The position numbers were made by a program, and so were the translations under genes. A model generated the notes under the pieces. It saw only the letters and a list, made by a program, of their open reading frames with translations. It was not told the DNA's origin and searched no databases. Below, piece by piece: positions 1 through 64,000 of a stretch of DNA of 64,000 nt; positions within the stretch are counted from its first letter, which is position 1, and every line of letters starts with the position of its first letter. The stretch covers positions 21,284,536-21,348,535 of the forward strand of contig NC_067198.1 of the NCBI RefSeq assembly GCF_000699445.3, read 5' to 3'. This stretch comes from Schistosoma haematobium (Eukaryota; Platyhelminthes; Trematoda; Strigeidida; Schistosomatidae).

Positions 1-3000
1 ATTAGAAAAAGATACTTTTCTGTGGTTCTTATGTACGTTTATTACCAAAAACTAATGGCTACTTTTTAATTAAACTTATTTCTAAATGTCTCTACTCGTT
101 GAAAGGGAAGCGACTGGTTGGACTTCTGCGATAATAAAGAAAATGGAATTATAGTTTTTAGCACATGGTTAAGTTAGTCGTATTAGTAACACTTCATTTG
201 TTTGATTATCTTTCGTATCTGGTGAAATTGTGTCCCAGTAATTCTGTCTCCAACATACTAAGGGTTGACGAGCCTTTAGTGTTTGGTTTAAAGATAATGT
301 TGTTATTTTAGCTTTGTCTTAATTCTTCATTTTAGTCTTGAAGGTTGACTCAAGAAAATTGAGGCTATTCTGAATAAGTGAGAAAAACTGATGAGAGTGA
401 TACGTAGAAATAAAAACGTCCAAGTGACGAGTTGCATTTCATGAAATCCTGATTACAGTAAATGGCCATCTTCCAAGATTAATTTGTAAACTTAATTTTA
501 TCCACAGTTCACCATAAAAATGTTTTTATTTCATAAGTCTAGTAAAGTAACTAATATCGAGATAACCTTGTTGTGGGGTTTAAAAATTCTGGATTTGACT
601 TCCAGTGAATAGTCAAAGGTGGAAAACTTTGAGAAATTTCAGCAATATTTTACTAGCCAGTTTCCACTAGACTGATATCGACTTATGAGAAAAAACTATG
701 TTCCTATTTACATGGTCGTTTGAGGCTTTTATTTCAGAATGCAATTATCAATTTCGGTTGTAATACTCGGGGACAAAATTAAATTCCCCTCGTCTTAGTT
801 CATTCTAGTAAGTTTAGTGGAATTTATCAAAGTAGTTGAATGTTCCTACTTATTATTTTTATGTTTTTCCTTGTATTAGCTTTCTAGGGGCGATCATTTT
901 TAAACGTTCATATTTTATTTCTAGCCTTCGGCAGATTCCAATTTTTAGTTTCTTCTCCATAGTACTAAAATGCAGAAAAAAAATCTGTCCATCTATTAAA
1001 GTAGTTGAAAAGTATATTGTTATGCAGTTCGATAGGTTTTTCCTTCTGCAATCAAATTTTTCTCTATGTATTTCATAAGAAAATTACAGTGTTGCTCACT
1101 AGAAATTTTATTATATTTCCCACGTTTGACGGCTTAATTTTATGGTAACACTCGAAAGTATTTATATTTTAATAGGACTTCGAGTTTTTACAAATTAACT
1201 CAAAAATAGAAGTTAAGGAGACATCTTGAGCATTGTATAAATATGTGGTGAATAACCACTTACCAGAAAATAACTCCAAATTAGAACCCGATACTCAATA
1301 TTCGTAATTTACCCATTGCTATGAATATTTCTACGGTCGACTTACGTTAACTCTGAGAATATATAGAAATATGATGCTAAGCGGTAAACTGGTTAAAATA
1401 GTATTGCTTATGGTTAAGGTAATGCGAGTTAAAATAGATTATTGGATAACTCAAATACCCAGGGAAGTAGTTATTGCAGTAATGTTAGAAGACCTGTTAT
1501 TATACCAGAATTTATATTCAGCCAGTTTTTTTTAAATTGTCTATTTAGAGACTTATAATACTAAATAAATCCCCAAAATAAATATATTTTGGAGTCTTCG
1601 ACATTGATATTGGCCATATTAGTCCTACAGGACGTACCACTTACTTGAAGGCACTCAGTCAAACATCCACACCAAATTACGTTTCAACACGCCTCATAAC
1701 ATCCTTCGATCACTTGCTAGCTTAGATTTTATACGCTCTTGTACATCTGCCTACAATTCAGATTTATTTTCCCACTTAATCACCCCCGACTTAAGATCTT
1801 ATTGGATTTAGGATCATCTTGTTACATTATTGTCGAATTCTGCACATTCGAAGCTGTTTCAAACTGATGACGTTACTTTACCTTCACTTCTGTCTATATC
1901 GCCACTTATTTTTGTCATTCTCTTAGTGGTAGTACTTCACTCTACTTCTCTGCAAACTAATGGGTTTGGAGTATACATACAATATATTATGGTAGGTAAA
2001 GGCAATTAAAAAAATAAGACTTCGATCCCTTTCTTACTCTCCACATATAAACGGCGAATCGTTATTGGTTTAGACATGCTTATTCTGATAGTACAAAATG
2101 AAAGACAAACGTGTCAGCCATATCACTTATCCTAGGGGGTTTTGCTTCTCGAATTTTCAGTGAGTATGCAAAGGGTTAGTAAGGCATTAAACAACTTATT
2201 CCTTAGTGATCCTTGGGGAGGGCTTCCAGATATTTTGAATTAAAATCCATCGCAGTGTCGATATTGCACTTATCGCCTACCTTAAGTATTGAGCAGTATA
2301 ATATTTCGTACTTTGCACTTCCTACATTGCTTTTTCCCAGTTGGCGTTATTTTTGATTCGTTGCTTTAACCCTGTCTCCTGAAGCTAATTCCAGTAACTT
2401 CTGCCAACTCACATTGTCCAGGTCCTACGCTATTTAGATTTGTCTCTAGTAAAGATTAGTGAGGTCGTTTAACTTTCAAAGCTGGACTGGATGAGTGGAC
2501 TTTGAAACCGAGGTTTGGAGTGGTCATTTGCAACTTTATGTCTAGGTATTGATATGCATAGTAACCTGTACTATATTCTAGCTCTGCATTTACTTTGCTA
2601 AAGTTGGAACAAATTATTATTGTTTGAATCATCGGTTAGATGCAATGCATAACGTCAAATTATCTCAGTCATCTTTGTCCTATCGTAAGTAACTAAAGAT
2701 GTGAAATAAGATGTGACCATTCTTTCTGATGAATTCAGTTTTCAGTTCTTGTTGAGCATACAGAGCTTTTTTCTGGAATTCTCACTAAATGATGTGGCGT
2801 CAAACACGTTGTAATTCTGCAAGTGGTACTCACAGACTAACTTCGTCTGGGGCACCAATGAAAACCAGGACTGACTAAAATGATGTCTCGTGCTTGTGTA
2901 AGATTCACTAGAAGTATGCAAGCGAGTACTTATAACGGATCAGACTCAGGGTCTTCGAGCCACTGATTTAACTTTCAGTGATACGTATCTGTAACCTCGG

Positions 3001-5850
3001 TTAGTACCTGATATGGTGGAACAACCATCTAGTGACATCGATGACACAGACGGCACATCTGAATTTTACTAGTAACCCGGTGGTCGGCGTTTTATTGAAG
3101 GGGATCTTTGAGGGTTAGTTCAATTCCTAGGTATTGTTTGTCAACACTGAAGAGTTCTGGACAAAACAGCTGCCTAATGGCCTCCTGATTTTTCTTGCCA
3201 CTTTAAGTGGATAAATGCTTGACAAATACCCCCTACAAATTAGATTTTTTCTCACTGAACTTCATCAATGCTATATCTTGATGCCCTTAGCTTTTCACTT
3301 CCGTCTTCCTACTGTCTTATATCATGCAACTGGATCCCTACACAAATACTGGCGGAATAAAACGGATTCGTTTCATAACCTGTTGAATGAAAACCCACAC
3401 TTACAAACAATAGTATCACTAAGTAGGGGGTTCGACATACCTGGTGAGGCTGAAGCGTTTGTTAAAAAATGAGAGGGATCTGCTTGTTGCTGTTTGTGTC
3501 TTGAAGATTCGTTTTATTTATTATATGAAAGCTTCATAGCGCTGATTCTCAAAAACGTTAAGGACAAAATTGGTTGTGACTGTTTTTGGATTTATACGTC
3601 TGCATACATAGTAGGATTATTCAGAGGTTTACCATATAAATACCATAGTGATTAGAGGATTTATTGCTGCATCACACCACCTAAGTCGAGGACAGTTTTT
3701 AGACTTCATTGTTAAATGCATCAATAAACTCACGGGGTCACCCTGTTGACCCTCTTCAATTGAGTGATATTGCAACCTCGTGATAACAAAATTCATAGGT
3801 CATTTAAGCATACCATTTTCTTCAGTCTTCAAGTGCTTTGAGAGTCAATAACCTTCCGCCGTCTTCAGACGACAGTTTATTTAGTGTGAAATATCCCTTG
3901 TAATATTTCGTTCATATCTCTAACTATTTAGTCTTCAGACCTCAAACATTTATGTGGAATTATTAATGAATACTACGGTCATCAGCTTCAAAGGTTAATC
4001 TTTAAGTGTGCAGTTATTATATGGGACGAATGCTCCCACCAAGTTCTTTTTAATTCGTATTCCACGCAACAACTAGAATGTTCGTTCTGTATTGTCTAGT
4101 GCTTCACTGTGTTGAGACACTGGATATTGTTGTGATCCTTCGTGTAGATGATTTTTGTAAAACTATTCCTTTCCGTCATACAATTTTTCAAAATTGATGT
4201 GAAGCAGATGGTTAAATCCTCTTATTTAGTTACATTGTGAGCTTTTATTTCCATGACCTACACCAGTCACTCCCCCTTAGTAAATGTCGGTAGTAAACGC
4301 CTACCCGAGGCTAATAGAAGGTTGCATTGTTTCGCAAGCGATCCCAAGAATTAGTCGTAAGGTTTTCCTGACTTGTAGACCACAAGGTGACTCATGTCAG
4401 ACTGGCCCCGGTTATCGTTGTGGCTATCTTTAGTAAACACACGAGAAGTAATTTGTATTCTGCAACTTGTATTGCCTATTGAGTGATAGAGGTGTTCGGT
4501 AGCCTAAAACTGTGTGGGCATGTTTCATAGGAAATGTTTTTGTATCCACAGAAACCAGGTTTATAAAGATAAAGAATGAATACATCATCTTTATTGTACA
4601 CCAAAGATGTCCTTGATTTGGTAGAGACATATAAACTTAGTTTTTGATTTGAGGCGTAAACTTGTTGATAAGGGTGTAAACTCTCACTGTCTTAAGGACA
4701 CTACAGATATTCAGGGTTTAATTAGGCTTTTGTCTGTCATACCTTTATAGTCGAAGGATACCAACCAAGTCAAATCAGAAGTCAAGGATTGATGGGTGCG
4801 AAGATATATGCGTTGAGGACCGTTTGATCTAAGCTGGTAAGTAGTCGCGAGGGATGTGTAGCACGGCGTACCCGCTCGTGGTCTGGCACGGTTACGTGAC
4901 CGAAAGCTTTCAACTATGATGTGTCTGGCAATGGAAATGAGGTCGGCGTCAATGTAGAAGACTCATAAGACTATTTATACACTCACGACCTGTCACGAGT
5001 ATTCCAATTTCAGGGAGCCTCTCTAATATCTTGGAAATAAGATAGTCAAAGATACGATACATCAAAACTATCCATTCCTCAAAACTATACTACTGGCTAC
5101 AATTTGTTGCTCCTTGGTAAGTTCCAATCCTTCGCCTTCTGAAATTATAGCTAGTAGGTCTGCACTCCTGAGAGGCTAATGTCAACTGCAAAGCAATCCA
5201 CACCAACCCCTGAGAAAATGAGGCGTTCAGGCAACGGGTAAGAACTGTACGGAACATATAAATCCGGCTTGATGCATCTTGAAAGCCAGAGCTTGGTGAC
5301 TGAAAACCTCGGATCCGGTTAAGAAAAGCATTCCAAACAGTTACAATCTGGATTTCCCAATGGCTTTTGGGAGTTGTTCAGTGACGTGAATAAATAATTA
5401 CTTAAGTTGCCCACTGAATGACGGTTAAGGAGATCGGTAGGAAGTAGTAGGAGGGGTAGAGTTTTCTCTGCGACTAATAGTCACTGTAATCTTCCGTTCA
5501 GTCATTGTTAAATGACCCAAATACCGGTGGTGAAGCAAATGATGTTTCAAACTCCCTATAGTTCTTATTTCAAGAACCTGCAATTCGGTCGGATAATTGC
5601 CACCCCCTTGGGCTAAAGTTTTAACTTGCTCCTGGCTAAGTCAGGCGTTTCCCAAAGTTCAGCTCTGAAAAACAATACTGTATTCTCCACAGATGATTTT
5701 TCACGACAAGATAGGACAAGGATACTAGTCGTCATGTTGTTTAAGTGTTATTGCCTACTGAATGGCTCGTCATTCGACTTACGTGATCTAATTCTGGGTT
5801 CGTCTTGTCATTGTATTGATAGGATGTGTTTCTGCTCACTTTGACCATTT
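1..5850. other. 5' flank of the p66 gene, no supported gene
   Basis: No coding exon with convincing family signal was found here. The longest open stretch of note, 3215-3472 (+), is 85 codons and resembles nothing I can name. The block around 4780-5600 is richer in G+C than the rest and may be old repeat or the promoter region of the p66 gene. I cannot assign a promoter element, a trans-splice acceptor or a transposon with confidence. Confidence 0.4.
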
Positions 5851-5894
5851 CAGCCGCATTGGAAAAGGCATTGTCGAACGAACCTTTGGGCGAG

Positions 5895-8800
5895 ATGGAG
5901 CCCCCAACCAAGAGGTATGCCATACGTTCATATGATGACTGTTCCAGGCAATGTTTTGATGATGTATTAGATTTAAGTCGAAAGTCTAACCATGTTACTA
6001 ATGGCAGTGAAAAACTTTCTAGCAGGGTAAGTTATTATTTTGCACTCACTTCTGCAGAATGATGATGATGTTATTATGCTGAGTGAGGATGAGGATGATC
6101 GTCTACTTGGGTCTCTCTGTGATGAAATGGAAAAAGAAAACGCTCCCAAGCAATCACTTCTATCCAAGTCGCGTGCATTTCTTTTAAAACTGGAAAATGA
6201 ACTCAGAAATGAAGAAAGTGCATTGGTTTTGCTTCAGCAGTTACGAGCCAATCAACGTTCGCATGCATTACAGCCGAAAAGTACAAAAGTCTCATCAAGT
6301 GTAACAAATACAGTTCGTAATACACAATCACCTGTAAACCAAGGTACGTGTTTATTATTTATTGATTTCACTTAGTTCGGCCAGCTGTCAGCCAAGCTGT
6401 TATTAGAAATGTCCCGTCAACAACTGGTGGTCGTGCAACACTATGTAAGTTTCTCAAGGCACTAAATATCTTCTCATTAGCTCCAGCCCAAAACACTACG
6501 GCGGTAAATCCAACAAACGCGACGGCAATAACGAAAGTAACTAAAGGAATGGCTATCCACGCTCTCGAACAACAATGTAGTGGTAAAAAAGCAGTGCTTC
6601 GGAAGCAGTTAGAGAGAACGCTAGATAAAGTTGTTCTTCCAAAGCCTGCCGTGGGAAATGGATTGTCAGTGGTGCCTTTTGTTCCAAGCACTTTGACAAA
6701 TGAGTTTACTGCAATGATAGGCCTTGAGGAAATCGTAACCACCATACAAGTAGGTATTTTAATCTGTGGTCATAAAGTAGCTTTCTTCCTATTTGTTTTC
6801 AATAACTTTGTGTGTAACGGATGCGGACGAATAATTGAGTTCGCTATTTCCGGTAGCTCCTGAGGTCTTAATGTCAGGTTACCTCCCTTTTGGTTACTTT
6901 CTGGCTTGCGGGCTATGCTAAATCTTATGAACGCAATGTTGGCTTTGTTGCAATCAAGTCTAATGATGATAAATATACCTCATTTATTTGGGTGGTTAAG
7001 GACGGGTAGTTTTTTCTTCTAAAAACTTTCGTGAGTTGAGCTTGTCTGATGTTACCCAGTCCGAAACATGATGTTCTACGTTGTGACTGACTGAAACATG
7101 AGGCTTCTAACACAGTTCCGAGCCACTTTGAAAGGCCATGTATTTAACAATGACCCGACATATTGCTGAATAACACAAATTTATTTGTCCCTATTCGGCC
7201 TTCATGTTTTGCTTTGAAGATTATTATACCAACCGAGAAAGGGGCAGTACGTTTCAAACATGGAACCTTATTAAGTCGGTTGTTTTAACCACCATCATCC
7301 CGAATGAGGACTTTGAAGCTGCTGTAGAAAAGTTAATAGTCGGACCTAAAAGCCGATAAGCACGCGAATGAAGGGCGAAAAGAAAGGAATCAAATATCCT
7401 TAGAGAAGTACAGACAGTTGGCACTTGCAGGTCACTTAGAATTGTGAAGTCTCATATTTTAGGAATCTTGAGAAATGTAATGGATACGTGGTGATGATGC
7501 TGTCGAACTAAGTATATGGTCTCAGAAACCGGTGTATATCTGTCTGTAGTTTCCAACACAAGGTATTATTACGAGCATTTGCTTATAGATTTGTGATGCT
7601 AGTATTTTCAAAACCTTATCACTAATATCAGGAATTCGCGAAGCAAGCCAAATTTTTAATTTTTGATAAACATCTTTCCTAACTCATGAGGAAAGACAAA
7701 TTGAATTTAATGTATTTTTATGGGACTAAGTAACCGTGAGAAGCCAACTCAAACCAATCCTTATTGATTTTCTGGGCTGTTTTGTTTATATACCAGGAAT
7801 TTATTATTTCTTTACTCGAAGAGTTATAACTCATTGTTTATCTCATAAATTGTTTACCTTAGTTCTTAAGTTGAGAATTGTTGGCAGTAAGGTACATAAA
7901 TCATTACTTTTTGTCCCCATACCAGTGTCCTGGATCAATATAATCCTCACTGGCTCTGAAGAGTATCATGCTTACACTATACTATCCCCATCAATAATGT
8001 ACTTTTTTCCTTTCGAAAGGAGGTACATAAGCTAATATCCTTAAGGGATGAGTTTTACCACCAGTTAACAGTTCTTCAGGTACCACCGAGGGTGGGGATA
8101 ATCCACTCTCCCTCTCGAAATGCTCTCACATGACGACGCGTATACAGCCACTGACAGGTAACTCCCATTCACTGACTTCTCGCGAAGGGGGTGTTGTTTA
8201 CAAAATTGAGAGGACGGAAAGCGAATGTCGGACGTTTTAACCGGGTTGGTATGCATGGAGAGTCCACCTAGGGGAGTTGGAAAACCCGGATTCAAAACCA
8301 GTGGTGCACATGGGCTCCAGTATCTTGAAGGAACAAATGGCGTGTGAACCTATTGTTGGACATCGGCTACGACGGGACTGCATCTCCTTACGATGCTCCA
8401 CTGCCCTGTGGATTAGACCTTCAGGTCCAAAACTCCGGGTGTGCCCCCCTAAGAAAACCACCTGCTTTGGTTTGGCACCCGGGCAGTATCACGGCCCTCG
8501 CACAAATCAAATGAGATGTGTGTGGCCCATATGTATTTGGTGCCCCTTTATACCAATATTTATGTGTTCAAATAATAATAATTTTCTACAGAAAGTACGT
8601 TCGACATAAATTGTAGTACTAACCGGAGACTTGAATGCTCAGGTCGGGCGCCTAGGCACAGAAGAGTCATTTAGGTGGCTGATGAGCACCTGCTGGTCCC
8701 AGGTCAGATAACGGTGACCGGCTACTGCAACTGTGCGCAGACCACAACCTGTTTTTGGTTAGCACTAACTACCGGCGCAGTCGTCACCGATGTGCCACCT

Positions 8801-11800
8801 AGTTTCCTCCCTCTGCACCTCAAGCCTGAACTCAGATTGATCACATCTCGATCAGCTACTGCTGGCGTGGTTGTGTACAAGACTGCCCTTCCTTTTAGAG
8901 TACTTATCTGGACTCTGATCATGCCCTTGTCTGCACTAATCTTACCTTTTCAGCGGCCAACAAATTCATCGTCCTAAACCGATCGATGCCAGTAAATTGG
9001 TTCCAGCTCCTGTTGCAACTAAATATCAAACCGAGCTAAGTTCAAGGATGGCTACCATCCCATCGAAAAGTATAGATGGGCATTGGTTGCAATTGCATGA
9101 CGCCATGAAAATAGCGAGTAAAGTCACTTGCCCCTTCGCGAAACGTCCCGCGTATAAGCACTGTATTTATCCGGGCTCTTTACAAGTCATTGAATCCCGT
9201 TAGTCTACTCCAGGTTACCGTAAGTTTGATCACAAACGACGTCTGTTACGTAATGAAGTTGGGCAAAGCTTGTGTAAGAACCGAGAAGCCTAGTGGTTGG
9301 AGTGTGCTAATGAGTTGGAAGCAGCAACTGCACCTGGTAACTTCCGGAAGCTCTTCCAACTCATCCGAGTCACTGGCAGCAAGAAGCCTGGTGTGAGCGA
9401 AACAATCTGTAAAGATGGGGGATGCCAATCACCAACATTTGTCGATGTCTTGGATGATGGGCAGAGTTTTTCGAAGAGCGGTTCAACTGGTCTGCTACCT
9501 CAGCAACATCGATCACACTGTTCTACTCTCTGTGGCCTGTGACGACTGATTCACCTAACGGGGTGGAAGTCCGCAAGGAACTCCAATTCTTGAAGCGCTA
9601 CAAATCAACGGCCCAGATGACTTACCTCCGGCCCTTTTTAAAGATCGTGGTAACTTTCCGGTTAAGGAACTGACTGAGATTTTTTAAGAAAGGTTTGGCA
9701 GTTAGAGAGTGTTCCAACATCATGGAGTGAGTCGACAGTTGTCGCTATCTTTAAAATGGGTTCACGTGGTTTCTGTAACAACTATTGCGAGATAAGTCTA
9801 CTTCCGATTGCGTCTAGACTATTTGCTTCCGTCATACTTTGTAGATTGTTCAAAACCTGAGGAAGATTGACTTGTGAGGAGCAGGCTGATTTTCGATCTG
9901 CTCGAGGATGTATTGACTATATCTTCACCCTCCGCCAAATGTTAGAACACCGTCATACTTATTACAGGACAACAGTCGTAGTGTTTCTTGATATCAGCGC
10001 TGCCTTCGATTCGTTGGACGGGCTGCTCTCTTGAATTGTCTATTGGGGAGCATCACTTTATTGTAACTGTGAGTATAATAAAGTAAAGTTTCAATAATTA
10101 TTAATCCCAAACTTTCTAATTGGGTATTTGTGGCTGAGAAAAGTGTTGATCTGATTTTCCTCTGTGGATCTTTCAGACAGTTGACCTGTAAAAACCTTGT
10201 TCTAGTAATCTAACTACCATCGCTCAACATTCGTAATTTATGTGTCTTCTCAACTAGGTCACTTGATGTTTCTTAAATGTTCATTTTTTAACTTGGGAAG
10301 TTTATCCTCTTATCCAAAGTTTCTTGTTGTGCATTAAAAACCAATTTCCCCAGTGAATAATGTTCAACTGTCCACTTTTTTTGACGAATGAAGTTTACCT
10401 GAAATGCTATTTAAATAACTCAAATTATTTGTACATTATAGGACTTCGACCCATTGAGCACGGATAAGAGTTCTGAACAATCTCGCTTTGTTAACCCATT
10501 CTCATGTTCACGTTGTGGTACGGACTTCACACCTGTTTGGAAACGCAAACGCCCAGGCTCATCTGAAGTTGTTTGTGAAGCCTGTATAGTTGACAGTCAG
10601 CGTTCAGTCATTCATAAAGCATACAGTAGTGTTATTTCAGCTGCACTTAAACAGCACGCTGCTTCAGAACGTGAAATCGAGCATGAATATCAAGACGTAG
10701 TCAATTCACCAGCTAAGTTGGAAGCTTTTATTAAAGAACATGAACGTAAGCTTCTGGTTACTCAACAAGCTCAAGTAGCCCAACAACAGCAGCAACAAAT
10801 GCATCAAGTTGCTTCAGCTACTGGCTTACATAATCAAAGGTACCAACAACAACAGCAAGGGTTCCAGTCTCAGGTAAATTTTCATTAAAGTATTTAAATT
10901 TCAAGTTTTATTGATAACAGTTATGCCCTAGAGTATTAAAGCTAAGAGCTAACATAATATCTTTGGAGTTTGCGTTGAAACTTCAGTTTTAATAAAAACT
11001 GCTTATTATACTGCAACGACTAAAAGATTAAATTTTCTGACGTTTCGTGACTTAGTGCAAGCCAATTCAGAAAATAAACTAACAGTCAAATTAAACTAAC
11101 TGAAGTTCGTTTGGTAAAAAGGAACAAAACAAAGATATTTACTACATTCAATTAAAAGCATATCTGATCAAGTCAGCGTTATGTTACTACGGTCAAGGTG
11201 GTACATGTATATTTGTGTGTGTGATAATGATGTGAGATATGATAGCTTGGATAAATAGTCTATTTCGGATTGATGGTAAGACCTTTCAGTTTAAAAAATG
11301 AGCTACTTTGTTTTGTTAGATCCGAGTTTCTATTCAGATATTTTAATAAACGTAAGATTAAAATTTGGAAATCGTAACTGTCAGGGAAATGATGGCTGTT
11401 TCCTACTTGCAAAAGATGCTTTGTCATTTCGGTAATGTTGTTCTGTAAGTTTAGAATAACTTTCCGAAGAGTGTAGTATTTGAATGGACAGCTGTTTCCA
11501 ACAACTTCGCCAGCAGACTCTACAATCATAAATCAATGATTATTGCGCTACTTTACAAAGGCTAAATTAAAGCATGTCTGTGAATTCAGTAATGCTATAT
11601 ATTTGTAAACTACCGGAATCTAGTATTGTCAATGCAACTGACTGAAGTCCAGGATCTTGTATATCTACGTCTAAAGTGTCTGTGTCCTCTTAGAAGGAGT
11701 TTGGGCGCTCCGATTTTTAGCAATAGAATAGTGAGTTTGAACTTGGTTCTATCTCAAACAGCTTGATGAAGCAGATATGACCTTTAGTTCTTATACAGTA

Positions 11801-14800
11801 ATTGTTGTTTTTTAACGTTTACATGTCTCTGTGTTCTTGTACTAAATAGCACTAACTTTTAATTCTCATGATTAGTCATCTATAACTAAATTATTTAAAA
11901 TTAATTGGAATATAGGTGAATAGTCATGTCTATGTTCAAGTGTCATGATAGATCAAATGTCGTATTGAAGAGCAAGATACTACATGAGTATAATCTCAAA
12001 AGCATTTACGATGGAGTATGATACCTATCTCGTAATGTTTTTAATTTCCTTCCCTCGGTAGAATCTTCATAGTTTCTTAGTACTTCCTATTTAAATTGTA
12101 CTGATAGTGCTTACTGAATTAATTATTCTTTATTTATTTATTTGAACACATAGATATTGGTATAAAGGGGCACCAAATACATATGGGCCACACACATCTC
12201 ATTTGATTTGTGCGAGGGCCGTGATACTGCCCGGGTGCCAAACCAAAGCAGGTGGTTTTCTTAGGGGGGCACACCCGGAGTTTTGGACCTGAAGGTCTAA
12301 TCCACAGGGCAGTGGAGCATCGTAAGGAGATGCAGTCCCGTCGTAGCCGATGTCCAACAATAGGTTCACACGCCATTTGTTCCTTCAAGATACTGGAGCC
12401 CATGTGCACCACTGGTTTTGAATCCGGGTTTTCCAACTCCCCTAGGTGGACTCTCCATGCATACCAACCCGGTTAAAACGTCCGACATTCGCTTTCCGTC
12501 CTCTCAATTTTGTAAACAACACCCCCTTCGCGAGAAGTCAGTGAATGGGAGTTACCTGTCAGTGGCTGTATACGCGTCGTCATGTGAGAGCATTTCGAGA
12601 GGGAGAGCGGACTCTCCCCATTTGAGAGTGAATTAATTCTTCAATCATAAATTAAGCTATGCCAGTTGACTAACAGTTATTTTGAATTTTGAAAGCAATA
12701 AACTTAAGTCGTTGTGAAGGGAATTAGAACGTTTCAAATAAGCAAGCTAATTTAAGTTAATAAAATTACTGGTTTACTGATCAAGTATAAGTTATGTTTT
12801 TAAAAGAGAAAGTCCTAAGTGTTTATATGTTAAGTCACGTAACAAAGATGTTCTGTAATGAGTTTGCGTAATATACCATATTTTAAAAGTTTTAGGACAA
12901 CGCAAACTTGTATTTTGTCATCTTATAAAGCTTAAGAAACTGCCTTCATAATATATCTTGATGTATTCCCATAAACTTAGAAGAGATTGATGAACCCTGT
13001 TATATAGTGCGACTATAACTATGAATATATTGATCTATTCAAAGAGTTCTAAATAGCTTATTAATCCAACTGCACTTAGTGGTTGGTCATGTTTTTATTT
13101 ATCGTTTGTACTCAAAAATAAACATTAAGAACGTTCTGGGAGATTTTTGTGATGCGTTTTTATTAATTGGAGTATCAAGTTCACTTAAGAAAAAATTAGA
13201 TCGTCAGTTGTTATATCGATGTTGGCTGCGATTTTTTTCAGTCAGCCAGTTATGCACAACGTAGAACTTAGCGCATACATTGACCGATTCACGATGTCAG
13301 ATACGGTGGCAACGATAGAACCACGTTTTAGTTTGGGAGGTATTAGTATACAGAATATATCTGCATGAGACAGATGTTCAAGCAAGTAAATAATCAACAC
13401 CTCTTCATTCTTATGTTGATTAATATTTACCGTATTAAAAAACCCTACTCATGCTTAGTCTTTTTCATAAGACTCAGATCATCAATCACATAGTAGACAT
13501 TTAAAGTTATACATATAAGTGTACTAAGTTGTTACTCATGAGTATATTAGCCAACAATTAGTTCAAAGCAGGATTAATGTACTTTGATCTAGTCAGTCAG
13601 ATAGTATCTCCTCGACACAGTAAGTATTGCTCTAAACCTGGTGAACTATATTTCGCTCGTTTGCCAGATTATGTATAACTAGGATTTCGAATCAGTTATA
13701 ACATGCAGTTTGGTTTTCAGGTTGGTTTTACTCCGTTCTGTCTTTGTAATAATTTTGTATTTTTACACAGAATGTATTTAATACTGCTGGTAGCTCAAGG
13801 CATGGACAAACAAATGTGGTCAACAGCGCTTCCTCATCTCAGTTAGGAATGCCAAATGTTTCGTCTCGTCGACAAACTACATCCAATAACGTTAGCGTCA
13901 GTTCTCCTGTTTCCTTACCTATTCAGCAGCAGGGACATGTAGCAGGAAATGTTGTTCAGCAGTTGGCATCTCGTTACCAACAACTTACAAAAGCAGCTGT
14001 TGCTGCAGTTGTTGGTGGTGGTCAAAGTCCGGTTAATCATTCTGTTGCTAATAACGCTGCCACTGCCAACTTGATGATGACTGCGGCCGCAAATCCTATG
14101 CTTGCAGCAGCGGCAGCAGTTTCGGCAACTAATCAGCAACAGCAATCGGTCGCCCAACAACAGTTAACTGCTGCAGCATTGGCACAACAAAGGCTAGCTG
14201 CAGTAGCAGCTCTAAACTTCCAGCATCAACAACCACACCACACACAACCTTCAACTGGAGCTGTAACACCTAATTCACCCATTGATCACTTAGCTCAGTT
14301 TACGCAGATGCAGACATTGTTAATGAGCAGTCTCTTGGGAAATGCAGGTATATTTTATCGCTTATGTTTATTATCTTAATCTGGATATTTTTATTTTAAT
14401 CTCTGTCCTTAATGCAAATTGTCTTGTTTTTCGTGTGACTTGGGTAATTACGAATAACATTTCCAAACGACTTTTATTGCGGACTCTGTCTCAGCAACAA
14501 TAAGTTAGCCACGTTTTTCTGTCTATCAATTGCTCTGATCTTACTTGTGAAAGGTCTGTAGATTCGATTTATCTCATAAGTTCTATGGGGGTTTGAGCGT
14601 CCTTTCCAAAGTACAAATTTAACTTGGGTCTGATTGCAACTGTTCTTCATAGTATTGGGTGTAGTCTTTCTATCAAGATATACTCTTCAATTTGTGGTCG
14701 AAGGACACAAATTCCGCATGTTCGAACTCTGCTTTCGTTCGAAAAACCGGATAGTAACTCTGTTCTTTACACCAATAACTGACTACATAAACATTTACCT

Positions 14801-15722
14801 GTTCAACCATTCGACCTTGCAAAGTGTTGCCTCTGGTCTCCCTGTACCCAGCTGCAGATTACGCTAAGATTGTCTTATATCAGACAACGGAATTCCAAGT
14901 ATCTATGCTATCCATCCTTCAAAATCCACTTTTCAAGATTTAGTTGTGAATTCTCTAGGTTTCTATAATTGGCATACAATTGATCTTAACAACAGAAAAT
15001 AAACTTCCTAACTACATTCAACTATACAGTAATTCATATCATAGTTGAGTGGATGAGATTGCAAAATCTTGGAGGAATCGGGATACATGATGTTTGTTCA
15101 TAGTCTCCGCCTGCACTGTCACTAAGTGCAGTCCTAGCAAAATGAACGAAAGAGTGAATAATGTTTTCTAAATTTCAGCTCAAACAGGCAAATAAAACTT
15201 TCTACTTCAACTGTCTCTTTTTCAACCATTTATTTTTAACGTCTACTATAGAATTCTAAGTACTTTAAATATGCAAACAGAATTACATGTAACACTAATC
15301 TAATTACTGATAGATTTTGTTATTTCGGACTGTGCTTTTTGAAGATGCGTCATTGTTTTTGGTGTTAATTTGTGTCAAAGAATTCTAATACTTTGATAAG
15401 TGGTGATAAAAGCTGACTGATATTCATTTTTATCTTTTTCAACAATAATTCAGCTGCTGCTACTGGGGCGCAAGCAACAGCTAATACTAGACAACAACAA
15501 CAACAGCAAATATTGCAGCATGCACTTTTACAGTACACCTACTTACTACAACAGCAACAAGCTGCTGCAGCTGCACAAGCTCAACAACAACAAAATCAGC
15601 AAGTTAATGCTGCCGCATTGCAACAGCTAATGAGCGGTGCTGCAGCTAATCCGGCAGCGTGTATGACCTTGTTACAAAATTTGTGGGCACTAAATGCTGC
15701 GTCAAACGGTGTTAAAAAGTAG
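5895..15722 (+). CDS. GATAD2: p66/GATAD2 subunit of the NuRD chromatin-remodelling complex (7 exons)
   Basis: Exons: 5895-6026, 6058-6343, 6376-6444, 6481-6749, 10442-10873, 13771-14347 and 15454-15722 (TAG stop). All introns are GT-AG and phases match, giving 2034 nt, 677 aa; human GATAD2A/B are about 590-630 aa. Residues about 80-112 (LENELRNEESALVLLQQLR) match p66 CR1, the helix that pairs with MBD2/3 in NuRD; it is preceded by the acidic DDVIMLSEDED. Residues about 229-252 carry NEF...GLEEIV, a p66 signature. A GATA-type finger has C274, C277, C297 and C300 around TDFTPVWK, followed by the helical stretch typical of p66. Exons 6-7 encode a Gln/Ala/Asn-rich, probably disordered tail. The ATG at 5895 is the first in the exon beginning at 5857. 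The frame stays open upstream, so an additional 5' coding exon is possible. In the nucleus p66 helps join the deacetylase and Mi-2 modules of NuRD; this is family knowledge. Confidence 0.9.
6027..6480 (+). other. Three consecutive micro-introns of the p66 gene
   Basis: Introns at 6027-6056/6057, 6344-6375 and 6445-6480 are only about 31, 32 and 36 bp. Each starts with GTAAGT or GTACGT and ends in TTCTGCAG, TCACTTAG or CTCATTAG. Frames on both sides agree and join into the conserved p66 N-terminus. Very short introns at the 5' end of genes are a known schistosome trait. Confidence 0.85.
8041..10055 (+). mobile_element. Degenerate RTE-like non-LTR retrotransposon in p66 intron 4
   Basis: Translated pieces in shifting frames show an APE endonuclease: GDLNAQVG from about 8623, then an IDHIS-like stretch and LDSDHALV near 8840-8940. 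A reverse-transcriptase N-terminal part follows, with GCIDYIFTLRQMLEHRHTY and VVFLDISAAFDSLD at 9900-10020. Many stops and frameshifts make it a relic, and it ends abruptly within RT near 10055. The 5' side begins near 8041, where GATGAGTTTTAC matches the EN region of the element at 38.2-41.1 kb (about 39265). The element is interrupted by the retroposon at 8080-8583. It lies in the same orientation as the host gene. Confidence 0.75.
8080..8583 (+). mobile_element. 504-bp SINE-like retroposon, copy 1
   Basis: This block is nearly identical to the reverse complement of 12125-12628 and shares its 3' part with 58339-58460. It ends in an AT-rich tail (GTTCAAATAATAATAAT) and is flanked by an imperfect 8-bp target duplication, TTCTTCAG (8072-8079) and TTCTACAG (8584-8591). 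RTE endonuclease coding sequence continues on both sides, so it inserted into that relic. Open frames of 75-110 codons on both strands are conserved between copies, but that simply reflects high identity; I see no known protein. No clear pol III box A/B was recognised, and its autonomous partner is unknown. Confidence 0.8.
12125..12628 (-). mobile_element. 504-bp SINE-like retroposon, copy 2 (inverted)
   Basis: This is the second full-length copy, on the - strand in p66 intron 5. It is bounded by a perfect 10-bp target duplication, TGAATTAATT at 12115-12124 and 12629-12638. The 3' end (left side on the + strand) is an (ATAA)n-type tail. The first about 35 bp differ from copy 1, and the remainder is nearly identical. 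High identity and an intact duplication suggest a fairly recent insertion. With copy 1 it forms a long inverted repeat around the GATA-finger exon. Confidence 0.88.
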
Positions 15723-17049
15723 TGTTTTGATATCGTAACTTTATTCCTAATTTAATGACTTCACTGTTTTGTGTGTCGATTTGCTATTGATATCTCTATA
15801 TTTCTATTATTTGATTAGCTCATGTTTCAGTTTGCTGTGCCTTAGTGACTACAACGCGTACAGCGTACTTTAACACAAATCAATCGTTTATTCTAGGCTG
15901 TTGTTAAATTTTTTTACATCATCCACCGACTAGTTTACTACGTATACCCAAATTCTGGTTCTTTAAAACCACTTGTCATTTCCTTTTTCTACATTGTACA
16001 TATCTTCATAAATTCGTCGTATTGTTTCAGTTTCATTTGCTTTATTAATGATATTTTTCTGATTTTTCAGTGAACATATCGTCTTGCAAATTGTCACTTA
16101 CAGTTGTTTTCATCCTATCTGGTCATGGGTTTAGTTTACAACACTCCCTGGCTTATTTTTGGTTTTGAGCATTGTGAGGAAGTAATAGATAAGTTCGGTC
16201 TGCTTAACGGTGTAGGGTCTTTCCAACATGCCTGCAAACTCCAATGTTGGTGGTAATATAGTACTTCAGGTACATTTAAAGTCTTCTAGTTGTCTCTTCT
16301 ACATTAGGTGGTGTTAAGGCAGAATGTTATTTAGAATTTTACGTTTTCATTGCTGTCAAATAGGTGAAAGGTTGTTGTTTGCTAATTTCCTCTATATCTG
16401 ACTCCAATAAATGATATCCCGTTAACTGAGTATTTTAGGTAGGCTAAATCTAGTAGAATTACAGATTTACTCGAGATTATTCAGAAGCCTGAACACCAGT
16501 TGTAGAGATATTTTTATTGTTAAAGATAAATAAAATTCACAAGCGTACAGCGAGCAAGCACACTGTGAAACCAAGAGTGTGTGTGTGTGTTAAAAATCCA
16601 TATATATTTTTGAGTGTCAATCAAGTGTGGATAAATTATTGATTATCTGTATGTTACAACCAATAGGAGAATATATTAAGGTTGATGTGCAGACACGCGC
16701 TCAATCATACACACACAGAAATTAATATAGCGAATTAAGTGTCTGAATTACAGTGAGTAGACAAATGATACAATAGTTGAATGGGCTTACTACAGGTAGT
16801 GTGAAGATATGTGTGTCTTGTGATCTACGTCGAGGCACCTTAGCTTCTTAAATTACATGGCTGCTCGTTGCTCCACTCGTTTTTGCGCACAGTATCCTAA
16901 CGTGAATGTGATCCCACGTGTTTTTTTCGGCGCTGGACTCGAACAGCATTTTGGAATTCGTTAATGGTCAATTTAGGATGAGCCATTATAATTGTCAGAA
17001 ACACGAAGTTCAGCGAAGCGATCTCTTCGATGATTTTATTATAATACTA

Positions 17050-17095
<46 letters not shown>

Positions 17096-17900
17096 CAATA
17101 AAAATTTGAAATTATTAGTTTCAAGAAAATATGAACAAGGAATAAACATGATAGGTTGTTGTTCCGGAAATATTTTTACCACTCAATAATCTTTTCATCA
17201 CGTGATCTGAAATTCATAAACAATTTTAAGTCTCACCGTTGTGTCTGAATTTTTCAACAACCATTTTTTTTTCAGACCGTTAAGATTTACTAGTCGGTTT
17301 AAGTAACATTTTCAATACTGGTATCTTCGGTTTGTTCTTTGAACTCGATGCAGTTTGTAGTCGTATAGTTACGCATTATCTTTGTTTGATTTCTTGTTTG
17401 TTTGAAAATAAGCATTCCCAGTTTTCGTAAATTTGCTGACATCACTACTTATGCCAATTGCCTCGTTTTGGAAACCATTTTAAAATGAGTATGGAGTTAC
17501 TGACTATGTGTTATGTATATCCTTGTTTTGCTTCCGTCAAGATAATTAAAAAAATAGTGCAATATGTTGTAGATGTTAATTATATTCCTAGTACCAAACA
17601 ATAAATCCACAAAAGCAGTCGACCGTAGCGTTTTGCTAACATTCAGATTGTGTGTGTGGTAGCTGGGTAGTGATGCTTTAGATTTGAGTAGATCTAGATG
17701 ATGACTTACTAGGAGTTTACCTAATATGAACTCTGATCTCCCTGTCAAGCATGTCATCCGCTGAGGGAACTAGCAAAATATTGCTATTCTAGAAATTGTA
17801 ACCGGACTGAGCATTATTTTATTGCATTTCGGTTCTATTAATTTAGTTTTCCGCTTTTTCTGGTCATCATTTTCTCTTGTCCTGGATATTTTTCAGTCTA
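15723..17900. other. 3' flank of the p66 gene
   Basis: No gene is supported here. The 3' UTR of p66 presumably starts at 15723. AATAAA hexamers occur at 16406-16411 and 16529-16534 and are candidate poly(A) signals. GT-rich low complexity is seen near 16575-16595 and a TA tract at 17054-17093. An 86-codon frame at 17497-17757 (-) is unrecognised. Confidence 0.4.
17054..17093. repeat. (TA)n microsatellite
   Basis: Uninterrupted TA dinucleotides for about 40 bp. Confidence 0.95.
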
Positions 17901-17929
17901 TTTTATGATGAGTGGACCGTTCATATCAA

Positions 17930-20600
17930 AAGTGGCATGCAGTACGATGAGTACAAAGGATGTTTGCACGAATCTAAAGCCTACTGCTTTTGGATGGTTT
18001 AGTAAAAATAGCTACGCGTGGTTGTGTCAGCAGTGCTGATCGGGTGCAGCTTGCTGTCCGAAGCTATTGCAGTGGTGAATGCTGCTAAGAGGAGTATTAA
18101 CAATCGTAATTGATAAGCATCAGACAGTACTCGCTCGGTCGATTTACAAATTGATGTGAAGTTACTTCAGATAAGCTCAGAATTGGTTGACCTATATGGG
18201 TCAAATGAGGAAAAACCGACTTCAAAGAGGTCTATCAGAAATAAAAGCTCAAGAAAAGAATTTTTCTGTTCCCCGTCCTCCAATTGTCAACCAGCAAGAA
18301 ACGCCTAGAAAACCTGGTCATAAGGCTAGGTCTGTTCCTAGCAGGAAAAACAAAAACCTGATCATCCAAGTCTACGACGATCATCCGAGATCTCATAGTG
18401 TGTGTGGCACGACTGTGGTTGCTACTACAACGAAAGTTGATGAGTGGGTACAGATCGATAGTAGGAAACAACATAATGTTACTAAATGAAAATCAGAGAT
18501 TGGTCGTAACTACAGGTTAGTTATCTTTCATCGAGTCAAGTAGAGTGTCATCTCAGAACCTAGAACTCGTTCGGGTCATGATGTTGAGTTGATAAAATCT
18601 ACTAATTCGGCTAATGCCTCAGGGTATTTTTCGAGTCATCATGCTAAAGGTTTATGAAGTAGGTATCCAAATTAATCAATCCCGGCTGCTAAATGTACTA
18701 TTTAAGTCTACCAACGAAAGGAACTTAATATTGCAAAATGGACATAAACTGAAGGGATCAGGAGCTTTGTCCTCAAAGACTTGCCGCTCGTGGGAAGTAT
18801 AGAAAGAATAGAAACCGAAAAAGAACGAGAACTTAAATGTTGGTGAAAAGAATCAAAAGATTCGGGTAGTGAGTCCCCGACAGAGAATGATGCTGATGCC
18901 ACTCTGGATGCAGCACGAAGTCACTTAAATGGGCTTCGGATCTGTTTCACAGTTGCCCGTAGTTTGCTCAATAAGCGGTTAGAAGTTGGTGTGCCGATAG
19001 ACTCTCCCAAGCAGGATATAACTGCAGTCATAAAAACTTGACTGGCTAAGTGCATAGAGGGTGGGGAGCTTGATTTTAAAAGTCTAACAGTATGAATCGA
19101 GATAAGTAAAGGAGGAGAAGTAGATCTGTTCGTCAGGAATACGGTCCCATTTGTGATTATTGATAAGACATCCTATGAGTTAGTTAGTTACCGCTTGGAA
19201 TGCAGGGAGCAATAGCTTCTGGTTGTTATGGTCAGCCGCACTCCAAGCTATGAGGTGAATGAAGTCTTTCTAGACAGTTTCGATACTTGTTCAAAAAGTG
19301 GCAGATGTTTGACCCTACGAGACATCAATACACCTGCGGTCGACTGGGAAGATCTGAGGACTGATGAGGTTATCACATGCCGTAGTGTAACATATGAATG
19401 AATCAACTGGGTGCATCACGGACTCCGAATAATCCCTACTAGATCTCACATTGACCCATTATGTGGATGACATCACAAACCTCTATTATATGCTGTGTAT
19501 TTACAAACGAAGAATTCTTAATTGACAACCTCTCAATTCTGACTCCCTTAGGAAAAAACGACCACGCCGTCATAGCTTTTAGTTTTATCAGCAAGACTGA
19601 GCTAAGACATCTCACCAACGACAGGCGCTCAACTTTCAAATGGTTGGATGTGTCAGCTTTACAGGACAATCCACGACAGTTGGATTGGGAATTTCACACT
19701 CAACCTTATGTGGATGCTCATTGGGATTTCTTGCTGCAAATGGCCCCAAAAATCTCCACTCAACCTACAGTCATCAAGAACCGCACTCTTCGTTTGCTGA
19801 GTCATAAAAGACACTGTAGGGCGGAATACAAACGATTTGATAAGAACGGTGCGTACAGGCAGTGCAAAAGTATGGGGAACATATTCACAAAGGCGATAAG
19901 AGAATACAGGCTTCAGTACCAGATATAACATGTCGGTAAGTTTGTCTCTAATCCGAAAAGTTTATTCCGTTATGCAAACACTCTTCGACAGGCCAAAACT
20001 GGAGTTTCCCAACTGCTAGGTCCTAATGGCCCCAACGGTAACGACGGTGACGCTACTAACCTTCTGGCTAAACGGTACTCTCGGATATTCCAACCGCCAC
20101 ATATTAGTTATGCTGATGAAAGCTTCATCTGCAACTGCACAGGACTTTCCGAAGTGAACCTGAGCGTTAACTTGATGTACCGGAAACTGCAGCACCTAAG
20201 AAAAGACACTACTCCTGATCTGGATATGGTTCATTCTGTTATACTGATTGAAGCAGATTCAATCATGGCAACACCGCTGAGCATGATGTTCTCACACTCA
20301 CTAAGCCGAGGCACACTACCAAAAATTTGGAAGCTGGATCACATCACACCAATTTTCAAAGGAGGTCGACGCAGCGAACCTTCAAGCTACTGACTAGTGG
20401 CTCTCCTCTCTATACCTTCAAAAATGATGGAATCCCTGATATGAGACGGTATCCTCAAACGTCTTTTCACTCCAACAGCATGGTTTCAGGAAGGGTCATT
20501 CTTGTATAACCAACCTGCTGACTGCGGTGGACAGATGGATAACCATCCTTGGTCTCAAGGGGAAGCTTGACGTCACTTACCTTGGCCATTTTAATTGCGC
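17930..20600 (+). mobile_element. Degenerate CR1-clade (SR1-like) retrotransposon, 5' and middle part
   Basis: Translation in drifting frames gives an ORF1-like segment around 18660-18850 (FKSTNERNLILQNGHKLKGS). An endonuclease-like region follows near 18950-19600, including ARSLLNKRLE. A linker with FVSNPKSLFRYANTLRQ lies near 19940. The start of the RT contains ATPLSMMFSHSLSRGTLPKIW and HITPIFKGG (20270-20370), then PVALLSIPSKMMESL and HGFRKGHSCITNLLTAVDRW (20395-20540). Numerous stops and frameshifts show it is dead. The match stops near 20600, before the catalytic YADD region. Assignment to CR1 rests on these motif strings. Confidence 0.72.
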
Positions 20601-22975
20601 AGGATACGTCATTTGGAAAAGACCCCGGCCACGAGAAACGTGAAACCTGGTCCATTTGTGGATCGATCCGAGCCACCACATAGCACCAGTACCGTGAGGT
20701 CAATTTAAAGTTAATGCCGAATTATTGGATTCGACATTATCGGTGATAGTAGAAATGATTCATTTCGCATGAATGATAAGATTCTTGAAGACTTAATGAA
20801 TCGAATGTTTACAAGGAGTTTTACGCTCGAAATGTAAATGATATTGCAATCAGTTCTGATTCGTGTTACACATCTCCAAATATTGTTCACGGTAGTTGCG
20901 AGGACCTTAATTGAAAACAATGTGGATCTACCAATGTCAAATAAGTTAAATTGATTTTATGGTTGGATCATCTCTATCTTTCAATTATCCTCAAACTTAG
21001 CACCAAGGAGCTGTCTTTTCTGGGTTACATAATAAATATCCCAGTGACTCCATTCGATAAAGATTCTCTCCCACTCTGTCTAAGTAACCTTTATCTAACA
21101 CTCTATACCTAACTCCGAGATTGCTCATTCAGTTGTTTGAACATTCGCAGGCATTACATTCAGACATCTATGACAATTTATTAGCAAGCTAAACATAATC
21201 ATTCTCCTTAAAAGCCGCTTTCCAGAGCTATAAAGTATGACAAAACAGATCCTCAGGGTATGATGGCAACAAATGACGCAAGTTGACGAAAGCTAATAGA
21301 ACTTTCTGATCCCATATCGGGGCTTCATTACGCGCCAACAGACAAGGGTGGATGAAGATTAGGAGCTAAATGTTATGCCAGAAATCTCAAACTCTGAGAT
21401 GAGTGGATTGTGAGTACTTTTCAGATTTACAACTTCAGATCAAAATATATCAATACCGAGTAAATTACACTATGTACTGGATAATATATTGATCTAACAA
21501 AATATTGTTCCTTATTTCAATCACAGAAACAAATTTACTACGACACTTCATTATCAGGGATTACCGAAGTCCAGTAACAGGATGGCAACCGAAACGAAAG
21601 GATTTACCGAAGGGATCAAGGTCAAAGTAGCATAAGAACCAAGGTTTAAAGTTGATTAAGACGAGTTTATGAACATCATTAAAGTAGATCTATCGTCTAC
21701 AACGGTGGCTTATGGTATTTTAAATACTTTAAGTCTCGTCTGCGACAAAGTGCCTAACAACATGGCGAATGTTTTAAATAGTATACGTGGCATTCAAAAT
21801 ACAATGTACCTGGTAATACAATAGACCTACGACGGAGAGAAGGAGGTATCGCATTCCAGACGAGTTCATTCTAAAAGATGATTACGGATAAAGAATTCTC
21901 TATAGTGATCTGAAGATCTGTGCAACGCGGTGTACACGAATGTCACCTAATGAATATTTAAATACGAATGTGTAAATATTGCGAATAGGCAATAACTGCT
22001 TGGCAAAATATAAAGAGTCATACTAATCCACGAATAACGATAATCTTTCCTAGCATTAAGGAAATCAAATATCTCTCTCTCTATATATATAATTTAAAAA
22101 AAGACCAAACCGAATCAATTAACAAAACGGTCACCCAATCCAAAAATAGAAATATTAATAAAAACAGGGGTGAAACAGCATTCATGAGATTATCGTTATC
22201 CAAGGGTTGGCAATACTTCAGGAGTTTTGGACACTATAGAGATAATATTTTTAAATGTACCAAAAGAGAGACAACATATGTGTAGATAAAGTTAACAACA
22301 AAAGAGACGATTCGCATCATGACAGAACATAAGGATGGTCTAAGGGGAAGACATAGACAGAGGGACTCTATCACGTATTCTTATAGGTACATCGTGTGTG
22401 TAGTGTCAGTCATTATTTCAAGCCCATAACATATCTTGTTCTAGTTTTTGGACAAACCATTCTGTTCATCCTACTTGAGTCATATTTTGACCTTGTCAAT
22501 TATTCACTATCACTCTTGACTGTTTTTTATATGAGCGTATATGTGTGTACACTTCATATCCCATGTCTGTAGTTTATTTTGTCTGCTTATAAATATTGAG
22601 TAACGCCTGGCTAAAAATAAGTTGGCTTACCAGCCATCTCCCCTGCACGTCATTTCGCTTTGTTCTATCGAATTCACTTTACATACAAAATATATGTATT
22701 CAAAGGCCATTCTCGTTAATTGACTTATCTAAATTCCGTTATTCACTAACGTGATTTAAGTCGATAATTGTATACGAGAATAGGTGATAACGAACATTCG
22801 TACTATCTAAATGGAGTCAGATCCACGGGCCACTAAATGTGTCATTATTACGTCTTTCAGGGTGTACAAAGGCTAAAGTGTTAGTTTTCGTACTTACCTT
22901 AGTCTTAAAACGTTTTAACTCATGAAATATAATTTTAGCACAGAAAGAAATGGTGATATACTTGACGGATATGTG
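20600..22975. other. Interspersed sequence without recognised feature
   Basis: No gene or repeat family was recognised. The stretch is AT-rich with a short CT/TA run near 22070-22092. It may hold decayed repeat. Confidence 0.3.
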
Positions 22976-22982
22976 GTGACAT

Positions 22983-23322
22983 TGGGCCCTAACTACACAA
23001 TCATCAAAGCTGAACGCGAGACAACTGGGAAAATACATATTCAACATCGGATGACATAGCTCGGCCTTGCAGGCGTGTTCATTATTGAGTGTTAACATAT
23101 ACCTTTTATTCATAGTAAATATATTGTTCTATCTCCAGCCTGAATGTGTTCTCCATCATATATTGATGACTGTTACGACACGATGAGTTGGTGTAGATAA
23201 TAATGTGACTTATAGATTAGGCAGTTACATCATGAAAAATCCACAATTTTATGATTAGATTTATTATTATAGCAGTACTAATAACGAAGTAGACTATAAT
23301 TCTACAGATATAACCTCCATAT
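22983..23322. repeat. Unclassified interspersed repeat X, copy 1
   Basis: This stretch aligns by eye, in the same orientation, with 26215-26620. Shared blocks are CACAATC.TCAAAGCTGA near the left end, CATATTCAACA, GTGTTCTCCA, TAGATT.GG.AG.TACATCATGA and ATAATTCTACA at the right end. No protein, terminal inverted repeat or tail was identified. Confidence 0.7.
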
Positions 23323-23329
23323 TTTCGAG

Positions 23330-25180
23330 GAAGGACGATGATTCCTCATTAAAGTTTGAAAATATTTGCTAAAAATTTAACGCACATATAATGAATTATT
23401 CAAAACCTTGTCATCTCAAGCAAAAAATGACATATCCTTCGGTTTACGTGCATGTTTACTCGGAAGAGAAGTCGGACTATCAGCTTAAAAGATAGTTCTA
23501 TGTGTACAAACCTCCATTTTACCGTCGTCCTGATAGATTCTGAAGTTTCACTTTGTATTGTGATAAAAATTCTTCGAAAGAGTAAGTTTGAGTGCTGGTA
23601 CATAGTTTGTAGATGTAAATTTTCATGTATCTTATAACTAATTTTCTATAACATCAAATTTATATATTTATAGCTAACTTCATTTCGCTTATTCGTACTT
23701 TTCTGAAGGTAGAGCAACCATAAAATGTGCCATGCAACGAAAAAATAGCAAATTGTGCATCTAAAAGTCTGAAATTCAAAGGAAGTATATTTAGGTATTT
23801 AACTAATGGAGAAAATTTTCACCTTAAGCGATTCTCTCAGGTCCTGTTTAGTCGTTTGAGAATTTAGCTACTGACCACTCGCTTAGGTGCAGCAGACAGA
23901 TCCAGAACTCAGTTACCTGTCATGGTTTCTGCGGCTCATCGATATGAAATCATACGGGAGAAATGTTCAGTTTGATAGGAGTCAGACACGAGCTGAAAAG
24001 TACCGTAAGATTTGGAATCAAGAACGCATCCACCTAATTACAGGGAGGGTCGATTGGGATTTAAAAGGTTCAGTTGTAAACGATTGCAAAGTATTACTAC
24101 TTCTGGCATACTAATAAATGGTGACAGGCAAGCGCATTATGAATTCCATAACAGACGTTTAAAATGTTGCAAACAATCCTCTTCCATTTACTGAAAGTCT
24201 AGATGTACTAATGTAGGATGCTTTCTGTTTAGTTGCTGAATTCATAATTTTTTCTGTGGGTCAAAGTCCCTCATTTAAGCATCTAAAATGATGATTTTTT
24301 TATTTTCACTCTACATGTAACACTACATCTCTTGGTTTCCCATACAACGTTTACCATGTTTATCTTTGGTTCAAATGAGATTATGTTAGCTCTTTTTTAC
24401 TTATTATTTTGGTTTTAATCCTAAGTTTACTATTATACTGTGTTTAGGCTTGTGTGAAAACGGCCGGTACTCGATAATAAAAAACAACTCTCTAAACATC
24501 TTTATTAATCAATTCAAGAGGTAGATCACTCAAAACGCAGATGTCTTGGTAGCGAACACAAGCTCTAATCTCGTATACACGATGGGAATAGTTTAGCAAA
24601 GAGAAACAATAATGTCTGGAAGTTGATGGCAACGTTGAACTACATTTGTACAACCATTTGGTATTCCCTACCACCGTTTTGACACCAGATAGGATATTCG
24701 TACCATCACACACGGAACTCAACGCAATTAGATACGACCGAAATTGATGCATTAATGCTTAGAAGCAAAAATTTGGCACATACAAAGGAAGCTAATGGTG
24801 GCGATGCTGTGACCACCCCAACTTATCCCATTTGTTCAATGTCTTAGTTTTCGTTCTACTAGGCTGCTGACCTTGTTGGTAGCATTATCGGTCCATCATG
24901 GTCTACAATTAAGAGATCGTATTTCCCGATAGCTAACGGATAAGATTATGTGATATATGCATCACGGACATACTTCTTCATTAATAAGTGACCTTTTCAT
25001 GTCTCTTGACGGTTTGTTTACCTGACACATTAGATATTCGTACAAAGTTTTTGGGATAGCTTCTTGTTTACATGGTCTGGTGGCACTAATTACTCACTCA
25101 TCACATATAATTTATATTTGTCAGCATGTTAAATTAGGACGTAAATATAACCTTCCGGTCGTGTTTTTGTTAACCGTCTT
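23330..25180. other. Interspersed sequence without recognised feature
   Basis: Short open frames exist, for example 23887-24114 (+) and 24492-24752 (-), but none shows a recognisable domain or splice context. No RNA gene was seen. Confidence 0.3.
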
Positions 25181-25184
25181 GTGA

Positions 25185-28100
25185 AAGTTACTTACTTACG
25201 CCGGATACTCCTCGTGGAGAAACCAGTAGTCGCCATTCATCTATGTCCTGCGCAATCCCTTCCAGTTACTATTCATCCATTTAACGTGTGCTTCGAATTC
25301 CCGACTTAGTGTGTTCTTTGGTTCATCTATCCTAGGGCTTCTCCCTTAAGTGTTATTGGGTTGGTTCTCTCCTTGCTGTATTTTAAGATCTTAGTTTTAC
25401 TGTTGTGTACGTGGAGGTCGACTGATGCAGAGGCTGCCGCATTTGTTCGTGTGTTTAGGAATTGAAGAGCTAGGTCATTGAGAAATCTATATCGTTTAGT
25501 TGAACCCAACCTGTCCATTGTATTACGTGATTCTCCTGAGATATAGATGCCTTGGTAATCCAGTCAACCACCAGAAAAAAGAGAAAGGGGTGAGAGTAAA
25601 CATCGTTGTCTGACTCCGATCCTCACTAGGGATACACCTATGATCTGTACTCCATGCATCACTTTGCACTGTATTTCGTCGTGTGGATTCCGTATGTTAT
25701 TAACGATCTTCCCAGTTACCTCGTAGTGTTGAAGAAGGTTCCCAAAGGTTTTCCAATCCACATTGTCAAAAGCCTCATGATCAAGGAATTTGATGTATAG
25801 TGAGGAATTCTTTTCAATTGATCGCTCAACAATGATCCGTATTGTTTCGACTTGGTCTGTGCACGGCTGATCCTCACAAAATCCAACCCGTTGATCTTGA
25901 AGTTGAGCGTCTACTGGATCTTTTATCCGGTATGACCACTCTGTTGGAATCTTTTCCTTGCTCTGATAGTCATGTGATTCTTCTGTAGTTCTCATATTTT
26001 CTTAGATCTCTCATTGACATATTGGTGAGGTACCTTTATTTTCAGTCTGTTGGCACTTGTTCCTCATCCCAAATCCTCCTGAAGAGAGCGCGGAACACGT
26101 TTGCAGTGTCACGTCAGCTGGTATTTTTCAGGTCCTGCTGCTTTTCTACTTTTGATTTGTCTGATTGTCATTCTGACTTCTTCGATCGTTGGTGGAGTAA
26201 CATCTGGAGTGTTTGGGTCCTAACCACACAATCGTCAAAGCTGAAAATTAGGTGACTGGTGAAATGCATATTCAACAAGTAACATGAAGAGTAATTCAAC
26301 AGTGGTGGAGGCGGGAAGAATTACTTAATTCAATCGGATGGCACTGCCCAGCCTCACAGACGTGGTCATTCTGTATAATCTTTTTTTATTCACTTTAAAT
26401 GTCATTCGATCCTTGGCTTAACTGTGTTCTCCAGAAGTACTAATTATCATATTGCTAATTGTCACGATACGATAATTCAGTGTAGACAATGATATGATTT
26501 ACACGTAAGATCTTATAGATTGGGTAGCTACATCATGACAATCCTACAGTTTTAAGATTAGGTCTGTTATTAGAGCAGTACTGATTACGAAATTAGATCA
26601 TAATTCTACACATCTATAGGGAGGTTCGAGTGTGCTGCATCGATGTCCGGTGGGTTCTTTCGGGCTGGTCAGTTTAGGAATTCTCCAACCACTCTTCTGT
26701 TATCGAATCTCAGTGATTAGCCTGCTTTCTTGGTTTTTGAATGATAGCTCTGGTTTACTACGTTTCCTCGCTAGTTTCTTCGTTGTGTCATATGGTTGAC
26801 TGATATGCCCTTCTCTTGCAACATTTCGCGCTGTCACTGCTAGTTTTTTCATGTATTTTTGCTTGTCGGCTCTAATTCTCCTCTCCACTCTCTCGCTTGC
26901 TTCTGTGTATTTGGCATGTGTTTTCTTTCTCTATTCTTGTTCGTTTGTTGGCAATTGCTGTCTCCTTGTTCTTTCTTTCTTAACTTCTAACCGGGGTATC
27001 AATAGAGATTCACTCTTTATACCGTTGTTCTTGCACCTCAGTACCTCCTGACATGCTAAAGTTACTGCTTCTTTGATCACTTTCTACTTGTTCTCTATAG
27101 TAGTTTGTTCTGCTTTCAGTGGACCTTGTAAGGCTTGTAACCTGTTGTTGAGAGTTATCTACGATTTGTTCAGTTTTTCAGTATGTCGTAGAAAGGCTGT
27201 ACGGAATTTCGGAATGCTTTTTGTCCAGTTGTCCAGGGGTTCTTTAGTTTCACTTCTATCTTGTCAGCCACAATCAGGTGGTGATTTGAATCTATGTCAT
27301 CTCCTCTCTTGGTTACCAAATCTTCCGTTAACCATCTGAATTTTTCAGTGATACAGGTATGATCAATCTGATTCTCTGTAGTGCGGCCAAGTGAGACCCA
27401 TGTAGCTTTGTGTATGTGCTTGTGGGGAATATTGTTTCGTCTATAACTGATTTGTTGAAAGCACATAAATTTGCATATCTGTCATACCAGTCAGTCCAAG
27501 TCGTCCCATGATATCTTCATACCCGGTGTTGTGCATTCCGACTTTGGAGTTTAGATCTATCATTATGGTCAGTTTCTGCCCTGGACACTTCTCTATAATC
27601 GATTTCGGCCTCTCATGAAACTGGTCTTTATCGTCGTCATTGCTGTCATTGTTCAGGCACCCCCCTTCTTTGTTTTGAATGGTGCTTTGATGATCCTGAA
27701 TCCATGAGATTCCCGTCCTATAAGTGCTTTTCATGCTTCTTTGGACAGCATCAGGGCAACTCCCTGAGTGTGTGGAGCATTTTCTTATTCGTGACCAGAG
27801 TACAGTAACATCTCTCCTAAATCTATCCTTCTCTGTTCAGCGTGTGTCCAATTGGTTTCGTTTGTTGCGATCACTGTCAAGTTGTATCTCTTCATTTCCG
27901 TAACTATTTAACTGGTCCTACCGGTCTCCCACGTCTTCCGTCCATTCCATGTATCTATATTAATTGTTGCTTTGGTTGTTCGAAGGGGCGTCGGATTAGT
28001 GACGCTCGATGAATTTTGGCTGTCATCATGAGGAGCTATAACCCCTCTGAATGAAGATCCTTTAGTGGTTTAGTTTGTTTATTCTGACTGGAGTTCTTAT

Positions 28101-28205
28101 CAACGTTATTTTCTACGGAACGTGGTTGCTGACCCTATCTCAACCCTCCTTTTTTTAGCAGAACTCGGGACCATCACCAACTCTAAATGAGCTACAAGTG
28201 GAGTT
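25185..28205 (-). mobile_element. SR2-like RTE-clade retrotransposon relic
   Basis: Read on the - strand from 28205, the order is as follows. First comes a 5' leader. Next is endonuclease: INIDTWNGR near 27960, LTIMIDLNSKVGMHN near 27560, and ENQIDHTCITEKFRW...RGDDIDSNHHLIV at 27280-27390. The linker MERRIRADKQKYMKKL lies near 26890 and PPTIEEVRMTIRQIKS near 26190. RT follows with GFCEDQPCTDQVETIRIIVE and a degraded AFDNVDW at 25745-25900, then GVRQRCLLSPL. The C-terminal end is NTLSREFEAH...MNSNWKGL at 25210-25320. Part of the RT between the middle and the C-terminus, including the catalytic DD box, is deleted. The 3' end has GTAAGTAAG-type short repeats, as RTE elements do. Repeat X is inserted at 26215-26620. 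Multiple stops and frameshifts. Confidence 0.82.
26215..26620. repeat. Unclassified interspersed repeat X, copy 2, nested in the SR2-like element
   Basis: The repeat shares its full extent with 22983-23322. The RTE protein reads up to NPPDIDAAHSNLP on one side (about 26640) and resumes at DVTPPTIEEV on the other (about 26210), so the repeat interrupts it. About 65 bp longer than copy 1 because of internal insertions, including a poly-T run near 26382. Confidence 0.75.
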
Positions 28206-28209
28206 TTTG

Positions 28210-29517
28210 CGAAATAATGAGCCACAATATAATCGGACTGTGGTATAATGCGGTGTAAATTATATAGGTTTGTAAGCTATACATAAGGTAAGATTCATAG
28301 ATGTTATTTGAAACGACAGTTGTTTAGAAAAATAGAGGGAGGCCAAAGATTTTGAATTAGGAGATCTGAAGTTGATGGTCTAGGAAACACGTCCCCATGT
28401 TATCAAACGGACCAAAACGGACTAGTTAGGGCGAAAGTATAAAGAATCGTGACTCTCATTTGATATGTTCCTGTTTGCCAGAAGCGGTAGCTGAGCTCCC
28501 GATAAGGTTCAGAAGCTGATCACTGGCTAGAATAGAGTAGCAAGACTGTTGGATTTAGTATGTCAAAAAATGTCAATTTTGAAACACTTAAAAATTGTGT
28601 CTTCCGGAAAAAATAGGTGGTTACTGGTCATGGGAATCCCTTGGTTCAATGCCACGCATCGAGATCAGGCCGGACATTGATTATTTTATTTTCTATTCAG
28701 TAACGGATGAATTCGAAAAGCCAGTAACAGTGATGACTTATTTTCAAGTAGCAGTACGCCACGTGAAAACTTCATCAGGTTACTGGAATGTTCATGTCGC
28801 CACAAATAAATTGATACGGATTACTGTCGTTAAACAGACAAATGTTTTCGTATAAACAACTATCTGGGAATGTATTGTTACTACTCACGTTTCTAAAAAC
28901 AAATAGGTGGTCATTCGGAAATGTTCAGAGAATATCACTGTGATAATCATTCCGTCTAATGTTTTGTGTTTGGTGCAATATGGAATATGGAGCAGTAAAT
29001 AGCCTTAAAACGTCTTCTATTATCTGCAAACATCACAACAAATATAGTGTGAGTAAATGATGAAGTCCGTAAACAAAGATGAAATCCAAAAATTGTGGCA
29101 AAGTAGGTCATGTATTTTAGAAATCATGCCAGCATAAGATAGCTGAAGATCATAAGATATACTTAGTGCTTCCAGCCTTGTGTCAGTGATTGTTCTCATC
29201 ATAAAGGCATTGCATTTTATCCACGCACTACTGCCCCAGTTAGATGCCCTTTCGAAGGGTAAAAAAATTGTAAATAGAGTAACACAGTTCTGACATGAGG
29301 ATATTAAAGAAGGTCATTACAAGTCACCCTTGTATCTCGCACATGGTAGTGACCTTGCAGAAATCGCTGTTCTCCGATTCTAGTTTACGCGAGAGGTCAA
29401 GTGCTTTGTAGGGACTTATAACCATGGTAAAGACTTCATGCAGCTTCGGAGAGTGCTCAAGCCCTAAATGAACGGACAAGAGAGAATGACCTGCTGAAAT
29501 ACCAAACCATGTTTTCC
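28210..29517. other. Interspersed sequence without recognised feature
   Basis: No gene recognised; an 86-codon frame at 28595-28855 (+) has no known domain. Confidence 0.3.
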
Positions 29518-29960
29518 GTTTTTGATTAAGATTATGAACCGATTGATGTTAGACTACCATTAAAAACCTGGAAGCACTGGACGGCCATTTCGTCCTATTA
29601 TGGGACTCCTCAACAGTGCGCGTCTACGATCACGCTCGGGGGATTCGAACCCAGGACCCTCACTCTCGCACGCGAACGCTTAATCTACTGGACTACTTAG
29701 CCGGCATACAAATGTGTTAAGGCCTAACTTCAACCAATCAATGAAATTGCGCAACCGTCTTCCATTGTATTTGGGTGGATATCTGTCTCCACCCGACACG
29801 GACTAGCTTCACTAGAACTCCAAGAATTCCCTGACGAAGCTAGTCACTAGTGATCACATGGTAATTATCAGTATAGAGGTTGTGGTGATTATTAAGTTTT
29901 TGATTAAGACCATCAACCAATTGATGTGACCCAAGTTGTCTTGTGATAGTAACTCTGTAC
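29518..29960 (-). mobile_element. tRNA-like SINE with hammerhead ribozyme (Smα-like), unit plus partial second unit
   Basis: On the - strand a pol III promoter is visible: A-box-like TAGTCCAGTAG (29695-29685) and a canonical B box GGTTCGAATCC (29651-29641). A hammerhead fold follows downstream at 29619-29574. The unit ends with TTAATCAAAAA at 29518. The same terminal TTTTTGATTAAG (+ strand) recurs at 29897, about 379 bp away, so part of a second unit lies head-to-tail. Smα elements of Schistosoma are described as SINE-like, often tandem repeats that encode self-cleaving hammerheads. Assignment is by architecture, not by database match. Confidence 0.85.
29574..29619 (-). ncRNA. Hammerhead ribozyme motif of the SINE
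   Basis: On the - strand, stem I is GCACTG pairing with CAGTGC (6 bp, perfect). The core box is TTGAGGA, where CTGANGA is expected, so the first core base (C3) reads T. Stem II is GTCC...GGAC with loop CATAATA, followed by GAAA. A very short stem III follows, then the GTC cleavage triplet directly before CAGTGC. All parts are present except that C3 is replaced by U, which should weaken or abolish cleavage. Confidence 0.82.
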
Positions 29961-32100
29961 ACCTACGGCAACCAGTTGTAAGATGCAGAAAATTACACAC
30001 TGTGCTTCACTAGGTTCATGAATAGTCAGACACACAGACCCTTCGATCGTTTTAATGCTTTTTTAAAACGCACTTAAGGCCATAATTTGAAAGTGACAAC
30101 ACCGGTCAACCCCCTAAACTGGAAACAGATGAAAATTTTTGTAGTAAAGTGTGGCGATTTACAACATAAAAGCCTTTCAAGCAGCGGAACAAACCATAAG
30201 ATAATCGGTTCTTCAGTCTGAAGTTGTTTTTCGTTAGCAACAGAAGAATGAGCAGGGATTCCGTAGGCTAGATGACACACTAGCCAACTTACATTATGCC
30301 AAGTGTTGTGTTGTATCTTGTTATTGGGCTTCAGTACGGCCTTCCATGTTACGGATATAGGAACGGAAACAATCGATCTGATCTAATACGATCTGTTCTC
30401 TTCAGTATTGTCAACAGTAAATTAGGTTTGATACATTAAACTTTGACGGATAAGACAGAAGGAAGACGGAATTGCAGTTAACTTGATGTTCGTGGTAAAA
30501 CAAGCAAATCAAACAAAATCGGCACAAAATTTGTCACCATAGTAGCAGATTATGACTTTCAAGCATACAACAATTTAGCAAACTAAAAATGCATGACAAC
30601 CAATCAGAGGGCAAAGGTCATGAGGAAGATAGAATCGGCAGAAAGCATACTAGCGGTCGTCATTTCCGAAGGAATTTAGGCCTATCTAATAAAGTTTGAC
30701 TGTTCTTGAGACCACCTTAACAGGTTGCTACGACTGTAGGGCCAGCGAGCCCTAGCCAAATCATCTGGAGGTCCTCGTCAAGACCAAGGACAACTAACGC
30801 ATATCAGTTAATTGCATGCCGTGGACTGGTTCACGCAGCAGTGATTGCACTCTGTTCCTTGTATCTACTTTTACCAATATATTTTTGTAATAACGTCGTT
30901 TGTGTAGCACAGTTATCAAAGCAGCCATCACGCCTAGATACTATGGAGTATTAATCCACGCTAGGTACTGACCGCGAGGTGTGACATCGACGTTAGCTAG
31001 TTGGTCACACCATTCCCGTCCAACTCAAGCGGGGCCCCAGTCATTCTACACAGGTAATTTACGCTGATGACCTGCACGACAATCGACGAGACAACAACCA
31101 AAATATTGCACATCAACAGTCAAAAACTTACTTTTGGGCTGAGTCATATATCTAGAAGGTTTAGTACACAATGTAACCTCTGTCTACACAATAAACTGAT
31201 TTAATAGGTGGTTTAAGTTCTGGTTCTGTACACGGACATACTACGTACATCTGCGAAGCATACGAAGCGTTTTCGAGTGGATCGTATCAAATTATATCAA
31301 AACACAAACCCTGTGTTCAATTTAAGTGGTTTTGATTTGAGAAAGAGGATAAATTATATTAGAAGTACGAAATACCTCAAACGGTGTAGCCTGTGCTACA
31401 GAATCAAGGGTTTCTCTAACACAAAATAACGTGCTAACCAACGAAAGGAATAATTATTAAACAATAGTTCAACACATGAAAATCAATAAAATTATTCCCA
31501 ATAAGATGCGATCAGATATCTATCTGCAAAGGTTCCAGCAACCTCCCCAAGCAGACAGTCAGAGGTTGGCAGTCATACTCTGAACCGCACTGTGACATTC
31601 AGTTTAGTCAAACACGACCTTACTGTTAATGGTCCGACAACATGTGATACGTAAATCAATCAATAGAACTTAAATCTTTAATCAAGGTCAAATAACAAAA
31701 GCCTTAGCAAGAAAGACTGAAGGACATAGTATGTGGTTAAAAAGGAGCCGAATCGAAGGTTAAAATATAAGACAGGGAGAACAAAATAATAAATGATACT
31801 ACTGTCCAATGAAATGCTGTGGAGGTATTTTCGGTATTTTCTTTCCATTACACACTGGATCTCACAGTCATATCACAAAAGACCTGACCGACCACATTCG
31901 ATGTTATAAATATTTAGGGCCGTTTTGTAACTACAAGATGAGAAGCCAGCTCATCATAGAGATCTTTGTGCGACATCACGTTACATGGTGGAACGCATCA
32001 ACACATTTACGTTTCTACTATAACTCTCATACATACAAGTCACCACTGGCGGTATTAGCAGTTCTCTATTATTATACAAAGATACTAGTTAGACGAAGAC
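29961..32100. other. Interspersed sequence without recognised gene
   Basis: A GC-richer block at about 30700-31060 looks like old repeat, but I could not assign a family. Short open frames such as 30074-30280 (-) and 31809-32162 (+) show no recognisable domain in their first parts. The end of the latter enters the CR1-like 3' fragment. Confidence 0.3.
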
Positions 32101-32119
32101 CTCTGTTACTTCATGATCA

Positions 32120-33050
32120 GTTGAATCTTAGGTCCCATACTTCGTCTTCCCTATGTCAATGAATTACCGCCATTTCTTAAGTCATCGACATTATTGTTTG
32201 CGGATGGTGTCAAAATCTGGAGAACAGTAAGAAGTGAGGTTGATCATTTTGATCTCCAAGTTGACATAGATGAATTAACTAGGTGGGCTCAATATTGGGG
32301 CTTAGAAATTAATTCTAGGAAGAGCGTGCTCATGCTCTTTTACGCAGAAATAGTTACCAGTAAGCTATTAATGGCACATCTCTTCCATGCATTCAGGAAC
32401 ATCAAAACTTTGGAGTAATGATAAGTCACGACTTGAAAACAACCACGCATTGCAACGCAGCAAGTGCCAAAGGTTTTCGTGGGTTATAGTCACTTCACCA
32501 AACATTCAAATGCTTCAAATATTTAGAATTTTGTATCACATCTATGTACGACCAGACTTAGCGTACCTTATCTAAGCGGCTGGCCCATGTCTGATTAAGG
32601 GTACTAACTCACTTGAGCGTGTTCAGTATGTGGAAACGAAGTCAGTAGGGATTCCTTCTAAACCCCTTTACGACGAGCGCTTAGAACGCCTAAACCTTTT
32701 CCCCTTGTCATATCGTAGGACGCGAGGTGACCTTATGTTGGCATTTCGTATCTTTAATTACGATTTGGGTGTTAAAATTTTTTAAATCTTCTTGTCTCCC
32801 CCAGCGCTAATGATCTCCGAGGTCATAGCACGAAGGTTCACAAACTGCGATCTAACTAAGTTAAAGTGAGGTTCCATTTTTCTCACTGAATGGTGGGTGA
32901 ATGGAACGCCTTATCCAAATGAGTGATATTAGCCCCATCAGTGAACATATTTAAGGAGAAGCTGGATATTCACTGGAAGGCAAACTGTCAGGATTAACAC
33001 ACATCTACTGACCTACTTTCCTTATTACTGAAAACAGACTGATTCAAGCA
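32120..33050 (+). mobile_element. CR1-clade (SR1-like) retrotransposon, 3' part
   Basis: Frameshifted translation gives a YVNELPPFL-like stretch, then LLFADGVKIWRTV, a degraded form of the F/YADD box (ADG for ADD), near 32190. WGLEINSRKSVLML follows near 32300. Further on come SKRLAHV/IKGTNSLERVQYVETKSVGI and RLNLFPLSYRRTRGDLMLAF near 32590-32750, and a SLTEWWVNGTPYPNE-like end near 32900, all typical of the CR1 C-terminus. It begins where the 17.9-20.6 kb fragment would continue after a gap of about 100 residues. Confidence 0.72.
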
Positions 33051-33926
33051 GCCTCAGGCGCGCGGTTTCGAAAGGTGAGTGGTAATGTTTTGTTCGTCCC
33101 TACTTTTTCTATTCTGCCTAGTGACGAGCCCTGAAGTTTAGTATTACTTTGAGTGTTGCGTTCAATTTTCAGTTTTTTGCTATACTGACCCTTTACTAGA
33201 ATTTGCCATCTGTCTGTCGTCTATTTTGCAGTTGTAGCTTGTGTGCGTTCACGGACGCACATGCATGAGTGTCCCACTCTTAATAAATGTTAATATTGAA
33301 CCGCCCTTTTAAGGATAATATCCGAAAGTTGGTTAAAATAGGTTGTCTTTTGAATCTGATCTCATAAAACCTGTCCGAGCTCCATCCGATTACTCGGTAT
33401 TTACTGAGTTGATTTTATAATAGCCACAATGTAGGCCACTGAAAATACCACTTTAAGTCAAAATTTATCAAGTGAAACTTTTGACAGCTGAGGTTTGTAC
33501 CTTAATTCCTTCACATTGAGGGTAACAACACATAGCAAAAACCTGAGTGCACAACTGGATGATGAGTGGTCAAGCATTTCCATTAGTACTTTGATGACAA
33601 CTTAGTCTGGTAAGGATTGCTCTTTTTCCCGGGAACATAAGATCAATACTGACATTTTTTTGACTGCGTCAGTCAATAAAGGAAAACAACGACGAGGAAA
33701 TAGTAAATTAAATAAGGATAGATCAAGCTACTGTAAATTAAACGTGGTTTATGATTTATAAAAGCACGACGTTAAGCGTCTTAATACCACTGTAGTTGGT
33801 CTAGGCTCATATCAAATGGAGTCCCTTAATAAAAGTTCCTATCTACTTTTAATATTCATCACATTTAATTATTGTGTTTGTCTTCACTTCCAAGTCTGTA
33901 AAACTGCGAATACATACTTTTCCACT
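33051..33926. other. Sequence without recognised feature
   Basis: No gene or repeat recognised between the CR1-like 3' end and the tail of the next RTE-like element. Confidence 0.3.
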
Positions 33927-36800
33927 ATCAGTCAGTCAGTCAGCTACAACGTAGGACCAGGCACATATATGCATCGGTCCAAGTTGCCATACCTCGTTAA
34001 CACAACAAGATGGACACCGGATTTGTAAAAGTAGTTAATTCAGAGGTGGTAATATATAAAAGAAAGATAGCAATAAGGATATAGTACAGGAGGAAAGAAT
34101 TAGTTCGTAGAAAGAAAAATATAAAGCAATTTTAATCTCATGGTTTAAGGGAAGACAGAGAGTGTATACACTGACGCCATTGTGACCGGTTCTGAGCCAT
34201 GTCACCAAGAGTCTCCAACCATTGGTTACGATAGTCACGTGGACCCCAACCAAGTAGTCTGCATCTACCAACATGGCTCAGACTAGAAGTTAGTGACTTC
34301 AAGCACTGATGCCACGTTTTGGTTTGGCCGCCCCTAACTTTCTTCCAACCATCTCCAACACCGGTTAGCATCGCGCGTCGTGGTATCCGGTGTTCGGGCA
34401 TGCGTAACACGTGGCCCAACCATCTCAGTCGATGAAGATTCACAACCTCATCAACTGATTTACCATCATTCCCTAATACCCTGCATCTAACTTCACTATT
34501 ACTTACCCGGTGATCCCAGCAGACGCCAGCAATATTTCTAAGGCATCTGTGGTCAAATACTAATAGCTTACGAGTGTCTTCTACTCTTAATGGCCATGTT
34601 ACGCTGCCGTAAATTAAAACAGAACGGACTGCCGCGCAGTATACTCGTCGTATTTTTTATAGACGGATATCTCGCCTTCGCCATAGGTGACGTAAGTTGG
34701 CAAAAGCCAATCGAGCTTTTCGAATCCGTGCTGAGATTTCGTCAGACACCAACCCATTAGGGCTGATCAGACTTCCAAGATAAGTGTTGTCAACGCGTTC
34801 GACTACTTCATTCCCTATCCTTAGTTCAGGTGTTGACGCAGACCAGTCCTGAAGCAGCAGCTTGCATTTAGAGGGAGAGAAGCTCATTCCAAACATTCTG
34901 GCATTGTTGCTTAGTGCTACCAGAAGACTCTGCATTTTGTCAGCGTCTTCACCAAACAGGACTATATCATCTGCGTATTCTAAGTCGATAAGTGGACCTC
35001 CTGGAAGGAGATCAATACCCGAGAATTCAGTAGACGAGAATGTTATTTCCATCAATAGGTCTATGATCAAGTTAAACAAAAATAGAGAAAGTGGACAGCC
35101 TTGACGGACACCACTTGAGGTTGCAAAAGTAGATGACAGTTCGCCATAAGCTCTGACTCGACTGGTAGTGTTCGAGTAAAGAGCCTTCACAAGGTTTATG
35201 TACTCCTGAGGTACGCCTTTCAATGACAGACACTGCCACAGAATCTCGCGGTCTACCGAGTCAGATGCTGCTTTCAAGTCAAGAAAGACCACCATTGTCG
35301 GACGTCGATAAGTATGCCTGTGTTCTAGAACCTGACGAATGGTGAATATGTGGTCGATGCAGCCACGACCAGGTCTGAAGCCAGCTTGATTCTCTCGTGT
35401 TTGCAGTTCACGAGTCTTAGTTAGGTGTCTGATAATTATCGAGGCTAGTATTTTAGATACTATATTAGTTAAACTAATCCCTCTATGGTTGTCACAGGAT
35501 GATTTTAACCCTCTCATATATTGTGACGATATGTGATTGTGACCAGTCAGATGGAATAACGTCTAACTCCCAGATCTTAGCTAAAATATTAGTCAACTTA
35601 ATCGCTAAAATTAGACCACCATCCTTAAAGACCTCTGGAGCCAATCCATCTGGACCAGCTGCCCTTCCTCGTTGCAGATTAACTATAGCCTTTTGAACTT
35701 CTGCTAGAGTTTGGGGACCTACTTCAATGTTCCATTCACACTGTCTGAGAATGGAGGGTAGTTGTAGAGTAGCTGAAGGCCAGCTGAACTGTTCCCTAAA
35801 ATGTTCCGCCCATCGTTCTAAACGTCTGGACTGGGAGCAGATGAGAGTATCGTCTTTTTCCGAAATAGTCTGACTCAAACTTGACTTATTAATTCCAGTT
35901 TCTTTTATTATTCTGTAGAGCTGTCTTGTGTTCCCTATAGCCGCCGCCATTTCCATCTCTTTCGCTTTCGTTGCCCACCACTGCTCACGGTCGTTTCTTA
36001 GACTTTTTCTTAACCTAGATCTGATTTGTTGTCGCTCTTCATCGTGTTCAGAGCCTGATGGGATGAGTTTACAAGAATCTATCAGTGCAACAGACCTTGA
36101 GGAAATCCATTGGTTCTTTGTAACCCTGTGGTTTAAATCACTGATAGATGTCACTGCTGTTTCCACAGCTGTTTGTATGGCTTTCCAAGCAACAACTGGG
36201 TCAACCTCGTTTTCAGAACTATCTAATTGTGACCTCAGTTTTTCCTGGAACCTACTTTTGGTTTTCTCGCTACTCAATTCAGTTCTAATGGGTCTTTTTA
36301 CTGTGGCTTTTTTGCGTCCAGTGAGGCGCAAGCAGATGCGTGTCCGTATTAGGGCGTGGTCGGAGTCCAAGCAGGTACTCCAGAATGAGCGACAATCTTC
36401 TACCGACCCTCTCCAACGATGACTGATGGCAATATGGTCTATTTGAGTCCATCGTTGGTTTGGTGTAGGGGGTCGCCATGTTAGACGATGTCTCTCCTTA
36501 TGCTTAAAATTTGTGTTTGCTAAAAATAAGCGATTCTCTGAGCACAGTTGCAGCAGATCACCATTATCTGTTCGTTGTGCCGGAATACTAAAATACCCAC
36601 CTAAATGCCTTTCTGTTTGGTTTAAACTACCTATCTGGGCATTAAAGTCACCTGCTACGAGTACTATGTATGAACGTTTAACTTTCTGGAGAAGTTCAGA
36701 TAGCTTTCTGTAAAATTCATCTTCCACTTCATCTGAGCTGCAGTCGGTGGGAGCGTAGGCAGAAACGACTTTTCCACTATGCCAACCGATTTCTGATAAA
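33927..36800 (-). mobile_element. RTE-like retrotransposon A, nearly intact but 5'-truncated
   Basis: On the - strand the frame 36808-35492 (438 codons) covers endonuclease and linker: [19 protein letters not shown] and SDHALI are the APE motifs. A frameshift near 35500 leads into 35517-34657, the reverse transcriptase, with [47 protein letters not shown] and the catalytic [11 protein letters not shown]. One stop near 34657 separates this from the C-terminal segment 34443-34138 (LHRLRWLGHVLRMPEHR). The 3' UTR ends in a (TCAG)n array at 33927-33943. The N-terminus of EN and the 5' UTR are missing. One motif-A change, ASDSV for AFDSV, probably also damages RT. Confidence 0.88.
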
Positions 36801-37618
36801 AGTGACAACTTAGTAACAAAAGAACAAAAACATTTGTTAAAAAACTGGTAATACTACTTGAATATTTATATGTAACCTGAGTAGTAGTCGAGAATATATA
36901 AGTTGGGTAAAGATCAACTTTTCGAAAGCACGTTGCGTAGCACGATGGGATGGTGTCGCAGTGATATGTAATCGAGAGGGGGACAGATTCTTTAAGCATA
37001 CGGAATAATCTTGGTAAATGCACATTAGTGATCAGATATGAAAAGCTACGCTTCAAGTCGTTAGTAAGCATAAGTCGTCCAAAAAACACTAACCTCAAGG
37101 TTTATGCGATCACTTTTCTGGGGGGGGGTTGGAAATCTGTCTCCAGACTCTGTGATTCGCGTCATGGATTTTTTTAAAGATTTTATCAATAAGCTTATTA
37201 AACTCAAACCACTTGATAGTCAGAATCTGTTGATAATACTCCTTGAGAAGGAGGAAGTAGTAGTTCTAGTGGACTGAAATGTTCAGATTGGCAAAATGAC
37301 AAGTCTGTCATTAGTCGGTAGCAAGTACTCACTGGTATGTGCTTTGGAAAATCCGACCAACACGTATTTATGACATCTTGTATTTTTTATAAATAAGTGA
37401 ATGTAATGTAAGTACTGCTTTTACCCCCAAGCATTCTATGGGTTACTGAGTTTGAGTTACTTTTATATCTGAATCCCTGATTGTTGCAACCAAGTTATAT
37501 AACTCTTGATACATTGCTAATTATTCTTTGTTTGCAGATGTTATTTATTTTCTGAAGACCTATAGTTTTACTTATCAAGTATCTTCGATAGTTACGTACG
37601 TAAACGTGCAAATCATAG

Positions 37619-40600
37619 ATGGCTGAGGACAGCAGTGGGCTCGGTTACCGACTGGAGGAAATCCAGTCAAGTATTGCAGAGGGAAGGTTAATGCTTAACG
37701 TTCTTCGTTCCCTTCCAACCACTGAGGTATTTGGAAACTGAAATTATTTGTTCAGAATAATGATGCATTCATAGTTCGTTTCGAGGATCTAATCAGTAGA
37801 TTAGAAAACTATCAACTTCACAACAGAAAGAGCGAGGTTTGTTACATTTTTACGTGATTTCTGGTGATTTAGGTGAAAGATGTAAAGTTACAGTTGAGGA
37901 CACTTAAGGAGCAACAAGACAGAATTCAGTCTCTCCTTGGTCAGACAGCGACGAGTATACAGGTACATATGAGGATTTCGGATTTATTAACCAATTACCA
38001 AAATACATTAACCATGTACTTACATTTCAGTATTTGCTGTCATGCTTTTAAGTAGTGATTGCTGAATTGTATTTATATTGTCAGCTCTATCTAATTTTCT
38101 TGGTACATCGAATTTCGTAACCTTGTTGATTTTCCATATAAAAAGAAATCATCCGACCGAAGCTGCTACCTTGACGCGGTGGTCGGGCTTGTCTATCGTG
38201 ATGACCCAACCGAGCTATATTGGCTGGAACATATGTTCCTGTAGGTTCTACCATGCCAGGCAGGTCGATTGGAAAACGGTAAGACTAAAAGCAGCAACTC
38301 AAGGTCTGAGGGCAAAGTCGTACTACTGACTGTAGAGGGGTGTGACAGCAGTAAGGTGTTTCCCTCGGACAACCAGCATCTGCAGCGATGCTGCCTTCCC
38401 ATAAGGAGGGGCGGGGTTGGAAAAGGTCGACCCTAAAAATGTCACACCTCACCTTACCTCACTGATTTCCGTCTCTGGCGGTGAGGCCCTTTGAAGAACA
38501 CATTAAAAACCTTCCACGAAAAGGCCGTGCGCGACGGGCCTCAAGTAGTTGTCCCTTGGGCTCTGCGGTCACGCTCCCAGGTCGTTAAGACCAACACTAA
38601 TCCGACTTCTATTTCAGGTTTCTCAAGAAATACCCTTCCACGGTGTGGGCAGCCGGGAAGTGATATCAGCCATCATACCCGTAACAGCACAAGAGACCAA
38701 GTTGGTCACATTCAAATCCCTCCTACACCTCCTAATACCTCTCTTATCTCCATGACTAACCCTCCTCACGTCTCTATCACCTCGCACCGCTAGGGCAAAC
38801 GATTCGAGTACGCGGAACGTTATTCCTGGTCTCCTGAAACCACTCTCTAAACTACACGTAGGAGCTTTTGACGTCCGAACACTGTGCCAAATAAGACAGC
38901 AGGCTTCCTTAGCTAAGACTTTAGAATCTCGCGCCATGGATGTGTGCTGCGTCTCCGAAACGCGCATACAGGATCCGAGTAGCGTCATTCACTTGACCTC
39001 ACCATGCCAAAATAAAGAACCGACTCGATTCACACTTCGTGTATCTGAAAGCCCTGATTCTGCTTCCCATGGCCTCTCCGGCGTAGGTATGGCATTGAGT
39101 CCTAGGGCAGAATTAGCTCTCTTAGAGTGAATCGCAGTAGACAGTCGTTTGTGCGCTGTCCGACTAAACGGAACAGTAAGGATTCGAAAAGATAGAGACA
39201 CTCGTCGTTGCCTCTTCGTCGTCTTTGCCTATTCTCCCACTGACTGCAGCTCAGATGATGTAAAAGATGAGTTTTACAGAAAGCTCTCCGACCTTCTCCG
39301 AAAAGCTAGGCGCTCGGGTGTAGTAATAATGGCCGGTGACCTTAATGCTCAAGTAGGTAAACTAAGCGATAGAGAAAGACACCTAGGTGGATCTTATAGC
39401 ATCGTGGCTCAAAGAACAGATAATGGCGACCGTCTGTTGCAGCTATGTTCAGATAACCGCCTGTTCCTTGCAAATACTAACTTTAAGCATAAGGAAAAAC
39501 ATCTTTTAACATGGAGACCCCCTAATTCGTCCCAACGTTGGACCCAAATAGATCACATCGCTATCAGCCACCGCTGGAGGGGCTCGATAGAAGACTGTTG
39601 CTCATTCTGGAGCACATGCCTAGATTCAGATCATGCTCTAGTACGAGCGCGTATCTGTCTGCGTCTTACCGGACGTAGGAAAGACGCTGCAAGGAAGCCT
39701 CTTAGGGCCCTACTTAATGATAGTCAAGCTAAGAGTATATTTCAGGAACAACTAGGAAAACAGTTAGGCAGCCATGTATGTGATGGCCACCCCGACGCAG
39801 CGTGGAACGATATCCGGAAAACTGTGGAAACAGCAGTGATATCTGCTAGTACGGTAACCCGTAAGGTTAGGGAGAAACACTGGATCTGAGCAGCATTTAT
39901 CTCACTGATAGATGCTCGGAAACTCATTCCACCTGGCTCTGAAAATAATGAAGAGCGGAGTCAGCTTAAGCGCAAGCTGACAAGAAGTCTACGCAATGAT
40001 CGTGAACAGTGGTGGGTAGCGAAAGCAAGAGAGATGGAAATGGTAGCGGCAATAGGTAATAGCAGACAATTGTCCAGACTTGTTAAGGAAACCGATTGTT
40101 AGCGAAACACTCTCAGAGAACGATGGACATATTATACATTCTCAATCCAGGAGATTGGATCGATGGGCAGAACACTTTAGGGATCAGTTCAACTGGCCTT
40201 CAGCCACATTTCTGTTTCCCGCGATCTCCAGTCGACCTGAATGGTAAGTTGATGTAAGTCCTCCAACTCTTTGCGAAGTTGAAAAAGCTACAGGAAATCT
40301 GAAGCGTGAGAGAGAGGCAGGCTCTGACAGGTTTACTCCTGAGATTCTTAAGGATTGTGGTCCAGTATTAGCAGCGAGATTGACTGAGGTCTTAGGTAGG
40401 ATTTGGGAACTGGACGTAATCCCATCTGACTGGTCTCAATCGCTGATTGTGCCAGTCAATAAGAAAGGACAAAAGTCCTCTTGTGACAATCACAGAGGAA
40501 TCAGTTTGACAAATATAGTGTCTAAAATATTAGCTTCAATAATACTTCGACGCCTAACCAAAGCTCGTGAAGAGCAGACTAGAGAAAACCAGGCTGGTTT

Positions 40601-43600
40601 TCGACCTGGACGTGGTTGTATAGACCAGATATTCACACTACGTCAGGTTCTAGAACACAGACACACGTTCAGACGCCCCACAATGGTAGTATTTCTCGAC
40701 ATTAAGGCGGCATTCGACTCTGTTGATCGTGAGTTTCTATGGCAGTGTTTGTCACTGAAAGGAGTACCAAAGAAGTACATTAACCTTATAAAGGTTCTCT
40801 ACTCGAACACAACTGGTAGAGTAAGAGTTTATGGCTAACTGTTATCAGAATTGATTACTTCAAGTGGTGTTCGTCAGGGCTGCCCACTCTCTCCATTCTT
40901 GTTCAACTTTGTCGTCGACGTACTTTTAGAGATAACACTTTCCTCGTCTAGATTTCCAGAGGTTGAACTTCTACCGGGAGGTTCACTTGCTGACTTAGAA
41001 TATGCTGATGACATAGTTTTATTTGGTGAAGACGCTGACAAAATGCAGAGTCTTCTACGTTGTTACTGACTGACTGACTGTAGTTAGCATCGTTTTACAA
41101 ATGCCTCAGTTGTAAATTCCACAACACTTAGTCTAAGTTTCATGATTGCTATGTTCAAAATATTGTTTTCATAACTATTTTGCGTCCCCATGTGGTCCGC
41201 CAGTTAAACATCGAATTGGTACTTCTCATTGTGCTCATTTTCACTACAATTATGGTTCTTATTCATTTAAATTAGTAAAAGTCACTACTATTTTACTGTT
41301 TCCACTGCTTTAGCGTTACTGGCATCTGGGTTTGAAGTTGTTGTCAGGGAAGCAGTTAGATTTACTTCGTTTCTTGTAAATTGTGAAGGCATATTATTCT
41401 AATAATCTTTTGTTCAAAATGTATAGGTTGGATTAAAATTGTTTCTTCTGAAAGTTTGAGCATCCTCACTATTAGACGTAGGCAGACATTTTTATTAAAG
41501 CCTCTTGTGAATTCGGTTAATGCCATGTGTTCAAAGCGTCCCTTCAGTTTCTTGTCAGTCTGGAGGTCCATTAGTTTCTTCTGAAGATGATAATTAGCCG
41601 CCTGTATCAAAAGGAAGTGTAAAGGTCGCCAAGTCAAACTGTTATTCAAATGCTTTGAAATCTTCGGGACATCATGAAAACTCATTAGTGAGGACTAAAA
41701 CCTGCCGACCGTATTCCTAAACTGGTTCTTGTCGGTCCTCTTGTATAATGTTGGGAAATTAGTGTATTTAAGCTTCTCAAGTTGTTTGGACACTGGATTA
41801 AGTTTGGTTTCAAACAATATTTGACAATAAGTGATTCGCATTGTAGTTTACCTGATGGTGGGCTTTTAAGTGAATGGTAGAAGTCGTAAAATTTCGTGTT
41901 CACTTACGAATGAAGTTGTGCCTTCAAATAAAGCTTGTTCTCATTGAGTTTGGACTCTCCTCACCCATGTTTATCTTAAAGCCGGGAGTTCAGTTATATA
42001 GATACTTCTAATAATTCATTGTTGTGTTTTAATATTTGATTCACGTTTATTTACTGAAGGGTATTTATGCTTTCTGTAGGATTCTAGTTTATCTGAAGCA
42101 CCCGGTGGGTCTTCCAGTGATACTCAAGCAAATGTAGTGTTTTCGAATTCCGCATCAGCACTGCTTTCCAAATTTGAGACCTTACTATCCAATGGAAACA
42201 ACCAAGGTTGTCAAAAAGATGGTGATCGGGTTTCTTGTAATATTAATTGTTCACGCAACTTTAAACCAAAGCAAGAACCAGCGGATACTACCCAAGAAAA
42301 CGATAAACTATCAACCCTTAACACTAAGCAATTGTTGAAACCTCTAGATTGTGAAGAGTCGACAGATTTATCGAACCACTCTGATGTAAGTTTGTCTAAT
42401 GTCAAATAATCCTTAATTTTTATTTTGAGTAGCTGTCAGGTTAAGTATTCGGAAAGAATGTTTTCTTACTTTTATACACTTGTTTAGTATTTGGAACTTT
42501 CTATATTCCCTTATGTACAGCGTTGGTAAAACACTGGGCTCTGGACTAAGAAATTGCAAGTCCACTCTTCTCCATATACTTCAGCTTGAGCAGTCATATA
42601 ATCACTAAACCTCATACAACGTACTGTGTAGGTAGTCCTGTACTTAATAAGTGAGCTACACTGCCATCAATTTCTACTTTCATCCAGAGATAATCAATTT
42701 AAGCCAACTAACAAACTGAATAGCTTTATGTATAGTCTTTTTAAATTATATTGGAACCTTGAAATGCTGATTTTACGTTTAAATTTCGTATTTTTTTTTG
42801 TAATTTAGATTCATCTGTCTGAACTACAGAAATTGATTGAAGAATCAGAAAGATTTGATGAGATGGTTAAACGACTTGTATTAATAACAAGGAGAGCAGT
42901 AAGTCGTTTGAGTTGACATCGTTGTGCTAATCAGTCAGTTAGTCAGTCACATGTAACGTGGGACTTGGGACATGTATGCATCTATTCAGGTTGATACACT
43001 GTTAGCGCAACGAGATAGAATTGTCATGGCAAATCATAGAACAGATGTAGCAGTAGTAGTGGCAGTAGAAAAGGTTAGGCATGTGGTTCCATAAGATATG
43101 GATTTGTGGGATGACTGTCTTTTATCGTTATTTATTCCTTATTGCGTTCTGTACAATAAGGATTCGACTCTGAACGAATTCATCTTCAATTGTGTTTGTA
43201 TCCAAAGAATAGCTACCCAGATGTTTAGTTCAGTAGATATTGATTTTGCATTATCTAGTTAAATAAAAAATTTCAAACGTGTCACGCGACTAGTTTATTT
43301 CATAACTACAAGTATAAGACTTCGTGAAGCTTCATATCCCGTGTGTCTTAACAACGCAGTTGTGAAACCTAAAAATTTATAAAGCAAAATGTCATTAGTC
43401 GATGGATTCATTGACAATTGGACTAAACCGTGTTATTAGATGTAGACTACCTGGTTGGGGTCCGTGTCATTATCGTAACCAGTAGTTAGAGACTAAGTGG
43501 CATGGCTCAAAATCGCTTGGAATGGTTCACGTGCATCCACTCTTCGTTTCTTCCCCAGATTCTATGCTTCTAAATTCCGCATACATTTCCTATTTCATTA

Positions 43601-46600
43601 ATTTGTATTTTCTTGAATCGTCTCTTCGATGCCTAATATTTTTTATTACCACTGATTCTGTTATCATCACTGCTCTAGGATTTACCCTAACGATTTCATC
43701 TCCCTATGCTAATGGGTATAACAATTTGAACCTATTTACATACGTACCAGGTTTCATGTCGTTATTTTTCGAGTCATTTAACCTTCCCCAATATTTTCGA
43801 TACGTTTATTATTCCTACTTTCCATCTTATTACTTTCACCTTATTGTGTTGATGCGGTGTAATAACTTGGATTGATCCATAGTTGTGTCAGATTCTTGTT
43901 TGATTTTCGCTGAGTGATTGATATTCACTAATCTACCCATAATTCTCTTTTTAGCTAGCTGTCTTGTTAGCATGTCATCACTATTTCCTTTTTGAGTTTT
44001 ATCATATTTTCTCATAGCTAACTACGGATAGGGTACGTATCTCGCAATTATTACTGAATCAAATTGCTAAAAATTCAGTAAAAGTAAATTTGCATAGATT
44101 ATTCTATTTTTTGTACAATAGTGTTCCAATCTCCAGTTTTAACTGGTTTAATTGATGATTATACAGAGTAATTCAATCTATACCTATTCTTTATTCTTCT
44201 CTCTCTTTATATATATAATAACATTTTGAAATGCTAATATTGATAAAAACGTGTGTATTTTATGTTAAAATTTATTTTATTGGCTTCATTAGAATCTTGG
44301 TGAATCTACAAAGTTGCTGGTAGATATTTCGAAACGATTCTCTGAGCTTCAGATCAGTTTTAATTCACTGAAAGAAAGTTATGATGTAAGCTGTTGTAAT
44401 ATGTTCTGTCCATTCAAAATTGGTATTTTGATATGTTTGCTTTTATTTTTGTTTGTGGATAATATTTTACACTTTAAGAATAACTAAAATATGAATTAAA
44501 TCAGTTTAAACACTTAATTTATTATGTGATTTTTAAGTACTCTAGAACTTTTGTACGTAAAAGTACACCATTCAGTTATTTGAAACCACCTAATATTGTG
44601 GTAATTTTAACACTCGTTGTACACAACTATCTCACGCGTTGCTCATTCTTCCGTGGCAAATATCAAAAGTAATCTCAGATCAAAGGGAATATGCACATGT
44701 GTCTGACTAAAATCAGCAATCCATTCGTGATAATGATCTATTATTTCTCGTACCAATATTATATTAAATATGTGTATACATGCTTTGATTTCTAAACAGA
44801 TGTGCTACATTTTCTGCATAAAAATGTGTTTATTTTTCAGTCGCTTCATAGTGAACCTCAACTCCCTCCTGAATTGCGTAAAGTTCAGGTAAGTGTATTG
44901 ATTGTTTTTCTTCGATTGTTTACTAGTGTTTTCAATGTTCAGTTCAGTTGCATGTTTTTCCATCATTTCTATTTTAATAAATGTACTATTGTGTTGTTGT
45001 AAACTTCGTTCCTAGATTCACTTTTTTCCATTTTTATCCTGTTTAAAGCATGAATTCAATGCTTTATTTTGGCTTATATATGTACTTTATCAAAAATTAT
45101 CATCTTACAATTTTAGCTTTCAAGTTTTCGTGAATTTCTCAACAATCTTAGCCGTAATTTTGATTCAACCAAAGAATGCTTTTACACAATTCATCATCTT
45201 GTCAAAGCTACTATTGAACAACAACTGGTAATAATTTGGCTTTTTTCGTTCTTATGTATTTCTTGTTATCATGTATACTTTTATTATTTCATAACATTCA
45301 GCGTATTGTTATATTCATTTGACATACTCGCTTTGTTTTATCTACACAAAATGATATTACAGCCAAATACTTATGGCATGACCGTTTTATTTCTGAAGAT
45401 TATGTTAACAGGCATTTCATTTTTCTAACATTAACTCTATAACATCTAACGCTTATTAGTCTTCGTTTGCGAATGTAAACATTTGTTGCCATTTCAGAGT
45501 CAAAAACGGAACGCGGAATGAGCATTCCAACTCCTTAAACATTATTTATATTTAAACATTTTAATAATATTATTAACTCTCGTATTATAACTGTGTCCTC
45601 ATTCGCTATTATAGGAATATATTTGTTTTTGATCATTAGAGTATTTTCATGTAAAGCAACAGTTCACCTTTTGTAAGTGTTTTTTGTTCACCAATAAATT
45701 TGTACGTCCAACTTCTATGAATGATGAGGCCTTCACATAGAGCATTATAAGAAATCATCACATAACTAATACTTTATATCCATGTATTTTTGTTCATTTA
45801 GAGACTTAACCAACGATTTCGAGCATGTTTTTTATGTATGCGATTTAACTTTGTTGCTTATCAGTGCCAATTAAAGTACATATTATTTTGGATGTATTTT
45901 TACATATGGAATTCACAGATGTCTGATAGATTGAGTAAATATTCATGTAAACGATGAAACACACCTGAAACTTCCTTACTAACTCTTATCCATTAAAATG
46001 ATAAACTGAATATTATATACATCGTTTTTTGGTATTAGTTTATCGCCAAATCTCTACTCTCACACAAACAGTATTCTTGTGTCATGTTGAGTTTTTCATA
46101 GATATTCAGTACAACATAGAAATTTGTAAAATACAGAGCTTACTCAAGATGTATTGTACGTTGTTTTTCTGGGAAAGGTAATTTTTAGCTTACCGTCTTT
46201 AGGTTGTCTTCATTATCCATGCATACACATAACAGGTAGACTAAAAAGCAGTCGATAAATACCCACATTATTCTCATAGTTCACTAGTTGAGATTTTTTA
46301 TTTTTTGCAATCGTTTCATAAACAAGTGTCCTGCAAAGTTTCTAACCACTGTTATACATTCTGTTATTCTTACTGTATACTACAGAGAGGATATAATCTG
46401 ATTCAAGGAGTAGCAAAGTTATATCCATCCGGTAGTACATTCGTTCTTTAAAATCTGTTTTTTCTTGTTTTTTTCTAAAGGCGAATGGAACACTGCAGGA
46501 TGTAGATCATAGTGATGAAGAAAATAATTCAACTTTGCCTGTCAATCCAACTGGTTCTGTTACTGTAAAAGACAGTAATATAGAACTAAGTAAGACCTTT

Positions 46601-48612
46601 TTCCCTTATTTCCAAGTCATGTAAATACAGTGTAATACCGGTATTTAAATGGTATAACATGTATAGCACTTTTTTGTTATAATATTAATAAATATTCACA
46701 ATAATTTCTAGTAGTAATAAGTAAGTGTATTTTTTGTGTTTTGTTTTGCCAGATACAAGCAAACAAATTAATGATGAACACGTTGAAGATGGTGATCCTG
46801 AATTTCTAACTCAAAAGGCTTATTTAATAGCATTACAACAGCGTACAGCTCAAGAAAAAGAAGAAATTGCAAAATTACTACAACAACGAGATGAACTAGC
46901 TGGACGTTTGGCATCACTTAAAGCAGGTAATCTTCTCGTCAACAAAATAGAAAGATCATTATTAATGTAAGGGACTTTCATAGTTTACATCACGAACTGA
47001 AATCAGTTATACAACAATTAAAAACCAGGAAGCACTGGGCAGATTTTTCGTCCTAGTGTGGGGTTCCTCATTAGTGCACACCCTTCAGCCCACTGGGGAT
47101 CTGACACAGAACCTTTAGGTCTTGCGACAAGGGATTAACTTTTAGACCACTGGGCGAGATTATAATTTATGGACGACCCTTGAACGAGTCTTAAGTGACC
47201 TTGAGAAATACTGGCCAATCAGAAAGCAGTATAGAGTAAAAATATACTATACAAAACCAAAGAATTAAAGTGGATACACTTCTTTTACATGGTTCAAAAA
47301 CTTGTCGAGGTTAGAAAGAGGTTCGGAGGTTCTAGAATCGTAATGCATAAGGTAGAGGAACTCATCCATGTGGCTCCATAATAGTTGGCCTCTGGAGCCA
47401 TGATAAGGTTGCGAAAACTCTTTCAGCCTCAACCACATAGCTTCAATATCGTTAGTGCGCACTCTGGTTGCTAGGTTCACAAATGGCACTTGTGGATAGC
47501 AACATGATGCTCATAGCCCAGTCTATGTAGGTATTTGTACACTCCACTCATCTGTATATATTGTAGTGCCCAGCTGCACATATTCCCATATAATTGGTAT
47601 TATCATTGTTGCCTGTCTGTTTCTAACCCGTTGGAAGTGTCCCTTTTGAGATGACCTGTCGTATATTCCAAGGACTTGTGAGATATATTTATGAAAGTGC
47701 TACTTACCCTGTCTTCTTTAACAATATATCCTCTGTTGAATTTTCGTTTTCTGACTACTGTTTCGTCTATTTCAACGATTCTTCCGACTCCCCCGAACGA
47801 CTCGTCTAAGTTCTTCATTTTGATTGAGCATATATCTCTACAATACTCATTCCACTGAACAGCTAAAGCTTCAGTAACATTTGCAAATTTTGCGGCCGGT
47901 GTTGCTGGTGCTTTTATTATCCAGTTCTCAACAATTATCATAATTTGCCTTAGTCTCAATGTGGATCGAGCGAAAAAAAGTTCCTTTTCTAGCAGACTTC
48001 TTCCTCCAACATAAATAACGTCAAAGCACAACATCGTCACTGTAGTCTGCACAGGGTCCAGCAGTCATTTGATTACCGCAGTCACAAATAAAGGAACTTC
48101 TTAGTAATTCCATTTGTTGTAGCTGCTCAATTATCACGTCTTCTCTAAAATCTGCTGTAAACCGATCGTATGCGAGCATCGAGTGCCGAAGTTGACGTCG
48201 TGACCTTGAAATCCCTGAAACGCTTCTGCTTGGCTCGTCTATAAATTGTAGTCTCGCCGACTATTGGGTCACCATCCTAACCTTACAGTCAATTCAAGAT
48301 ATTACACAACCATTTTTCAATACCATTGGTGGGTTATCTATTGTTTGTTCAGAAAAAACCAAGTCACTTGTAATTTTTATGGTAAATGATTTCTTCTTTT
48401 TTTATTTGTCTTATCAATTTAGCTGCTAGTAGAGCATCATTTGATACTCGTGTTACTTCTGGCGACTCAGTCGAATCAACTCAAACTGATGAGTTGGAAA
48501 ATGGAGATGAACGGTAACATAAACATGTTCTTTGATATTGCAAGATTTAATTTTCCTTTTTGCAATGTTTTTCAGTGCACGTTTTAGAACTATATGGGAA
48601 GCTGTTATATTA

Positions 48613-48668
<56 letters not shown>

Positions 48669-49466
48669 TTTAAAGCTTAAATCACACAACACAAACTGAC
48701 AATTAATTGTAAAAACTATATTTTTACTCCTAGTAATAGTGGGTCGGTCAGTGTATCACCTGACATACTTTCTAGTCTGGAAGCTAAAAAACGTGAGTTA
48801 AATGAATTAAAGACTCAACTTGAACTCCTTCGCAAGGCTGAAGCTAAAATCGCTAAATTTACACCAGCTCTACAAGGTCCAAGAGATATACATAATTCAA
48901 ACATTGCTGCTCTACCACAAGAGACGTTAGACAATAAGCGAGTCACTTCTGCTTCGCAGTCCGTTCTTCCAGAAGTCAGTTCACCTCGGACAAGATTTGC
49001 AATTTATAAAGATGACTCTGATGATCTAGTAAATACAAAACCCGCTGGAAATGTATCATTATCTTCGGATTTATCAACCAAAGCTGATTCTGTGACTTTT
49101 CAGGTACCCATTTTCGGTATTTTTCTAAATTGTTATTATGTATTAGGTTCTCGTTTAAAACAGGCAATGTTAAGATGATATCATGAATTACTTATTGTTA
49201 AGAAAATTTCCGAATAATCCTAAATAGCATGTGTTATGACATCAACGAAATATGGCATGAAGTTGAATAATTATTGTTACTGACTTCTACATTTTTATGG
49301 GGCATAGTTTTCAGTTTCTTTACTAATTTGTATAGTGCCTCAACACACTAATTCTAAAAATTTTAGATTAAGTTTGTATTTGCTTTTTGGCTTATATGAC
49401 GAATACTTCATCTGAAGTTCTAATTCCAAGAAATATGATTGGAAGTTGTGCATTCTACGATTGTTA

Positions 49467-49527
<61 letters not shown>

Positions 49528-51973
49528 AAGAATTGAATTACTACTTGCGTTTGTATACTATACTAATTAAATTTAAATTGAAGCAAGGCTAAGGTATATT
49601 AAGTTCGCATAAAATCACTTCGAATTTATAGAAGTATAGGGTGAAAGTGTAGTTTTCTCGAAAACCTCTGGGATTTCGAAATCCCGAATTTAGGAGGCCT
49701 CATTGACCGATGCACTTCCTTTGGTAACCATATTTTCATTAAAGCTGAATTACTGGACAAAGATATATCACATTCTATCTCAAGTCCACGGTAAACGAGA
49801 TCCAGGTTCGGGTGGGATATTAGTGATAAATAAATTTTTCACCTAGCCCGAGGTTACCACTCACATGTTTCTGTAAGTCTAGCAGTATATTATATGTATA
49901 TGCTGTAAGCATCAATCGAGTTTGGAAACTAAACTCTTTACAGTTTTGATGTTTTTTTCTCCATAGTTAGTAGCAAGACATCAGATTAATCCAACCACAG
50001 AGCGCGAGGACGGACCTTTATTTGTATTTGTTTAGTTTTTTTAAGAAATATTACTGTCCAGAACGATACACTATTTCATGTAGGACTATGGTTTGATCCA
50101 GTTAACCATTCTATTCAAGATATTCAAGGACCATTTTTATTTAAGAAATTTGAAATGTATCTGAATTTCTGTAGGATTAAGCCTAAATGTTTTCAGTTTA
50201 TTTTAGCAACGTTTTTATTTGTTTGTACAGCAACCAGAGGTGACCTGTATTGATAACACCGAACGTTTGTATGTTAATATGCGTGAGGCACGAATACAAA
50301 TAGAAGAACAACGGAATCGATATGATCGGAGTACTTCAAATGGAATCAATAATACCAATTCTACCGCTCAAAAACCATTGCAGCATGTCAGTTGTAGCGG
50401 TGCTTCTGTCGCAACTAGTCAAGATAGAACAACTCTAGCAACTTGGGGTGGATCTTCACCTGTCCCTTCTTGTTCATCTGAAGCTTCTGAAGCAAGTGAC
50501 GAAGGAGATGGAGTTAGTGTTTCTGACTCCCTACCTTTAAGTAAGTTTCTCTCTGTTAGGTCATGCTTATTAGCTATAACACACCTAGGCATATGGTAGA
50601 CTAGTCAATTTTAGGTGTAAATAGTTGTTTGTCTTCCCCAATCTTCATACTGTTCTGCGTTACTATCACACTGAGTGTGGATACGTTTACACGATCATGA
50701 GTGCCAGGTTGTTTTGCAATGAGTATCCTGGATCGTATAGTCAAATCGGGTGGGTCACTGCATTCCTTCTTGGTCCGAATTGTTGAAAATCCTCCTTATT
50801 ACATGGAAGTACACTATTTACGAGTGATGTTGGTTTGTTCAAATAACACTGGATTTCAAATTGAATATGTACATGGATGAATTGTTTGTCCTTTTTGTTT
50901 AAACAGGTTTGTTTTATTTTGAACTTTTAGTTTTTACTTTTCCAAGTCTTAAAAATTATGCTAATGTTCACCTCTCCTCTCTTTTTCTCTGAGATTTCCA
51001 CAATTATTCATGTTTTATGCATTTCCTGTTGATTTCTCACTGTGTCAGCTGATGGATTTGTGACATATCTCAAGTTATATTTCTGTTTATTTACTTTAAC
51101 AAGGAATGGCTCAGACTTGTTCACAGTGGTGTAGATTGCTTCAGTTATTTATTATGTTCTATATTTTACGTTCATATATTCCTTCGTACATACCATTTTC
51201 ATTCCATTTTCTCGAGCCATACTTTCAGTGTTTAATCTTGCTGTCATTGCTATTATGATTATTTTGACTCGTTTGCTGTTCATCTTGCTAGTTTTATCTC
51301 GCATGGCAAGTTGGGCTAACGCACATTTGTGCCACCAGACTCCAAGTTGATTATAACTGACTAGCTGATTGTTTCAATAAGGAATAGGTTATTTGTTTCC
51401 TTTTTTGCTACTTAATTAACACTTCCCATAATATGTACGCCATAATTAAAAAGGGTTATTACATTCTTAGAGATCATTCAATGTTTACGGTACTATTTTA
51501 TCTTGACACAAGCTAATAACATTAGTTCACAATGAATAATAACTACTAGTCCGATATATCTCACATTTTTTTCATGTGAATGTTACCTGTGGATTATCAT
51601 TCCAAACTGACTTATTGTACACCCACAGAATAAGTATTTGTGTTGTATTACTTCGATATCTGAATTTTATATAGAAGGAGCAGAAATGTAGTTGTAGGTT
51701 CGCTCAATATTCATAGCGAAGAAGTAATGAAAATATCTTTGACACCCATCTCCCGTCCGTTTGTAGAAGTTTAAGGGGAGAAAAGTAAAAATGTGATTAT
51801 ATAATACAAAGTCAGTCGTCATCCGGATAAAACTTGAGACAGATGTAAGTGGTCCCAAGTTGCACACCACATTAGCACGACGAGACGAATAGGAAAACCA
51901 ATCGAAATCATGTAGTAGCAATTATAATGACTAAACATTAGGAATATGGTTCAAAAAGATAGAGTGAGGCGAT

Positions 51974-52048
<75 letters not shown>

Positions 52049-55000
52049 ATACTGTAATTCAGGCAAAACCAGTCAATCTTAAGTAGAGATGATGTACTGT
52101 ACTTAGTACAATGTGTGACTTATGTTTACAGTAAATATATATTAGTTTTTCATAAATGTTTTTATATTATACATTTTAAGGATTTTTGAAACTATCAAAG
52201 TCATTGACAAGTAATACAACTAAAAAATAACTAATCTTCACTTATATGATAATTACCGAGTTTAATAGGAAGAGAAGATACTTTAGGGTTCTTAATATTC
52301 ATTTATAATCATTTATATTGCTCTGTGGTTCATGTCATCTTGTAACGTTTAACTGTGATACATATGCATTAAAATAGGTCAAAATCATAATGTTGTTGAT
52401 AAATGATTTTTGAGTAAAAATGAATAAATAAATTAAAGACCATATCCACAACCTAATGATCTATAGTTAGCCAGGATTTCATCGTTATATGTTTTTATAT
52501 GATAGTTTAAAATGTTTGTTTTTCCCAGTTAAATTTAGTAATCAAACTGTTTGCGTAATCTAACTTTAAAAAATTGTTGATTGCACATCTACAAACTGTA
52601 CTTAACTCACTCTTAATTCCTTTAGTGACAAATCCATTCAACTATATACTCATATTTCCCATGTTTACGTGAGAATTCTACTCTTGAAAATCAAATATAA
52701 GTTATTTTTTGCTACCTAAAATTCTTAGTTGATATTTTTTGTGGTCAAAATCAGTGTGAATTTAATTCTCATAGACAAAATGTACGAGTATGATGATGTC
52801 TGAAGTTAAAGAAAAAAAACAGATTAGTTTCATTGAATTAAACACTAATATCATGTACGAACCTTCACTGTACATTTTAGTTTGGCTTGGACAACATGCT
52901 ATTATCATTCAAAATTTCAGATTATTTGTAATAACCATCAAATGTAAATGTCAAAATTTTTCTTAAGTGGTGGACAACTAAGAAATTTCTCTTTGTTACT
53001 CCTTAGTAGTGACTTTTTTAGAAGAGTAATAAACCTATTAGTAAGTTTTATTGTTTTTTTGTAATTTCAACAGGTACATGTCTTTCAGTGTCTGCAGTTA
53101 ATAATGCTTCTAATGTTATTCGATCTGTTCCCAATGGGCATTTGAAAAGTGTACGCAGCTCTGTTGCAACCAGTTCCTTGGATATGCCTGGTGAACCATG
53201 TTCAGTTATTAAGAGAGCATCAAGAAAATGTGAAGATATTCACGGAAATAATTTAGATAATGTTTATGTTTCTTCTACTGATGATGTTCCATATAAATTA
53301 TCACTTCCGCAGGTTGGTCGAAGTCCATCTCCTCCAACTCGTCACAAAAACAAATCAGGGGATACTCAAATAAAGGATGGTTTAAATAAATTGATTGATC
53401 AACGTTTACACTCACAACAAAATTCATTAGGTGAACACACTAATGCTTCTGCTAACCAGAATACTGGAGTTTTGGGTCATATAGTTGTTGCATCAAATTG
53501 TAATGACTTTGATGATGGTCGAATGTCAGATCTGTCTGGTGCCATAGCCAATGAACGTAAGTTATTGAGAAAATTTCTATTCGATGATCTCACTAATATG
53601 CTATTTCCTTAGTTAATCATTGTCTACTGGTAATAATATGTTACCAAAACTACTTTAATCACAAAATTCTATTATCTATTTTATTCTAACCGAAACTGTA
53701 TTATAGGTTTTCTTATACAAACCACAACCGTTATCACTTCATTGTCTCATCCAGGTATTTGTAGGTTTGACTTAATTTGTTAAGAATGATCAGGAGTACT
53801 TGGTTTATATGCCATTATTTAGCTGAGATTAATACAGACAACCATCTTGGCACCAGTTTTTGGTTACTTTGCCAATAAAGTCCTTTTATAACTTATCCCA
53901 TCATTTCGATGTTTTCTTTAGTTATCCGGTGGTAGTATTTTAAGTATGCCCCTTGAAATCTTCGTAATCATTGTACTATCATATTCTAGCTTTCAACCAT
54001 TGTCAATTCTTAGTTGTAAATTGACTTAGGAGTGTTATGAATCGAACTGCATTTAACGATAGCAAAATTTATCCATGATGAATTTACTGTGCAAGCCTAT
54101 ACGAATTTTTATTTGCATTTGTATTGCATATATAATACATGTGATAACTGAAATTCTCATTTTAATTATTCTGGTTACTTTGTTCTCATTCTCATGAATA
54201 ACTTTGAACTCATATCTCTATATGCATTTTTCGTATAATTGAGAATTTTTATTTGTCGTACTGTGTATTTGTATTGATTCAGTGGAATATGTTAATTTTA
54301 AGCATTTACCACCTCATTGTATTATTTTCGGCTTGGTTGTTTAGATTGCTAATGGTAACTTAAACACCATTCAAATATTACTCATCACTCATGTTCCCAT
54401 TATATGGTTAACGTACATCTCTAACGGTTATTCACTTCAATTTAGGATAAGAAATTCGAATTCATCAATACAAACAGCGTCTTATCACTTACGTGAAGAC
54501 CATTTGTTTCAGAACTAGTACTATTTTCTACTTGTCAGAACTGACGGTTTTTTTGAAGTCTTTTTTTTACCATGATTTAAAAAGGGATCTTAGCTTCACA
54601 TATGAAAAGAAAAAGTAACCAGTTACCTTATAACTGAAATTATTTTTAAATTCTAATGGTTATTTATTTAGTTTTCACTTTCTTAATTCATATTTTAGAG
54701 CAAAAGAGAAGTATTAAAATACATCCAATCGTAATATCTTTACTAGTATTACTAAACACGTGCATATATTTAGAAAAAGTGTTGTTTCTATGTGTGTTTG
54801 GAGATTATTAAAATCAAACCGACAGTGGTATTTCTTGTTTTTTATGTACGCGTTTCTCTGTTTACCAATAAAGTTGTAATTAATTTTTATTACTACATGA
54901 AATCTAAAAGTTTACTCTGAATGGGTCAAATTTTTGGTAGTTTATATAGCTTTACGTTGGTTTATGTAATACCCTATAATTGTATTATGTGAGGGAGTGA

Positions 55001-57587
55001 TTTTGACCATCAGCATTGTATGTTTATCTTTCCAATAGGGATTCAACGCTTAGAGTCAAATGTAGCCCAGCTCTATCAAGTATGTCGTTGTTTGATGCTC
55101 GAAAACTCTCATTTGAATTCTACAGTCACTCAGTTAATGTTACACAACTCATCTCATCAGCCTATTTCATCCATCACATCTTTGGAGCCGTCCATTTCAG
55201 CTGTTGGATCTATTGCATTTCATCAGTGTCAATGTAGTTCGTCTATTCCAAGTTATAACCAAATACTATTAACTGACTCTGGAGCATCTTATCAAGCAAT
55301 GCTTTATAGACAAGAGCATCCATCAAAGAGTTTACCTTGTTCCTTGAATGTATGTCCACGAAGTTCTTTTGCGTACGCTCCTAATAGTTTAAGAGATACT
55401 GACCAGCCGCTTACACAGAGTGGTGTCCATGAGGTTCCCCAGATCCAGGTATGTTTAATTTCTGTCATTTTCCCAAATACATGTCCGTTATTCTGTTTAT
55501 TATTGGAATGTCAATTTTTGGTCCGTTTAAAAGGATTATATTAATAATGTTTGTGATTTTTGCGACTACAAATAGAAATCATCATTAGTTTATGTGAAAT
55601 AAAATAGCTTCATTTCTCATTGAAATAAGCGTAAGTAAAGATGAAGGCAGGTGCAGATGAGTTTACATAAAGGTTGTATATATCTTATTCATATAGTCAA
55701 AGGCTAGAGAATGCAACTGTTTCATTGGTTATATAACAAAATATGTATGGGAACCCCTATACAATCACACGTCCTAGTTTTGTTATATATTACAACTATT
55801 TTCTATAGTGGAAGTGTATTATAATTGATGTATCTTGAGGATCGCTAACCAATATCGCGTGCTAAGCCATCAATCAAAATCCTTATCCTAATTTGGTCTA
55901 TTTTGCATCTACTCTTTCTTTGATAGCCTAGTGTCCTCGGATTAACCAATCACACGCCCGACCAACACTGTCGACCTTGACCCGATCCAGTTACGCTTCT
56001 GTCTGTCCGTTATTCGCAAGCTTCGCTCTATGCCCCTACCTTGAGTCCAAAAGTCGGCAACCAACTTCCGCCATATTTATATTTCAGACAGACATGGTTT
56101 ATATGCAGACATATCGAACCTCATCACACTATAAAGTGAGAAGTAACAACTATACATAAACAAACCAAAGGTGTCTATGAATGGGGCGAGCGTAAGCAAT
56201 CGTCTGGCAACAGATTAGAAATAGTACGTCGTATGATCATAGTTTATGGGTTAACCGAAATCTTATGATGAACAAAATACATAAACATGGTAATGTAGTT
56301 ACTTATTAAGAATACAATTAGAAAAGTAATTCATAAACTAGTTGTTGAAGTTACCATTTTATCAACCTTCGTTCTGATATGTCGATAGTAGTTTGGGGAC
56401 TTATGTCGTAGATATGAGCCCCAACCATCTTACTATGGTTTTGTCAACTGACTGTTGTCACTGTCCTTCATACGTAAAATATATTTCTCGTAACCGAATC
56501 TGTGAGCAATTCAAAGTGATTATTGTTGTTTATAAAGGATTGTAGATCCACTTTCCTCATCTTTGTTTCGAATTCTCGATTTGAACCACACTTCTTACAC
56601 TATACTACTAATAAATATTTGTTTCATCTATTAATCCTAATCTTTTCTCTTTAGCTGCTTATTAATCAAATTATGCAACAACAATCTAATCTTACTCAAT
56701 TGCAATTGGAGCTTCATCGTTTGACGCGATCACAGTCACAAATTAAGCCGTCATTTCTTCCTACTGATGGTAATTTCCATGGACCTTTATTGTCTCATCC
56801 GGAGAATACTGGGTTAAATTTTCCGGCTGTTACTGCTCATTTACTACAGGGGACCGCAGGATTTCCTCCGTCTGTCGAGTCGATCAGCCGTCAGGTTAAT
56901 TTTACGGGAACCAATAATTCTCCTCAAGTGCTTGGAAATTCTCTTGTCTCACCCCAAACTTTGTCGGCTAACTGGTCTTTGAATACTGTTCCTAATGTTC
57001 ACCAGTGTTCCAGAGATGCTACATTTTCAAATATAGGTAATGGCCATTTTATATTTGTGTATTACTCATTGTTGTGTGATTCAATTTCTACTAACTGTGT
57101 AGTGATAACGTTACTTAAGATCAGTCGAATCATGCCTTATCACGATTGCTCGATTGTTTTGGATTCATCAAATGCATATTGTTAAAGTTAGGTGCAAAGT
57201 TTTATGCAAACAGTGCTTATTTATTCAGGTTTTGGAATTGAATCGACTGATTAGAATCTAGGCTATATGTTGTATGATATACCGCGATATTTAATTTTAA
57301 ATGAAGAAGGAACAGTTTAAAAAAGTTGTTCAAACCATGACTTGGCACCATCCTGTAAAAACACTTATTGTCATTCTGTCGGGGATGTTAGATCCCCAGA
57401 ACTCACTTGGTAGACGTCTTATTTTTGTAATTTTATTTTAAAAATTTGAATTTCTTGTTTTCACATCCAAAGCGCCCATTTTCATCTTCATACCGTATTT
57501 CCCATTTGGGAGGACTTTAAATGTCATTAGTTCGTTGTCCCTTTCAATATGCTATTTTGTTACGTCTACCAAGGACATCTTTTTATG

Positions 57588-57638
<51 letters not shown>

Positions 57639-59310
57639 TGAGTTGTGCTTGTTGTTGTTCGTGCTTCTGGCTGCTTGTGGAATACATTTTCCCTCTTTCG
57701 AACATCTTTGTGATGCCCCAATCAGTAGAAAATTGTATTTCTGATATTTCGTGACCTAGTCTAAGTTACTTCTTTAGAGTAGATAACTATCACTTCCAAC
57801 TTTGGCCTTGACACTTATAAGCTACTTGAAGAGTTTGAAATATCATATGTTTGATAGCTTTTGACCAGAGAAATTTTCAGTATCATTCACGTGCTTCACT
57901 CCTATCAAGATAGTTTTGAATAATTAGTTACAACAAAGTTGTCGTTTCCTAAAATAGTTTCGACAAGATTCAACGATATACTTAAATATATTCCCTGATT
58001 CGTAGCCTGAGAAGTACAAAAACATTTAAACAGTGAACAGTTTAGACCTTAATATGAAATACAATATCTTTTGGGTAATGTATTCATATCGAACCTCGTC
58101 ATTTATAATTGAGTTTTCAGTTAGGCATGACTAAATCTCAAGATACAGTGAAGGAAGTGGCGCTCAGTAGTTGTTATTTCCTATCTTCCCTTAATTTTGA
58201 AAGTGAAAGACTTTTATAATGATTATTTATTTGATACATATGAGGGAATGCAGGTCAAGACAACCACTATAGCGGAAACCTCAACATGCACAAGGAGAAA
58301 ACCAAGATCTTCAAATACAACACGGAGAACAGAACACCAACGTGCTTCGGTCTGGGCACCCTGGGCAGTATTATAACCCACACACAAATTAAGTGATTTG
58401 TGTGGCGCATATGTATCCGGTGCCCCTTTGTACCAATATTTATATGTTCAAACAAATAAACCCGATCACACTTGATAGAGAAGCTCTGGAAGATGGGGTG
58501 GAAACTCCCGTACCTGAAATGCATCATCGATAAACAAAAAGGATCGAATGCAATGTAAAGATAAGGGTTGGTGACACAAGGACAGCATTCCTGCAGTTGA
58601 AGAAAATATAGAACTCTAAAACAACTGTCAACCAACATCAAAGTCAAAATCTTCAGTACGAACGTCCAGCAGTCCTACTGTACATACAAAGCTGAAACTT
58701 GAAGAACTACTACAACCGTCATCAGAAAAGTACAAGTATCTATAAACAACTGTCTCTTCAAGATACTCAATGTCCGTCTGCCGGATGCCATCAGCAACAG
58801 CCTACTGTGGAAGAGGACAAATCAGCTTCCAGTTAAAGAAGTTAGGAAAAGATGCTGAAGGTGGATAGGACATACATTTAGGAAATCCTTAAACTGCATC
58901 ACGAGGCAAGCGCTAGCTTGGAATCCTAAAGGGAAATGGAAAAGAGGATGATCAAAGAACACTGCGTTGGGAATTGGGAGCAGACATTAAAAGCATAAAT
59001 AGGAACTGTAAAAAACTAGAAAGGACTGTCCATGACAGAGCTTGATAGTTAATGCTGGTGGGCGGCCTATGCTCTTCCACGAAGAGTAACAAACGTAAGT
59101 AATATTATGTAATATCGACTTATTGTTAGTTATCCTGTTTGTCACTCATATATATTTCATCTATTTAACTAGTTTTTGTGAATTTAATTTTATATGTAGG
59201 TCAAAGACCATCTGTACAAACTGCATCTATTCCGAGCTCTGTTTTACTAACTGATCCCAGTGTGAATCTTACGTCGCCTCATGGTTCTTCTATCGGTCAA
59301 AACAACATTG
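37619..59310 (+). CDS. Large coiled-coil protein, PCM1-like centriolar-satellite scaffold (partial, at least 17 exons)
   Basis: Exons: 37619-37726, 37756-37836, 37873-37962, 42080-42385, 42809-42898, 44293-44385, 44841-44888, 45117-45227, 46481-46589, 46753-46926, 48423-48513, 48734-49103, 50231-50540, 53074-53556, 55039-55448, 56655-57036, 59200-59310. All junctions are GT-AG and phases agree, giving at least 1122 residues; no stop has been reached. Start: ATG at 37619 ([15 protein letters not shown]). Predicted coiled coils are exons 1-3, 5-8, residues about 360-403 ([14 protein letters not shown]...[12 protein letters not shown]) and about 445-470 ([19 protein letters not shown]). Another helical stretch lies near residue 825. 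Serine-rich linkers separate them. The [10 protein letters not shown] and [14 protein letters not shown] stretches resemble PCM1 (about 2000 aa in human), which organises centriolar satellites. That identification is an inference from pattern; the gene itself is well supported. A further exon may start at 59736. Confidence 0.7.
37727..37872 (+). other. Two micro-introns of the PCM1-like gene
   Basis: Introns 37727-37755 (29 bp, GTATTT...TTCAG) and 37837-37872 (36 bp, GTTTGT...TTTAG) separate the first three exons in phase 0. Reading through the first would meet a stop (TGA at about 37738), supporting its removal. Confidence 0.8.
38155..41083 (+). mobile_element. RTE-like retrotransposon B with internal deletion, in intron 3 of the PCM1-like gene
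   Basis: The element starts with a GC-rich 5' UTR (about 38155-38480). A region of short frames follows, then APE endonuclease starting near 38860 ([16 protein letters not shown]) and continuing in 39149-39889 with [19 protein letters not shown] and SDHALV. RT is in 40380-41069 with [47 protein letters not shown] and YADDIVLFG. Stops occur at about 39889 and 40838. Shortly after YADD (KMQSLL) the sequence jumps straight to the terminal CTACGTTGTTACTGACTGAC tail. About 1.1 kb of RT C-terminus and 3' UTR, present in element A, is therefore missing while both ends remain. It is in the same orientation as the host gene. Confidence 0.85.
42525..42720 (+). repeat. tRNA-like SINE fragment
   Basis: GTTGGTAAAACACTGGG followed by CTGGACTAAGAAATTGC and AAGTCC resembles a tRNA-derived head with decayed A and B boxes. 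The downstream CAGCTTGAGCAGTCATA recurs in diverged form at about 61260-61285. No hammerhead was seen. Confidence 0.4.
42925..43080 (-). mobile_element. 3' terminal fragment of the RTE A/B family
   Basis: CAGTCAGTTAGTCAGTCA followed by a segment matching 33930-34025, the 3' UTR end of element A, in the same orientation and about 80% similar by eye. Only the tail is present. Confidence 0.6.
43430..43900 (+). mobile_element. 3' fragment of the RTE A/B family, sense
   Basis: Translation near 43440 gives [14 protein letters not shown] followed by LET, matching CRLLGWGPRDYRNQWLET in element A, and continues into the 3' UTR. An open frame at 43522-43875 is UTR-derived and is not regarded as a gene. 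It sits in intron 5 of the PCM1-like gene. Confidence 0.65.
47032..47077 (-). ncRNA. Decayed hammerhead ribozyme motif
   Basis: Same position in the SINE as the motif at 29574-29619. Core TGAGGA and GAAA are recognisable. The base before TGA is A, stem II pairing is partly lost and the GUC cleavage site reads TGC, so it should be inactive. Confidence 0.6.
47153..48258 (-). mobile_element. Merlin DNA transposon (IS1595/IS1016-type transposase)
   Basis: Inverted termini of about 24 bp are GGCGAGATTATAATTTATGG (left) and, on the - strand, GGCGAGACTACAATTTATAG (right). They are flanked by imperfect 8-bp duplications GACCACTG (47145-47152) and GACTATTG (48259-48266), as expected for Merlin. Length 1106 bp. 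Merlin elements are known from Schistosoma and other animals. Confidence 0.9.
47265..48190 (-). pseudogene. Merlin transposase, frameshifted
   Basis: On the - strand the pieces in order are: a cysteine-containing N-terminal segment (SSFICDCG, about 48100); 48052-47603 with [18 protein letters not shown], giving the first catalytic [21 protein letters not shown] near 47530, giving the second D; and 47489-47265 with [16 protein letters not shown] and [18 protein letters not shown], giving the catalytic E. The DDE residues are intact, but frame shifts near 47610 and 47490 and at the N-terminus break it. Family: IS1595-like DDE transposases. Confidence 0.85.
48612..48665. repeat. (AAT)n microsatellite in intron 11
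   Basis: About 18 AAT/ATA units with no interruption inside the 220-bp intron 48514-48733. Confidence 0.95.
49469..49524. repeat. (TA)n microsatellite in intron 12
   Basis: About 56 bp of pure TA. Confidence 0.95.
51978..52045. repeat. (TA)n microsatellite in intron 13
   Basis: About 68 bp of pure TA. Confidence 0.95.
57589..57635. repeat. (TA)n microsatellite in intron 16
   Basis: About 47 bp of pure TA. Confidence 0.95.
58230..59100 (+). mobile_element. SR2-like RTE 3' fragment in intron 16
   Basis: Translation in shifting frames gives [18 protein letters not shown] near 58280, then [13 protein letters not shown] near 58580. Near the end come [10 protein letters not shown] and RWIGHT-like pieces at about 58850, then NWEQTLKA and a [15 protein letters not shown] stretch (LVGGLCS in another frame). 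The 3' end is CGTAAGTAA near 59095, an RTE-type tail. Many frameshifts. A SINE-like insertion interrupts it at 58339-58460. It matches the same RTE group as 25185-28205 and covers a part that copy has lost. Confidence 0.78.
58339..58460 (+). mobile_element. 504-bp retroposon family, 5'-truncated copy 3
   Basis: Matches the last about 125 bp of 8080-8583: TGGGCACCC.GGGCAGTAT, then TTTGTGTGGC.CATATGTAT, GGTGCCCCTTT.TACCAATA and GTTCAAACAAATAAA. RTE coding sequence continues on both sides (NTEN before, ITLD-like LDREALEDG after), so it is an insertion. Truncation at the 5' end fits target-primed reverse transcription. Confidence 0.75.
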
Positions 59311-60492
59311 GTAAGTCTTCATCTGATTGCCAATATGGTATCCTAAACTACTCACATTTTTATGCAGTTGTCATACATTGTGAAGGATTAGTATCAGATT
59401 TGAATTACCCTTAGATTTTTTTACTTTCTGTGCATTATAGAACTTATTAGCTTCCATTTAAACAAGTATTATTATTGTGTGGCTATACTCAAGCCCTTTC
59501 AATTGGAATGAGGTTTAAAATCTCATGACTCGTTAATTGAATACTTAAATCATTGAGTTGTGTAGTGAACGAACACTCAGATGAGGAAGACCAGTTAATT
59601 GCTAAACGCAAAATTACAGAGTGCTTTCGTAAAATATGAAAGGCATGCATTAAATGCATAATTTGCACGTCTTCCATCAGTTTTTCTGATTCTTTCAATT
59701 CTGTTGCTGTTACATTTAATTTCTGTTTTCTTCAGTTAAATCTCCGCAATCTTCTACTGGCACACATTCCACTTCCGTTTGGTGTTGCATGCTACTTATA
59801 TCTGTTAACATAAGTAGCTTATACCACAGTTGTAATTATCATAAAGAGATTTTTTATGGTACAAATATGTTAGATAATTATAAACTAGTACAATAATTAA
59901 TCCAGAATTCCCTATATGTATAATTTTTTTGAACTGATAACCTCAATTCATTCGACTGATTTCAATGCAGATTTAATACTCAAATAGTTTTAATTCTTAC
60001 TTACACTGATATTTGTTACTAAAAGCTAGAGATTACAAATAATATTATGGTAATAAACTCTAGAAAATCTATCTACTAGTTAATTTTACTTCACATAGGC
60101 TTAATGTTCATAGTGTTAACTAAACCTGAACTTGATAAATTCTAATTTTTTTGGATGTTCTGAAAACCACTAATGTGTACTTATTAGAACATATTGCCAT
60201 GGATCCAATTGAAGACTTTACTTTTAAAGTTATGTATAATTTCATTTATAAATCTACTGGAGCGATATTTGAACATTCGAATAAACAATAAATGGGTTTC
60301 TAACAGCTCATTTTATCTATAAGGTTTGAGGAGCGTTAATCCATTGTTTCTAAACAATTAAAAGAGGATGTATTTGAAAGTTTATGGTATTCAGCTCATT
60401 TGATCCACTGGAGTTTACTTCTCTCCCCCTTCCTTTACGGTCTATCGTGGTATGTTGTATTTTGATCCCGCTTCAGATTCAATAATTGTTTC

Positions 60493-60496
<4 letters not shown>

Positions 60497-60572
<76 letters not shown>
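60497..60572. repeat. (TA)n microsatellite
   Basis: About 76 bp of pure TA, the longest in the window. Confidence 0.95.
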
Positions 60573-60576
<4 letters not shown>

Positions 60577-61234
60577 AATGTATGACGGACTTTTTTGATG
60601 AACCCCATTTTTTCTGAATGTTTCAGGTTTCAATAGACATATCTAACGATGAATCAGAAAATATCTCACATTGTAACGTTTGATCTCACTTGATAATCAA
60701 TTTTAACAATTAATTTTATTGTTGCATTTAGTTTTACCATTTTCGACTTTTTCGTTTACTTTATTTTTCTTGAGAATGTAGTACGTTTCTTTTTAATATT
60801 GAACAATGTGTTTAGATCAGTTGTGTTTCCTTCTAATCCCTTATTCTATATCCAACACTGACGGCTATTTCACTCAACCAAATAAATCTCCCTTTAGTGC
60901 TCATCAAAAAATTCTGTTTATGAAATAAGGTCTATCTTATTGTAGTTTTAATTTATTAACATCATTTTGTTTTCATATTCCCAACCAAAAAAAGACAAAC
61001 AAATAAATTAGTTGGAATTTAGTTCCTATGCATTATTATTACAGATCATCTGATATATTGTTTCTTATCTTCAATCTTGTCAACACTCAATGCATTAAAA
61101 TAAAGATGAAATGTAACTTTTTGTTTAGCCTTCTTGTTTGTTTTTAATATTCTATATCAATAAATTGTTTTAAGTAGTCAAAGCTCACTTTAATTCGACC
61201 TATCTGTATAAAGAAAAACTTGGATACTAAATGT

Positions 61235-61350
61235 TAAGTCACAGGCTTGAACCTCACTCTTTGTAAGTTAGTTTGAGCAGGTGGTCATTATCTGAAACCT
61301 TATATCATAAGTTTACTGTATTATCAAGTACTTCATACCTTACTTGATCA
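61235..61350 (+). repeat. Diverged tRNA-like SINE fragment
   Basis: AGTTTGAGCAGGTGGTCATT and the following CTGAAACCTTATA... align loosely with the fragment at 42590-42640. Preceded by CAGGCTTGAACCTCA, a decayed B box. Confidence 0.3.
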
Positions 61351-61624
61351 TTGTAAAGCATTATCAGATAAGTTATTGTTTTGTGTGAATATATTCCAAA
61401 TTGTATATTTAATCTATATAATTCTAACTTGTATTTGGTGTTCCAGAACCAATCTAGTCAAAACACCTAATGTTTTGCATATTTACGTAATATTGTGGAT
61501 AAATTAACTATAAGAAAGCATGATTAAATGCAGATGTGTCTTATGCTGTAACATGTTTGTCCGGGATGTCACATATCTTGTCGCAACATAAATAAATTAA
61601 ACTGAAGGAGATGAAAGGAGAAAG

Positions 61625-61648
61625 AAATAATAATAATAATAATAATAT
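61625..61648. repeat. (AAT)n short microsatellite
   Basis: About eight AAT units. Confidence 0.9.
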
Positions 61649-62075
61649 ATGTAGATTAAAATAAAGAGAATTTTTGCGCACATATCGTTTACAGTTTATT
61701 TTTAATTGTGTTTAATTATAAATATTACCACTGTGTGGAGATCTCATCATTGAAGTTTCTCCCAGTCCCTTGGTTATATCAATAATTCACATTATTTTTG
61801 GCTCAGATTTTCTCAAAACTGAATTCAAATATTTGCTACGTCATCAGTTTTATCGTTCATGGATGATACTTCAATGGTACATGTAGTTAAATACTTCCAA
61901 TATCTTTAGGTACGTAATAAAACATGGCGTACTTCTGCTCTGTGTACCGGAATTTTGACAGACAGTCGAATAACATACTTTGATGATCTACGATGAGTTC
62001 CGTTAACATCTGTACGTGCAACTATTTTTCTAGTTTTATTTTGCTTTAAATATGTTATGTTTTGTTAGAAACAAT

Positions 62076-62828
62076 GGCGAGACTCTAATTTATAGACGAG
62101 CCAATCAGAGGCGTTTTAGAGATTTCATGGTTACGGCGCCAACTTCAGTGCTTAATGCTAACGTACGATCGGTTCACAGGGATAATTGAGCGGCTATAAC
62201 AAATAAAACGGCGGGACTATAATTTGTGGACGAATCAATCAGGTATAAGATAATAGATCTCGGATTTTAACGCGAAAGCCTTTCATCCATTTGGCTAAAT
62301 AAATTTCTGGCATTATAGCTGATGTCAGTTCGTGATGAAAACCCCATATATAATTCGTAACTAAGGCAAATTACGACAATCATTGCGAACTGGATAATAA
62401 AAGCACCAGTAACACTGGCTGCAGCCAGGTAGTACATTATATACGGATGTTTGGAGAGCGTACTGACTCCTACATAGTCTTGGTGATGTGAATCGTGTCG
62501 TTATCCACAAGTAGCATTTTGTGCACACAACAACCGGAGTGCACATAAACAATATTGAAGCTATGTGGTCGAGGCGGAAAGAGTTTTTGAGACTTTATCA
62601 TGGCTCCAAAGGTCGACTATTCTGTAGCATGAATTACGATTTTAGAACCTCTGAACCTCTTTCTAACCCTGATAAGTTTTCGAACCACGTATAAGAAGTG
62701 TATCCACTTTATTTCCTTGGTTTTGTATAACATATTTTTACTCTATGCTGACTGTTTGCTGATTGGCTAATATTTCTCAAGGTTACTTAAGATTCGTTCA
62801 AAGGTCGTCCATAAATTATAGTCTTGCT
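62076..62828 (+). mobile_element. Merlin transposon relic with two tandem 5' ends
   Basis: Flanked by a perfect 8-bp duplication GAAACAAT (62068-62075 and 62829-62836). Termini are GGCGAGACTCTAATTTATAG on the left and, on the - strand at the right end, AGCAAGACTATAATTTATGG. Bases 62076-62208 match the 5' end of the Merlin copy at 47153-48258, up to the first transposase codons. At 62210 a second terminus begins, GGCGGGACTATAATTTGTGG. Transposase remnants are a LRTG-like stretch near 62390, TDVWRAY near 62445, then NIEAMWSRRKEF and YHGSKGRLF near 62550-62640. The region around the first catalytic D is deleted, so it cannot encode an active enzyme. Confidence 0.85.
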
Positions 62829-62836
62829 GAAACAAT

Positions 62837-64000
62837 ATTGACCATATGCAAAGTAAAGTACTATTTCAATGAAATTCAACAATCTCTACAAGCCCATACT
62901 GAAAAGTAAATAATGTTACTTCTTGTTTAGTACCAGTAAAGTACTGAATGCTTTGATAAAACTATACTTTAGCAACGAACCAATCAAGTTCCAGGTAGTG
63001 ATTCAGATTTGTACATAAAAATCGAAATGCAGTGACAGTTCGTATTCCTTAATGAGTAGTAGAAGTAGAAGTTGGCTTTATTTAATGCTCAAATATTTGA
63101 AATCGACAAATAAATAGTCTACTCTATTACCGTGCAATGAATATAACATGTTATGAAAACTAAGTTACGAAAAACGTTTGCTTCTTCGGATGCTGATTGT
63201 GTCTGAAAATTAGGTCATTATGAATTCATTCATTTTTCTGTTGTTCAAAGTAAGCTTTTAAGTATATCATCTCATGAACCAACTCAGTGAATAATAGACA
63301 CTTTCGTGTAGTACAAATTACTTGAAGCAGTCAGAAATTTTATTAACATAGTTTTTTGTATTTTACGTAATTTTGTAGAACTTTCAGGTAGTATGCACAT
63401 ATATATTGTGAAAAATATATTTTAAAACATGATGGGCCTATCTTTGACCTGTAAAACACTTAAGATAAAAATTGTCCTCTTAAATTAATTTTTTTTGCAG
63501 TAGTAGTCGATCTTCGGATTCAGAAAACAAATTGTAAATCTTTGAAAAATTAATAAACATTGTAAAGCTACCACATACTTTTAAGATTCACCAATTTTGT
63601 AGCGATGAATTCTTGATTTTCGAAGCCTTTTCACTCATAGGTTAAAATAAGTATTCTGAGGTCATTTTTTGGGGTCGCTAAAAGTAATCGTTCTAACAGT
63701 ATTTTTGATATACAGACATAATGGTATTGGAATTTGAAACATGTTTAAGAATTCATAAATTGTCTAGATCTACTATTAGTTACGTAATATTGGTGTTTAA
63801 TAAACTAGAGGATTTTGTATTTCATAGGCAGAAGTATAATTTTCAAGTTACCGAATTTCATGTTTCTAGAAGTATCTGGTTGCTTCATAATATCAACTGC
63901 TTAATTTATATGCAATGATCTATTGAACCCTGTGCTATATTGTCGCTCAAAATAATGTACATAAATCTCTCCTTAGTCTGTTTACTTTCGATAATTGTGT
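62837..64000. other. Right edge, no recognised feature
   Basis: AT-rich sequence. An open frame at 63721-63918 (+) has no recognisable domain and no clear splice context. It might be intron or flank of the PCM1-like gene. Confidence 0.3.

Follow-up and report, generated by a model that had tools for sequence, protein, structure and literature searches.

The exon that encodes the GATA zinc finger of p66/GATAD2 in Schistosoma haematobium lies between two almost identical copies of one short retroposon, carried in opposite orientation by the two adjoining introns. Tentatively, and with somewhat less than even confidence, we propose that these arms pair in the pre-mRNA, giving a minority of exon 4-exon 6 transcripts for a finger-less p66, together with some exon-5 circular RNA.

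Exon 5 of p66 and its inverted retroposon arms

In the window, i.e., the whole 64-kb stretch of DNA that was analysed, the exons of p66 are numbered among those visible, the 5' part of the gene being outside it, and the first of those listed holds a small intron of 33 nt. Exon 4 (6481..6749, + strand) ends in phase 0 with ...ACCATACAA before gtaggt and is followed by intron 4 (6750..10441, +; 3692 nt), which carries copy 1 and an older LINE fragment, by exon 5 (10442-10873, +; 432 nt), by intron 5 (10874..13770, +; 2897 nt), which carries copy 2, and by exon 6 (13771..14347, +), which upon exon 5 skipping is in frame with exon 4 (AAT/GTA...). Exon 5 has AG/GT borders and is open in frame 0 without a stop, and both adjoining junctions are of phase 0, so that the symmetric exon of the initial annotation, whose skipping retains the reading frame, was correctly described. 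The assignment of the GATA finger to this exon also stands, by the Pfam GATA match PF00320 at residues 287-315 (E 1.8e-5), the score of 24.7 bits being just below the cut-off of 26.8. The acceptor of exon 5, with 10 pyrimidines of 18 vs 12-14 at the other six, is the poorest of the seven listed.

The upstream arm, copy 1 (8080..8583, +, sense), and the downstream arm, copy 2 (12125..12628, -, antisense), match over 8093-8575 and 12138-12620, where 479 of 483 ungapped nucleotides are identical (99.2%), which confirms the inverted pair around exon 5 previously put at about 470 bp. The mismatches are at 8099, 8101, 8105 and 8560, leaving a perfect run of 454 nt (8106-8559); the arms are spaced by 3562 nt and lie 1858 and 1251 nt from exon 5. 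The outermost 13 nt (5' end) and 8 nt (3' end) of the earlier 504-nt bounds are unmatched between the copies. For copy 2 these bounds hold, since both ends are abutted by a perfect 10-nt target-site duplication, TGAATTAATT (12115..12124 and 12629..12638, +; among 4000 random pairs of 30-nt stretches, 5 shared a word of 10 nt or longer). For copy 1 they are plausible, the left duplication TTCTTCAG (8072..8079, +) being imperfect and matching its partner TTCTACAG (8584-8591) at 7 of 8 positions, as did 0.07% of 200,000 random pairs at a fixed position; an exact-word search for a duplication around copy 1 found only 4 shared nucleotides. Copy 1 appears to have been inserted inside the older LINE fragment, a decayed piece of a non-LTR retrotransposon from the endonuclease/reverse transcriptase region (8584..10041, +), which is 57% identical to the LINE at 36693-35228, and the LINE coding sense was read by eye on both sides of the copy. 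The arms are genuine separate retroposon insertions; an assembly echo or a tandem duplication of one locus is ruled out by the differing flanks, tails and target-site duplications. The repeat scan of 6000-15500 found no other inverted repeats of at least 30 nt, and there were no tandem repeats in the same interval.

Gene models with and without the finger

The p66 models of the S. haematobium group are 94-99% identical to the window p66. In one S. mattheei model, P0012 (521 aa), exon 4 is followed directly by exon 6, and 518 of its 521 aligned residues are identical to the window protein. The predicted exon 4-exon 6 protein is therefore matched by a public gene model, and by one alone among the 20 informative models of the first alignment; the other 19 keep the finger, including P0022, which is without the later part of exon 5. 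Since only this one of the twenty is finger-less, full-length p66 is the usual annotated product. A missing PF00320 label was not counted as a missing finger, the label being absent and the finger present in the alignment for P0006-P0008, P0015, P0016, P0019 and P0022. All eight tapeworm models that span the region retain the finger. When the short form was used as query, 34 matches were obtained (25 already in the first alignment and nine others), with no second exon 4-exon 6 model among them; of the additional nine, the finger is kept in seven from tapeworms and in P0123 from S. japonicum, and P0121 is partial and ends before it. An artefact of annotation or of inversion may account for P0012; the annotation method behind the S. 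mattheei model was not found in the literature searched.

Inversion and gene conversion can act on long inverted repeats that are nearly perfect, and P0012 might accordingly come from an inverted chromosome, in which recombination between the arms had turned the 3.5-kb block, leaving exon 5 backward and exon 4 spliced to exon 6. Of the four mismatches, three lie in the first 13 nt (an even spread gives P 8e-5), as would result from homogenisation of the interior, and gene prediction would rarely miss a conserved 432-nt exon in the correct orientation. The clustering may, however, reflect the variable 5' ends of the element, and copy 2 retains both halves of its duplication while copy 1 still interrupts a single LINE fragment, from which it follows that the block in the window is uninverted or was inverted an even number of times. 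Such a switch in the DNA is considered very unlikely, and slighter still is the chance of its extended form, with arms kept identical by gene conversion, a reversible switch and populations carrying a p66 allele of the finger-less form only, as the source of P0012.

Pairing potential and the fate of exon 5

The duplex of the arms has a predicted energy of -1017 kcal/mol vs -145 and -155 for the arms folded on their own, and the duplexes of 14 control intron-4/intron-5 pairs (16 of 30 draws were left out as overlapping an arm) reached at most -166 kcal/mol. Together with the 454-nt perfect run, this computed energy bears out the earlier suggestion that the arms are able to pair over hundreds of bases. 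Actual pairing, skipping as its consequence and the formation of a circle are what we infer from the arrangement. By the proposed mechanism, the two independent insertions of opposite orientation would form in the pre-mRNA a duplex of about 480 bp with exon 5 in a loop of about 3.5 kb, which would place the donor of exon 4 close to the acceptor of exon 6 and weaken the use of the pyrimidine-poor exon 5 acceptor, so that in a minority of transcripts exon 4 would be spliced in frame to exon 6, these encoding p66 without the GATA finger, and some exon-5 circular RNA would arise as a reciprocal or competing product. The short p66 would retain the part corresponding to the MBD-binding coiled coil, as a partial NuRD subunit. 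Long duplexes may, nevertheless, be unwound or edited before acting.

The base rate of such pairs has to be weighed here, since inverted element pairs are common in this region, the 64 kb containing seven at E<1e-10, including one formed by copy 2 and a third copy at 58 kb. The arms may well be passive neighbours of exon 5, i.e., two recent insertions, inverted by chance and spliced out without measurable effect, with P0012 as an annotation slip, and this is a serious reading, to which we give a probability just below that of the proposed looping. It agrees with the finger kept in 19 of 20 informative models, with one of the seven inverted pairs, 77.5% identical (47154-47578 and 62420-62827), that brackets the long open frames at 48.7-57.2 kb, and with introns 4 and 5 being the longest visible in p66 and therefore the likeliest landing sites. 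Yet a random annotation slip would have had to strike exactly the in-frame exon between the arms, and the exon 5 pair, the only one above 90% identity, is much more closely matched than the other six pairs (57-81%).

The hairpin could also feed a small-RNA pathway, with Dicer producing endo-siRNAs against the retroposon family, or be edited by ADAR, splicing being hardly affected in either case. The arms are perfectly matched over 454 nt, the Ago2 endo-siRNAs of adult S. japonicum were described as derived mainly from LINE and LTR elements, with one Dicer gene only reported (PMC3409120), and planarian ADARs were found to suppress the response to dsRNA (PMC8797187). This explanation leaves P0012 unaccounted for and is regarded as improbable.

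The closest precedent for the proposed looping of p66 is the AluY/AluSx1 pair of TBXT, whose exon 6, flanked in hominoids by AluSx1 and AluY, is skipped in frame with both arms needed (PMC10901737). According to the same report, a fully identical non-Alu pair of 297 bp caused more skipping than the Alu pair with 228 of 297 positions matched, and the main pair is spaced by 1448 bp, whereas a pair at 4188 bp gave a minor isoform only. In both genes one in-frame exon has inverted non-LTR retroposons in its two flanking introns, and p66 is likewise a developmental nuclear regulator with a predicted stem that traps the exon in a loop. The arms of p66 are longer than those of TBXT (483 vs 297) and far more alike (479/483 vs 228/297), but are further apart than the main pair (3562 vs 1448 nt), and the retroposon is of a different kind, in a flatworm, with the case known here from sequence and gene models. 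Intronic inverted Alu pairs are reviewed as promoting back-splicing (PMC11263572), and the p66 arms resemble them in being complementary repeats in both flanking introns with a single exon looped; unlike those systems, p66 has only the one pair, no inverted repeat that might compete with it having been found in 6000-15500. For S. japonicum, 2636 circRNAs were reported (Giri 2022, cited in the review PMC13029200).

As a candidate that can be tested, the p66 locus belongs to a known kind. The TBXT authors remarked that more cases might come to light if such layouts were searched for globally (PMC10901737), and p66, if the proposal is true, would be a flatworm case in a NuRD subunit, with longer and more perfect arms than in TBXT, and therefore a clean test of the rule outside mammals. 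In planarians, p66 suppresses photoreceptor neuron regeneration (PMC5011480), and the CHD3/4 remodeller is recruited to NuRD by GATAD2 via its coiled coil with MBD2 (PMC7736783), so that a natural finger-less p66 would separate these roles. As the predicted junction is already in one public model, existing RNA-seq may settle the question.

Nature of the retroposon

The element is a SINE-like non-LTR retroposon of about 504 nt, with target-site duplications, a short-repeat 3' tail (of the (AAAT)n type in copy 2) and several copies, some of them 5'-truncated, as is the third copy (58331..58460, +; 81%), located outside p66. The open frames at 48.7-57.2 kb look like another gene. The strict-consensus scan of copy 2 for Pol III boxes found two A-box-like matches and no B box; GATTCAAAACC in the retroposon, noticed by eye, is one letter off a B box. 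Smalpha, a comparable element, carries a hammerhead ribozyme. That the element is a Smalpha-type hammerhead retroposon, or belongs to some other RNA family, was rejected, as no Rfam family, hammerheads included, matched in 6000-15500 up to E 1. Smalpha was described as a SINE-like retroposon of schistosomes (PMC8293314), and Sjalpha with its hammerhead is named in a reference title of PMC3409120. Compared by description, the p66 retroposon is like them short, non-coding and from Schistosoma, and unlike them is without a hammerhead, about 504 nt long and with a tail of the (AAAT)n type. The scan of viral contigs with a 22-nt word of the retroposon gave 0 matches.

A coding element was rejected because of stops in all six frames, the longest open stretch being of 112 codons. 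The search with this stretch gave 11 matches, which are parts of short gene models, and retroposon-related peptides are present in the models of S. margrebowiei and S. rodhaini, the retroposon parts being mostly N-terminal. In six gene models the relatives of the retroposon switch to gene-specific sequence at the position corresponding to a GT in copy 1 (8439..8440, +), which is a possible cryptic splice donor.

Inverted retroposons around exon 5 of p66

The p66 (GATAD2) exons of the window, joined into 690 residues, were listed at 5854-6026, 6058-6343, 6376-6444, 6481-6749 (exon 4), 10442-10873 (exon 5, encoding the GATA zinc finger), 13771-14347 (exon 6) and 15454-15723, with the first three introns between listed exons being of 31-36 nt, and introns 4 and 5 of 3692 and 2897 nt, respectively. 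Most related models omit a 33-nt stretch (5915-5947, GT...AG) within the first listed exon. The top relatives among the matches listed were those of S. bovis, S. curassoni, S. guineensis, S. margrebowiei, S. intercalatum and S. mattheei, at 94-99% identity.

The near-identical inverted retroposons claimed around exon 5 in the initial annotation were confirmed: copy 1 (8080-8583, plus strand, intron 4) and copy 2 (12125-12628, minus strand, intron 5), the two SINE-like arms, can be aligned without gaps across 483 nt and differ at four positions. Of these, three are confined to the initial 13 nt (8093-8105), and the remainder of the alignment includes a perfect 454-nt run, a clustering that may mark either the edge of a conversion tract or a variable 5' end. 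Since copy 2 is flanked by a perfect 10-nt duplication and copy 1 by its own 7/8 duplication, with copy 1 splitting an older LINE fragment, the coding sense of which can be followed on either side, the pair arose by two insertions. The copies differ at their 5'-most nucleotides and in their tails. A third, 5'-truncated copy (58331-58460) is 81% alike. The longest open stretch of the retroposon (112 codons) had 11 matches among gene models, representing peptides of related copies: nine from S. margrebowiei and one from S. rodhaini, with identities of 58-83%, and one more with 53%. The near-identity of the arms against this spread among relatives suggests either young insertions or homogenisation.

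Seven inverted pairs, copies 1 and 2 included, were found within the 64-kb window at E<1e-10. The layout around exon 5 is thus not rare in kind, but it is exceptional in degree within the window, because the other six pairs are just 57-81% identical. The LINE copies 34922-36769 and 39218-41056, in opposite orientation about 2.4 kb apart, are 71% alike over 1854 aligned nt, and the inverted pair 47154-47578 and 62420-62827 (77.5% over 432 nt) brackets long open frames (48.7-57.2 kb) resembling a further gene.

The exon 4-exon 6 form among gene models

Skipping of exon 5 was claimed to keep the frame, and this is borne out, as ...TTIQ then meets NVFN... in frame. Exactly this join occurs in P0012, a S. 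mattheei model of 521 aa on a 48.5-Mb contig, which compared with the S. margrebowiei form P0004 (665 residues) is shorter by 144 residues, i.e., by one exon 5. In the first alignment, of 26 of the 120 listed matches (148 found), for the most part trematode models, exons 4 and 6 were both spanned by 20 models, and the finger was missing in P0012 only; P0022 of Opisthorchis viverrini keeps it and lacks the later part of exon 5, while P0020, from another S. mattheei contig (11.5 kb), ends within intron 4 and is uninformative on skipping. Eleven additional flatworm models made up the second alignment, in which the finger is present in all eight tapeworm models spanning the region, as well as in P0033 (monogenean) and P0123 (S. 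japonicum); the partial model P0121 stops before it. A search with P0012 gave 34 matches (25 already in the first alignment, the other nine in the second) and no further exon-4-to-6 model among them.

Being a gene model and not a transcript, P0012 may reflect a true isoform, an annotation slip, or an exon that is inverted or absent in the underlying assembly; its annotation method was not found in the literature search. For S. haematobium, RNA-seq support is said to cover all 14,700 predicted isoforms (PMC8846543). As a database sequence, P0012 offers an unusually exact hint of the predicted exon 4-exon 6 product.

Pairing of the arms and the predicted products

The proposed looping-out of exon 5 is partly supported: the arms have the capacity to pair, and the predicted in-frame join occurs in one gene model (P0012). 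The duplex of both arms was predicted at -1017 kcal/mol, the single-strand arms folding at -145 and -155 kcal/mol, and the intron 4/intron 5 control pairs (30 drawn, 16 discarded for overlap with an arm, n=14) giving a best value of -166 and a mean of -147 kcal/mol; the modelled energy is a measure of pairing capacity, not of occurrence.

Among tested cases, the nearest parallel is TBXT exon 6 of apes, for which PMC10901737 reports that both Alus of the inverted pair are required for skipping, and that a perfectly matched 297-bp non-Alu pair causes more skipping than the 228/297 Alu pair; by this rule, the p66 arms should be potent. The arms are, however, spaced by 3562 nt in p66 and by 1448 nt in TBXT, where a 4188-bp pair gave a minor product (PMC10901737), and by analogy the wider spacing argues for a partial effect. 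The exon 5 acceptor, with 10/18 pyrimidines the lowest of the seven listed p66 acceptors, would favour skipping. The exon-5 pair is a candidate for this known exon-skipping layout.

The coiled-coil match PF16563 at residues 100-124 (E 2.9e-4, 20.9 bits, under the 26.4 cut-off) lies outside exon 5, so the short p66 should still bind MBD proteins and lose the role of the finger region, possibly acting as an inhibitor. The reciprocal exon-5 circle would be 432 nt; exon 5 has one in-frame methionine and no stop in frame 0, and its length is a multiple of three, so that the predicted circRNA would carry an endless frame. Circular RNAs are reported in S. japonicum (review PMC13029200).

Possible donor in copy 1 and the p66 N-terminus

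In six of the ten inspected retroposon peptide matches (10 of 11), namely P0127, P0128 and P0130-P0133, the retroposon part supplies the protein start and ends at one shared point, following RRLG or RRLR (QRLG in P0133), beyond which the sequence is model-specific; the other four continue past it. The corresponding place in copy 1 reads CTCCGG|GTGTGC, with GT at 8439-8440, sense in p66, and could be a cryptic donor in intron 4, a lead only, because gene predictors may repeat one error on one repeat.

The THAP exons known from p66 relatives are absent from the window, where N-terminal residues 132-151 alone were convincingly found (5853-5912). P0123 (288 aa) opens with a short unrelated segment that leads into exon 5, a hint of an alternative start upstream of that exon. 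An N-terminal THAP domain (PF05485 label) is carried by many trematode and tapeworm p66/GATAD2 models among the matches listed (P0001, P0007, P0009, P0013, P0016-P0022, P0025-P0030, P0032 and P0034), and by the Dreissena model P0116 too; with such a THAP-p66 fusion, NuRD would gain a second DNA-binding head.
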